A stretch of 64,000 nt of DNA from Branchiostoma lanceolatum (Eukaryota; Chordata; Leptocardii; Amphioxiformes; Branchiostomatidae): positions 1,054,001-1,118,000 of the forward strand of contig NC_089723.1 of NCBI RefSeq assembly GCF_035083965.1, written 5' to 3'. A program made the position numbers and the translations under genes. Position 1 is the stretch's first letter, and every line of letters begins with the position of its first letter. This document shows positions 1 to 64,000 of this stretch, in pieces. Below the pieces are notes generated by a model. The model was given only the letters and a program-made list of their open reading frames with translations, ran no database searches and was not told where the DNA came from.

Positions 1-3000
1 GTCGACCTCACTTTATAGGATACCAAGTTTTACAAATGCAGCCAAACAAACTGAACTAGGACGCCACAGAACCTATTGCTGCCAAGGGTCTTCATTTTGT
101 CCGTAATCATTAGGCCTAATGGTTACGGACTGGCCAATGGTTACGGACTGGCTACGCAAAAGACCCAGTACAAAACGAAGTCATCAGCAAAAGTGTATGA
201 TAAGCCCAAAATGCAAAAAGGCACAGAGAGGCTGCTATGGAGGCTAACAGGGGTCATTGTTTAGTACCACCGATTATTTGCGACTTTCCTAGTGCTAGTG
301 CTGCCACAAATTGTTTTCCTGGTAAATGATACAAGGTTTGTCTAGTCGGTGGGCAGATACGAGCAGCAAACCAGCTATGTAGCACAGAGATCAAAAGTTG
401 TCGCAGAAATAAGATACCATTTGTCTCTAGCTATCTAGATTTGCGGCTTGGCTTGTGCCGATACGGTTGTTGTGTCACTATTTTGTCACGTTGCTGCATC
501 TCCAGATGTTGTCAGTAAGGTAATACTATCTGTCTGACTCATACTTGGCAAGTTCTGTGGCAATAACAAGGGCGTCGCCTGACACGGGGAGTCATGTAGG
601 TACCGTGTCGGCGCGGGGGAGGTGGACCTGCCGCGGAATTCTCGGGATAAGGACTGACATGTTTAAGGTTGTGGGCGAGAGATATCCTGGCCACCTGGCC
701 AACCGAGCTGTGAGTAGAATACGGAATTCTCAGCAAACAGTCGTTAATGTTCGTGCCCGCTTCTTGTGGCTAGACTCTGTGTTACCGAGCTCCTCGCTTT
801 ACATATAGTCATGTAGTTCTGGTAATAAAAATCAACTGAGAACAATCATTTTTAAAACGTCCTTTGAACAATGTAACTCAGGAATATAACTGTTCTGTTC
901 CCTGTTTCCCCATGTTCTACCCCTTGAGGACAGGAAGTGTGTGATGTTCGGTTCGGTGGGGGGGGGGGGGGGGGGCAAAGTTTATCGGGGAGTTCACATC
1001 AAGCCAGTTGTGGCGAGAATACACAGTCATCTGTCCAACACACATTTTTCAGCCTATTGTTGTTTGTTTATTACGCGGTGATTGTGTTGTCATCCTGTCG
1101 GATATTAGATGGGAGGGGCAGATTTTATCGGTAACCCATCATTAAGTTTTTGACATACTGACTTGTCTGCAGTGGCGAAAATACACAATTTACGAAAAAG
1201 TCACAATACCTCTTGTAGTATGTTTATGACAGAGACTCGTATTCTGTTAAAGACTTTGCGACTGATAATCCAATAGTTACCGAATATATAAACTGTTGTA
1301 ACATTGTTTCAATCCTTTATTGTTAGTTTTGTCACTGCTGTGCATTTTAAAGAAGATTAAAAGTTTGCAGAAAATAGTTGGTAGTTTAATCTTTTGTTTC
1401 TCTGTCATGAATTTTCCCCACAAACACGTGTATACTTGATCACGTCCCATTCATAAGCTCAAAAACAACTAGCACAGAAGGACCTGCATATTTAATGTGA
1501 CCTTGCGGTCTGTTTACCGCCATTTTGTTCTCCGGGAGGCTTTTCTTTAGAACACGGTCGCCATGGCAACCGAACGTGCAGACGACAATCGCGTTCTCTC
1601 GTCAGATCTGTTCCCAATGAAACTCTCAGGGCACAGGAGGGTTTTTGACGCATATGTGGAGATAAAAAAATGTCAAATATAGATGTTCTATGGGTTAACA
1701 AAGAAAAATGTGTTGCTGTTTTGAAAAGAGGAGTGAAAGACAAAACAGTTTGTCACGAAAGTCAACACGAGATATTTCAGTCTAAGGGATAAATACAAAG
1801 GAAAGGAAAGGCGGGGTCAAGGCTGCATCCCGGGGTTTCCAGTTGGATTGTCACCCTGTCATGTGACAGTAATATGAACAGACAGACGCACTGGGGGTCA
1901 AAGTGCACCGCATTCTGGAAAAACGGGTTCTGAGTGAAGGCTCCGATGACGTCTGCACGGGTCAAACAGTTGACAGATCCAGACACAAAAATATTTCTTC
2001 TGCACGAATTCACAACGATAACTTATCTTGGATATCTGTGCTCTTCTTGGTAATTAACGATCAATAAAAGGAGGATTAATTAACCCCATTTTAGTATGTT
2101 AATGCATCTTTGTTACAATGTAGCAATCTATTTGGTAATTGTTTCTAACAATGGCGGACTGTTCTGGAGGCTGTTACGCCCAGGGGCACGACAGATGACC
2201 CGCCCGCCATGACAGGCGATTTTCCCGCGCAAAATTACAGACGACAATTATGAAAAATACAGAGAAGTCTGAACGGCGACTTGTAAGTGGTTAACACCGA
2301 CAAAATTCGCACCCACTATTCAAGAATCTGTTAGCCAGTCTTTAATTCTAACAGTGATTCCTGTGCATGAGATAAGCGTGGCCGATAGGAACGGTGTGTT
2401 TACATGTACCTTGTTTTGAACAAGGGGATTAAGATAAAAACTCTGATCATATTCTACAACTGACTTGTTTCCATGGCAGCTGGACATAAACATTGATGTA
2501 GAACATGTTTTAATTAACGCCTATAGGGTGCGGAAAGTTAGAGTTGTTTGGGAAATATCCGATAGCTTTTGCTATTTGGTAAACATTGTGACACGCCCCC
2601 TCCAAATACACGAGCGCACATATCTTAACTACTATTCCCGTGAGTCAGCTTTCGTGGCCTTTTCCACATCCCTTATACATGGAATATTTCACCGCCCGAC
2701 CCTTGCATACTTGTAAGCCCACCCCTCATTTTTAGAACCGTTCCACCAGAACGGCGACCTCACTGCGACCGCACTGCGACTTTATATTTGGCAGATCATT
2801 CAATGCATTTCATAAAGATTAAAAAACGAATCTTTCTACGCTTTGTGTGTTTTGTTGTCTTTTCAGTGATACTTATATATTTTGAATCATGAAGTGAAGG
2901 GTTCCACAGCGAAAGTGCAGTGCGATCGCCGTCCAGTGGAATGAAGGGCTTCCTTAACATTTTACATTTTGAGGGGGGGGGGGTACAATGAAATATAATA

Positions 3001-3477
3001 GGACAATTTATTCTGAAACATATGACCATCGACAAACAAAGAATTGGTGTAACGACTGAGATGACTGATGAGAGAATTGGGTTGTACACCTGGGTCACGT
3101 CTTCTATCAGCAGCGCATTGATGTAATGTGTTTGTTGGCAGCAGTATGGATGTATATCTGTAACCGATATGGAGAAGTATTTGGCCGACTACGCGACAGG
3201 TTAAGTTGTGTTAACATTGCTTAAACGATGTCTGGTGTCAGGTACTCTGATTAAAGTTGCCTCTGATGTTTTTTGACAGAAACGTGTTGGAACCGATGGG
3301 TCAAATCAACAAAGCTTCAGAGAAACTTATCTCAATGTTCAAACTTCAGAACCAACATAATTTCAAAAAGATCGTTGACAGAAATATGTGTATAGAAAAA
3401 CAATGACTTCTTTTCGACATCTTTAAAGATATCCTATAACGGTTTGAGAGTTTAAAACTTCTTATGTTAATGAAGGT
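1..3477. other. Intergenic sequence, no gene seen
   Basis: All open frames are short, lack recognisable motifs and are not flanked by convincing splice sites. The only structures noticed are a short direct repeat of a 17-base unit near 119-153, an 18-base G homopolymer at 958-975 and an 11-G run near 2973. Regulatory sequence of a gene outside the window cannot be excluded. Confidence 0.6.
958..975 (+). repeat. G homopolymer (18 G)
   Basis: An uninterrupted run of 18 G residues. It could form a G-quadruplex and is a likely length-polymorphic site. Confidence 0.85.
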
Positions 3478-3592
3478 TAGACATCCAGGTAAACAATATA
3501 TAAAGACAATTCAAACTCTACAACTGGATAAAATTTGTAGACTTAATTCCGGACGTTTCGAGTGACATCCATCACTTTTCTTCAGAGTTATT
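3478..3592 (-). mobile_element. Penelope-like terminal repeat fragment with hammerhead-like core
   Basis: On the minus strand it reads CTGAAGA (3585-3579), a short hairpin with GAGTGA/TCACTC arms, then GAAACGTC (GAAA at 3559-3556), then a tail related to the ones at 9790-9877 and 50200-50330. CTGANGA-stem-GAAA is the conserved core order of hammerhead ribozymes, which are known in terminal repeats of Penelope-like retroelements. No reverse transcriptase was seen nearby, so this is a solo fragment. The family assignment is inferred from the motif. Confidence 0.5.
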
Positions 3593-3837
3593 ATGCTTGC
3601 ACATTTGTAATACGCATGACATGTAGCATGAATGTCAAAAGACCGTAATTCAAAGGAGACCAATGTTTAAGCTACACGTGTAAGTCCACAGTCGTTAGAA
3701 CCGAACCCACCGCGACATTATCAACCGTTTTCTAACGTAATCAGGCCTATGACGCAGATGTTGTCCTCAGACAGTTGATAATGATGGGGATAGGGGGTGA
3801 GTTCGCACGCGATGTGGCGTTCACCTGGCTATTTGTG

Positions 3838-4210
3838 GTCTGTGTGGGGGAGGATATAATTTTTTTTAAACTTAGATGTAATGTTGAAGTATGCTGTAAA
3901 GATCTCTCTTTTCGATTGTCATCTTCACTGAGTTTAATTTCTTTTGAATATTTACACTTTCATTTCAAGAAATCTTGTTCTTACTTTTTTCACAGGATTC
4001 ACTTTTATTGTACGTACACTTACAACGAATGACCAACATGGTCTGTGAGGGGGGAGGATATAATCTTTAAAAATCTAAAGTTGGAGTATGCTGTAAAGAT
4101 GCACGTGCTCTCTCTCTCTTTTTAATTGTCATCTTCACTGAATTTGATTTCTTTTAAGTCTTTACATTTTCATGTGAAGCGATATTTTTACAGGATTCAT
4201 TTTCACTGCA
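3838..4210. repeat. Diverged tandem duplication, about 200-bp unit
   Basis: 3838-4012 and 4038-4210 share the same order of blocks: a GGAGGATATAAT motif, a block ending TATGCTGTAAAGAT, TTGTCATCTTCACTGA, and ACAGGATTCA. The copies differ by many substitutions and small indels, so the duplication is old. No coding signal. Confidence 0.75.
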
Positions 4211-5125
4211 GACTTCCAGCGATCGACTAACAAGTCTGCTTCAATATGTGTCACTGTTGGACCAGACATGCGACTGCCGTCCAATCGTACGTCATGAGCA
4301 AATGCTCCACGGAAACAGAGTAAGATTGTGGCAAGGTCACATCCTGTGGTCTCGTTGATGATTTTTTTGTACCTCGACATATTCCTGCAAACTCGTTAAA
4401 GCAACCGACCGCGTAAAACGTACAAAGAGTGAAACCGAAGGACGCTTTATGGCTATTTTCCACTAATGACAATAATCAGGAGAGGTTTGGAAGGTGCAGT
4501 CCGGTTGGTTTAAACAAACGGTGTCGGATGTGAGTCCTGTGTGCAACTTTCAGGTCACTGGTTCGAACCGTTCAACTCATCTGTGCATCAAGGGGGAGGG
4601 GCGAAGGACACGCTAACGTATAACGTGAGGAACTCTATCTTGTTGTACGGACGATAAATGACAGAAAATCGGCGAATCTCAACCAAAATCTTCTGACTGA
4701 TTAACTTTTCTTTACCTCCATTGTCTTAATTGATTCTTCTGATTATGGTTTGATGTGCAGATAATAACATGGCGGATCAAGTTTCCTTTTCCATTTATTT
4801 CGGGCGGCTTTTCTACAAAATCAACTTATTCGACTCCTACGTTTTCTGAAAGATACGCTGTCGGACTAACATCTTCACATCTGTTTCTTCTGCAGTCATC
4901 CACAGCCTCTGATAAGGGAATAATGACAGGTCTATCACTCGCCTACTTGTTACATAGTCGGGCGGGTACTGATAGACGCATTGTTTTGTTCTCGTCTTAG
5001 AAAATCTTCAGTGCGGGTAGCTAAGATCCCGCCGTTGTCTCCCAGACACGCCAAGAAGCCTCGTTTTACGGTAGTGTTTTCTCAGTCGAAAGAGATTCAC
5101 ATAGTTGTTACTGCTACCCGCCGAA
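4211..5125. other. Intergenic sequence, possible old SINE remnant
   Basis: No gene is seen. Around 4556-4572 the sequence GGTTCGAACC resembles a tRNA box B, so a decayed tRNA-derived SINE is possible, but no matching box A is clear. Confidence 0.4.
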
Positions 5126-5332
5126 TACTGTAAAGACATTTAAGTTCGCGTGGTTTTTATTTCGCGAAAATGGAGTGTTTGCGGTGGTTTTAAGTTTGCG
5201 GCAGCGCTATATTCATATACTGCTTCAATGTTGGACAAAAATGTTCGCGGTGGTTTTAAGTTCGCGGCAAAACGGTCGCGCCGCGAAAACCGCGAACATA
5301 AAACCACCGCGAACATTTCTGAATTTACAGTA
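5126..5332. mobile_element. MITE with TTCGCG-rich terminal inverted repeats
   Basis: The element begins TACTGTAAA and ends TTTACAGTA. Its arms carry inverted copies of a unit with GTTCGCGGTGGTTTTA. A second family member lies at 36460-36645 with the same ends. There is no coding capacity. The ends fit a short non-autonomous DNA transposon; the superfamily is not determined. Confidence 0.75.
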
Positions 5333-6596
5333 ACCCGTTTGTCTGCTGACTGTTGGGGCGACACAAAGTCAACCGAACAATGACGCCTCGCCTCGCTACA
5401 CACAGTTTTGCAACAAACACTGTCGCAACAACTCTTCCCCTCGCGTGGCCACAATCCGCAGAAGAGGTTTTTAAGTGTCGGTCGTTGCTTCCGTAACCCC
5501 GAGCTCCCTACGCGAATGTAGGACGCGCATTGTTCGACCCTTCTCGAAAGGAACAATGGCGGGAGAAGACATGACAAGGCTCGTCTCATCCCGCAAGTGT
5601 CACTGAACCTCCCCGCAATCCTTCTCATACTCTCTTACGCGTGAAAGTTTCTCCAACAGTTGCTGACACAGTTCTTAGGCTGATGTGTGGATGTTGCTTT
5701 GAGTTTTCTTAAGAGGCCGCATGGGGAACAATTGTCTATGGAAAGGTCAGGGGGCTTCCATCTGTAATACCGACGCCAGAGGCAGCTTAAAGCCTGCCCT
5801 GTTCGGCTGTTGTCACACACACACAGAATAACTTCTGCCGCTGGCCATGAGTCAGTTTCCCATGCGGGCCCCACGCCGCCCTCCCGTGGCGGGAACTACA
5901 CGCCTCCACCCTCCCCACAGCCGTACAGCCGTGCTGTAGCGTTAGTTAGTTAGAGAGGAAGGTTTGTACTGTTGTAACGTTAGAGAAGAAGGTTTTTACT
6001 CACCGCCTGGACTTTCCTGAAGGTCTCCTCCGCGGCGTACCGCGCCTGCCTCTCTCCGTCCACCCTGACGAAAGACGTAATGACAATGTTGGGTGAGGGG
6101 TGAGGAGACGTCATGTTTCAGAACGTGTAACGTTACAGGTAGGACAACAACGGGAGCGTCTGACGCATCACGCACGGTAACGCGTCGCCGTGCCGCACAC
6201 CTGGTCTCGCGCGCGGCTGGTTCCCGAACGTTCCGCGGACCGACTCGCCCTGCCGCCCGCCCGCTGCTGACTGCTGCCACGCCGCGCTGCCCGCCAGGCC
6301 GGGAAAAACGCCCGCAGGTTTCTCTTCTCGCCCGGTCGGAGTTGACCCCGGGTACGGCTATAATCGGCGGGTTCGGCCCGCCATGATGATTTAATGCAGG
6401 TGAAAGTGGGGAGTCTTTATTCCCAGGGCGGCCGGACCATCAGTCTCGCAGTGGGCGGGGCCAGTGGGGGCGCAGTCGCTCATGGGTAACCCGCGACCCG
6501 CGCAGCCGTGAGAGGACTGGCAAACCACTCTCCAAGCAGAGGAGTGGGTCCGATAATTTCTTTTAGACAGTCAGTGGGTCTCCCTGATTGTCAGCG
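5333..6596. other. Intergenic, CpG-rich around 6140-6380
   Basis: No supported gene. 6140-6380 is rich in CpG and GC relative to its surroundings and could be a promoter or CpG island of an unseen gene. Near 6521-6555 there is a partial copy of the end of the fold-back element that follows. Confidence 0.4.
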
Positions 6597-6791
6597 CTCT
6601 CCAAGCAGAGGAGTGGGTCCGGCAGGTTTTGACGTGTTTTAGGCGTTTTTGTCGGGCTTTCTACTTTGTCATTTTTGTCTCTGTGGGTTATTATATAAAA
6701 GAAGAAAAAAAACATGACAAAGTAGAAAGCCCGACAAAAACGCCTAAAAACACGTCAAAAACCAGCCGGAACCCCTCCTCTGTTTGGAGAG
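6597..6791. mobile_element. Fold-back element, copy 1
   Basis: The left arm starts CTCTCCAAGCAGAGGAGTGG and continues through AGGCGTTTTTGTCGGGC to ACTTTGTC. The right arm is its imperfect reverse complement and ends TTTGGAGAG. The arms are about 80 bp around a spacer of about 30 bp, so the RNA or single strand would form a long hairpin. A second copy is at 31947-32092. Non-coding. Confidence 0.8.
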
Positions 6792-6802
6792 TACAAACAT
6801 GG

Positions 6803-7112
6803 AGACCTACTGACTTTTTGATAGACATTATCTTTACGGAAATCAAACATGTAGTTCTACGGGTTAAGTGTAGCGCACAGACCACAACAGAAGTACTGAC
6901 AAACAGAGGGACTACACACTGGATATGTAACAAGTACTATCTGAACTGAAATCTCTGAAACTGCTCTGTAAACTGTAGTAAACACATACCGTAACTGCAC
7001 TACTGACAAAAAGGGAGACCTGACTGACTGTCTAATAAACTTTATCTGTACGGAAATCAAAACAGCTCTGCTAAGTGCAGCACACATACCACAACAGCGC
7101 TGCTGTCAATCA
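6803..7112. repeat. Diverged tandem duplication, about 210-bp unit
   Basis: 6803-6905 and 7017-7112 share blocks such as TACGGAAATCAAA and a block ending ACCACAACAG in the same order. No gene. Confidence 0.65.
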
Positions 7113-7399
7113 ATGGCCAAACCCAGCGTCCTGTCCTAGTGCTGAAAATACGTCACGGAACCTTAAGAAGTTGAAGCAACATATTGGCGCCCCCCACGAC
7201 AGATAGAAGTGTTACAGATGAAGTTGTCATTGGCCGTTTAAGAACCCAGCTGGTATGGTCTTAAAAACATGGCTATATCAAAAGTAATATGAGCAATTCT
7301 GACAGACAAGATCCACATCTTTCGAGCCTAGAAAAGCATTCGATATACAACATTTACATCAACTAGAAACTTTACTGTCTAGTGAGGTAGCTATCGTAA

Positions 7400-7898
7400 C
7401 GTAACAGATAAACACGAGAGAAACAACAATACTGTACTATTGTGTCTCTTAAGGTCACTAGTTTACTTCAAGTTTGACAAAATTCTACAGAGGTCAAATT
7501 GGATAGGAATCTTATGTCTTCATAAATTTGAAATTGAAGTGTTACAAAATAAACGTAGCCACATCTAGGGATTGTACTCTAACTTTCTACCGTACTTAGA
7601 TTTTAATGCACTAGTAGTTGTATGATTCAGCTGAAATATCAGATAAACACTAGAGTAACAACAATTCTGTACTTTTGTGTTTCATAAGATCACTCGTCTC
7701 TTTTTATAGTATTTACTGAATTACTTTAAGTTTGACATTTGACAGGGACAAAATTCTATGCAGGTCAAATTAGAAAGATGACCTCCCGAAGACTCAAAAT
7801 AAAACATGGAAATTAAGTGTTCCGGAATAAACGTAGTCACATCTAGGAATTGTACTTTAACTTTCTACCGTACTTTAATACACCAGTAGTTGTTTGTC
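7400..7898. repeat. Diverged tandem duplication, about 240-bp unit
   Basis: 7400-7628 and 7637-7898 match in order: a CAGATAAACAC block, CAAGTTTGAC or AAGTTTGAC, AATAAACGTAG, CACATCTAGG and AACTTTCTACCGTACTT. The second copy carries a short internal duplication or insertion. Non-coding. Confidence 0.75.
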
Positions 7899-9579
7899 AG
7901 CACAAGTTTTCCCACGAACAGAGTCCGCCATGTTGTTTGTAGCGTCAGTAGTAATCCAGACATATCTGTAAGATGACATCATCCCCTGCTGCTCACCTGG
8001 GCAGGTACGACAACGGCTCACCTGGCAGGTAGATAACACCCTTATTCTGCCCGTTTTGCCCGGGGCGAACATTAAGGCAGCTTTGTGTTCCCGCGCCTAT
8101 TGTGCGCGAACTTGGCGGGAGCGTCTGTACACGTAACGTTACGGGCTTTATGGGACTGGGGGTCACTGACACGGGCTCATTAATATTCATGACGACGTGA
8201 AGCGATGTATAATGCATGCACGAGAACAAAGGCGTTATCTTTCCGTTTATCATATCTTATATCACTTTTGGCACCACAACATATAGCCAAGGCCGAAAAA
8301 GACACCCGCAGATATTACAATTACGTTTGTTATGGCGACTATCTATCCGAGGTGGCTACAGTTCCTCTATTCTGTTCTATTCTATTCCATTCTAGTCGAT
8401 TCTATAACATTTCTATTCCATTCTTTTCCTTACGATGAATCTAATCCATCGCTTTATGTTGACGACCCTTGTACCCGTACTAGAAAGACCAATATGACAG
8501 ATTCCAATACAAACATGCATACAAACGTGATGAATTGTTCTAGTAATGTTTTGGATATACCGGGTGACTTTGTACTCAAATCCACATCAATTACAATTAA
8601 GTGTTCTCCCAATATCTTTGACTACATAGATTACAGCGAATGATCTAAACTCATGCAATTAGAAGTAGAATTGTCGAAGTGCACGTTATGGTTACATATC
8701 ACATCAGTACTTTATAGCTAGCTGATATTTTGAATTCTACGTTTTGAACATGTATCTTATAAAGTTAGAATACTGTAGGATTTCATGCCACTCTTGTGTA
8801 CATGATATCACAGCCGAAGTGCGCACAACCGGTACATCTCTGTTCCGTGTAACATGAAAGTGTTTCAGGAAGTTAATCAAGCTTTTAAGTCACGTTCAGA
8901 TCAAGATCCACCCATGTTGTTTAGCGTCAGTAGTAATCCAGACATATTTGTAAGCCCCCCAACCCCGAGGCATTGAAGCCTATCCATCCAGGTGATATCC
9001 GGAAAACTTACTTACCATGGTATGTCTCCTATTTGTCTAAGCAATCCCCAACACAGCTATATATATTACTGCCAATATCATACTAAGGCTGACGTTTCAA
9101 GTTATTATGATTTATTATGTTTTATGTCTCTAGTCATGTGTATTAAGATTACGGAATTAAGCATGCAATGTAACGAAGAAAACAAAGCATAGAAATTGAT
9201 TTTGACATTTTGTCCCAGTTAAATATGATTGAATGGAAAACATGATCAATACAACGCTGATGATGAAGATGATGATCATATGGTCGTGATAAGCGTTATT
9301 CGACAGATGATGCACCAATATGATATCTATGGTTTTAAACAAAAGTTATCGATAAACAGAGAAACCAATTGATTAGATTCCAAAGTGGATATACAGATTA
9401 CAGGTTACTAGAGCTCGGTAAGTATCTAACGTTTCAACTATTCGGACGACCTATTTTAATTCTCATATCCGAAAAGAACGTCATGTTTTTATTTTTATTA
9501 TCGTAGATTCAAAAAGTTTCAACGTCAAGTCTTTGTCAGCTGCTTAGGCTATGATAACGTGACAAATGAAAATTATGAT
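7899..9579. other. Intergenic sequence with a short dispersed direct repeat
   Basis: A 44-bp segment at 7928-7972 containing AGCGTCAGTAGTAATCCAG recurs at 8912-8955. 8344-8425 is a degenerate CTATTC/CATTC pentamer-like stretch. No gene is supported; the open frames here have no homology I recognise. Confidence 0.5.
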
Positions 9580-9770
9580 GCAATGTTATACCAATTATCG
9601 TTCACGATAAAAACATAGGTGATTGCATGGTGCTGCCTACGAGAAACACACTTTGCTTGAATGTACAACAGTTTGATTATAACATTAAAAAAACAGACTC
9701 GAAACTACCAGCAGATTTGAGTATATCTTTAAATTTTACAACTCTCACAATGCAGAAATAGGTAAACGCA
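9580..9770 (+). repeat. Direct repeat copy A (pairs with 10224-10410)
   Basis: Shares GATGCAATGTTATACCAATT, GTGCTGCCTACGAGAAACAC and GGTAAACGCAT in order with 10234-10410. The two copies flank a Penelope-like fragment, so insertion and duplication shaped this interval. Confidence 0.75.
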
Positions 9771-9789
9771 TTGACGATTGCTAATTAGA

Positions 9790-9877
9790 TACAGTTCAAA
9801 CTCTACTATTGGATAAATTACGAATTCTACTTCCAGACGTTTCGAGTGACATCCGTCACTCTTCTTCAGCGTGACTA
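9790..9877 (-). mobile_element. Penelope-like terminal repeat fragment, second copy
   Basis: Minus strand: CTGAAGA at 9869-9863, hairpin GAGTGAC/GTCACTC, GAAA at 9843-9840 followed by CGTC. The same core and tail as 3478-3592. No coding part retained. Confidence 0.5.
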
Positions 9878-10163
9878 TTGTGAACTAGCAGAACTAATCA
9901 GTACTTATATACAATAACTAGAAACACATAAATGATTGCTTTGTCATTAGCAACAGAAAATACTGAAACCCACGATTATCTCAACCTGGTTGTGTCAAAT
10001 CAGAATCTTAATATTTATTGTGTATTTTGCAGTTGACCTTACGAAAGTCCTTGTGCTTTTTGTTGTGTCAATAATACCTCTAACCAGTTGACTTATTCAA
10101 CAATTGTTTCGGTAAGTACCCCCCACCCCGGGGCCATCTTGTGTACCACCCCCATCCCCTCCC

Positions 10164-10462
10164 CCGGGGACTATCACGTGTACCTGTCGGCGGTTCTACC
10201 GTCCCAACATGGTAGCAGCTACATGATGCAATGTTATACCAATTATCGTTGACGATAAAAATTAGATGATTGCAAGGTGCTGCCTACGAGAAACACACTT
10301 TGCTTGAATGTACAACAGTTTGATTATAAATATATTCACGAGACTCGACACCACCAGCAGATTTGAATCTTTAAATTGTACAATTCACAATGCAGACATA
10401 GGTAAACGCATCTACCACGTGTACCTGTCGGCGGTTCTACGGACTCAACATGGCAGCAGCTA
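10164..10462 (+). repeat. Direct repeat copy B plus short tandem block
   Basis: 10224-10410 repeats 9580-9770. In addition 10170-10215 and 10408-10462 share CACGTGTACCTGTCGGCGG and a downstream ACATGG(T/C)AGCAGCTAC, so this is a tandem duplication of roughly 240 bp. Non-coding. Confidence 0.7.
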
Positions 10463-10524
10463 CAAACCCGCGCAACACTCTCGTGTTCCGTAACGTGCTG
10501 ATGTTAGAATGTTTCAGTGTCTCT

Positions 10525-11385
10525 GGTACAAGAATAGCCCGAGGCTGCTAGCTATGCAGGTCTACTACGAGATTCATATAGCCACATTAATATCTATTTT
10601 ATACTTTTGATTTACTGACATTTGATAACTGTATGTATTAATTTTGAGTTGAGTTGAGTTTATCAGGATCCACAGTTGGCTCAACAGCTACTCTTCCTGT
10701 GGTCCATTCAAAAACATGACTGGACAAAACTGCATGACACACAGGAACACAACATATACAGAATATACATGTACATAAATGATGAAAGAAAGATATGGCT
10801 GATTACATCTTGATAGCATACTACGATGTTGAATTCACCATTAAAGGTCCAGTTAGGTCTGGAGTATATTGGACAGCTTTGGACATATTACAAGGATGGC
10901 CTGAGGCTGCTTGATATTCAGGTGCCACATTAATATCTATTTTGATACTATCAATTTTGATGCTATCAATTTATTAACACAACTGTATATGTTTTAGGCG
11001 AAACTATCTTCTTGGTGGCAAACCATGACGCTGAAATCACGTTTAAAGGTCTAGTTAGGTCTGGTATATATTGGACAATTTATTGGACATGTGGGTATGT
11101 TTCAGCTAGTGTCTCTGTTACAAGAATAGCACCAGGCTGCTTAATATTCAGGTGTGCTTGGAGATTAAAAAGAGCCACATTAACATCTATTTTGATACTA
11201 TTGACTTACTTACACAACAGTAACGGAGACAATTAAAAATCAGTCCGAAGTTACGAGTATGCCGGAGGTAGGGGACCCGCCGTGTTATACAATTTAGGTG
11301 ATACTATCTTCTTGATGGGAAACTATAATGCTGACATCACGTTTGAAGTTCTAGTTTGGTCTAGTGTAGATTGGGCTATTTTGGA
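10525..11385 (+). repeat. Diverged tandem repeats, about 230-bp unit, roughly three copies
   Basis: The units recur as AAGAATAGC-then-GAGGCTGCT blocks, then CACATTAATATCTATTTT, an ACTATCTTCTTG block and a TCTAGTTAGGTCTGG block, seen around 10525-10860, 10893-11090, 11115-11235 and 11287-11385. The copies are strongly diverged. No gene. Confidence 0.65.
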
Positions 11386-11619
11386 CAAAATATATTCATG
11401 TAGATATTCTTACAAAAATTCCTACCGCACCTTTGTCAAGGTGTCTGTATTAAATTCCTAACTACTGCTTCCGGTGAAACAAGGCAGTCCACAGACACAC
11501 CCACCGACCCAGGGTACATTTTTCTGTGTACAGTAATGCTTTATGACCCATATCGCCATGCATGCCAAGATGAGTTCGCAACGTAGTAATGACGAAATTA
11601 GGCTATCATATTGCAACAC

Positions 11620-12310
11620 CTAAATCCCGATGCTACATAGTAACAGTACGGTTCGTATTTGGCATATGGAGATAGCTCCGAGCTCATGACACATAGTAAC
11701 ATAGTAAGGACGAGATCATGTCGCTACATAAGAAAGTTAAAATCCTATTGAAATCAAGTCGCTACATGCGAAAGCCAATACCATTTGTTACATAAAACCT
11801 ATAGAGATCAGGTCTCTACATGGGAAAGCCAAATTTTGTTACATGGAATCCGCAGGGACCAGTTTGTTACACTGAGACACTCAAACCAGTTTGTTGCACT
11901 GTAATACCCAGATCAGGTCGCTACATGGAAGAGTTAAGATCATGTGTTACATAAAACCCATACAGATCAAGTCGCTACATGGGAAAGTTAACATTAAACC
12001 TATAAAGATCAAGTCGCTACATGCGAAAGCTAATTCCATCTGTTAACCTATAGAGATCGGGTTTCTACATGCGAAAGCCAATACCATTTGTTACATAGAA
12101 TCTGCAGAAATCAGTACACTGAAACACTTAGACAAGTTCGTTGCAATGTAAAGCCCAGATCAGGTCGCTACATGGGAAAGTTAAGATCATAGAACCTATA
12201 GAGATCAAATTACTACATGCGAAAGCCAATGCCATTTGTTATATACGACCTACAGAGATCAAGTTGCTACACTGAAACACCAATATCGGGTTTCTACAGA
12301 GTATCAAAAC
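11620..12310 (+). repeat. Diverged satellite-like array
   Basis: Motifs of the type AGATCAAGTCGCTACATG, GAAAGCCAATACCATTTG and TTGTTACATAAAACC recur about ten times with irregular spacing of roughly 45-65 bases. Non-coding old satellite. Confidence 0.75.
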
Positions 12311-13140
12311 CATTTATAATGTATAACTCCAGTCTGTCCGTGATAAGGTCATGGCGTTTCTGCACCTCAAACAGTGCGGAGATGTACATGTAGAACAGCA
12401 AAGATTCAATATGACTTTACAGTACTTCCTCCAATTAGGCCAACTGTGCTACCATCGTTACAAACAAAGTCACAAAATAGTATTCAATGCTTAAATTTAT
12501 GAAAATAAATTTGTTGTTTGTTTCGTGCATGTTTTCTGGATGACATCATACGGTTGATAATGATAATAATTTTGATAGATGGAAATGTTTTCTCTCATGA
12601 TGACGATGTAAGAAGAATAAAAGAAAGTTGAGGCAACTGAGCTGATGATTGGAGTTTATACACAATAAAGTGTGTTGTTCAGTATTTATTGATCAACTTT
12701 CAGTGTTTCTACTAATTGAAGGTTTCATCACATTTTGTTTTCACATTTTATGTAATCAAGCCACATGCAGACTTTATAATCCTGGGTATGATGCACAGAA
12801 TTGCACATCATTCGGTATGATTTTAGCCCCATTAAGACCTTTACATCTTCTATTCCATATAGTTGATGACGAAATATCTTAATATACATTGCTATTCATT
12901 TGATAAGAGCATTATTTTGCATATTCTCATTCGTTGCGCTTAGTACAATATCATGTCATGGACAGTCTTTTTTATATTGTGGTTGTGACGCAGCAAAATA
13001 TGGATCTAGCAAAGAGAATAAAACTTCCTTGGTGTGGTATTACTAATCGAACACTTGTCAACAGCAATTTTTTTGCTAATTCGGTTACTACTCCACACAC
13101 GAAATATAGTAATTTGCCTCATTTTTCGTTCTTACAATCG
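12311..13140. other. Intergenic sequence, no gene seen
   Basis: AT-rich sequence with a few short open frames and no recognisable domain, repeat family or splice structure. Confidence 0.5.
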
Positions 13141-13167
13141 GGGAATTCATCCAGGTAAAAAAACAAG

Positions 13168-13341
13168 ATGGCGGCGGAACCTGAGCCACGGCACCTTGTG
13201 CAGTCAGGGTATCATGTTACAGCGTGTGACGTAGCAGGGCCGAACGTGTCTGAACTGACGGGGAAATGTTGGGGGCCTTTCTCAACATTCCGCCGCGGTG
13301 TTAAGCGGTCAGTAGGCCGGTGGAAGACACGTTTACAGTAG
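13168..13341 (+). CDS. Possible short ORF or first exon behind a TISU/YY1-like initiator
   Basis: The ATG sits in CAAGATGGCGGCGG, which matches the TISU/YY1 element found at starts of genes with very short 5' leaders. The frame runs 57 codons to TAG at 13339-13341 in a locally CpG-rich patch. The product begins M-A-A-E-P-E-P and has no recognisable domain. It could be the first coding exon of a gene whose other exons I could not find, or chance. Support is only the initiator match and composition. Confidence 0.2.
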   Translation: MAAEPEPRHLVQSGYHVTACDVAGPNVSELTGKCWGPFSTFRRGVKRSVGRWKTRLQ

Positions 13342-14021
13342 CCGAGTCTATCACACGGTCTGTTAAACACAGACAACGGGATTCCTGTTGTGAGTAAATA
13401 ATAAGATCACGTCTAACCCACCTGACAGACACTTAAGACGTCTTGTAAGTGTTCTTAAGACGGATACAATACAAGTGGCACCGTGCGGCTGTGTGGGCTA
13501 GCCGAAAAAATTGGTAAAAAGGACAAAGCTATACGTAAGTATGACAGTAAAGTTTTGGCTTCGGGAATTTTCTCGGCAGCAGGTTTCTCACGTCTGCTGT
13601 TTGTCACAGCAATTATCCGCCATGACAGTTACGCACGGGTGGACACGGGAAACTTTCACTTTTCTTAGGAACGCTCTCACTTTCAGACAGCCTTATGGCA
13701 TCTTACACGATGGGCATTTCATAGATTTTTGTTCATAGCTGTACACATTGGATGGGAAAAGAACATGAATGTTGGACATTTATAGAAATAATCCCTTCTG
13801 ATTGATTTGTATAGCCTTTGGCAATGAAGCTTACCGAGTTACCACTGCGTGTTCGGAATAAATAGGAAAATATGGCGCCGCCTAGAGGGGAAGGGAGGGG
13901 GGCAGACGTCCTACATTAAACAGTGTCACTGAGTGGTGTCAATGTTTCTTTTTCTCTGTCCGTATTCTTGTTTATCAGGTAGACTGTCAAACAATTCTTT
14001 TCTGTTATCAGTGCATGTTGT
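13342..14021. other. Intergenic sequence, no gene seen
   Basis: Nothing recognised apart from short chance ORFs. Confidence 0.5.
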
Positions 14022-14026
14022 CCTAG

Positions 14027-14094
<68 letters not shown>

Positions 14095-14185
14095 TTATAT
14101 ATATTTATATACATTTATATATATTTATATATATTTATATATATTTAAATATATATTTATATATATTTATATATATTTATATATA
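14022..14185 (+). repeat. TA microsatellite grading into TATATATTTA repeats
   Basis: An uninterrupted (TA)n tract of about 60 bases is followed by about ten copies of a 10-bp TATATATTTA unit. Confidence 0.95.
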
Positions 14186-15095
14186 GTGCCATGCTAATTC
14201 GTACAAATAGCACCAACACTAACTTGTAAGCAAACGAAGCTGCGTGGTATTTCTAATCATTTGGTGACTACATGAAGAAGTTTTCTACATGTCTCCTATT
14301 TCGTGTAGTTCGCAGTTTTGCGCATCTTTGGTCGCTATGCTGTAAGGAAAATTCTGGTGAGCAAGAAACTGATGAGATGGCTGCCGACATAATTGACGGT
14401 TACGTTAATTGATAATTACACTGATGGCGATAAAAGGCGAAAATGAGTCTCCGTCAGTCATACTTCTAGCTGAATAAACAGTGGACATTAGCTACAATGT
14501 GTCGAAGGTACTTCGCCATCCCTAACATTAAAAGTTCCGAGAGGAGTGCAGTGGAGACCAGGTTGTGATTGAGCATCGCGCAGAGCGGTGGGAAAATGTT
14601 ACACGAAGCTAACACAAAAATAGCACATAAACAGCACGCGCAATAACCGTCACTAGGTGTGCCAGAACCAGCAGTTATAGCCGTTATACATTTAAACGAA
14701 TGATGAGCTGGTTGGACGAAGGTCACTGAATGTATGTTTGAAAACAAACAGGAATTCAATAACGCTTCATACTTGATTAGCTCTGCCTGTAACGGTGTTG
14801 TTGCGTCAAACCCAGCGTTATGAAACAACATTTATGAACAACTACACACACACACACAAATAACGGTTGTAACGGAAAGTACTCTTAATAAGAAAGGAAT
14901 AAATGGACGTATGCATTTTTTGCAAGTGTTGGCATTGAATGTATGGGCAGACGAATGGGTGACTGAATGAACGAACCAATCGAGGAATGAGACAATGGGT
15001 CTATGTTTGTATGAATGAAGCGATGAAGGAAGAAATGAAGGAATGAAGGAATGGAAGAAAACCTGGATCTGAAGGAAGGACGGAGCATGTCTTAC
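14186..15095. other. Non-coding, downstream of the splice donor at 15095
   Basis: This should be intron of the minus-strand coiled-coil gene, because its exon ends in a donor at 15095-15094. A 121-codon minus-strand open frame at 14466-14831 has no recognisable motif. 14940-15070 is a GAATGAAGGAATG-like degenerate tetramer repeat. Confidence 0.45.
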
Positions 15096-16330
15096 CTGCG
15101 CCTGTAATCCTCCGTCTCCTTCCTAAGTTTGTTGACCTCGGTCTCGAGCTTGGCCTTGAGCACGGTGACGGCGTCCAGCTCGGTGTGTGCCTCCTCCACC
15201 TCCTGCTGCAGCTCCTCCTCCGCGCGGCTCAGCGGCTCGGGCCGCCCGCCCAGCGCGCGGATCTTGTCCTCCAGGTACTCCTGCCGGTCCTCCAGCTCCT
15301 GGATCTTCTCGATGTACCGCGCGGCCTCCTCCCCTCCCTCCTCCAACCGGGACAGGTCGCGTGACGTGCGCTTGTAGTCGCGGTCGCGGTCGTGTTCGCG
15401 ATCCCGGTAGCGATCCCGGTCGCGATCAGCTTCTCGATCGCGACCTCGATCAGACGAGAGATCAAGGTCGCGCCCGAGGTCTTTCCGGTCACTATCGCTG
15501 TACCCTCGGTCTCGGTACGTCCCGGTACCTCGGTCACGGTCGTGGTAGGCTCGGTCCTCGCTGGACCGCCTGTCGCGGTACCCTTGGGCTCTGTCCCGAT
15601 CCCAGGCTTCGTCCAGAGGGGACTTGGGCCCTCGGTCTCGGTCGAACCGCCTGCGCTCCAGCATGCCCTCGGTAACGGACTGGACGCTGTCGCCGCTCGG
15701 CCGCCGTTCCCTACTGTACCCGCCGAAGCTCGTGTCACGGTCACGGTGGCTCTCCCGGTCCCGTCTCATGTCGAACCCGTGCTCGCTCGACGTGGACGAC
15801 ACGCGGGGCTTCTTGGGCGGACCGATCCGCATCCCCTTCCAGCTCTCCACGGAGGCCAGGCTGTCCGTGTCGTCCTGCCTGCCGCTGTAGCCCGCCTGGA
15901 GGGACCGGTAGCTGCCGAACGCCTCCCGCTTGAACACCCTGTACTCTCGGTCGGGGCTCCGCTTTAGGCCGAAGTCCCGCTCGTGAGACCTCCGCCCGAA
16001 GTCCCGGTCGTATCGGCTGGCCGGCAGGTCCCCCGCCAGGCTCTGCGGGCGGCTGGGCTTTCCCTCCATGCTGTCCTGCACGTTCCGTTTGATGATGTCC
16101 AAGGTCCGCAGCCCTCCTCTGGCGCTGGGGTAGGCAGGGGGGCTCCGCTCCGGCTGGCCATACTCCCCACTGAAGCGAAACCTGGACTCATGACGGGTGT
16201 CTGGCGGCGTACCCCTATCCGATCCACCCCGGGACCCGTACCGGGCATCGTGCCGATTCCTTCCCCGGGCGGTCTCGACTCCGTACCCGCGAATCATCTC
16301 TAGTCTGGCCCGGTGTTGATCTATACACAC
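15096..16330 (-). CDS. Arg/Asp-rich coiled-coil protein, 5' or internal exon (partial gene)
   Basis: One open frame of about 412 codons ends at a clean donor (CGCAG|GTAAG, exon end 15096, phase 2). The gene therefore continues to lower coordinates, but I could not find the next exon. Residues about 1-190 are basic, Ser/Gly/Pro-rich and probably disordered. About 190-325 is a dense R-D-R/D-R-D repeat region. Residues 326-412 form a heptad-like coiled coil (EKIQELEDRQEYLEDKI, then VLKAKLETEVNKLRKE). The start is uncertain: Met at 16330, Met 12 codons in at 16297, or a splice acceptor (TATAG) near 16321. Arg/Asp repeats occur in splicing and scaffold proteins, but the family is not recognised. 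The opposite strand is also open across much of this exon, a composition artefact. Confidence 0.65.
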
Positions 16331-16510
16331 ATTACCTGGCGCTTGGTTCGGCCACCCAGGTCTCTAGGTGGCCATGATGTGTGCCCGGCTGATAATTGCC
16401 CCGGTTCACGTCACACGTGGGTATGTGCTGTTGTCCCGCCCACCCGGAGCCGTTGGTCCGGTTCTCTGTTGTCCTTGTGCGCCGCGCCGCCAGGTGTGAT
16501 GTCACAGATG

Positions 16511-16642
16511 TGTGTCGTTCGCGTCGTCTGCAAGCTGGGAAAAACAACCTGACCCAAGGTGCATGCGCGACCGCTGCGTGTCGTTCGTGTCGTCTGCAAG
16601 CTGGGAAAAACAACCTGACCCAAGGTGCATGCGCGACCGCTA
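16511..16642. repeat. 67-bp perfect-type tandem duplication upstream of the coiled-coil exon
   Basis: Two nearly identical units at 16511-16575 and 16578-16642 each contain GTCGTCTGCAAGCTGGGAAA, CAACCTGACCCAAGGTGCAT and GCGCGACCGCT. They lie 180-310 bp upstream of the minus-strand exon, possibly in its promoter or first intron. Near-identity indicates a young duplication. Confidence 0.85.
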
Positions 16643-17599
16643 CACGCCCTGCCTTCCAATCAATCAGACCTAGGTACGGTTTCCCGCCATTTCACCTGAC
16701 GAACCGTCACCAATGCCATAAAGACACGTACAGCGCGGGAAACAATCGGTAGTACTTGTCGTCTGCACACCTATCCATCAAATTTAAGTTATGTACAACA
16801 TATTGCAGTAACATTTTCTTTTATTTTTATTACATGCCCTTACATCTGTGAATACACAGACCACGTCGAATAGCAGACGTAGTCTGCAAGACTGTCAATC
16901 AACAGTGGGAAAAACATGACTGAACCAAACTCAGCACCATATTGTTAGCGATATTTTCAACGTTGTCGCCTTGTATGGGCAGAATGGATGAGACAAGGGT
17001 TAAAGGTCATAGTAACGTCTTCTCATTAATCATGGCTCTACCTGCCTGCAGACATGTTGTGAGGAAAGTCGACATGTTTTTGTCTGCATTTATTTGCCTG
17101 CCGTACGGAAGGTATTCTATCGCTAGTCATAAAGACAATAAGGACAAAAACTTTCTTGTTCTCGACGTTACCTTAGGAGACATATAACTATACTTTTATG
17201 ACCCAGTGTTTGTTTTTTAATCCTTCATTGTTTATTGTGGGACTTTTGTTTACTATTAAGGCTGAAAGCCACACAACGAAACGTCCGTGAGAGATTCACC
17301 ACTGGGCACGTAAAACCGTCACAGGTCCTGCATTTTTAATGCACCGACATTGACGATCGCCCTAACCTGCACCACGCCCTTGTTTTGACTGCAGATCGCG
17401 TCTTCCTCTCGACAGAAAGCTTAAAACCGTCACGTAATGTCCGCCCTATCTGTGAGGAATATTGTGGCGATTAAACCTTTTTATCCTGTTAGTCCGTTCC
17501 TTTGTTCTGGGCTTGTCTGACGACGCGGTGACCTTTCAGAAATGTTCGCCTGCGGGGTTGGGTAATTGGCGTGAGTCACCGGACGGGAGAGGCGTCATG
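16643..17599. other. Intergenic sequence, no gene seen
   Basis: No supported gene. Near 17260-17290 there is a CTGAAAG...CGAAACGTCC stretch that faintly recalls the Penelope-like core but lacks a convincing stem. Confidence 0.4.
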
Positions 17600-18010
17600 G
17601 CCGCCTGCAGAGGTTCCCGCCTTTTTTGGCGCACCCTCACGTGTGGGGCGTTTGCATTTTGCTCTCACGTGACTATGGCCAGCGGTTTTTAAGCGTCAGC
17701 CATGTTGGTAGGTTAAAGCCCCGTCCAAAGCCATGTCAGAAATTAGATGGACGCTTGCAGAATTTCCCGCCTCTTGGATTTTCTCGGCGCACCCTACCGT
17801 GTGGGGTTTTTTGGTGGCCATGTTGGTAGGTTAGAGCCCAGCGCAAAGCCAAAGACGTGTTAGAAATCAGACGGGTGCCTGCTGAAGTTCCCGCCGTTTC
17901 TTGCAATCCTCCCGTGAAGAGTGTTTGCTGTCATGTGACTATGACGTATTCTACTGAGCGTCGGCCATGTTGGAAGGTTAGAGTTTTGTGCAACATCGTA
18001 TCAGAGATCA
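17600..18010 (+). repeat. Tandem repeat, about 135-bp unit, three copies
   Basis: Each copy contains TTCCCGCC, a CGCACCCTNNCGTGTGGGG-like block (less clear in copy 3), GCCATGTTGG(T/A)AGGTTA and TCAGA(A)AT(T/C)AGA. Copies are near 17605-17745, 17755-17865 and 17880-18010. Non-coding. Confidence 0.7.
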
Positions 18011-18885
18011 AACGTCCATCAGAACGCCAGGGCTGAATAGTCAGTGGTTCAAAATGAGGCATCTGTAACAATGGACGTCAGGAGTGATAGGGATCTGCCT
18101 TTTATTGAAGTATGACGGATCTGAGTCTTCTAGATTCCATACATGTATCCGAACGAGCATAAAGTCATGTTTGACTTGGATGACACAATGTGTGGCGTCA
18201 CTTCCTTTTCCGCTGTTACATTGACTGGGCATTGCCACGTTGGAAGTTGTGGCCTCAGGCTCTAAACAACGCAAGGATTCTAATATATGTTCTAAAAATG
18301 AGATTGCAGTAGTATCATTAAACGTATATCATAGAGAAGAAATCGGTTATTGAAGGAACATCTTTTATTCTTTTACTGTATGGATTTTCAATGCCATTCT
18401 CACTCTCACCCTTCACAGAAAGGACTTTCGACTTCCATGCCTAGCGTTGGTCACCATTTAACAAGTCCCATCATTCAAACCCTCTTCCTCATTTGCAGAA
18501 TTTGTCAATAGATCTATTACGTACATCACTCACTGGCGACAGATGGTCTGCAGACAATAAATGTACAATTTTCCAAGGCCGTCAATTTACAACGATGTCA
18601 GCTTCATCTTCCTTTGAGTAAATCGAAATAGGGATAATCACACCGAAAAAGTCTACTCTAGTATTGTATTTTCACACGTGTACACATTATAGTGTATCGC
18701 ATGTATTCATTCATTACGAACAAAGGCAACTTCGTAGTCATAAAAACCTGCTGCAACTGCGCCGATTGTTGATTTATGACGAGGTAAATGTCAAGGCCAA
18801 GAGAGAATGTGAACACCTGCCGCTGTGATGACAGCCGTGGGAGACAGACGCGCACAAAGCTGCTGTTTCCCGCTTTGTGCTCACG
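18011..18885. other. Intergenic, downstream of esterase 1
   Basis: 3' flank of the minus-strand esterase. No gene or clear repeat was found. Confidence 0.4.
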
Positions 18886-21800
18886 TCAGACTACCAGAAC
18901 GACAAACGTCCACATCAGAACCAGGATGAGCCCACTCGCCACATTGCTGGCCCCGCCACTCACGGTCGCCTCCATAAGTTCATCTGCAATGAAATAGACA
19001 CAACTGAAGTAATAAAGAGGAATGGTTGCTTTGTCGTGTTGCTTAGGCCCATACATAAGCGCCTGGGAGGAACCATTGGGCACAGAATTGTTGCCAAATC
19101 ATTCTAGTATCATCAACCATAAATCTCGCTTACAATCTTTTTACTTTCAACCAGTAGGACAAAACCTTCTTGCATTGCAATTGGTAAAGCGTTCGCCAGA
19201 GGACGCGGTATGAAATCCTAATTCGCAACTTGGTAGCAGTCACCGGTACAATACTCGTTTTCAGTATCTCCCCAGCTCCATCTATCTCGTTACTAGGGTA
19301 GTGAATATGCCCCCAAGCCCAAGCTGACCTGTTTGATCCTCAAGTGGCCAGAGGTACTCCCGCCAGAAGGCACAAGGCCTGGCCCTGGGCCACTGCGCAA
19401 CTCGGACCGGCTGTGTGTCCAGCACAATGTAGGACTGGTCAGTCTGGTTGTAGACTGGCCACAAATCGTTCCCAGGGTCGTTTGGGTCTCTGCAAGAAAA
19501 AAGGAATAGTTTCGAAGTTTCAGAACTTGTTATCAGTGCGCGTCATCTACCAATTTGAATGCAAAATGACAAACCGTCAAATACATTGATCAACATATTA
19601 TTGGTTGTTTGGTTGCACTTCGTTGCCTTCTTTGCTGCATTGTAGAACTGACTGTTGTCTTATTCACAAATCAATCAAAAAATCAATCAACCAACCAACC
19701 AACCAACCAGCCAACTGACTGACCGACCAACTATCACCAAACTAGCCAGCTGACCACTCAGAATCCCAGCTAGAAAGGCGTCGTTTGCGAGCAAATACAG
19801 CATATTTCAATCCATCTCCCTCTTCATGCAAAAATGTACTGTCTACAATCAAAGGCATAAGGCACATTGAAAAACACCTTTTAGGCGATATGTACCCCCT
19901 GGTTGAATAAATAGAAAGAAAACACAGATCTCCTCTACATGATTGACATTCGATTTCGTTGCATCTTTAACCCCAAATAAACAGTGAATGTGCGGAGATC
20001 CCCTCGATTGGAACTCCGTTCTCGTAAAAGTTTCTACGACTTCCCCTTTTGGTTGCAACGGATATTGAATGCTAAAAACAATAAATGTCAATCCTTTACA
20101 TACAGTATAGCTACTTCGGGGTTTCTTACCCAGTCCTGGCAAAGTTGGCCCAGAACCGCATCACTCTACGCGCCAGCTCGTGTTCCTCCGCGGTGAATCC
20201 GGATTCCGGATCCAGAGCGCTTCCGGAGACGAATGGCGAGAGGGCGGAGTGCAGAACCCCGGTCCACGGCGGTAGGGAGCTGGTGGACTTCCGGTGGTCG
20301 AACTGGTACAGGTACGTCCTGGCGCCTCCCGAGCGCGCATGCGCGTCGACGGTCTGAACCACGGGGCACTTGAATGAGAAATCGCTGGTCAGACTCTCCA
20401 TCGCGTCACGGTAGGTCTCGGGCGCACTGATATGTGCCCAGTCCATGTAGTGAAACGCCACCGCGTCCACCCCGAACTCATTGAGCTCCGGAATCAGCGA
20501 CTGGATGCCCCGGATGTACTCTTCCTTGGTGATGAGACCCTCTGTTGCTAAGCTGAATCCTGGAACCCAACTCTGGTTGAGAAGAAACGACATCCCTTCG
20601 TTCGTGTTGTAACCGGCTATCATGTCCACTGTGGTAAACGGCGGGTCTGCGCTTGCCACATCCGGGGTATTGGGTAGAAATTTCCCGTAAACCACCGGTG
20701 TAAAAGATGGCCTCAGAAAGCCGTCCGTAGCGGACTGTCGGTCCACGATGTCACTCGCGGTGACGTCACGCAGACATCGAACGGTGTCGGAGGCCTTGGG
20801 TTTCCAGCAGCCGAGGGATTCGGCAAGGGTGCGCCCTCGGGCCGCGGCGACGTCATTCGGCGTCAGTGCCCAGGCGCAGAAGGCCGCCCCGCTCTGAAGG
20901 ATAACGCGGCGGAACAAACCATTGTTGGACGGGGAGAGCAACTGCAGCCCCACGCTGGCTCCTCCTGGGCCAAAAACGTGCAGAAAATGATAATAATGTA
21001 TGATTTTTTTCTCAGTTTTATACTTTAATTTTTCTACATTCCTCCACATATATACATTCATATGGCAACGAGACGTCGTAGCTTGTAACGATTTGAACGT
21101 CTTGTCTTAACGTTTTGAACTTACAACTTTCCCTAAATGATTATGATTTATGAATATCCCCCACAATCCGAAGTTCGCTTGAACACCCGTAGTACGTATA
21201 TTTGCTAGATACTAAACCATTCATATACAGGGCAAAGATACTCCAATGTACCTGCGCTACTGCCGAAAATGGTGACCCTGTCTGGGTTGCCTCCGAACCT
21301 CTCTATGTTTTCCTGTACCCACTGTAAGGCCAGCTTCTGGTCCAACAGTCCCATGTTCCCCGGGGCATCGTCCGTCCCGAGCGCCAGGAACCCCAGCGCC
21401 CCCACTCGGTAGTTCATGCTGACGAGGATGATGTTTTCTCGCGTGACGAGACGAGACACCGACCTCATGGATCCCGCCCCACCTCGGAACCCCCCTCCGT
21501 GGATCCAGACCATCACAGCGTCACCTGGCGGGCCGGACCGGCGCTGCCAGACGTTCAGATAAAGGCAGTCCTCGCTTCGGGTGTCCTCCTGAAACAGCAT
21601 GGCAGCAGGGGATACATTGAGGAGGCAAGGAAAGAAGGAAAAAAAAACAGACAACAGTCCACAGGGTAAGGGTGACACTGAGAACATGGAAAATAGTATC
21701 GAGTTTATTGCTTGGTTTGCTGTAGTGTAAGTTCTACGACAAGGAGACTTATTCGACATGACATTTCTACCTGGTTCTTTTGCAGAAGCTGGTAGCATCG

Positions 21801-22052
21801 GTTAGAAAATTTCGTCGCGTTGTAGACTCCCTCCCAAGGGTCGGGCGGGACCGGCGGCTTGAAGCGCAGCTCCCCTACAGGCGGCTTGGCGTAGGGAATC
21901 CCCAGGTAGGCGTTCACCTGTGTGCCCGCCACGTCTACGACTGTGCCCCGGACGGTGCCAGCAGGCAGATCCACCAGCGGCTCAGAACTACCAACTGACA
22001 TCGTCACGAGGAAAACTGCCGAAAGCACGGCTTCGATCAGAAACACCTTCAT
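18886..22052 (-). CDS. Carboxylesterase/cholinesterase-like protein, esterase 1 (five exons)
   Basis: Alpha/beta-hydrolase of the type-B carboxylesterase family, predicted to hydrolyse esters outside the cell. Exons on the minus strand: 22052-21771, 21588-21252, 20964-20130, 19489-19329, 18983-18886. All junctions are GT-AG and phases join to 570 residues. I chose the Met at 22052 because it opens a signal peptide ([17 protein letters not shown]); an upstream in-frame Met would bury it. Family signature EDCLYLNVW is at 100-108 and [16 protein letters not shown] holds nucleophile Ser205. Glu329 (NTNEG) and His445 (GVLHS) complete a triad spaced as in acetylcholinesterase. The residue before Ser is Ser, not the usual Glu. 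The C-terminus is a hydrophobic tail (about 550-570), so a GPI signal or membrane anchor is likely. It runs opposite to its three paralogues; exon 1 is nearly identical to theirs while exon 3 is diverged. Confidence 0.9.
19670..19735 (+). repeat. Tetranucleotide repeat (AATC then AACC)
   Basis: Runs of ATCA, CAAC and GACC tetramers in intron 3 of esterase 1. Confidence 0.85.
19915..20030 (+). repeat. Dispersed repeat in esterase 1 intron (pairs with 24135-24250)
   Basis: Shares TTTCG(T/G)TGCATCTTTAACCC, a TATGCGGAGA/TGTGCGGAGA block and TTGGAACTCCGTTCTC with 24135-24250 in the same orientation. Non-coding. Confidence 0.75.
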
Positions 22053-22456
22053 GTTGGCCCGTGCGGGTGTGCTGTTGTTTAAAGTCTTTGGACTGAAGGT
22101 TGGACCTTTGTTCTCCAAGGGTCAGACTTGACGACTGAGGTCAGCCGATATCAAACTTTTCTGTTAGTATAACAACAGCGAGGTTGACATGTGTACCTGC
22201 ACTGGTTGTCCGATATATGCAAAATAAATTCCGACCCGACTGAACAGGTGGTTTAAATGTCGTCGCGCGTGTCCGTCTCTTAAACGGTCGACGCTATTTA
22301 TAACGGTTATCGCCATATCGATGACCGGTCGATACCATATCCGAACGTTTCATTATTTTTTTGTACGCTGACAAGACGCAAAAATGTAGATAAATCAAAT
22401 CTTTGTAATTTTTGTGTGCACCCTATAAATTTTGAAGCGTCGAAGTGTCTCATTTG

Positions 22457-24017
22457 CAGTGCGGTCCCCCGAAAGTGCGAAATGGAACGAAATGGAACGA
22501 AATGGAACGAAATGGAACGAAATGGAACGAAATGGAACGAAATGGAACGAAATGGAACGAAATGGAACGAAATGGAACGAAATGGAACGAAATGGAATGA
22601 ACTAAAACAACATATGTAACATTATGATGTGAAATACCACTAGATAGCGAAATATAAGGAGTAGACCGGAACAGGAAACATTTTAAATACAGAAGTGAGC
22701 GGTAAATACATAATATGACGTGTTTTATTTCTTGAATCTATGTGATATTATTAAATACAACATTTTCGTCGCATTTGTGTGACTAGATTCTTCCTTGGAA
22801 ATGGAAGCGCCGCGTGCAAAGAGATCCGCCGCTCTTTCTTGTGTACCAACGATCTGCAAATGAACTGCTACAAAAAGCGGGGAAAACAAGCAAACGGAAC
22901 TGAGTATCGAAGTTAGGACCAGATTATACAGAAGTTGGTGGTAACATCGCATCTCCAAGAGGGCATGAGGCAAGCGTTATCTTATTATGTATACAGCTAG
23001 CGTGTTTGCGTGTTGTGTGAACCGTGAAATACATGTCCTCCTCGTTCACACCCTCCCTTTGTTTTGTCGGGAACAGGGAAGCAGAAATGTCTCCAGAGAC
23101 TCCACGTCCGTGTTTGAATGGAGTGTGAAATGTGTGAAATTGGTGACGCAGCGCAGAGCTTCATTTGCATATCATTAACGGAGGGGTCCATTCCCCGACA
23201 GCGGTCTGACTTTGAGCCGAAGAATTGGTTGTATAAAAATCGTTGTTTCGGAGATATGCATATGCTACGTACTAGTTATGGACTAAAACCGTATGTAAAT
23301 AACTGGAAAGTCGGAGTTTGATTCAACCTGTCGGTAGCACGCCCACAGTTCCGTCGCGCTGGCAACAATGGCGGTTCATTTGTATGCGGGGCTCCATTTG
23401 GGAGAGAAGAGTTCTGTCCCGCAACACGCAAACACGCTGTATGAATAATAAAATAACGCTTGCTTGCCTCATGCCCTCTTGGTGAATTATGAGATGCAAT
23501 GTTACCACCAACTGTATAATCTAGTCCTAACTTCGATACTCAGTTCCGTTTGCTTGTTTTACCATGCTATTTGCAGCAGTTCATTTGCAGATCGTTGCTA
23601 CACAAGGAAGAGCGGCGGATCTCTTTGCACGCGGCGCCTCCAATTTCAAGGAAGAATCTAGCCACACAAACCCAACAAAAACGTTGTATTTAATATTATC
23701 ACATAGTTTCATGAAATAAAACACGTTATATTATGTATTTACCACTCACTTCTGTATTTAAAATGCTTCCTGTTCCGGTCTACTCCTTATATGTCGCTAT
23801 CTACTGGTATTTCATTTCATAATGTAACATATGTTGTTTTAGTTCGTTCCATTTCGTTCCATTTCGTTCCATTTCGTTCCATTTCGTTCCATTTCATTCC
23901 ATTTCGTTCCATTTCGTTCCATTTCGTTCCATTTCGTTCCATTTCGTTCCATTTCGTTCCATTTCGTTCCATTTCGTTCCATTTCGTTCCATTTCGCACT
24001 TTCGGGGGACCCGCAGT
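22457..24017. mobile_element. Large fold-back element with about 550-bp inverted arms
   Basis: The left arm (about 22457-23010) and right arm (about 23415-24017) are imperfect reverse complements over more than 500 bp. Both start at the outer end with GCGGTCCCCCGAAAGTGCG-like sequence and then carry an array of the 10-bp unit AAATGGAACG: about 11 copies at 22479-22590, and the inverted form at 23843-23995. The inner 400 bp is unique and has no transposase. Non-autonomous. Confidence 0.85.
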
Positions 24018-24134
24018 TTGGGGTCCTTAATCATGTAAGCCCCAAAAGGGGACCAAGCAGAGCCGTTGTCAAGATGATAACGTAATGGACCATTGCGAGT
24101 TGAGTAGCTGACTGTAAACATACCTGTTCACAAA

Positions 24135-24250
24135 GGAGCAGATCTTTTCTTCATGATTGCCATTCTATTTCGGTGCATCTTTAACCCAAAACAAACAATG
24201 GATATGCGGAGACCCCCTCGCTTGGAACTCCGTTCTCACAAAAGGCGAAA
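24135..24250 (+). repeat. Dispersed repeat, second copy
   Basis: Partner of 19915-20030. Nearby, AGAGCCGTTGTCAAGA(T/C)GAT recurs at 24060 and 24292, a short local direct repeat. Confidence 0.7.
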
Positions 24251-24554
24251 TACAGTCGACTTCTACTACCTTAATGTCCAACCGGACCCAACAGAGCCGT
24301 TGTCAAGACGATAACGTAATGAACCATTGCTGCCGAGGCCGCGGGTTTATCGCGAGTCTGACTGTTCCCGCCAGTAAAAACATCAACCAGCTGGTTTATC
24401 AGTAACTTCTGAGGTGGACATGGACATGAGGCAGGAGTAATGCCTCTTTGCGGTTCATGGAAACTTACAAAACTGAATAAAACAATTTTTTTTTTCTCCA
24501 CTTGTACAAATTAAGGTACGTTTAGAAAACAATAACCACAGACACGCACAGCCG

Positions 24555-24879
24555 CTGACCGGTTAAACGTTGTGTAAGTTTGATGAGATCCTATTTGTTA
24601 ACTTGACGCGGCCCTCTCCGAGAATGCCCCAGAGGCGTGCCGATACACTTCACCAAACGCCTAATGGAAACTAATGATTAACTTGAGGCGGCCGCGCTGA
24701 AAGCTCGTACCAACGCGAGCCCAACACTCCCTACACCCGCCCACCGACCGTCAGCTCAACGTTGTGTATTTACTAAGTTAGCCTGATGAGAAACTAATGA
24801 TTAACTTCAGGCGGCCGCGCTGAAAGCTCGCCCCAACGCGGGCCCGACTCTTCCCGCACCCGCCCACCGGCCATCAGTC
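24555..24879 (+). promoter_or_regulatory. Tandemly repeated 5' flank of the ACE-like gene
   Basis: 24663-24783 and 24784-24879 are about 85-90% alike: GAAACTAATGATTAACTT, AGGCGGCCGCGCTGAAAGC and CCCGCCCACCG. A more decayed third copy lies at about 24555-24660. The last copy ends at the start codon, so the proximal promoter or 5' leader of the peptidase has been duplicated. Confidence 0.7.
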
Positions 24880-27800
24880 ATGCTGTGGTCAGCTGTTCTC
24901 CTGTCGGCCCTGGCCGTTCTCGCCGGCGCACAAACCAACTCACCAACCAACAACAACCTGGCCGACGCTCAACGCTTCCTCAGCGACTACAATGCGCGTG
25001 CGCAGGACGTCTGGAACGCTTACGTCGTGGCGTCGTGGAACTACGACACCAACCTGACGGAACACAACAACGACGTACTGGTACGCAGGCGCACTAAGCT
25101 GGTTATGGCTTGGTCACATTCTTCGTACGATTTTTTCTCTCGTAGGATTTTCAGCTATACTATGACAAAAGCGACAATAGACAAAGTCAAAGAGCTACGG
25201 CAACCTTTTTTAAAGTCGAAAAGAATTTTGTACGACGTCCCCACGATGTCCTGTTGCTGTCGTAGCTCTGACGTACGACGAATGTGACCGGGTATTTACG
25301 TACGTACTTTGTGTTTGTGATATTTCCCGGACAGGGCCCTTACGGAATGCTGTCCTTTCTTGTGATATATCCCAGAGTTAAACGGTTCCTCAGGTCACCT
25401 CAACCCCGCGTCACGCCCCCTTCCTGCGTGCCCCGCACTTGTTCTGGTGATGATTACGCCGCATTTCTGCAGCTGTGCTTTATTATGTTTTTGGCTCGAG
25501 CTGCAGGTCTAGAAAGGTAGTCTAGTAGGCTACAGGGCCAACGTTTTAGTATCATTGTGCTGATGATTGTGCAGTTTTACAATTGCACATATGTTCGTAA
25601 TGCTGACACCTTTACGTCACGTAAATCAAGTGATCAAGCGGAGTAGTTTCTCCTACACCCCTCCCCTGCGTGAACACACCGATGGCGAAGCTTTCTTCAC
25701 ATGCCAACAGAAACGACATTATGTAAACTGCCCTGGGTTCACCTGGCCTTGGCGTGTAACAGACGGAGAAGGGGTCAGACGAGATATAGTCTCAAACAGA
25801 GTCCTTCAATTCAGGGGCTACAAAATCACAAAAAGCGACCGAATAGGGCGAGTGACGTGACAGAAAAGGCTCCGGTATAAACTTACTCTAAACTTCTCTG
25901 GCAAATTCTTCAGATCGCTGGGAAAATTGTACTTTTCTTTACCCAGTCACAACAATCCTGTGAGGCGAGGATTTCATGACCGCTCTGCGTACCTTAAATT
26001 GTGCTAACAATATAAATATAAGGGATCTAAGTGTTTAGTGAGAACATTCTTGACACGGGAAAACCACAAAGCCTTGGGGTACAGTGGGCTTCGTCAATGA
26101 GTAGCTATCAACACTAGTGTCACAACTTGTTACCTTTGACCCATGTTGCAACACCACTAGCTACACAGTTCACATATGGGAAAAATCTTGTCCTCGCAAC
26201 ATTTTCTCAGTTGCAGTGTGTGTACTCAGGGTGTATCAAACTAAGCTGTTGACTAATAGCACTGTGATAAGGGGCCGCGCAAAGCTAATTTCCTGTTTAA
26301 CAGATCCCGTCAATTTTACCAAAGTCAGCAACAGCAGTTGTTTATAGTTTCAGCATTGTAAGACGCTCACAGGGTAACCTGAGTCAAAAATATCAGAGAA
26401 ATACGTCGCCGTGGCTGCTTCGTGTTCTATTCGCTGCCTGGATCTGCTGGCCGTTGTTTTTGTGGCTCTTAATTGTCATGTCGATTTGGGCAATGTTTAT
26501 AAACTTTATGAAAAGGAGCGGTTTTACACGTTGGCTTGTTTTTTTATACTCTTCTAATCCTGTTTGGAACGACTATTTCAGTATACTTTGGTCGATATCC
26601 CACTCGAACCATGCTTGAAAGCGTTTCCCACCGCGCATGTTAGCTGTCATGTACTTAGGTAAAGATTGACGGCTAACATTGTGAGGAATTGGACATGTTT
26701 GCAGACATGCAGCCGATAAGGCTCGGTCTTCATCAATACGTCACGCATTAACGTTACATGTCGGGAGGTACTCCATGTGGAACTGGCTTCTGATTGGTTA
26801 CCTGGTGTGACACGATGTGACCTGACATGACCCTGTTCACGCTGCTCTGACCTACAGTGTTTGTAATCGCCGAAGTTACAAGACGGTTGCTACACAAGTA
26901 CATTTGAGATTGACACAGGCGTACACAAACAGCTTAGGGGAAGTGCGCAGGATAGCTGGCGCAGTAAACAGTGAAATCAACAACAAAGTACACAACTTAG
27001 CAACTGTTATATTTGATTTTACGAAAGCGTTTGACAACATTCACAGCAGACAGACCAGAGTTTAGATATAAAGATATTGTGGGATTTCTTGCATTATGAA
27101 TGCTAATTCTGTAGGCACGCATGTAACAGATCCAGCCGAGTTCACAACTGAGCATGTGAAATGTGTGTTGGGATTCCAGTGGTGTGTGTCCGTGTGTTGT
27201 TAGGGCAATAAAGTGTATAATATGTGAGGTGATGTTTCCCTGTGTCTATATTGAATCGGATTCCTTGCGACGCAATGTTCCCTGTGTTCATGTTAGTAGT
27301 CCTTCGTAGCTGAAAACCACCGTCCGGTGTACTCATCACGTGCTAATGAAAAAAAGAAGAGTGTTCGCTTTATCATCGATAAGTCGATAAGTACCTTATA
27401 ATACATTTTCCCACACTTAAGTTAGGAAAGGAATGTCTTTGTCACACATCATTCGATAATTCACCAATAGCTAGTTTCCCCCACACTATATTTGTATGTG
27501 TGCAGCGAGAGTGTACGTGAGACTTCATTCCCTGTTTCAAAATTCCCAGCTGGAGAAAAGCTTGGCGCTGACCGAGTTCGAGGCCGCGGCTTACGTCAAC
27601 AAGACCAAGTTCAACACCACGGGCTTCCCCGATGACGTCATCAGAGAGTTCGACTTCTTGGGGAGCGCGCCACAAGAAGGGGACACGGCGAGACGGGTCA
27701 GTCGTTCTCTTTTTCTCTGTCTCCTTTTTTCTATGGTGTCTCTGCCTCTCTCCACGCAAGGCACGCAGGAATCCTGGCGCAGGCCTCTCGAACGTTTAAG

Positions 27801-30800
27801 AAAACCTTAACAAGTACAAGTACCCCCTGTCTTTTTTCTTTCATTCTTTCGGATACCCAAGGTTCTTTTTTTGTAGCCTTTTTCTTTTTCTCCTTTCCTT
27901 TGTCGGCTTTAATCTTAATTTCTTCCTTCCAGTTGTCAGTATGGTTCCAATTGCTTCTTTTTTCTTTGCTTCTTTTTTTTTCTTATTTTCATTTTCATCG
28001 CTCAAGTCATTTACCTTCCTTCTCACAAGCCTCTCTGTCGCCCTCCTCTTGTTCTTTTATTTGTCGTCTGCAATCTTGATTTCTCCCTTTGGAGTTGTCA
28101 GTTCGGCTTCAGCTATGACGCAATAACGTCCCTGTGTGCCCGCGCAGCTTCAGGAGACGCTGTCGGCGATGGGGCGGATCTACGCCGTGGGGCAGGTGTG
28201 CGACCAGGACGACCCGGACAACTGCCGCGGCCTGGAGCCGGGTAGGGCCGTTTGCCTCTGATGCGTGACATTGCCGAAAATCAAACATATATGATAGTCA
28301 AGTTTAGTCTAGTGTATTACACAACAATTGCATCAGGTACAATGTATGGCAAATAACATGGAATATTATTAACTGCGGACTATTTACGATAGTGTACTAA
28401 TCTAACATCTTACTCGATACATAAGATATGAATACATACAGAATGATATAGAACCAGCTACTACCGCGCTGCGTGCCTTTCTGCTATATGAACCATTCTA
28501 CCCTTCTTGTTCTAATCAATAAAGATAATACTGATATCTTTTACTCATGATGACTTGCACACAGGATTGACGGAGATCATGGCGACGTCACGTGACTACG
28601 AGGAGCGGATGTGGGTGTGGCTCCGCTGGCGTGACGCCGTCAGTAAGGCCATCAGGCCGCATTACGTCACCTACGTCGAGCTCAAGAACCAGATCGCACG
28701 AGCAAACGGTAGGTCATCTGACATCATTACGTCATAGATAACGTTACCTACGTCCAGCTCAAGAACCAGATCGCCCGGGCAAACGGTAGGTCATATGACG
28801 TCATGACGTCACAAATTACGTAACATACGTCCGTTTAAGGAACCAGATAGCCCGAGCAAACAGCACTCCTGACCCCAAACCATGACGCCAGTTTGGGGTC
28901 AAACGTGCCAGGAAGACTGTATCGTCCCTCGTCCCGGATCTATGTAGAGTGTGCATTGCTTGTGTGAAGGAAAGTCCAAACTTTGTTCAGCATTTTTAGA
29001 TGTTAGATACATGATGTGTCCCTCATAGCGCACACTGGTCATTACGGTCATCAGTTGGCAGTTGTTCATGATATGACACATTTGAACATGACACGTTGTA
29101 CATATAGCAAGATTAATATTAGGGTTAGTTGTTCATCATATTTTGAACATGATGTACCCTGCAGGTTACACTGATTACGGAGACCTGTGGAGGCGGAAGT
29201 ACGAGACCGACACGTTCGAACAGGACATGTTGGACATCTGGGAGGAGGTGAAGCCGTTCTACCTGGAGCTGCACGCCTACGTCCGCCGGAAGCTGTATGA
29301 CGTGTACGGCGACAAGATCAACCTGAAGGGACCACTTCCGGAGCACCTGCTGGGTAGGACCAAGGACCACTCAAGCTTTATTTCATAGATAATTGTATCG
29401 CATACCAGTTTTGCACTGCAGAGTATAAGCTGCATCTCCAGGCAAATTTATTTTAAGGGAGGGACTCCTCTTCTTTTCGATAAGTGTGGTGGGTTCTTTT
29501 ACGTGCTTGAGGTGTGGCTCTCCTCAAACAGACGACCTTCATAACGTCCTATCCGAGATACGTCCCTTACCGAAGCTAGAGACTCATTTTCACCTGAGTG
29601 AAGTGAGAAAATTCGTGTACAGTGCCTTTACCAACAGCACGACGTTAACGGGGCATGTCAGGGGATTCGAACTCAGGACCTCTGGGTTCTAGGCCAAACA
29701 CCTGCAATTACGCCACCACGACGCCAATCTTTATCGAAAGTTGAATGTCCTTTCTTTACATGAGAATACACTGTAACTAATACTCAGAACAAGCCACTTC
29801 AAACCTTTCGTAAAGCTCCTTTTTTCCGCTGCACTTCCGCAGGTGACATGTGGGGGCGCTTCTGGACGAACCTGTACGGCATGACGGTTCCCTTCCCGGA
29901 CAAGGAGAGTCTTGACGTCACGCCCGCCATGTTGGAGCAGGTGGAGTCTCACGTTTTAATTCTTCACCTTAAAAACTGACATTTTTTTCTTCCCTCCGAT
30001 ATGTAGACTGGTACGGTGTTCTAGCTGAATGGCAATGTCCTCTGTATGCTGTTTTCGTTGTTCTGTTGTAAGCCAAGTTATAAACCAAAGCGCCGCCCCA
30101 AATGTACCTCCAGGTGACCGTTATTTCTCCATCGTCACGAAAACCCTGCTTAATAATTGGAAACCTTAGTAATTATCTCAACATATCTATCTATGCTTAA
30201 TAAATAAACAATTCAATACATTCTACAACAGCAACATCATGGAGTTTTTTAAGAACTTTCTTCGCGTCGCTTAATTTGCTGCCTCTGCCGAGGAGAAATT
30301 TTCCAACGCCCTCTATCAACTCTCTGCAGAACTACACCATCATGAAGATGTACGAGGTGTCGGAGCAGTTTCTCGGGTCCCTCGGGCTCCTGCCGCTAGT
30401 AGTGCCGTATTAACGCCCTCTATCAACTCCCTCCAGAACTACACCATCATGAAGATGTACGAGGTGTCGGAGCAGTTTTTCGGGTCCCTCGGGCTCCTAC
30501 CGCTGCCCGCCACGTTCTTCCAGCGGTCCATGCTGCAGAAGCCCACCGACCGCGAGGTCGCCTGCCACGCCACCGCCTGGGACTTCTACGATGGAGAAGA
30601 CTTCAGGTAGGCCTTTTTCTCTCATTAAGTAAAGATTACTATAACAGTACCTTTCACAAATTTTGTACTCTAATTTTCGTCTAGCATTTGCTACTTTTAT
30701 TCTTTTGCTTATTATATTTCTCTGAAGAATAATCCAGTAACAAAATGAACGAGCGACGTACATGGCTTCGTGACAATTCGTCGCGCAGAAATTTTCATTG

Positions 30801-32722
30801 ATGTGAATTTTAACGGAAGAACAGAACCTTTCGAAGTACTATATATGATTATAGATTTATTAGAACACTGTATCTTTCTTGATGTAATCTGTTATATTTT
30901 GTCCGACTCATACTTCTCCCCTTATGACCTCAATGGAAAGTTTCTAATTAATAAACAGAGGATCTAAGAAATACTTCTAAGACGTTGTTTCAGTTAAAAA
31001 GTGAAAAAGTGCTAGCCCGAGTGCCATCCGGCTACCGGGGCTAATACACTCACTACCCTGAAAATTGTCTGGGATCGGTTAGGCTAGCCTTGGAGCCATC
31101 CGATAGCCCCCCAAACTATTTTAGGGTTACCAGGCTAAAAACGTGCAACATTTGATAACAAAACATGCACATGTTTAATACGATACCGTGCCACCACCCC
31201 CCCCCCCCCCCCCCCCTACACCCTAGGATCCGTATGTGCACGAAGGTCGACATGGAGGACCTGCTCACCATCCACCACGAGATGGGGCACACGCAGTACC
31301 AGATGCAGTACGCCGACCTGCCGCTAGTCTTCCGGGACGGCGCGAACGACGCGTTCCACGAGGCGGTGGGGGAGGTGCTGGCCCTGTCCGCGGCGACTCC
31401 GCAGCACCTGCACGCCATCGGACTCCTGGACTCCGTGCCCGACGATCCCGGTACGCAACGGGGATTCTCCGTAAAACTCAATTTACATATGTCTCAAGAT
31501 AACCGACCATGCCCTACTTGTCATCCAAACATCAAGACCATAGAATGTCCATTACAAAATATGCATTGTTCATTGAAATAAAAACTGACAGGATGATAGA
31601 AGTTCCTCATCGATTATGCAAATGTAGTCCTATTCTGCATAATTTGCATTTTGTACGAGAGGAATCAAGATAGGTATTCAACAGGTCTTAGACAGAACTT
31701 TTGCGCATTCATGGGTTGTGGGTGAGTCAAAAGGAGAGCAATTGATTTTTCACACCGAAAAATTGCTCCAGTTCTGAACTCTTTGGTACAGACGAAAAGT
31801 TTAGAATTTGACCAACTTTTCATCACACAGACATAGAACTTAGATACGTAGATCATAGCGCAAAAGACGTTAGACGTAGTCTGAAGTTAGCTTTTCCGAA
31901 ACTGTAGTACGACAAGGCTCCTCAACAGCATTGCCATTGTAGGCTACTCTCCAAGAAGATGAGTGGGTCCGGCAGGTTTTTGGCGTGTTTTTAGGCGTTT
32001 TTGTCGGGCTATCTACTTTGTTATGGTTTCTTTGTCTCTATATGTGGGTTACACGCCAAAAACCTGCCGGACCCACTCCTCTGCTTGGAGAGTAATTGTA
32101 GGCCATATGTGGGTGTATGTAGGTAGGCCATAAATACCAGTGAGAAAATTCCACCAGGCTCACTTTTCTATCTTTATTTTACCGTCCCAGACGCCATGCC
32201 ATAACCTAGGTTATATGGAGGAAGGCTATAAAGCTCAATGAGAATATTTCATCAGGCTCACGTTTCTTCCCTTGCCGTCCCAGACGCGGACATCAACTTC
32301 CTTCTGCTGCAGGGGCTGAACATGATCGCCACGCTCCCCTTCAGCCTGGTGCAGGACCTGTGGCGCTGGCGCGTCTTCGCGGGGGACATCCCTGAGAGCG
32401 AGTGGAACAAGAAGTACTGGGAAATGAAGTACGTGTGTGTGTGTGTGTCTGTATGTATGTATGCGTGTGTGTTTGTTTTGTGTGTGCGTGTGTTTTCGTG
32501 TGGGCTAGCCACTGTGTATTAGCGTATCTGTCCATGTATTAGTATGCGGTTCTGTGTGTGTGTATGTGTGTGTTTGCGTGTGTGTGTACATGTGTGTATG
32601 CGCGTATGTGTAAGAGAGAGACGCACGACAGATCTTCTTTCCCATGGATTCCAGGCAGAGATAGTGGGCGTGGTGCCGCCGGTAGAGCGTGTGTGTGTGT
32701 GTGTGTGTGTTTGTGTGTCTGT

Positions 32723-32787
<65 letters not shown>

Positions 32788-35285
32788 TTAGGTGTAGAGT
32801 TATCCTGACTGACAGTAACACCTGTTCATGTTTCCCACAGGGCTGAGATAGTGGGCGTGGTGCCCCCCGCAGAGCGGTATATGTGAGTGTGTGTGTGCGT
32901 GTGTTAGAGTTGGGCGTAGTGCCGTGCTGACGTGTCCATGTTTCCTCCTAGGGCTGAGATAGTGGGCGTGGTGCCCCCCGCAGAGCGGTATATGTGACTG
33001 TGTGTGCGCGCGCGCGTGTGTATGTGTGTGTTAGAGTTGGGCGTGGTGCCGTGCTGACGTGTACATGTTTCCTCCTAGGGCTGAGATAGTGGGCGTGGTG
33101 CCCCCCGCAGAGCGAGGAGAGGACCAGCTGGACATCACCTCCATCTACCACGTGGCCAACGACTTCGACATGATCAGGTGAGACCTGTACAAAGTTAAGA
33201 CACAAATAGAACAAAAATACAGTATACTCGCTGAACTATCAACAGACGGTCAGGCCTTCTATAAAATGACAGACCCGCACAGTTGCGACGCACACGCGGG
33301 TAGCCGTCCCTCTTCCTGGTTTATTAAACTTTCAGGCCCCAAACTAAACTTTCGGCCCTCCGCGAGCAATGAAGCGTACATGTATGAGACCTGGTTGAAA
33401 TGGCCGCCTCATTGCACCTACTACTATATCCACCTTGGGTGCTAGACTCTAGCGAGTCCGGCAGCCAATTTGTTCAGCGCTCCAAGGCAGTTTGCCCGCC
33501 AACCTAGATTAGCGCTCCAGAGAATTACTAGCAAGGGATTTTATTGCCGGCTCAGGTTGTCTGGAAAACTACTTTGGGCTGGCAAACAAATTAACTGCCT
33601 GTCCCGCTAGTCTGACACCCAGAGTACACTACAAATAGCACTGTATGGATCTGAATCAGAAGATCTGATGTGTAAGTGTTGTCTATGTAGGTAATGTAAG
33701 TATCTAAGTGAGAGTGTTTCCCCACAGGTACTACGCCCGGACCATTATTGAGTTCCAGTTCCAGAAGGCGATGTGTGACGAGGCGGGCATCACCGGACCG
33801 CTCTACAAGTGCGACATCTACAACTCCGGGTCCGCGGGGACTAAGCTGGCGTGAGTACTCAGCTTTTACGTTTCATACACGCCTTTCACGTTTCTTACAC
33901 ACCTTTTATAACACGCCTTACAGAACATGCCAGCATTGATTTGATTTCCTGGATTTTCTAAAGAAACAAATGAAGAAGGCGAACGAAATAACAAAACAAA
34001 GAAAAGAATCAAGCACGTTTCATACACACTTTTACTACATGTCTTACACAACATGCAAGCAATACTACATTTGTGTTCATGAGAAGGTCATACCAATTCA
34101 ATTTCTTGGATTTTTCAAGAAATCGATAAAGGCGAGCGAACTAACCAAACAAAGAGAAGAAATGAAGCATCGTCTGATAGGACCAACTGTTACCGCCATG
34201 ATCTACAAGATAAACACTTGTTTGTTGTTATCTCCATGAAAAATGGAGATATAGTTTTGGGTGTGTCTGTCTGTGTGTGTGTTTGTCTTTTGTCTGTTTG
34301 TTTGTCTGTCTGTTTGTGTTTCTGGACTACTGTAGTCAGCATAACTCAAGAACCTCTTGATGGATTACAATGATATTTAGTATGTTGGCAGGTGTTGTGA
34401 AGCCAAAGTTCAAGGTCGATTTTGGGCCCCCTGGTATGTGACCTTGTTTTGTTTGTTTCTGCTTCCAGGAACATGTTGAAGCTGGGCCGGTCCCAGCCGT
34501 GGCCGGACGCCATGCAGGAGATGACGGGGCAGCGGAAGATGCTGGCGGACTCCTGGAAGGCGTACTTCCAGCCGCTGTACGTCTGGCTGCAGGAGAAGAA
34601 CCGGCAGAACGGAGACGAGCCCGGCTGGGACGTCAACTGGAGACCGGGTACGTCTGCACACCCGACGTCACGTCTTCATGTACACTTACATGTACACGTG
34701 ACGTCACGACTTCATGTACAACTACATGTACACGTGACGTCACAACTTTATGTACAGCTGCATGTATACGTGATGTCACGACTTCGTGTACAACTACATG
34801 TACCCATGACGTCAGAACTTCATGTACATGTGACGTCAGAACTTCATGTACATCTACATGTGCACGTGACGACACAACTTCATGTACTACTACATGCACA
34901 CGTGACGTCACGACATGGGTACACATATTTCCATAGCCGCCATGTTGGTAGAACAAATAGGTCCAAGATGGCGACCGGTTAATCGCAACGCACTGACAAC
35001 CTCTGCTTATCATTGCTTACTTCAAATGTTTTATCTCAATCTCCTAAGCGATCAGCACATAAACTAGTTGTCACTTCTGACCTCGATAACTTCGATCAGT
35101 ACGCCCGTGGTTTCCATTCTCTCTCTCTCTCGATGTTGATGGAAACCTCACGCTTTTCGATTTTGCACTTTTTCACGCCATGTTGTTTTCCCGCCACAGA
35201 TGCTAGCAGCGCCACCGCCACGCTTCCCGCCACGCTCCTGCTCCTGGCGATCAGCAGCGTCACCGGTCTTCTTCTGTTTGCCTAG
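24880..35285 (+). CDS. ACE: ACE/ACE2-family zinc metallopeptidase, single domain (13 exons)
   Basis: Peptidase family M2, trimming C-termini of peptides outside the cell. Exons: 24880-25080, 27550-27696, 28148-28241, 28565-28708, 29165-29353, 29843-29940, 30437-30606, 31227-31450, 32284-32428, 33079-33177, 33728-33850, 34469-34647, 35200-35285. All are GT-AG and phases join to 632 residues. A signal peptide covers about 1-17. Zinc site HEMGH is 365-369, with third ligand Glu393, 24 residues on, as in the family. Arg264 (DMWGRFW) sits where ACE has Gln281 and ACE2 has Arg273. Ile493 and Met502 ([15 protein letters not shown]) replace ACE Lys511 and Tyr520, as non-polar or aromatic residues do in ACE2. 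His495, Arg504 and Tyr505 are kept. This predicts ACE2-like carboxypeptidase specificity (inference). There is no collectrin domain; the C-terminus is a short hydrophobic tail that could be a GPI signal. Introns contain partial copies of exons 4, 7 and 10. Confidence 0.92.
26920..27065 (+). pseudogene. Reverse transcriptase fragment in intron 1 of the ACE-like gene
   Basis: An open stretch of about 48 codons ending at TAG contains [14 protein letters not shown]. This matches the palm motif A of non-LTR retrotransposon reverse transcriptases, with the catalytic Asp of FDF and the typical KAFD. No other RT motif follows, so it is a short fossil. Confidence 0.55.
27780..28110 (+). repeat. Pyrimidine-rich tract in ACE-like intron 2
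   Basis: Long T/C-rich stretch with TTTTTCTT and CTTTGTCG/CTCCTTT-type words recurring at about 27870-27910 and 28060-28090. Intronic low-complexity sequence. Confidence 0.6.
28746..28860 (+). pseudogene. Two decayed tandem copies of the 3' end of ACE-like exon 4
   Basis: 28746-28798 and 28816-28860 repeat the end of exon 4 and its donor (CTCAAGAACCAGATCGC, GCAAACGGTAGGTCAT). Neither copy is flanked by an acceptor, so they are intronic debris. The first retains a donor-like GTAGGT. Confidence 0.8.
29455..29725 (-). mobile_element. tRNA-derived SINE
   Basis: On the minus strand the head reads GGCGTCGTGGTGGCGTAATT (box A-like) and then GAGTTCGAATCCCC (box B) about 50 bases on. These are the internal pol III promoter elements of a tRNA-derived SINE. 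The body continues to a T-rich end near 29455. It lies in intron 5 of the ACE-like gene, antisense to it. Confidence 0.7.
30308..30412 (+). pseudogene. Truncated upstream duplicate of ACE-like exon 7
   Basis: 30308-30399 repeats the last intron bases, the acceptor (CTCTGCAG) and the first 70 bases of exon 7. It then breaks off after CTGCCGCTAG into TAGTGCCGTATTAA, which gives an in-frame stop. The true exon starts at 30437 with acceptor CCCTCCAG. Splicing to the upstream acceptor would truncate the protein. Confidence 0.85.
31197..31216 (+). repeat. 20-C homopolymer at the exon 8 acceptor
   Basis: Twenty consecutive C residues end 10 bases before the exon 8 AG (31225-31226) and take the place of the usual T-rich polypyrimidine tract. 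Confidence 0.85.
31947..32092. mobile_element. Fold-back element, copy 2
   Basis: Ends CTCTCCAAG and CTTGGAGAG with arms carrying GTGGGTCCGGCAGGTTTTT and its complement, related to 6597-6791. It is flanked by TA on both sides. In intron 8 of the ACE-like gene. Confidence 0.8.
32427..32790 (+). repeat. GT-rich microsatellites
   Basis: Interrupted (GT)n tracts at 32431-32620 and a longer tract at 32686-32781 (with about 25 pure GT repeats at its end), starting right at the exon 9 donor (GTACGTGTGTG). Confidence 0.95.
32651..33010 (+). pseudogene. Three tandem partial copies of the start of ACE-like exon 10
   Basis: The acceptor plus the first about 40 bases of exon 10 (GCTGAGATAGTGGGCGTGGT, then GCAGAGCG) recur at about 32651-32688 (decayed), 32834-32878 and 32945-32989 before the true exon at 33079. 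The last two retain AG acceptors but run into TATATGTGA, an in-frame stop, and GT repeats. They are decoy 5' exon ends. Confidence 0.85.
33433..33621. mobile_element. Probable MITE in ACE-like intron 10
   Basis: Imperfect terminal inverted repeats of about 35 bp: the left end has GGGTGCTAGACTCTAGCG, then GGCAGCCAATTTGTT; the right end is its complement, ending CGCTAGTCTGACACCC. No ORF. Confidence 0.6.
34216..34448 (+). repeat. Dispersed repeat family (copy 1) in ACE-like intron 11
   Basis: Starts ATCTCCATGAAAAATGGAGA (a small hairpin), then a GT/TTTG-rich tract, then CAGCATAACTCAAGAACC and TGGATTACAATGATATTT. The same sequence recurs at 63248-63560 and, more diverged, at 56267-56620. It ends about 20 bases before the exon 12 acceptor. 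Confidence 0.8.
34662..34917 (+). repeat. 36-bp minisatellite rich in TGACGTCA
   Basis: About seven copies of a unit combining CACGTGACGTCAC with TTCATGTAC...CATGTAC. At least five units keep an exact TGACGTCA, the cAMP-response element palindrome, often overlapping CACGTG. In the last intron of the ACE-like gene, starting just after the exon 12 donor. Confidence 0.9.
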
Positions 35286-35514
35286 ATCCGTCCTGTAGCC
35301 GACGACGTCATCACCAACGTCATCGCCGACGTCATCGCCTACCCCGTCATCCCAACCGCTGCCACCCGAACCGGAAGTGGATCAAGCGAACCGGAAGAAA
35401 AATTAACCGCCGTAACCGACGCGGAGTGAGGCGTCAGCCTTAGATTAGACCGGCTCATTTCAAAGCTCCTCTATGTAAGATTTTGGCGCTAAAGTTTGAA
35501 ATATTATTGTGAAC
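35286..35514. other. 3' untranslated region of the ACE-like gene
   Basis: Directly follows the stop codon. It starts with a short run of GACGTCATC repeats (35306-35350). I saw no exact AATAAA within it. Confidence 0.5.
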
Positions 35515-36440
35515 AAATCTTAATGCAAATGACATGTACTACAACGTTTTGGCATATTTTCATAATTATTTCGTAACTTGTGTGAAAGATGATTAAGACG
35601 TGCCCTTTAGCCCACAACCAAAGTTCGCTCTTTAACTTCACTCTGAATGTTTCTGTTCATTCGTATCTTCAGGTTTCAGTAGTTGCAACTGCCAGTGTGC
35701 TGAATACGTGCCCTGTATATACTTCACTTGATGCTTCCCAACAGAAGGCTGTATACATTCTTAACGATTACATATTATCAAAATGATGCCTATCTCATTT
35801 ACTTGTCGAGAGACATCATTGACAAAGATCTAAATTAGAGAACGATATCCGTCATTAGAATACTATGATCATGACAAGAACACGAGATACAAAAACCAGG
35901 TGGTCTGCAATCGAACTTGTTCGAACCACCAAACTTCATTACAATCCATCAATTGCGTCTTAGTTATGCTGGGAAAGTATGCGGTCTGTATAGAAGTATG
36001 CAGACACACCGAGAACAATACCTCCGTTCACGGGCATAATGAGGCTATGCCGGCTGTGGGGATATATGCACATTTGGATTAATATTAGTTTGGATTAATA
36101 TAAACCATTAGTGGATTTACTTAGATTGGAGTGAGAAAAGTTTGGTACATTTTTCCGGCAAGGTCTCCTTAACTTCTATCCACCTACGCCCTGTATACAT
36201 GTGACGAGGTGCGGTTACGTGTCTACACAGTCCTGTAAATAGTCAACTGATAAGCAGTGTGCTCCAGATCGCTTTGTTGACATCTTCTGAATGTAGGACT
36301 TAGGAGCTGTCAGTCGAGCTCAAAGTCCAGCGGTAACATTTAGGGTGAAAGACGGACCATGAATAGTATCAGCAATTGGGGCAGGGCAATATTTGTAGTA
36401 CCGTCGCTTCTAGTGACAGTATGTCAAGTCTCTGGTTAGG
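35515..36440 (+). repeat. Segmental duplication, copy 1 (pairs with 37345-39330)
   Basis: Shares long blocks in order with 37345-37864 and 38685-39330, for example CATAATTATTTCGTAACTTG, CAATACCTCCGTTCACGG and TTGTTGACATCTTCTGAATG. 36376-36440 is a dead copy of the esterase signal-peptide leader: its start is ATT and the frame is broken by TAG. Confidence 0.85.
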
Positions 36441-36459
36441 CAGCAACGATCGATCTAGA

Positions 36460-36645
36460 TACTGTAAATGCAAAAATGTTCGCGGTGGTTTTATGTTCGC
36501 GTTTGTCGCGATGAACTTTCAGCGAAACTTTTTGCCCACCTATGATTGCAGCGCTGCTATTGTTTCTAACGTGAACTTTTTATCACGGCGAACAATCCAT
36601 TTTCTCCCTACCATAAAAGCCACGCGAACTTAAGTGCATTTATAG
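36460..36645. mobile_element. MITE, second member of the TTCGCG family
   Basis: Begins TACTGTAAATGC and ends GCATTTATAG, with ATGTTCGCGGTGGTTTTATG near its left end and CACGCGAACTTAAG near its right end. Related to 5126-5332. Confidence 0.7.
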
Positions 36646-37068
36646 CATTTATACTTAAGCACGTTCATTCCTTAGGGAGAGAGGACCTTTCAATAGTTCT
36701 GGTCAAAAAAACACCTTCATGTTGTTGTCCGGTCAAACAATGTGCGGCTATCAGAAAGCTACAGCCTGTTTAGTAAACAACAGGGCACTTTACAACCCAG
36801 CATCCAGATGGGGGTATGACTTCAAAAGCATCAACACCAAATATGGTCAAAATTCTTCTTTTTTTAACATTTACTCAAAACCTTACACTATCTCATCAAC
36901 TATCAAAAGGTTAACAGCAAAAGGGGTTTTCAAAGTTATTTGACCAATGCAGCATAATTCTGATCTCTCACCGATCAGACTACGCGCGTGGTTCCGTCGG
37001 GACTGGTCTCTAGTTTGCTTATATCTGTAGATAGACATGTCAGCATCACTGTTTCACTGTCATAAGTT

Positions 37069-37279
37069 TGATATCGGCTGACCTCAGCTGTCAGGTCTGA
37101 CCCCTGGAGATCCTCCAGTCCACATAGTTTGTTGCACACCAGTTCAGGCCAACATGAGGGGGTTTCTGGTCGAAGTCGTGCTTTCTGCGGCAGTTTTGCT
37201 CGTGAGGATGTCAGTCGGTAGTTTTGAGCAGCTGGTAGATCTGCCTGCTGGCACCGTCCGGGGCACAGTCGTAGACTGT
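37069..37279 (+). pseudogene. Truncated esterase 5' leader and first exon
   Basis: 37069-37153 matches the 5' leader of esterase 1 (GATATCGGCTGACCTCAG). From the ATG at 37154 it encodes a signal peptide and the conserved [15 protein letters not shown], then breaks after the GTAGAC codons into unrelated sequence (GACTGTCTCTTTGAATCG) that also occurs at 39027-39044. No further exon of this copy exists here, so it cannot make an enzyme. Confidence 0.85.
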
Positions 37280-37344
37280 CTCTTTGAATCGTTACTATAA
37301 TCGTTACTATAATCGTTACAAATATATATTTGAAAAATATTCTT

Positions 37345-37864
37345 ATGAACAAACCCTAATGACATGCACAACCACTTTTCAGTATATTTTCATAATTATT
37401 TCGTAACTTGTGTGAAATATGATTTATAAGTAACCTTCAGCTCATAACCAAAGTTGACTCTTTAACTTCACTCTGAATGTTTATGTAAATTCGTATGTTC
37501 AGGTTTCAATCGTTCCAACTGCCAGTGTGCTCAATACGTGTCCTGTATACTAGTATACTTCACTTAATGGAGATGCTTCCCAAAAGAAGGCTGTATACAT
37601 TCTTAACGATTCCATTATTAAAATGATGCCTCAATTTCATTTACTTGTCGAGAGACAATGATATTATTGACAAAGATCCAAGTTAGAGAACGACATCCAT
37701 TATTAAGATACCATGATCATGACAAGAACACGAGATATAAAAACCAGGTGGTCTGTAATCGAACTTGTTTGAACCACCAAACTTCATTACAATCCATCAA
37801 TTGCGTCTTGACTATCGGCTGGTAAAGTATGCGGTCTGCATAGAAGTATACAGACACAACGAAA
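37345..37864 (+). repeat. Segmental duplication, copy 2, left part
   Basis: Counterpart of about 35515-36010. Continues at 38685 after an 820-bp insertion. Confidence 0.8.
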
Positions 37865-38684
37865 ACTAGAAAGGCCGTCATTTGCCCCTGAGCAAATACA
37901 GCATGTTTAGCCATACTCCTCCCCATGCAAGAAGTGTGCTGTCCCAAAATAACACCTGGGAAAATCGAAATATTAACTGCACGTAGAAAGGCAATATTTG
38001 CGAGAGCATCATACTTCGCCAATCTCCCTCCCGATGCATAAATTGACTGTTCCAAAATCACCCGTGCAAAAAAATTCTCTCTACAAGTTCTGCGAGACCC
38101 TAAGAGCTTTTTACTGCAAAGGCTTGCGTGTGTTCCTGCAATATGACCTCAAGTAACCTAAATAGAACACGTGTTCTTTGGCCAATAGCAAATGGAACGC
38201 GGGGATCCTTAGATAGAACATGGATTCTTTGGCCAGCAGCAAATAGAACATGGAACGGGGATACCACTTTTGGCCTGTTTTTGGTCTGAAATGGGTCCAA
38301 AAGTCCCAACATGAAGCATTTTTAAGTGATGTACACCAGATATATGTTGGAAGTCCTGTAGGGACATGTTCAAGGCACCCTTGTACCGAATTTCAGGTCA
38401 CTTGCTTGTAAAACCAGGCCACAGGAGCCCAAAATATAGAAATTGTCTAAAAATGCCCCAAAAAACCTCCATAAAAATGATTTTCAGGTCTGTTTCAAAA
38501 AAATAAAATAAGAAACACATGAGGGTATTTGCCCTCTTTACCTCTATGCCAAATTTCAGGTCAGTTGATTAAAAAATGGCGGAGTTGAATCCATTTGAAG
38601 ATTTGGCAGGAGGAGAAGAAGGAGAAGAAGAACATGAACAAAAACAATATGTTGAGCCATACTAGGTATGGCTAAACATAACAA
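37865..38684. mobile_element. 820-bp insertion in the duplicated tract
   Basis: The paralogous tract at about 36010-36020 runs uninterrupted where this copy has 820 extra bases, which gives an empty-site comparison. The left end contains CAGCATGTTTAGCCATAC and the right end has AGCCATACTAGGTATGGCTA, so both ends carry TAGCCATAC-type sequence, one inverted. Two about 120-bp tandem units starting TAGAAAGG lie at its left. A related left end is at about 19771. No transposase seen. Confidence 0.65.
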
Positions 38685-39330
38685 TACCTCCGTTCACGGA
38701 GATAATGAGTCTGTGGGAATATGTGCACGTTTGAAGCAATATTAGCCGTGAGTGTATTTACTTAGATTGGGGACACGAGAAAAGTTTGGAGTACTTTTCC
38801 GGCAAGCGCTCCTGACTACCTGTAATGGGGCGTGAATACATGTCTATACAGTCCTGTAAACAGGTCTGATTATTTAGCACATCTATTCAGTTAGTGTAAG
38901 TAAAAGATGCCAAAATACGAAGTAAGTGAAAACGTTGTGCTAGTGGTTTTAAGCACAATAATTTAGCAGTCTATAGTGAATTAATGAGCTAACATATGTC
39001 TAACTCATTAAATCACAAATAACAGACTGTCTCCTTGAATCGTTACTATAATCGCTTACTAGTAAATCGATGAGCTAACATGTCTCTAACTCAATGAATG
39101 TGCCAAATAGCTAGAGCTCTGTAAACAGTCAGCTGACAACCAGTTTGCTCCGGATCACTTTGTTGACATCTTCTGAATGTATAGGACTTAGGAGCTGTCA
39201 GTCGGGTTCAAAGTTCAGCGGTAACATTTGGGGTAAAAGATGGGCCATGAATAGCATGGACAATGGGGGCAGGAACAACATTTGTGGTACTGACGCTTCT
39301 AGTGATGGTATTCCAGATCTCTGGTTTAGC
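38685..39330 (+). repeat. Segmental duplication, copy 2, right part
   Basis: Counterpart of about 36011-36440 with local rearrangement and a CGTTACTATAATCG block shared with the truncated exon break at 37290-37320. Confidence 0.75.
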
Positions 39331-39364
39331 ACCAGTCAACGGTCGCCGCAACCTTACTCCTTAG
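39263..39364 (+). pseudogene. Orphan esterase signal-peptide leader
   Basis: ATG at 39263 opens 33 codons starting MGAGTTFVVLTLLVMVFQ, a clear relative of the signal peptides of esterases 3 and 4 (MAGSVGATFMVLSLLA). The frame then runs into a copy of a CCCCCATTCCACTGGGACGG element and stops at TAG. The enzyme body is missing. It sits 177 bases upstream of esterase 2, whose own signal peptide is of another type. Confidence 0.6.
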
Positions 39365-39445
39365 GCCCCCATTCCACTGGGACGGCGCTCTCACGGAGCT
39401 CTCGCCTTGTCGCTGCGCTCTCACGGTGCTCTCACGGCGGATACA
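39365..39445 (+). repeat. Partial copy of the CCCCCATTCCACTGGG fold-back element
   Basis: Matches the left arm of the hairpin at 58781-58888 (CCATTCCACTGGGACGGCGC) and continues with CTCTCACGG repeats. The right arm is missing. Confidence 0.7.
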
Positions 39446-39540
39446 CGTGTCACCCTCACTGTTTGACTGACCCCTAGTCTGACCACTGGAGAACCTCCGG
39501 TCCGGACAGTTTAAACAACAGCACACAGGCACAAGCCAAC

Positions 39541-42131
39541 ATGAGGGTGTTTCTGAACGAAGTCGTGTTCTGCGCGGCAGTTTTCCTCGTGACGATGTTA
39601 GTCGGTAGTTCTGAGCCGCTAGTGGATCTGCCTGCTGGCACCGTCCGGGGCACAGTTGTAGACGTGGCGGGCACACAGGTGAACGCCTACCTGGGGATTC
39701 CCTACGCCAAGCCGCCTGTAGGGGAGCTGCGCTTCAAGCCGCCGGTCCCGCCCGACCCTTGGGAGGGAGTCTATAACGCGACGGAGGTGTCGAGAGACTG
39801 TTACCAGACTCCTGGGTATGGTGAGGTATGCCATGTAGCAGTATGATTACAACGATTTAAACTTGTTATTCTTAACTGATAGACAAGATATAGTCGCACA
39901 ACTTTAGTAGCAGTGACTTGTTGCCTCCTCGGTTGACCTCTTGACCTTTGCTCTCACATGTGGGGTTTGTAACGGACAAAACTTCGCATGCGTACATTGA
40001 GCTAAAGAAGTGCGTATCACATTTATAGACAGATGGTAGCACTTATTCGTTAGGCTGAGAACAGTGATATTTCAGAGTTCCAACAGACCATGAATATGGC
40101 CAGCCTCCCTTCCACAGGACAAGCGCAGCGAGGACTGTCTGTACGTGAACGTGTGGCAGTCCTCCTCCCAACCGCACGACGGCGCTGTTATGGTGTGGAT
40201 CCATGGGGGAGGGTTTGTAGGCGGTGCTGCCACCTATTATGGTGAGGATGGACAGTTCCTGGCAGCCACGCAATCTGTTCTGGTGGTCAGCATGAACTAC
40301 CGACTGGGGGCGCTAGGGTTCCTGGCGCTCGGGACGGACGATGCCCCGGGGAACATGGGACTGTTGGACCAGCAGCTGGCCTTACAGTGGGTACAGGACA
40401 ACATAGAGAAGTTCGGAGGCAACCCGGACAGGGTGACCATATTTGGAACCAGTGCAGGTACTTTGGTTTGAACTTGCCTTCTCAATGCAATCATCAACTC
40501 ACGTAAGATGAAATATCTTTGATTTTAGAATCAATGCCTTTGAGTCGCCTTTTTGGAGTTTTTACAGTGCAGTTTGGTCGTCTTCTTTTCCATAACGCGC
40601 CCGTTTCACCTCATCTCCCCAGGAGCATCTAGTGTCCACTTCCATCTCCTGTCCCCCTCCTCCAGCGGTCTGTACCAGCGCGCCATCCTGCAGAGCGCGT
40701 CGGCCTTCTCTCACTGGGCCCTGACACCGAGGGACGTCGCCATGACCCGAGGGCGCGCCCTCGCCTCCGCCCTGGGATGCAAGCAGCCCGAGGTCCGAGA
40801 CATGGTGGCCTGTCTGCGCGGTTCTTCTGCGGATGACATAGTGGACAACCAGCCGCAAGGGTTTCTGGACTTCGGTTTTACCCCGGTGGTTGACGGGAAC
40901 TTTCTGACCTCTGACCCGTCTGATCTCGCCACCAGGGACCGTTCTAATGTTGACGTCATGGCTGGTTTCACAACGAACGAAGGGACCTATTTTCTAGCCG
41001 GGCAGCCATCGCTAGGTTTCAACCCTTCAACTGACAGTTTCATCAGCAAGACCCAGTTCAACAAAACTATCCACGCGCTCCTGCCGTCCCTGAATGAGTT
41101 CGGGGTTGACGCCGTGGCGTTTGAGTACACGGACTGGCGGAGCCTGGAGAACCCGGCAGTGTACCGGGACGCCGCGGTGAACATGGTCGGGGATTACTCC
41201 TTCAAGTGCCCGGTGATAGAGGCCAGCCTGGCGCGTGCTCGTGCCGGCGGGAAGGTGTACATGTACCAGTTCAACCACGTCTTGTCAGTTCTTCCCCCGT
41301 CACCCTGGATAGGAGTTCGACACAGCACTGAACTTTATATGGTATTCGGTTTGACCCTGGATCCCAACCAGAATTTCCCCCCTGAAGAAAACCGACTAGC
41401 CATGGAAATGATGCGGCTCTGGACCAACTTTGCGAAGACAGGGTAGGTGCCTCCATTTGATACATCTATCGCATATCGATAAGCGACTGTAGCTAGAATG
41501 ATGTCGTTAATATTGTCTGAAGTGTGACTGCATTAGAACGTTTCCAGTCCAAAGTGTTATGAACATGAGACCTAAATGAAGCCACTCTCCTACATACACA
41601 GAAACCCCAACGACCCTGGGAACGAGATGTGGCCAGTCTACAACCAGACTGACCAGTCCTACATTGTGCTGGACACACAGCCGGTCCGAGTTGCGCAGTG
41701 GCCCAGGACCAGGCCTTGTGCCTTCTGGCGGGAGTACCTCTGGCAACTACAGGATCAAACAGGTCAGCTGGTTCTGCTACTCGATTCTATCATGAACCTG
41801 TGACAGTATGATTTATCCTATCCTGGTCTATGTAACATTTCATGACTCAGTAATAGAAACATCATATGGGGACTTCTGACTGCGCTTTGTTAAGACTTAT
41901 GAAACTCATCGTGGCGAAACCCAAATGTAGTACGTTTCTTTATAGTTAAAGATTCTCCATACTAAGTGAATTATGTCTTTTTGTTATAAACATGTAGATG
42001 TCTGCATCTGTTTTGTTGTTCCAGACGACCTTCTGCAGAATCTGCCGGCAGCGGGTACCGGGGTACCCACCACCCTGTCCTGCCTGGTGTACATAGGCCT
42101 GGCGATCTTCCTTCTGGTGAAGCACTACTGA
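39541..42131 (+). CDS. Carboxylesterase/cholinesterase-like protein, esterase 2 (five exons)
   Basis: Type-B carboxylesterase. Exons: 39541-39825, 40118-40457, 40623-41442, 41602-41762, 42025-42131. All GT-AG and in phase, giving 570 residues. Signal peptide [18 protein letters not shown] starts at the chosen Met. EDCLYVNVW lies at about 100-108, and the nucleophile elbow FGTSAG holds Ser207. Glu328 (TTNEG) and His442 (GVRHS) complete the triad, so the enzyme should be active. The position before Ser is Thr instead of Glu. The C-terminal exon encodes a hydrophobic segment ending LLVKHY, consistent with a membrane anchor or GPI signal. Exon structure equals that of esterase 1, including the first intron that esterases 3 and 4 lack. 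First of three direct tandem copies. Confidence 0.92.
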
Positions 42132-42196
42132 GCAGGGAAATGTGAAGCTTATGGAGATCTTGATAACTCGGCTCTCATAAGTTGCATACGTCTTAC

Positions 42197-42202
42197 AATA
42201 AA
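42197..42202 (+). terminator. Poly(A) signal of esterase 2
   Basis: AATAAA 66 bases after the stop codon. The matching site is conserved behind esterase 3. Confidence 0.75.
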
Positions 42203-42839
42203 AAATTCCGTCATTACATGAAAGCCCGCGAGGGAGTGAAGGAATCCTTTGTACATGTTCTAGAATACACAACATATCATTGAAGCAGCCAGCCATTGTA
42301 GCGTCTACTGACGGAAATACAGCCTTTGTTATGACCCATATTAGTTTGTAGCGTGAAGACGACTTCTGTTATGGTGCTTCTACCCTGCTGTCAGCGTCTA
42401 TTGAGCCTGGAGTGCCTCAGAACGTATTCACGTCTGATAGAATATAGTGGTAAACGCTCAAACTTATTGAGCTCTTTTTCACTTAGTCAAACGAATCTTA
42501 TACATCTCTTTCTGGACAAATTCAATCGCTTCTAGGAGAAGATCAATCATTACAGTAAGCAAAATGATAGATACATAAGAGAATTCTTAGCTCTTAGCAA
42601 TAACAATGGTACAAACAGTAGCTAGCCCCCATATATCAATAGACCGGCATAGGCCGTATTATTGCATTTACTTTTGTGTACCTGCTGTTCCAAAAAATGT
42701 ACTAGAATGATTACGAGAGTCCTTGAAGAAAGCTTGAACTTTTGTTGTGTGGATAAAGTTCGCTCCATATAACGAGACAAAAATAAACAGTGTATGACAT
42801 AATGCTTATCTTTGTAGGCTTGATACGATTTTGAAGTCA
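42203..42839. repeat. 3' flank unit of the esterase tandem (copy 1)
   Basis: Matches the sequence after esterase 3 (45719-46740, interrupted there by a MITE) and, partly, 47305-47690. No gene. Confidence 0.75.
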
Positions 42840-43212
42840 CAACTATCACCAGGTCAATAAATAAGTTCCCAGATAGATAAGATTAGGCGCCCAAATAATT
42901 CGCACTAGTCGCGTCCCGTGCCCAATATACACCAGCAAGAAGTGGTGGACAACGTAGCGTACTCTCAAAATAGTACCGGCCCGGGAGGTTTTAGCGATCG
43001 TTTTCAGACAGAAAGATTCTTAAATGAGGGGCTTTACTTCTGCCATTTAACGTTGATAAACTTTCATGCAAGCTTCTTGGTTGTACAAGACAAGTCAAAG
43101 CTGTTGTTCAGTTCTCTTCCTGTCCTGCTCCGTCCTGACACTGTTTACTCAACCAGGTCAAAGTCCAAAAATTGGACGTGAGGTCACCGTCGGGTCGCAA
43201 ACTGCGCTAACG
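42840..43212 (+). promoter_or_regulatory. 5' flank of esterase 3, unit copy 1
   Basis: Contains CACCAGCAAGAAGTGGTGGA (a short inverted repeat), TACCGGCCCGGGAGGTTTTA and TTCTTGGTTGTACAAGACAA, all conserved in the ghost unit at 46740-47066 and split between inverted and direct parts upstream of esterase 4. Conservation across copies suggests it holds the promoter; I saw no clear TATA box. Confidence 0.55.
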
Positions 43213-45647
43213 ATGGCGGGTAGTGTTGGAGCAACATTTATGGTGCTGTCGCTTCTGGCGATCGTATCATCTGTCTCCAGTCAGGATCCGATTGTAGATC
43301 TGCCTGCTGGCACCGTCCGGGGCACAGTCGTAGACGTGGCGGGCACACAGGTGAACGCCTACCTGGGGATTCCCTACGCCAAGCCGCCTGTAGGGGAGCT
43401 GCGCTTCAAGCCGCCGGTCCCGCCCGACCCTTGGGAGGGAGTCTACAACGCGACGGAGCCGCCGATAGCCTGTTATCAACAGCTCGGCCTGTACCGCCCA
43501 TCGAACCGCAGCGAGGACTGCCTGTACGTGAGCGTGTGGCAGCCCCCGTCTCGGCCGCACTACGGCGCTGTTATGGTGTGGATCCATGGGGGAGGGTTCG
43601 TCCAAGGGTCAGGCACAGGGGGCGGCCGCGGGGACGGACGGTTCCTGGCCGCCACCGAACATGTTCTGGTGGTCAGCCTGAACTACCGGCTGGGGGCGCT
43701 AGGGTTCCTGGCGCTCGGGACGGACGATGCCCCGGGGAACATGGGACTGTTGGACCAGCAGCTGGCCTTACAGTGGGTACAGGACAACATAGAGAGGTTC
43801 GGTGGGGACCCGGACAGGGTCACCATTTTCGGCAATAGTGCAGGTACTTTGGAATGTCTTCTTCTCATTACATACATTAAGCACTTACAGAATACTATTT
43901 CAAGGCGTATGAAGCAGGGTGCAACGTTAGTTAAATCATCTTTATTAAAGGTTGGCAAGAGTGTTTTTACTTATGAAATTTATTGGACATGTATGATATA
44001 AAATATTACATGGTCGCTTGTGAACGGTGCATAGTGAACTGTATAGCGTCAACATATCGACGCCTTTACGTCCAAAACTCATCGGGATGTTAGCCTTGGT
44101 ACCATCAATCTTAGCAAGAAAAAAGGTTGAGCCTTAATACGGAGGTATTATCGTTTCTCTCGGCAGGGGGCGCTAGTGCGCACTTCCATCTCCTGTCGCC
44201 CTCCAGCAGTGGCCTGTTCCGACGCGCCATCCTGCAGAGCGGAGCGGCCTTCTCCGGCTGGGCCCTGACACCGAGGGAAGTCGCCATGACCCGAGGGCGC
44301 GCCCTCGCCTCCGCCCTGGGCTGTAAGCAGCCCGAGGTCCGGGACATGGTGGACTGTCTGCGCGGTTCTTCTGCGGAGGACATAGTGGACAATCAGTTTG
44401 AGGATGGGTTTCTCGATTTCGGCTTCACCCCGATGGTTGATGGGAACTTTTTGACCTCTGACCCGTTTGATCTCGCCGACAGAGACCGTTCTAATGTTGA
44501 CGTCATGGCCGGTTTCACAACTAACGAAGGGTCTATTTTCATTGCTCAACAACCTTCGCTGGGTTTCAACCCTTCAACTGACAGTTTCATAAACAAGACC
44601 CAGTTCAACAAAACTACCCAAGCGCTCCTCCCGTCCCTGAACGAGTTCGGAGTTGACGCCGTGGCGTTTGAGTACACGGACTGGCGGAGCCTGGAGAACC
44701 CGGCAGTGTACCGGGACGCCGCAGAGAACATGGTCGGGGATTACTCCTTCAAGTGCCCGGTGATAGAGGCCAGCCTGGCACGTGCTCGCGCGGGCGGGAA
44801 GGTGTACATGTACCAGTTCAACCATGTCTTATCAAATAGCCCATCACCAACATGGGGAGGGGCTTTCCACACATCTGAGACTGCCTTGGTCTTCGGTTCG
44901 CCCCTGGACCCGTCTCAGAGTTATACCCCGGATGAAGACGGACTGTCCATGACAATGATGCGCTTCTGGACCAACTTTGCGAAGACAGGGTAAGGATTCA
45001 CTGTGTCTCTCTTTGAATAAGCTATTGGAAAGTATTTGGCTATAACTATCACCCAGTAATTTGAGAAAAGTCAGGTCTAAAAGAATATTCAATTTCTTTG
45101 CGTACTTAGGGACCCCAATGACCCAGGGAACGAGATGTGGCCAGTCTACAACCAGACTGACCAGTCCTACATTGTGCTGGACACACAGCCGGTCCGAGTT
45201 GCGCAGTGGCCCAGGACCAGGCCTTGTGCCTTCTGGCGGGAGTACCTCTGGCAACTGCAGGATCAAACAGGTCAGCTGGTTCTTCTACTGGATTCTATAA
45301 TCAGTCTTTCACAGTTTCAGTTATCGTATCCTTGTGTACAACTTCAGGTAACATTTCATGACTCAGTAATGAACACATCATATAGGCGCTCCTCGCTGCC
45401 CTTTGTTAAGACATATGATGCTCATTATAGCGAAACCCAAATGTGGTACCTTTGTTTATAGTTAAAGATTCTCCATTCTAAGTAAATCATGTCTATTTGT
45501 TATAAACATGTAGATCTCTGCATCTGTTTTGTTGTTCCAGACGACCTTCTGCAGAATCTGCCGGCAGCGGGTACCGGGGTACCCACCACCCTGTCCTGCC
45601 TCGTGTACATAGGCCTGGCGATCTTCCTTCTGGTGAAGCACTACTGA
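43213..45647 (+). CDS. Carboxylesterase/cholinesterase-like protein, esterase 3 (four exons)
   Basis: Type-B carboxylesterase. Exons: 43213-43843, 44167-44989, 45110-45270, 45541-45647. GT-AG junctions join in phase to 573 residues. I took the Met at 43213 over the ORF's first Met because it opens a signal peptide (MAGSVGATFMVLSLLAIVSS). EDCLYVSVW near residue 100, FGNSAG with Ser209, Glu331 (TTNEG) and His445 (GAFHT) give a complete triad. Asn precedes the catalytic Ser where most family members have Glu. Exon 1 spans what are two exons in esterases 1 and 2. The C-terminal exon is nearly identical to that of esterase 2 (hydrophobic anchor ending LLVKHY). Very close to esterase 4 over the first two exons. 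Confidence 0.92.
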
Positions 45648-45712
45648 GCAGGGAAATGTGAAGCTTATGGAGATCTTGATAACCCGGCTCTCATAAGTTG
45701 CATACGTCTTAC

Positions 45713-45718
45713 AATAAA
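45713..45718 (+). terminator. Poly(A) signal of esterase 3
   Basis: AATAAA 66 bases after the stop codon, at the same offset as in esterase 2. Confidence 0.75.
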
Positions 45719-46152
45719 AGATTCCGTCATTATATGAAAGTCTGCGAGGGAGTGAAATAATCCATTGTACATGTTCTAGAATACACAACATATCATTGAA
45801 GCAGCCAGCCATTGTAGCGTCTACTGACGGAAATACAGCCTTTGTTATGACCCATATTAGTTTGTAGCGTGAAGACGACTTCTGTTATGGTGAGACTACT
45901 GCTTCTACCCAGCTGTCAGCGTCTATTGAGCCTGGTGTCGTCCAGCACATATTTACACCTGATATCTACACCTGATAGAATATAGTGGTAAACGCTCAAA
46001 GTTATTGACCTTTCTTTTACTCGGTACTTGATACATCCCCTTCAATACAAAAATTCAATAGCTTCTAGGAGAAGAACAATCATTACAGCACGCAAAAAGA
46101 TAGCTGTAGAGAATGCATATAGTTTAGTAGCAACAGTAGTATAAACGGTAGC

Positions 46153-46572
46153 TATAGACCTTTCTCACGCGGCGGCCATGATAGAATGAAAACGAGGCCC
46201 TTGTGGCAAATATTAGACCGATCCTAACTGTCAATCACAATTACCAGTTTAGCCAATGATTACCTGATAATTAGAGAATTGACCAATGAGGAAGTGGCTG
46301 CATGACCGTCAAATATTTGCATTTCTATGTTTTTATTTTGCATTTCTACGCTCTGACAGAGGAGGGCGGAGACTATGGGATCGGTCAACGAAGCTTTAAA
46401 TTGCTGCATCTTTTTTGTACATTGCATTTGTTGTAATATTGATACTTGGATATCATATTTTAAAACTTAATGTGATTTAGGAGGAAAACTAAATCTGTAC
46501 ATTATTTTTGCTTCTTTGCCTCATTGGCCTCGTCTTCATTCTATCATGTCCGCCGCGTGAGAAAGGTGTATA
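46153..46572. mobile_element. 420-bp MITE in the esterase 3 3' flank
   Basis: About 40-bp terminal inverted repeats: the left has CCTTTCTCACGCGGCGG then CATGATAGAATGAA, the right is its complement with two or three mismatches. TATA lies at both ends. The paralogous flank after esterase 2 (about 42624) lacks it, so the insertion postdates the gene duplication. No ORF. Confidence 0.85.
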
Positions 46573-46739
46573 CCAATAGACCCATATGCCGTATCATTGC
46601 TATGTGAAATCATGTACTTTTGTGTACCTACTGTTATAGAAAAGTACGAAACTGCTTGAACTTTTATTGTGCGTTCACTTACAATAATCGGACAAAAATA
46701 AACAGTGTATGACATAATGCATATCTTTGCAGGCTTGAA

Positions 46740-47066
46740 TTGGTTTTGAAGTCACCACTATCACCAGGTCAATAAGTAAGTTCCCACATCAATAAGATTA
46801 GGCGCCCAAATAATTCGCACTAGTCACGTCCCGTGGCCAATATACACCAGCAAGAAGTGGTGGACAACGTAGCGTACTCTCAAAATAATACCGGCCCGGG
46901 AGGTTTTAGCGATTTTTCAGACAAAAAGATCTTAATGAGGGGCTTTACTTCTGCCATTTACAGTTGATTAACTTTCATGCAAGCTTCTTGGTTGTACAAG
47001 ACAAGTCAAAGCTGTTGTTCAGTTCTCTTCCTGACCTGCTCAGTCCTGACACTGTTTTCTCAATCC
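46740..47066 (+). pseudogene. Orphan esterase 5' flank (ghost unit)
   Basis: Closely matches the 5' flank of esterase 3 from about 42830 to about 43160 and stops about 50 bases short of where the ATG should be. No esterase coding sequence follows. After about 240 unrelated bases a copy of the 3' flank begins (47305). Confidence 0.8.
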
Positions 47067-47304
47067 GATCTGAAGTAAAAATCGATATATTTCTTTAACT
47101 TCAACCATAACTAATTTTTTGCGAAGAATAGTTTGTCATTGTTAAATGTAAACAATAAACAGTAATGATATTCAGCCAAGCACAGTTACATTTCTGGTGA
47201 CGAATGTTTGAATTCCATAAGGACTTGGATAATGTGAAGTATTGATATGCATAAACACGTGCAGTTTTTCTCATTCTTGCCGTATCGTGTGAGGTATAAA
47301 CCTA

Positions 47305-47690
47305 CCAGTCAATATAGCGTCTCTTGACGGAAATACATTCTTTCTTATGACACATATTAGTTTATATAGTGAAGCCCACTTCTGTACTGGTGAGACTATC
47401 GCTTCTACCCTGAGCTGTCAGCGTCTATTGAGCCTGAAGTTACTCATCACGTACAGTAATTACACCTGATAGAATATAGTGATAAACGCGGAAAGTTATT
47501 GACCTTTCTTTCACTTTGTCAAACGAATTTCATACATCTCTTTCTATACATAAATTCAATCACTTCTAGGAGTAGAACAATCATTTCAGTGTGCAAAAAG
47601 ATAGATTGATTAGAGAATGCTTAGATCTTAGCAGCAACAGTAATATAAACGGTAGCTGACCCCCATGCATTAACAGACCATTAAATGGCA
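47305..47690 (+). repeat. Orphan esterase 3' flank copy
   Basis: Matches about 45812-46150 (GACGGAAATACA, CTGTCAGCGTCTATTGAGCC and TGATAGAATATAGTG) although no esterase gene precedes it within this unit. Confidence 0.8.
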
Positions 47691-47693
47691 GAA

Positions 47694-47823
47694 GTAATGC
47701 TCAAGTAAAAGAATCTTTCCGTCTCAAAGTCGCTAAATCTTCCCGGGCCGGAACGGTACTGGTTTGATAGTACGCTCAGTTGTCCACCAGTTCTTGCTGG
47801 TGTATAATAGGCAAGGGACGCGA
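47694..47823 (-). repeat. Inverted copy of the esterase 5' flank core
   Basis: The reverse complement reads CGCGTCCCTTGCC, ACACCAGCAAGAACTGGTGG, GGCCCGGGAAGATTTAGCGA and TTACTTCTGCCATTTAA, the same order as 42900-43050 upstream of esterase 3. Thus this 130-bp block is inverted in front of esterase 4. Confidence 0.85.
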
Positions 47824-47853
47824 ATTAACTTTCATGTTAGCTTCTCGGTTGTA

Positions 47854-47883
47854 CCAAGGAGGTTACATATTTAACCTCCTTGG
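47854..47883. repeat. Perfect 12-bp palindrome with 6-base loop
   Basis: CCAAGGAGGTTA at 47854-47865 and TAACCTCCTTGG at 47872-47883. It lies at the inversion junction upstream of esterase 4 and interrupts the GGTTGTAC block of the flank. Confidence 0.9.
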
Positions 47884-48015
47884 TTGTACAGGACAAGTCA
47901 AAGCTGTTGTTCAGTTCTCTTCCTGTCCTGCTCCGTCCTGACACTGTTTACTCAACCAGGTCAAAGTCCAAAAATTGGACGTGAGGTCACCGGGGGGTAG
48001 CAAACTGCGCTAACG

Positions 48016-50650
48016 ATGGCGGGTAGTGTTGGTACAACATTTATGGTGCTGTCGCTTCTGGCGGCTGTATCATCTGTCTCCAGTTTGGATCCGATCGTAG
48101 ATCTGCCTGCTGGCACCGTCCGGGGCACAGTCGTAGACGTGGCGGGCACACAGGTGAACGCCTACCTGGGGATTCCCTACGCCAAGCCGCCTGTAGGGGA
48201 GCTGCGCTTCAAGCCGCCGGTCCCGCCCGACCCTTGGGAGGGAGTCTACAACGCGACAGAGCCGCCGATAGCCTGTTACCAAAAGCTCGGCCTGTACCGC
48301 CCATCGAACCGTAGCGAGGACTGCCTGTACGTGAGCGTGTGGCAGCCCCCGTCTCGACCGCACGACGGCGCTGTTATGGTGTGGATCCACGGGGGAGGGT
48401 TCGTCGAAGGGTCAGGTACCGGGGGCGGCCGCGGGGACGGGCGGTTCCTGGCCGCCACCGAGCATGTTCTGGTGGTCAGCCTGAACTACCGGCTGGGGGC
48501 GCTAGGGTTCCTGGCGCTCGGGACGGACGATGCCCCGGGGAACATGGGACTGTTGGACCAGCAGCTGGCCTTACAGTGGGTACAGGACAACATAGAGAGG
48601 TTCGGTGGACAACCGGATCGAGTGACCATTTTCGGCAATAGTGCAGGTACATTGGAATGTCTTCTTCTCATTACATACATTAAGCACTTACAAATACTAT
48701 TTCAAGGCGTATGAAGCAGGGTGCAACGTTAGTTAAATTATCTTGATCAAAGGTTGGCAAGAGTGTTTCTACTTATGGAATTCATTGTATGGTCACTTGT
48801 GAACGGTGCATAGTGAACTGTATAGCGTCAACATATCGACGCCTTTACGTCAAAAACTCATCGGGATGTTAGCCTTGGTACCATCAATCTTAGCAAGAAA
48901 AAAGGTTGAGCCTTAATCATCATTCCAGGGTATCATCACTCCTTTGGAGGAACCCCTCCCTTGTCAGCCTTGATACGGAGGTTTTATCGTTTCTCTCGGC
49001 AGGGGGCGCTAGTGCGCACTTCCATCTCCTGTCGCCCTCCAGCAGTGGCCTGTTCCGACGCGCCATCCTGCAGAGCGGAGCGGCCTTCTCCGGCTGGGCC
49101 CTAACACCGAGGGACGTCGCCATGACCCGAGGGCGCGCCCTCGCCTCAGCCCTTGGCTGTCAGCAGCCCGAGGTCATGGACATGGTGGCCTGTCTGCGCG
49201 GTTCTTCTGCGGAGGACATAGTGGACAATCAGTTTGAGGATGGGTTTCTCGATTTCGGCTTCACGCCGATGGTTGATGGGAACTTTTTGACCTCTGACCC
49301 GTTTGATCTCGCCGACAGAGACCGTTCTAATGTTGACGTTATGGCCGGTTTCACAACTAACGAAGGGTCTATTTTCATTGCTCAACAACCTTCGCTGGGT
49401 TTCAACCCTTCAACTGACAGTTTCATAAACAAGACCCAGTTCAACAAAACTATCCAAGCGCTTCTCCCGTCCCTGAACGAGTTCGGAGTTGACGCCGTGG
49501 CGTTTGAGTACACGGACTGGCGGAGCCTGGAGAAGCCGGCAGTGTACCGGGACGCCGCGGAGAACATGGTCGGGGATTACTCCTTCAAGTGCCCGGTGAT
49601 AGAGGCCAGCCTGGCGCGTGCTCGTGCGGGCGGGAAGGTGTACATGTACCAGTTCAACCATGTCTTATCAGACAGCCCACCACCAACATGGGGCGGGTCT
49701 TTCCACACATCAGAGACTGCATTGGTCTTCGGTTTGCCCCTGGATCCGTCTCAGAATTATACCCCGGATGAAGACGGACTGTCTACGACAATGATGCGAT
49801 TCTGGACCAACTTTGCGAAGACAGGGTAAGAACGCACACTTTGTCTATATTTAAATAAGCTATTGGAAATTTTTGGCTATAACTACTACCATGTACTTCA
49901 AGAAATGGCTGAAAGAATTCAGTTTCTTTACGTATTTAGAGACCCCAACGACCCTGGGAACGAGATGTGGCCAGTCTACAACCAGACTGACCAGTCCTAC
50001 ATTGTACTGGACACGCAGCCGGTCCGAGTTGCGAAGTGGCCCAGGACCAGGCCTTGTGCCTTCTGGCGGGAGTACCTCTGGCAACTGCAGGATCAAACAG
50101 GTCAGCTTGCCATTTTTGTACTCTAAAACGATCCTTTGTTTTGCAGCAGAAGTTTTATTTCTGTAACATTGGTATAAAACCTGGTTCTCCAATTCTTTCC
50201 TTTAGTCACTGACGAAAGATAGCGGATGCTGTCCGAAACGTCTGACAGTTTTAAATTTTAGCCAGTTGTTTGTTTGATTGACTGTTTTTTTGAATATCTA
50301 ATTACCTGGATGTCTAACCTTCATCGTACCTTTCACGTACTGTAACATTATTCTGTTATAAAAGGCAGACTATATTTCTGTGACATGGCAAAGGAAATAG
50401 GACCATTGCACTAGCTCGTCAGAGCAATGCCAATATGAGAAAAATACAGATGTAGAGAGATTTGGTTGCTCAATAAACGATGTACTTGCGCTAATATCTG
50501 ATAATTGATGCTGATGTCTGGGTCTTTTTTTTTTTAGACGACCTTGTGTGCAGACAGCCGACAGGAGGCCAGTCGCTGACAGGTCACCCGGCCAGCCTAC
50601 TGTACATAGGCACGGGGATCATACTGCAACTGCTTCTCCAACATTACTGA
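48016..50650 (+). CDS. Carboxylesterase/cholinesterase-like protein, esterase 4 (four exons)
   Basis: Type-B carboxylesterase. Exons: 48016-48646, 49003-49825, 49940-50100, 50538-50650. GT-AG and in phase, 575 residues. Signal peptide MAGSVGTTFMVLSLLAAVSS. FGNSAG with Ser209, Glu331 and His445 (GSFHT) complete the triad, with Asn before Ser as in esterase 3. The first three exons are close to esterase 3. The last exon differs: it reads DDLVCRQPTGGQSLTGHP, then a hydrophobic stretch ending LLLQHY, with an added Cys, so the anchor region has diverged or been replaced. The intron before it contains a Penelope-like fragment (50200-50330) not found in the sister genes. It lacks the first intron of esterases 1 and 2. 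Confidence 0.92.
50200..50330 (+). mobile_element. Penelope-like terminal repeat fragment with hammerhead-like core
   Basis: CTGACGA at 50209-50215, stem GATAGC/GCTGTC with a GGAT loop, then GAAA at 50235-50238 followed by CGTC. The tail ends ATTACCTGGATGTCTAACCTTC, shared with 3478 onward. In the last intron of esterase 4. Confidence 0.55.
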
Positions 50651-52292
50651 CCGGAATTTTCACGCACGAGCCTGCATTAGATTTAAAGATTAGAACTTAT
50701 TCCTGTAGGTTTTTGACGGTTAGACGTTCGGACCGAAAAATTGACTAGAGCAGCTTGAGAACTGTCATTAAGTTGACATCCTATCAACGATTGATTGTGA
50801 TTTTATACCCCGCCAGCGTCTAATACGCTAAGCCTTCAGACCATTTCATATGTATATCATGAAACTGCTCGAAAGAAGTGATAGATTTACAACCAAGCTC
50901 CTCCAACTTTGTTTATGCTTTGAAGAGGTAGATATTGCCACGATTACCCGTTAGACTAGTTTTCACATCTCTACCCTAGACAAAAATGTTCACAACATGT
51001 TGTTTCTGCAGAGATCACAAATCGTATGGAAATGCCAAACAAAGCCATTGCAGAACGAAGAAATGTGTTTGAAGAGCTGTTGTTGTTTTCTTGTATACTC
51101 CCATGCCATCTATACTGGATAATTTTGACAAATAAGCAACGGCCTTAGGACACAATTAAAGCACAATAGTCGTGTTTTGCAGCTTTCACTTAATGGGGTC
51201 ATCGGCCTTCTAGGAGCACAGAAAGGCAGCTTTGCATTACAAATCATAAAGCTTATAATAACTAGTCTGCGGAGTTGTAAAGTCCCCACCGTTCACAGAA
51301 ATCTGCGCAAAGACCTTGGCTTAACTGACATGTGAACTCACAGATGACTGACTAAAACCTTCCACGTCATAAACGTGCGGCGCCTTCGGCCTGGGGGCAT
51401 CACGTGACTGCCAGAATTATCCTTTTTTTTCTCAGAACGTTTTGAGTTAGTCTAGCGCATTCTGTCTGCCCCCAATCGAGCTCTACTTTGGCCAATGTTT
51501 AAATGTATTGCACCCCAGAATCTATTCTTCGTGTCGTTTTCTTTGTCAACCGATCAAATCAATGTAGACATTCAGCGGTGCTATTTTTACATCGCGCTTT
51601 GACTACAACATGTCATCGGTTGCCATTAAAAGAATAGAGAGAAGATGAGTACGTGACAGTTCAAACGTTCTATTTCTTTAGCGACCCATACTTTAGAGTT
51701 GCTGTCCGGCCTATCTGACTGTCCCATAAATAGGTACCGCGGCTACTCAATTACCGAGGAACCAGTTTTTCAACAGCCGCTGGGTAAAGATTAACGCGTG
51801 GGATCGGCCGAAAATCTCAGAACCAAAGCTCGAACGACAGCTGATATGCTTCGAATTTGATGATGGGGGATGGTCTTTTTGGATTGGAACAGTGAGAAAC
51901 TGTGTTAGGATTTGTCACAAATCGTCTTGAGAGATTCTGGTGACTCAAGTTTTATGTAACCCCCTGCGTCATGGAATGGTACGTCCCTGCGGTTTAGTTA
52001 ATGGGTCGGATAATTTGCATCTCTCTGACCTTTTGAGGAAATGACCCAAGAAATGCGGGAACGACTAACAACAGGATTTTGGCTCCGAGGTGTTTTGGGT
52101 AAAATTCTACAGTTTCTGCACAAACAGTCGTTTGTTTTGTGTCAGGTTGGAGCGTGTGCCGTACACGGATACCTGCACGATGCCTGGTGAGGTCGGAGTC
52201 GACTGCCATGAGGTGGTTTGCCGTTCGTTTCCCCTACAAAGTCTGCGACCTCATGTAGGACCAACAGCCGACTGACGGACAAACAGAACAAC
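50651..52292. other. Intergenic; 5' region of the acidic CaaX protein gene
   Basis: 3' flank of esterase 4, then the presumed promoter and 5' leader of the next gene. No poly(A) signal matching the sister esterases was found. An alternative in-frame Met of the next ORF lies at 52218. Confidence 0.4.
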
Positions 52293-55277
52293 ATGGGCGA
52301 CCAGACAGTGACTGTAGAAAGCGAAGGAGATCAGGGTAAGGTGGAAGCTAGTTTGGAAGATGTTGACTCTAAACCACAGCGGGCCATTTCAGACATTGGT
52401 GCAAAGAATAGACTCTCGTGGTACAACTTCTTCTCGCGAGCGCGCGAGACCGTGCCTAGTGACGCCGGGTGCGAAGGTCAGCAAGTCGCTGCAGACGATA
52501 GTTCGGCGGTTGCTGCTGCGTCAGTAGAATCCGGAGCCGACTCACCGCCCGCAGGAAGCACGCCCAACACAAGCGAGGACCACAGCAGCAGTCTGGAAGA
52601 CTGGTTCCTGTCGAACGAGGTGGAGCACGAGGAGTTCATCAGCGAGGTCCAGCTGGACACGCTGGTGATCCTGGAGGTGGAGGAGGACGAGCCCGTGCGG
52701 CAGAAGGGAGACTGGTACACGCTGCTGTGGCGCTCCCACTCCGAGTCGTCTTCAGGGTCGCCCAGTGAAGGAGACAGAAGGTGGTCCATAGCAGAAGACT
52801 TTGAAGTATCTCCTATCCTAACCAAGATAATGGAGGAAGAAGACCAGGCGAAGGACACGGACAATAACAACGGGTTAATGTGTGACCTTGAGCACCTGGA
52901 GATGACGGGCAGGTATGCGCCGATGCGCGGTGACCCTGAAGAGCCTTTGTCGGGACACCATCCTGCGCAGGTAGAGACGGAAGCGGGGACAGAGGTGCAG
53001 AAAGATCCCGTCCAGACACAGATAGAGAAGTCTCTCATGCGCTGGCTAGACGCGGGGTTCCAAGCCGGGAGTATATCTGTAGAGGAGTCAGAGACGGACG
53101 ATAGTTACGAGGACGATGGTAGCGAGTCCTATGACAGTGACGACGAAGATGAAGACGAGGGAGACGTGTTTTTTGAGGAGGTTACGGTTGAGAGCAGCCC
53201 GGAAGCGTTCTCGCCGTTTTTGCAGGGACAAATGTCAGACACACCGAACGAGGCCATTGCCACGGCGTCGTATTTCGGCATCGCCAGCCCCTATGTGAGA
53301 AGCACCCTCCAACGGCGACTATCGGTAATCCTGGAACGCTCTGACTCGGACAGCTCGGTAACAGAGTTGAATATAACACATCGTGAGACAAACAAGCAGG
53401 AAGCAGAATTTGTCGTAATGAGTTCCATGTCGGGTAAACAAACGGAGGAGACCACGTCTATGACGTTACAGGAAACAAACGTCCACAACTCTGTCGGTCC
53501 AGCAGAAACTACTAGTGAGAGACCCTCTCTGGATCCATTGGATGCCACAAAAGATAACGGGGCCACTAAGAAGGAGACATTAGTGCCCAGCAGCCTTTGT
53601 CCTGGGGGCGCGACGGAGGAAAGCAATTCACTCAAGACAGAAGCGACCGAAGAAGACATTCAAATTCCAGCTAACAGTTCAGCTAAAACAGCATTAGGTA
53701 CAGAAAAGGCTTTCAGCGTAACTCCCGGGGTGACAGAAAAGGTCGACACTGATCTTGGCACGAGTAAAATTGCCGATGCGGATATTTCAATCAAAATAAC
53801 ACCAGAGACGAAGATGCCGAACACAAACACTTCTGTTGAAGCAACATTCACAAATAGACACAATGAACTGGAAAACGAATCACAAGAAGCTCATACCGTG
53901 GCGTCATCCCTGGAACATCCAGACGGGGAAACAACGGACGTCAAGGATATTGAGAAAGGACAGAGCGAACATGACAATGCAGCGGCACTTACAAAGAAAG
54001 CTGATAAACTCCGTCGAATCTCTATGAATGCTTCCATCGAAAATGATGTGGACGTAAACGAACGGAACGACATCAACGCCAACAATATCAGAGCCCCCAA
54101 TGATACTAATGAGGTTGATCCGACAGCAGCGGAAATGGAAAAATACATCCATATGACTTTAAATGGTCTGGTCGTCGATGTATATCCCACAGTTGAGACT
54201 GTTCCCTTGTCGATAACAACAGCCGTTCTCAACAAACTGGAGAAGAAAGAAACCCAAAACAAAGACGTGGAGAAAACAGCAATCGAATGTGAAATTCATA
54301 CGCCAGAAACACTTCCCGGAAAAAGTACAAACGAAGAGGATAGACCACAGGAAGGTTCAGTCTCAGTGACTGGAAAGGACGCCGGAAATGGCAACAGAAA
54401 GGTCATGACTGCCATAGACCAACCTATGCGCAGAGTGAAGACATGTGAAGACAATGATGAAAATGGAAAACAAATTACCGACAACGACCAGCCATACAAG
54501 ACTAGTGTCGCTGTTGCAGCTGACATGATGAAAATGACTTGGATTGATGACAGAGCTGCTGATAGACTGGGGAATGCAGAAACGGAAAATGCAGAGCATA
54601 GGCCGGAGACGACTGAGTCTAACATAGCCACGGATAGAGCAGAGATAAGTGAGACTAAAGGCACTGTGGAAAAAGCGGAAACTGCTGTGCATCAGCCAAG
54701 GACTCCTTCCAATAACTGTGATATGTATACTCTGGACACTATTGGTGGTGATGGCGTCTTGCCTGGACCAAAGTCGACTGACGTCACAGAAGAGAGACCA
54801 CAGATTATGGTGCGTCGAGACAATCCTGCACAGCTGAACTGCGAGGACGGCGAAGAACACAGCCAGTCGAAAGAGAATGATTCTACGACATCAGAAACAA
54901 AGTTACACGACTCTGATGACACAGACAAGGATTCTAGCGCGATTCAGCAGGAATGTGGAGACCATAAAGACTGCAGAGAAACTAAGAAAAGAGAGGAATA
55001 CAACATAAACAACTCTGTACCAGAAATGCAGATGATGAACGAATGGTTGTCGACAGTTCTGACATCACGGAGCCCGGCAGTCAGTGAGAGCAGCAGCACG
55101 GATTCGGACAGTGAGGATGAGAGCGGGTGGGAGGTAGCAGACCGTACAGAGGTGTACGTCTGTGATGAGTCTGGGTCAGACAGCGAGGAGGGACATGGGC
55201 CTGACATAGTGGATGTACCAAATTCAGCAGTGGAAAATGTAGGCAAGAAGAAGAAGGGTAAATGTGCTGTCCAGTAG
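52293..55277 (+). CDS. Large acidic, probably disordered protein with polybasic-CaaX C-terminus
   Basis: A single uninterrupted frame of 994 codons. I prefer the Met at 52293 (ACAACATGG, good initiation context); an in-frame Met 25 codons upstream (52218) is possible. The product is rich in Glu, Asp, Ser, Thr and Asn with few hydrophobic stretches. A folded-looking patch (DWFLSNEVEHEEFI, GDWYTLLWRSHSE) lies at about 100-190. Acidic Ser runs (SYDSDDEDEDEGD; SSSTDSDSEDESGWE), typical casein kinase 2 targets, lie near 280-300 and 930-950. The C-terminus is GKKKKGKCAVQ. CAVQ fits a CaaX box with Gln in the last place, a farnesyltransferase preference, and the Lys run before it recalls K-Ras-type membrane targeting. 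The family is not recognised. It could be a single-exon gene or the 3' exon of a larger one. Confidence 0.8.
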   Translation: MGDQTVTVESEGDQGKVEASLEDVDSKPQRAISDIGAKNRLSWYNFFSRARETVPSDAGCEGQQVAADDSSAVAAASVESGADSPPAGSTPNTSEDHSSSLEDWFLSNEVEHEEFISEVQLDTLVILEVEEDEPVRQKGDWYTLLWRSHSESSSGSPSEGDRRWSIAEDFEVSPILTKIMEEEDQAKDTDNNNGLMCDLEHLEMTGRYAPMRGDPEEPLSGHHPAQVETEAGTEVQKDPVQTQIEKSLMRWLDAGFQAGSISVEESETDDSYEDDGSESYDSDDEDEDEGDVFFEEVTVESSPEAFSPFLQGQMSDTPNEAIATASYFGIASPYVRSTLQRRLSVILERSDSDSSVTELNITHRETNKQEAEFVVMSSMSGKQTEETTSMTLQETNVHNSVGPAETTSERPSLDPLDATKDNGATKKETLVPSSLCPGGATEESNSLKTEATEEDIQIPANSSAKTALGTEKAFSVTPGVTEKVDTDLGTSKIADADISIKITPETKMPNTNTSVEATFTNRHNELENESQEAHTVASSLEHPDGETTDVKDIEKGQSEHDNAAALTKKADKLRRISMNASIENDVDVNERNDINANNIRAPNDTNEVDPTAAEMEKYIHMTLNGLVVDVYPTVETVPLSITTAVLNKLEKKETQNKDVEKTAIECEIHTPETLPGKSTNEEDRPQEGSVSVTGKDAGNGNRKVMTAIDQPMRRVKTCEDNDENGKQITDNDQPYKTSVAVAADMMKMTWIDDRAADRLGNAETENAEHRPETTESNIATDRAEISETKGTVEKAETAVHQPRTPSNNCDMYTLDTIGGDGVLPGPKSTDVTEERPQIMVRRDNPAQLNCEDGEEHSQSKENDSTTSETKLHDSDDTDKDSSAIQQECGDHKDCRETKKREEYNINNSVPEMQMMNEWLSTVLTSRSPAVSESSSTDSDSEDESGWEVADRTEVYVCDESGSDSEEGHGPDIVDVPNSAVENVGKKKKGKCAVQ

Positions 55278-55436
55278 ATAATAGGTTGCTGAGGGCTACG
55301 TGAACTGCTTGCTGCTTCATAAGGAAAACATTGGCAGACCTTGCTAAGTATAGATTTGTAATTGCTGCTATGATCAATAATCTTATCGTGTTTACCTCGG
55401 AGTGGGTGTAAAGTATAGCTGCTAATATATATGTAT

Positions 55437-55451
55437 AATAAATGAAATAAA
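55437..55451 (+). terminator. Two poly(A) signals of the acidic protein gene
   Basis: AATAAA at 55437-55442 and 55446-55451, 160-175 bases after the stop. Confidence 0.75.
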
Positions 55452-57274
55452 ATGGGATATGACGTTGAAAGCAGCTGTCCCTGTTTCTGTCTTAATGATA
55501 GATGTTGAAGGTCATCTATTATGTAAAATTGTTCAAGTTCTATAAGATTGATCCTACTCTTTTATATACGGCAAAAATTCATGTATCCTGGGGAATACAG
55601 AAAGTCTGAGTACAATATGAACACACAGCACACGAAGATAAGCCTAAACAATAATTGAGTTCCTCCCATTTCACCAAAGGAAACATTAGGATATTGAAGC
55701 AAAGGTTAGGTATTGGATCAAACACGACCTTATCCTGTTCTATAGGACAAGGCGACCTTCTACCACTTGTTATTTTGAAGGTTGGGAAAGGGGGCGTTCC
55801 CTCCAACACGGCGTCTATGACAGTCATTAGTTTGTTGTGCCGGGATCACGTCGTCCAGCAGTAAGACGGGAAGGTTGGCCCCCAGCGGTGTAGTTGTTTC
55901 ATGAACAAACTGAAAGGGACGATTTATAAACACTGTAACGAGCCCGTTCCCTCCGGCACCCAGACAGACCTTTCCAAATAACAGTCTCAACAAGTCTCAA
56001 CAAGTGACCTGATAGGAGTAAAGATATCTTCTCTCCCTATAGAGACTGGGAAACTACTGTATAACGATTTTAGGTTATCCGACCGGGGTGCCGTCTGTGT
56101 CTAAAGTGACGTCATATGACCCGGAAAGCTTGGTGATAAATTTTCACTTCGAGTAATAGATTTGTCCTCGATCACAGAACTGCCTTTCTAAGGATATTTC
56201 CAAAACATTTTACCCCTACTGCAATCATGTAAATCACTAGGCCAAAGACGCTTGATCAAACTTATTACCTTCGCCAAGAAGGTTATGCAGAGGCTAGCGT
56301 TTGTTTGTATGTATGTATGTAACGACCAGCATAACTCGAGAAGGCTTGGATGGATTGTCTTGATATTTGGTATGTGGGTAGGTCTTGATGAGACTTGGAT
56401 ATGATTAGATTTTGGGTCCCCTAGTGGCTTTTTACGGTACTGCAGTGGAACTTCCTGTTTTGATATCTCGTGTTCTGGACTTGCTATAGTCTTGATTTTT
56501 GAGTGGTAGATAGCTGTTTGAACAGAGAGTAAGTGGTATAGGTTTTGGCCCCCTAGCGGATTTTTGGGAACTGCAGAAGCAGGTTTTGCTTTAGACTTTG
56601 AAAGGGAATAACTCAAGAAGGGCTTGAAGGATGGTTATGATTTTTGGTAAGTAGATAGCTTGAGTGATGATGTACATGATTAGATACTTATTATGCAAAT
56701 CAATATCTAATTTGCGTAATCAATGAGGAAAGTTTATATATCCACCAAATTCCACGATAGGACCCTCAAACATATGACATATGTAACTGAAGAAGAAATA
56801 TTAATAGATATCAATTATGCAAATGAAGACCTCATTCCCAATATATACGCTCATGTTAAGACGACAGCAACGGTGTGCAACAACAACGTAATGTAAACAT
56901 TAAATGTAAACATATAGAAGTGCTATACACAAGATCCACGTAACTGATAATTTATGGCAAATTGATCAAAGAGCTCTGATTAATTGGACAACCGTGCCTT
57001 CGTGCTAAGACTAAAATGTGGACAACACTTGTGCTCCAGTAGTCTCTTATATAATGTATATACTCGTAAGTCTTCATCAGGCCACTGTTTTCGTGACTTA
57101 GGTGACCAAACAACGAGGCGCGACCTTTTCCCTTTGTATGTTACTAATTTGAAGGTAGTGGTAGTGGCATAAAAGTAGGACAAAAGCCAACGACGCCGAC
57201 CGTACTTTGGAATAGAGACTTCAGACCATGTCGTCATAATATAGCTACAACAGTTACCCAGCAGTTATACCAAC
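55452..57274. other. Intergenic with a dispersed repeat
   Basis: 56267-56620 is a diverged copy of the repeat at 34216-34448 (CAGCATAACTCGAGAAGG, TTGATATTTGGTATGTGGGT). 56940-57274 is the likely promoter and 5' leader of the LRR gene. No other gene seen. Confidence 0.5.
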
Positions 57275-60157
57275 ATGGTGGCCATGAAACTAACAGTCCT
57301 ACTCGTAGCGGGATTAAGCCTGGCGGTCACGGCGACAGCGGCCAGGGAGGCGTGTCCCAAGCCGTGCGCCTGCTTCAGCAAGGATGGGGAGAAGTTCGTG
57401 AACTGCAGCCGGGCGGACCTGACGTCCGTTCCCGCCGGGATCCCGCCCGAGGTCGCGGCGACAGCGGCCCGGGAGGCGTGTCCGAAGCCATGCGCCTGCT
57501 TCAGCAAGGACGGGACGAAGTACGTGAACTGCAGCCGGGCGGACCTGACGTCCGTCCCCGCCGGGATCCCGCCCGACGTGCAGCAGCTGCTCCTCTCCGG
57601 GAACGGGATCGCTAAGCTGTCCGGAGCGGACTTCGCGGGGCTGAAGTCGGTATCTGTATCTGTAGAGCCTGTATAACCGTCCTCCGGCGTTACACAGCAG
57701 CTTCTGTATCTGTATTGCCGGTATAACCACCTTTCAATGTAACACACCAGCTTCTGTACCTGTATAGCCGGTATAACCACCCTTCGGCGTAACACACCAG
57801 CTTCTGTATCTGTATCTATATAGCCGGTATAACCACCCTTCGGCGTAACACACCAGCTTCTGTATCTGTATAGCCGGTATAACCGCGGGAGCAGCTGGTT
57901 ATATTACACTGAACGACCTGTCACAACTAACCTTTCCATAATATTATCTAACGGCATGCATTGTTAAAGGCTATCTAGTGAGGATGCTTCTACTGTATTT
58001 GATCGTAACGAGTTCCACTCTACGATACTTCTAGAAAAATTCGAATTTTTAATCACATCAATCCTACCAAGGAGGTCCTACAGATAATTCTGGTACTTGT
58101 AGGCATTTCTATTTCTTGTTCTGAGCTAGTTCTAGTAGTAGGTAGGTAGTTGGTACTTCCACCACTTTATTAGTCATTTTGTACATCTGCATGCATACTC
58201 TTGAGCATTTGTCTTCTGTCCTCCTGTATCTGTATCAGGTCGGTCGTCAGTATCGACCTGAGCTCGAACCAGCTGACTAATGACGCCATCCTACCCGGGA
58301 CGTTCAACAATCTGCCCTTCCTGGGAGTTCTAAACCTGGCGGCGAACGAAAACTTTACCGACGTACCAAAGAACCTGCCTCCCCAACTCTACACTCTGTA
58401 CTTCGGCTACAACAGGGTTACACGAGTCACCGAGGACAGCTTCAAAAACCTGCCCCAACTCGTGTACGTGGACTTCGAGAACAACCAAGTCGAGAGCGTC
58501 GCTCCTGGGAGCTTTGAGAACCAGCGCCATCTCACCGGTCTGAGTATCGGCTTCAATAAGATTACCGAGCTGCCTGACGGTGTCTTTAAGACGACCAAGC
58601 TCCAGTATCTCGGCATGAGGTTCAACCAGCTGACCCACGTGCCTGCGGACCTACCCGGCACCCTCACGGACCTGGACTTGGTCGGGAACAAGATCAAAGA
58701 GATCCCGTCCAGAATCTTCTCCAACCTGACGGAGCTCCTGACGCTTCAGGTAGATATAGCGTGCGTATAGTCGAGTGGTTAGGCCCCCATTCCACTGGGA
58801 CGGCGCTCTCGCCGCGCTCTCACGGCGACCTCATTTTGGCCAGAGCGCCGTGAGAACGCCGAGAGCGCCGTCCCAGTGGAATGGGGGTATCAGCGATCTT
58901 GCCTCTGGAACTAGAAGCTGCGAGTTCGATCCCGGCTAGGCTTTGTCACTCACTCGACATGCACGCTACCGGAAAGGGTCGCAGTCTTCAGGACGGGACG
59001 TTAAGGCGTGGTCAATTGTGCTTGTCAAAAAGAGCTAGGGGAATTTTCCCGGTACAATATCCCTGTAAATACAGTACATAGCGTCTGTGTTCTCTGTCAC
59101 GACCAGTGGAAAAATAGCCCTTCAGTGAGCTCAACTGGATGGAGATCATTTTCCTTTTTTTTTCAGGTGTGGCAGCAGAAGACTCTTACGACCATCGGCG
59201 ACGACGCCTTCGACGGGCTGGGCAAACTGCAGATTTTGGACGCGGATTTCTGCAGCATCGACCGCATGACGAACGCCACGCTGAGCGGACTGAGCGGCAT
59301 GTGGGAGTTGTACATGGGCAGCAGCCGGATCCCTTACATCCCGCTGGGAGCCTTCCACGACATCAAGAACGTCACGACGCTCTGGCTGGACGGTAACCAG
59401 CTCACCACGCTCGACCCTGTACTGCTGGACACAAAGTACGTCATCATTCCCTGTAGCTATGCAGTAGCCATCAACAATTGTGATATTCATTGATAATTGC
59501 CACTTGGCAGGAGTCGTTAAACTAATCACTCCAGTCAGCTAAACTTTTTTCGTTTCTTGGACGTACAGATACTGAAACGTAGGGGCCTTGAAGCAACAAC
59601 TTGGACCCACCACTTTACATTTGATCCTCAAGGTGTTAATAATGTCACAGAGTATTCAACTCGAGCTCTTTAATTTCCTCTTTATCTGTAGGACTCTGCC
59701 CCGACTGTCCGAAGTTTTCATCTGGGACAACCCATGGACATGTGACTGTCACCTCCGCTGGCTGAAGGAACACATCGACAACAACAACACCACGCCGACC
59801 GTCGACTCACCCCACATAATGGTGTGTGACGCACCACCCAGACTCAAGGGGCGGGCCTTTGACACCCTCACCCCGAAGGACTTCGTGTGCGAGGACCGGG
59901 ACTCTGACCCGAGTACGGCAAAGTCCAGCTCACGTAGACCCGGTATTGTTCAGGTAGTCAGAGACGAGAGAATGCGCATGCCGTTTGCAGGGGCGGGGAA
60001 AAGTTTCCGGGTCCACAAAGTTTGGAGAGACGAGAACACGTCTATCTGCACGCCAGCGGTTATTGATGACTATTCTATCCTGTGCATGGCTGGAGTGGTG
60101 CTGTTGTTTCTGTGGGTGGGGTTCTCCATGGGTAGGATTGTCGGAAAGGGGCGATGA
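57275..60157 (+). CDS. Membrane LRR protein with duplicated N-terminal cap (four exons)
   Basis: Extracellular leucine-rich-repeat protein, probably a surface recognition or adhesion molecule (inference). Exons: 57275-57645, 58239-58749, 59167-59435, 59692-60157; phases join to 538 residues. Signal peptide MVAMKLTVLLVAGLSLAV. Two successive cysteine-rich LRRNT caps (CPKPCACFSKDG) follow, 42 residues apart. About ten LRRs follow (LxxLxLxxNxI pattern), alternating with LPxxL types as in small leucine-rich proteoglycans. An LRRCT cap is NPWTCDCHLRWLKEHI. A stalk precedes a membrane segment (ILCMAGVVLLFLWVGF) and a short basic tail. Donor and acceptor of intron 1 share GTCGG; only the donor at 57646 keeps the frame. 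Intron 2 contains a SINE. A diverged paralogue follows at 60900. Confidence 0.88.
57332..57583 (+). repeat. In-frame 126-bp tandem duplication of the LRRNT cap
   Basis: Units begin at 57332 and 57458 and are about 92% identical in DNA. Each encodes one ATAAREACPKPC...GIPP module of 42 residues, so the duplication is recent and intra-exonic. Confidence 0.9.
57650..57882 (+). repeat. 50-bp minisatellite in LRR gene A intron 1
   Basis: Four to five units with ACACACCAGCTTCTGTATCT and AGCCGGTATAACCACC. The GTATCTGTA words begin right at the exon 1 end. Confidence 0.9.
57883..58238. other. Remainder of LRR gene A intron 1
   Basis: Unique intronic sequence ending with the CTGTATCAG acceptor. Nothing else seen. 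Confidence 0.5.
58763..59077 (+). mobile_element. tRNA-derived SINE flanked by a 7-bp target duplication
   Basis: Box A-like TAGTCGAGTGGTTA lies near the start, and box B GCGAGTTCGATCC at about 58920-58932, with a SINE body after it. ATAGCGT at 58756-58762 recurs at 59078-59084 as a target-site duplication. A 108-bp hairpin element is nested between box A and box B. Confidence 0.8.
58781..58888. mobile_element. Hairpin element nested in the SINE
   Basis: Left arm CCCCCATTCCACTGGGACGG followed by CGCTCTC; the right arm is its reverse complement ending GGAATGGGGG. It separates the SINE's two promoter boxes. A half copy is at 39365-39445. Confidence 0.85.
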
Positions 60158-60899
60158 TCATTTGCTAAGGCCCCGGATAAAATGCGGTTCTGAATATTTG
60201 AAATGAATACCAGTCTCTTCTCCAGCCACTTTAAAAGCCATAATGACTGTTATATACCTTTTGGTAATCAGGCGTCTTTTGTTATTTTGTTGTTCACATT
60301 ATACAAAGACGTACATTGCAATGATTGTTTCTGCATTCTTGAATATAACAAATCACTTTGATAACGCCGACATGAATATTGTCAATACTATATCATAGCA
60401 TGAACAGATTGTGTCAAAAGAGCCCGATCGATGAGACACCCTAATCCGCATGATATGTCGTTGTTTCCCAAGTAGTTTGAATTCCTATAAGACCTGAATA
60501 ATGTATTCATATGGCCTTTGAATAATTGAAATAGTTATATACAAAACATGTTGCTCCAGCGAGGACATTCTAGTCCTCAAAGCCTTTGTCAGACAAAGCA
60601 AATAAATGATATGCATTTTGATTTGGTGTGTTTGTTAGTCTTAAATGCTGCGTCTATATTTTGTACCATAGATTAACAGCGTGACTGTAAACACATTCAC
60701 AATGTTACAAACCAGGGCTGTCCTCTGTACTTTGTCCTGTATGTTGTACCTGTTTAACCGTTAGTCCCTCCCAACGACCAATGAGGGCGGAGCCTGGTCA
60801 AGGGTCACGCCAGTCTGTATTTTGGCACAGTCCGTACTTTGACACAAGCTGATTTGTTGGAGTGACAATTTCTCCAGAACGTGTCACTCACAACAAAAG
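60158..60899. other. Spacer between the two LRR genes
   Basis: Holds the 3' UTR of gene A and the promoter of gene B. No other gene or repeat family recognised. Confidence 0.5.
60601..60606 (+). terminator. Candidate poly(A) signal of LRR gene A
   Basis: AATAAA 444 bases after the stop. It is the first exact AATAAA I noticed after the stop. Confidence 0.4.
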
Positions 60900-62439
60900 A
60901 TGGACTTTACCAAAATATTAGCACTGTCCTTCTTGGTCAGCTGTTTTGTTCCGGCCTTCGCAGCGTGCGTCAAGCCTTGCACGTGCTTCAGCTCAAGCTG
61001 GACGAGGGTGGTGAACTGTAGCACTGCCGGTCTGACGTCCGTTCCCGCCGATATCCCGTCTGACGTGCAGCGGCTCATCCTGGCTGAAAACAACATCACG
61101 AGTGTCTCTAAGGAGGATTTCAAGGGTCTCGACTTTCTTGAGACAGTCGACTTGAGCAACAACCAGCTGACAGACGATGGACTCCAGGCAGGCACGTTTG
61201 ATGACCTTCCGTCGTTCGGTGCACTTGACCTTTCCTACAACAAGAAGTTCGAAAACTTTCCAACCAACCTGCCCGGAAATCTTAAGACTTTCTCCTTCAT
61301 GTTTAACAAGGCCACCCACGTGACAGAGGACACTTTCAGCAACCTGACCGAACTTGTAAACCTTGATATCTCCAACAACCAACTAGAGAGCGTCGCTTCG
61401 GGGAGCTTCAGGAATCTACGCAATCTGAAGAGTCTCGACATCGGGTTCAATCCTATCAAACAGGACGGCCTCCCTGTCAGCGTTTTGAAGCCGGCAGAAA
61501 AGCTACAGACCCTCGGCCTGCGGTCCGCCCAGCTGACAAATGTGCCCCTGGACCTGCCTGGCAGCCTGCAGAGCCTGGACCTCGGGCTGAACCAGATCAC
61601 AGAACTCCCGCCCAACATCTTCTCCAACCTGACGGACCTACAGTACCTCTCACTCTGGCTGCAGCCGTCGCTAACCCGTATCCATGACAACGCCTTCCAA
61701 GGGCTCGGCAAACTGCAGGTCCTGTACGCAGACTCCTGCGGCGTGGATGACGTCACAAACGGCACGTTTAACGGTCTGAGCGGGGTCAGGAGCGTCTACC
61801 TGGGGAGCGGGAGGATCTCACACCTCCCTGCCGGGGCCTTCTGTCAGATGGAGAGCGTGACGTCACTAAGGCTGGAGAGGAACCAGCTCACCACCCTGGA
61901 ACCAGCGGTGCTGGATACAAGGTTTGTGTGCGCGGCCATGTACGTGCGTTTGTGTCAAATACATATCAAAGAACATAAGTCAATTTGAAGCTGAGCCTTG
62001 AAATACACTATCGATGTTGGGTCAAAGTCTCTAAAAGCCTTACGTTGTGACATAGGTTAAAAGGGAAGGGTGCTCTTACAAATTGCCTGTACATCCATTC
62101 AGGAACAGGACGTCCGATACTTTGGCCTTGAAAATATCGTCTGGAGGCAAAGTGATGATGTCCACCATTGTGTTTTAATAAGGGCTGTTTGCAATCTCTT
62201 ACAGGACTTTGCCGCGCCTGTCTGACGTCCAGCTTTGGGGTAACCCGTGGACGTGTGACTGTCACCTCCGCTGGCTGAAGGAGCACATCGACAACAACAA
62301 CACCTCGCCAACGGTCTCCTCCCCATACCTCATGACGTGTACCGCACCGCCCAGACTCAAGGGTCGGGCCTGGAACACACTCAGTCCCGACGACTTTTTA
62401 TGTGGCGATCGGTATCACAAAAACCGTCAACAGAACTAG
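60900..62439 (+). CDS. Secreted LRR protein, paralogue of the upstream gene (two exons)
   Basis: Exons 60900-61921 and 62205-62439, GT-AG, phase 2 junction, 418 residues. Signal peptide MDFTKILALSFLVSCFVPAF, one LRRNT cap (CVKPCTCFSSSW), about eleven LRRs, then LRRCT (NPWTCDCHLRWLKEHI) ending FLCGDRYHKNRQQN at TAG. Unlike the upstream gene it has no stalk or membrane segment, so the product should be secreted. However, a sequence coding for the missing segment (DDYTILCTVGLVLMLMWVGF) lies in the same frame after two stops (62437, 62443). Most LRRs are in one exon here, whereas in gene A they are split by intron 2, so introns were lost or gained between the paralogues. Confidence 0.88.
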
Positions 62440-62440
62440 A

Positions 62441-62446
62441 AATAAA
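62441..62446 (+). terminator. Poly(A) signal immediately after the LRR gene B stop
   Basis: AATAAA begins 2 bases after the TAG and contains the second in-frame TAA. Cleavage here would exclude the downstream membrane-segment sequence. Confidence 0.55.
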
Positions 62447-62588
62447 ACTTTGCAATCAAGATAAAGCTACAACCCGGACAGGAAAACGGTGATCGTAAGG
62501 AAGTGTACAGGCCAGCCTGTGTAGATGACTATACTATCCTCTGTACGGTCGGTCTTGTGTTGATGTTAATGTGGGTTGGATTCTGTGT
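62446..62588 (+). pseudogene. Stranded stalk and membrane-segment sequence of LRR gene B
   Basis: Open in the LRR frame directly after two stops. It encodes a stalk and DDYTILCTVGLVLMLMWVGF, homologous to the membrane segment of gene A (DDYSILCMAGVVLLFLWVGF). It is interrupted at its end by a MITE. Confidence 0.75.
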
Positions 62589-62800
62589 TAGCCTGGATAC
62601 CAGACCTTTCGCGCGATGCGATGATAAGCCCTTTTGGGCGGGGAAGACCTAGTAGTAGGGATAGAGTTGGCACCCGGGAGCGCTTAGCAGCCGAACTCGG
62701 ATTAATTAGTGGGCCGTGTGCTATCTGTGGCGGCAGCGCGAGTTGCTTCCCCGGCCGAGGGATTAGCTCCATGAGCGCGGTGGTCTGGCACCTAGGCTAA
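62588..62800. mobile_element. MITE at the end of the stranded LRR segment
   Basis: Ends TTAGCCTGGATACCAGACC and GGTCTGGCACCTAGGCTAA are imperfect inverted repeats. GC-rich interior with no ORF. It joins the LRR membrane-segment codons directly. Confidence 0.75.
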
Positions 62801-64000
62801 TTCTGGGTGGGCGTTTCAGTTAGAAGGGAGCAAAGGGTACCTGCAGCACGTTAAGGTATTTTGTTGAACAAGTTGTGATTAGAAGGTTCAAAGTTACACT
62901 GCATGGAGTCGATATTTCACAACATACAGTCCGCTCACCTGTTGCACAGGTGGGTTACCTGCTGGTTACCTGGTGAGATCCACTGGACTTACGTTTGCAC
63001 ACAGGCACAGTTCATTCTTTCTAAAACGTTCATCATTATCTAAGTAGCCACTGCAATAACATCATACCTCGCCAAGTGACGCTGTTCCACTGCCCTACAT
63101 TTTCGCAGCCTAAACCAAGAAGTCGATGCCAAATGGGCGTGGGGATCGAATGGAACAATCAATGAATGAGGTGTTACATCGACAGTGTCGATCAGGCAGT
63201 TTCTTCTTTGTGGTTCAAAACTATATCATAAACACACGCTCTTCATTTTTATCTCCATGAAAAATGGAGATATTGTTTTGGGTGTGTCTGTGTGTGTGTC
63301 TGTCTGTTTGTTTGTTTGTCTGTTTGTGTTTCCGGACCACTCTAGTCAGCATAACTCAAGAACCTTTTGATGGATTACAATGATATTTGGTATGTGGGCG
63401 GGTGTTGTGAAGCCGAGATTCTAGGTCGATTTTGAGCCCCCTAGCATGTGACCTTGGTACTGCAGCAGAAATTCAATTTTTGTATCTTTTGACCTGGACG
63501 TGCTATGGTCTTGATTTTTTGGTGGCAGATAGCTTGTCTTTAGATGTTCTGTTCTCTACAACTTTGTCCCCTTGTATTGAGAGACCTTCAGGAGATGATG
63601 TCACCCACCCTCTCTATGTATTGAAATAGTAAAAAAAGAATAGTAATAAACCTTAAAGGAAGCCTCATGAAGATCGTATCTTACTACTAGCCACAATGAG
63701 ACCTGCAGTCCGATATGTATTCTCACACGAGTTGGATGGTTGGAATATAAGTTTCCGTTCTCGCTCGTAAGTTAAAGCAATTTCCGGGATTACGCGGGTT
63801 TAACTGTACACTTCCCATCAGAACTCCAGGACTGAGATGGCCGTACTTTGTCTTACAGTGACGTGTCATCATGAAGAGGATGAAATAATCGTTTCTGTCC
63901 TGTCGGATTACTGAATGCCATATTTGATAAGTCAGGAAGCCCGTTATAGTTGTAGCGAAATGTCCTGCAAATATTTGCCTCATCTCAAAATGTCGCAACA
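62801..64000. other. 3' end of the window, dispersed repeat, no gene
   Basis: 63248-63560 is a copy of the repeat at 34216-34448, starting with the same ATCTCCATGAAAAATGGAGA hairpin and extending further right (TTGACCTGGACGTGCTATGG). Otherwise nothing recognised. The minus-strand frame at 63723-63998 has no known motif. Confidence 0.55.

Follow-up and report, generated by a model that had tools for sequence, protein, structure and literature searches.

A probable ACE2-lineage peptidase gene in amphioxus, with a partly ACE2-like substrate pocket and a short hydrophobic C-terminal tail

The window analysed here, a stretch of 64,000 nucleotides from Branchiostoma lanceolatum, carries on its plus strand an ACE-family gene bounded by an ATG at 24880 and a stop codon ending at 35285, which are exactly the two ends proposed in the first-pass annotation. 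Its 13 exons are separated by 12 introns, all of the GT...AG type, and splice to a coding sequence of 1899 nt (632 residues and the stop) with a GC3 of 0.88; each of the 13 lies inside an open reading frame (ORF) of the high-GC3 list. Exon 1 (24880..25080) holds the start codon, a hydrophobic N-terminus resembling a signal peptide and the beginning of the M2 domain. Exons 2 (27550..27696), 3 (28148..28241), 4 (28565..28708) and 5 (29165..29353) follow, then exon 6 (29843..29940), which encodes DMWGRFW with Arg264 (Arg273 of ACE2, Gln281 of ACE), exon 7 (30437..30606), with His335 (ACE2 His345), Ala336 and Thr337, and exon 8 (31227..31450), with the HEMGH zinc motif and Glu393. Beyond exon 9 (32284..32428), exon 10 (33079..33177) contributes the AEIVGVVPP loop, Ile493, His495, Phe500 and Met502, exon 11 (33728..33850) the RYYART segment, exon 12 (34469..34647) the end of the M2 domain, and exon 13 (35200..35285) the stop and a mostly hydrophobic C-terminal tail of 28 residues, similar to a GPI signal or a short anchor. 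A divergent N-terminus had led us to suspect a further exon between exons 1 and 2; this was ruled out because in that region the spliced length agrees with the aligned ACE C-domain. Four N-glycosylation sequons are found in the protein by pattern search.

Nine ORFs around the gene were submitted to a Pfam search, which returned carboxylesterase for four, leucine-rich repeats for three, a sub-threshold intermediate-filament match for one and no match for the last. None of the nine is known as a neighbour of vertebrate ACE2 or ACE, and these nine ORFs speak neither for nor against synteny. The gene is flanked by four likely carboxylesterase genes, each with PF00135 in one ORF and an extent taken from the ORF list, at about 19285-22121 on the minus strand and at about 39478-42128, 43060-45644 and 48001-50123 on the plus strand; two of the plus-strand copies have a nearly identical hydrophobic tail ORF. 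The plus strand also displays a 1021-residue open frame with stretches of very high GC3 (52212-55274, no Pfam match) and, according to Pfam, ORFs with LRRNT and leucine-rich repeats that are probably two genes (57245-62436). On the minus strand, an ORF of 423 residues (15095-16363) begins with a long stretch rich in Arg and Asp and has an intermediate-filament match of 31.9 bits, below the Pfam cut-off.

The product belongs to a single Pfam family, PF01401 (Peptidase_M2), which covers residues 26-598 and scores 780 bits, the cut-off being 23. Splicing of the 13 exons yields the protein that had been assembled at first sight, 632 residues long, with the zinc signature HExxH present as HEMGH at 365-369 and its downstream glutamate as Glu393. 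DMWGRFW is located at 260-266, HVANDF at 495-500 and RYY at 504-506. The zinc ligands, the catalytic glutamate and both substrate histidines are all kept. A complete zinc site and two intact substrate histidines make it most likely that the protein is an active enzyme.

The substrate pocket was read in an alignment of five sequences (A1), which is gap-free around the columns of Arg264, Ile493 and Met502. The replacements put forward in the first-pass annotation fall in the expected columns: Arg264 stands where ACE2 has Arg273 and ACE has Gln281, Ile493 where they have Leu503 and Lys511, and Met502 where they have Phe512 and Tyr520, respectively. In ACE2 numbering, the pocket thus comprises Arg273, Phe274, Thr347, Met360, Lys363, Ile503, Phe510 and Met512. 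The two ACE domains, N and C (PDB 9clx and 2iul, which we take to be those of human somatic/testis ACE), and Drosophila AnCE alike have Gln273, Lys503 and Tyr512. This triad (Gln281/Lys511/Tyr520 in ACE) is absent from the window protein, which has Arg/Ile/Met, and from three vertebrate ACE2s: 2ajf, 9c6o from Pteronotus davyi, and 9jrc, labelled 'Angiotensin-converting enzyme' in the PDB and assignable to ACE2 on the strength of DMWGRFW and of the ACE2 insertion that it carries. Arg273, a hydrophobic residue at 503, a residue other than Tyr at 512, Phe274, Thr347 and an aromatic residue at 510 are features that the window protein shares with the three ACE2s; none of them occurs in ACE N, ACE C or AnCE. 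An ACE2 flavour had also been ascribed early on to the IVGVVPP region and to the segment from HVANDF to RYY; the IVGVV loop (IVGVM in 9jrc) and RYYxRT are shared with the ACE2s. The roles of Arg273, Leu503 and Phe512 in ACE2 as against Gln281, Lys511 and Tyr520 in ACE are set out in the accessible part of PMC7642307, where the arginine is described as blocking the S2' subsite.

A scan of prokaryotic contigs matched at least 593 stretches, at least 544 of them encoding a relative; the best 80 of these 544 were analysed, with the M2 reading frame of each locus picked by phmmer score. As they were retained for their similarity to the query, these homologues are not a random draw. All 80 have the Gln/Lys/Tyr triad and all 80 the four zinc/catalytic residues, while Met360 is present in 70. 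At the DNA level, within one phylum (398 genomes), a pattern for the Gln form (HLLG[DN]MWxQ) finds matches in 20 genomes, and its counterpart with Arg (or Ser encoded by AGY) in none. The uniformity of the triad in the 80 prokaryotes and the contrast between 20 and 0 genomes place the residue change beyond chance. A scan of viral contigs returned 29 pattern matches, none of which was a relative.

The pocket does not reproduce that of ACE2 in full. Position 346 is Ala in the window protein, as in ACE and in 79 of the 80 prokaryotic sequences, with Pro in ACE2; position 398 is Asp, as in all 80 prokaryotes, with Glu in ACE2 and Pro in ACE and AnCE; position 477 is Tyr, with Trp in ACE2, ACE and all 80 prokaryotes and Phe in AnCE; and position 149 is Thr, as in ACE. 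Pro346, Asn149 and Glu398 of ACE2, which have Ala, Thr and Asp as counterparts here, were not treated as lineage-defining; Asn149 is not fixed among ACE2s, being Glu in 9c6o and Asp in 9jrc.

Overall resemblance gives ACE2 no advantage. The window protein is 47% identical to ACE2, 47% to the ACE C-domain, 45% to the N-domain and 39% to fly AnCE. Among the best 60 of 179 phmmer matches, the top single-domain ACE C chain reaches 622 bits and 9ko7, labelled just 'Angiotensin-converting enzyme' and of the size of ACE2, 615 bits; the top chain labelled ACE2 reaches 610 bits and 7df4, which is among full matches to human ACE2, 597 bits. Since ACE C chains lead the whole-protein scores, similarity alone would not name the protein an ACE2; the pocket does. 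A tree was built from the window protein, the three ACE2s, both ACE domains, AnCE and 24 prokaryotic rows picked for diversity among the 80. It is unrooted and spans 374 columns, with one ACE2 present as a whole domain and two as partial sequences from PDB alignments over a 372-residue span; its sampling is thin, leaving aside other invertebrate deuterostome sequences and divergent insect ACEs. There the window protein forms a clade with ACE2 (support 100/99), and the AU test rejects both its grouping with ACE N and C (p = 5.5e-6) and its being held with ACE and AnCE (p = 0.002). Without AnCE, whose branch is long, the clade stayed at 100/99. Residue counts go in the same direction: the window protein and all three ACE2s have 21 residues in common that ACE N, ACE C and AnCE lack and that no more than one of the 24 prokaryotic rows displays, against 4 on the same count for ACE N, 3 for ACE C and 2 for AnCE; just three are common to the window protein and both ACE domains alone.

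The gene might instead be an ACE-type paralogue in which independent substitutions made the pocket converge on that of ACE2. Such an account would draw on an identity to the ACE C-domain as high as that to ACE2, on the better whole-protein score of ACE C among the best 60 of 179 matches, on Ala346 and Thr149, and on a tree with just three ACE2 sequences, two of them partial. Convergence was weighed by taking out 78 pocket-region columns. In the remaining 296, path lengths put ACE C closest, at 1.25, with no ACE2 nearer than 1.54, a further point in favour of that account; yet the clade with ACE2 persists at 95/94, the grouping with ACE is again rejected (AU p = 0.019, to be set beside the 5.5e-6 of all columns), and 10 of the 21 ACE2-exclusive residues come from columns that were kept. 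Within this thinly sampled set, the persistence is evidence against convergence, which we regard as distinctly unlikely. With and without its pocket, the gene sits beside ACE2; a place inside ACE is what the first-pass annotation had named as refuting its reading. As far as these sequences go, the pocket and the remaining domain agree, and much of the weight falls on the pocket. The full tree further splits ACE and AnCE from all other rows (93/83), a split that is not recovered once the pocket columns are out. If rooted on Drosophila, it would resemble the clustering of bacterial sequences with invertebrate ACE2 in the tree of PMC3354321, as presented in the accessible part of that paper. In the neighbour-joining tree of PMC1325048, also accessible in part, vertebrate ACE2 clusters with divergent insect ACEs, a group without a member in the present tree; this clustering tells against the main reading.

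Two other accounts bear on what the protein does rather than on where it comes from. It could be a non-catalytic surface protein, like some invertebrate ACE-like proteins: the accessible text of PMC1325048 describes several M2 family members outside vertebrates devoid of active-site residues. Here the zinc ligands, the catalytic glutamate and the two substrate histidines are all intact, and the idea is very improbable indeed. The protein could also belong to the ACE2 lineage and have a mixed or altered specificity, short of a strict single-residue carboxypeptidase, with a pocket that is ACE2-like in part. Ile and Met in place of Leu and Phe would fit such a compromise, as would Ala for Pro346, Asp for Glu398 and Tyr for Trp477. 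All three of the ACE residues that hold the P2' carboxylate are gone, however, and the arginine that blocks S2', according to the accessible part of PMC7642307, is present; we deem this mixed behaviour unlikely, if less so than the other two alternatives.

The C-terminus departs from that of vertebrate ACE2. A tblastn search of the window with one divergent query, the human collectrin-like part, gave no match at E<1, and downstream of the gene the high-GC3 ORF list has no plus-strand entry from 35,427 to 39,329, an interval in which a divergent or low-GC3 exon could escape such a list. The protein stops after its 28-residue tail, in place of the collectrin part that marks vertebrate ACE2, in keeping with the lack of a collectrin domain announced at the outset. 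No charged residue follows the hydrophobic run of the tail, which therefore resembles a GPI signal. This short tail probably anchors the protein at the cell surface, perhaps as a GPI signal; hydrophobic, possibly GPI-linked C-termini are described for some insect ACEs in the accessible text of PMC1325048.

We consider it quite likely that the gene encodes an M2 zinc peptidase of the ACE2 lineage, probably held at the cell surface, which should release single C-terminal residues; its pocket would then predate the fusion to collectrin. For this carboxypeptidase activity the evidence from sequence is strong, though indirect. The protein would enter the secretory pathway and then be retained at the surface via its tail. 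Zinc would be bound by His365, His369 and Glu393, with Glu366 as the general base. Arg264 is predicted to extend into the position of the S2' subsite of ACE and to pair with the C-terminal carboxylate of the P1' residue, while Ile493 and Met502 would take away the Lys/Tyr pair that grips the dipeptide carboxylate in ACE. A dipeptide leaving group would then have no anchor for its carboxylate, and a single residue would still be anchored; with Arg264 in S2' and the pair gone, the expected products are single C-terminal residues rather than dipeptides. Classical ACE inhibitors would be expected to block the enzyme poorly.

Compared with known systems, the protein has in common with vertebrate ACE2 the M2 domain, Met360 and Lys363, in addition to Arg273, Phe274, Thr347, the character of positions 503, 510 and 512, the loop and RYYxRT. 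It differs by Ile/Met for Leu/Phe, by Ala and Asp for Pro346 and Glu398, by the absence of the 10-residue ACE2 insertion (A1 columns 223-232), and in its C-terminus, no collectrin part being found in the window with the single human query. Somatic/testis ACE (47% identity for C, 45% for N) has the same zinc site, substrate histidines and Ala346; by contrast, its Gln281, Lys511 and Tyr520 are all replaced in the window protein, which is single-domain. Drosophila AnCE is likewise a single M2 domain with the zinc site, and it differs in having the Q/K/Y triad at 39% identity; the crystallised construct, which may be trimmed, has no hydrophobic tail. The bacterial and archaeal homologues (best 80 of 544) share the M2 domain, with 36-44% identity over the best segment, Asp398 in 80/80 and Met360 in 70/80, and are set apart by Q/K/Y in 80/80. 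The Branchiostoma floridae ACE2 orthologue (GenPept 260799397) is reported as a single-domain amphioxus ACE2 in the accessible part of PMC3354321. Oyster CgACE, as described in the accessible part of PMC3235092, is also a single-domain M2 protein of 632 residues with a putative C-terminal anchor, but was assayed as a dipeptidyl carboxypeptidase.

ACE2 orthology in amphioxus is prior art: ACE and ACE2 orthologues of Ciona intestinalis and B. floridae, the ACE2s single-domain, were reported by Fournier et al. (2012; PMC3354321, in its accessible part), and ACE2 in primitive chordates and tunicates is a claim repeated in what is accessible of PMC6278350. The main text of PMC3354321 nowhere uses the words carboxypeptidase, arginine or collectrin, and a literature search with subscription papers mostly outside its range, and sources accessible in part, met among the papers listed no account of the pocket residues of an invertebrate ACE2 or of how such a protein is anchored. 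What is added here is the detail of the pocket, the pocket-masked tree and the missing collectrin. In an invertebrate chordate, the gene would separate the peptidase pocket from the collectrin part, fused in vertebrate ACE2. The carboxypeptidase pocket would then be the earlier of the two, in a lineage for which the accessible parts of PMC3354321 and PMC8015242 report finding no angiotensinogen. The chances are about even that the ACE2-type single-residue carboxypeptidase pocket arose before vertebrates split off, in a collectrin-free, perhaps GPI-anchored ancestor; the enzyme function of ACE2 would then be older than both angiotensinogen and the collectrin part and would have had another peptide substrate. 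The gene would provide an early-branching ACE2 for tracing the pocket change from the Q/K/Y state of the ACE domains, AnCE and all 80 prokaryotes.

The introns of the gene have features of their own. Intron 1 contains an ORF (26826-27065, plus strand) with a 17-residue stretch that, by its motif, is similar to a reverse-transcriptase fragment. The end of exon 4 and its donor are duplicated in tandem (28661-28737 and 28738-28814, plus strand; 77-nt unit, 87%), and a third, less similar copy follows at about 28815. The start of exon 7 and its acceptor (30412-30504) are duplicated 107 nt upstream (30305-30397; both plus strand, 96% over 93 nt), and the upstream copy leads into a stop codon. Exon 10 has two exact upstream copies of its first 36 nt (32841-32876 and 32952-32987, plus strand), both flanked by AG on the upstream and GT on the downstream side and neutral in phase, so that inclusion would add 12 residues in frame and no new stop; a third, poorer copy at 32654 is without both splice dinucleotides. 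These copies are possibly mini-exons, or possibly a mere tandem repeat beside a GT microsatellite. Exons 4, 7 and 10, three of a single gene, are thus each accompanied by partial tandem copies in an adjacent intron.
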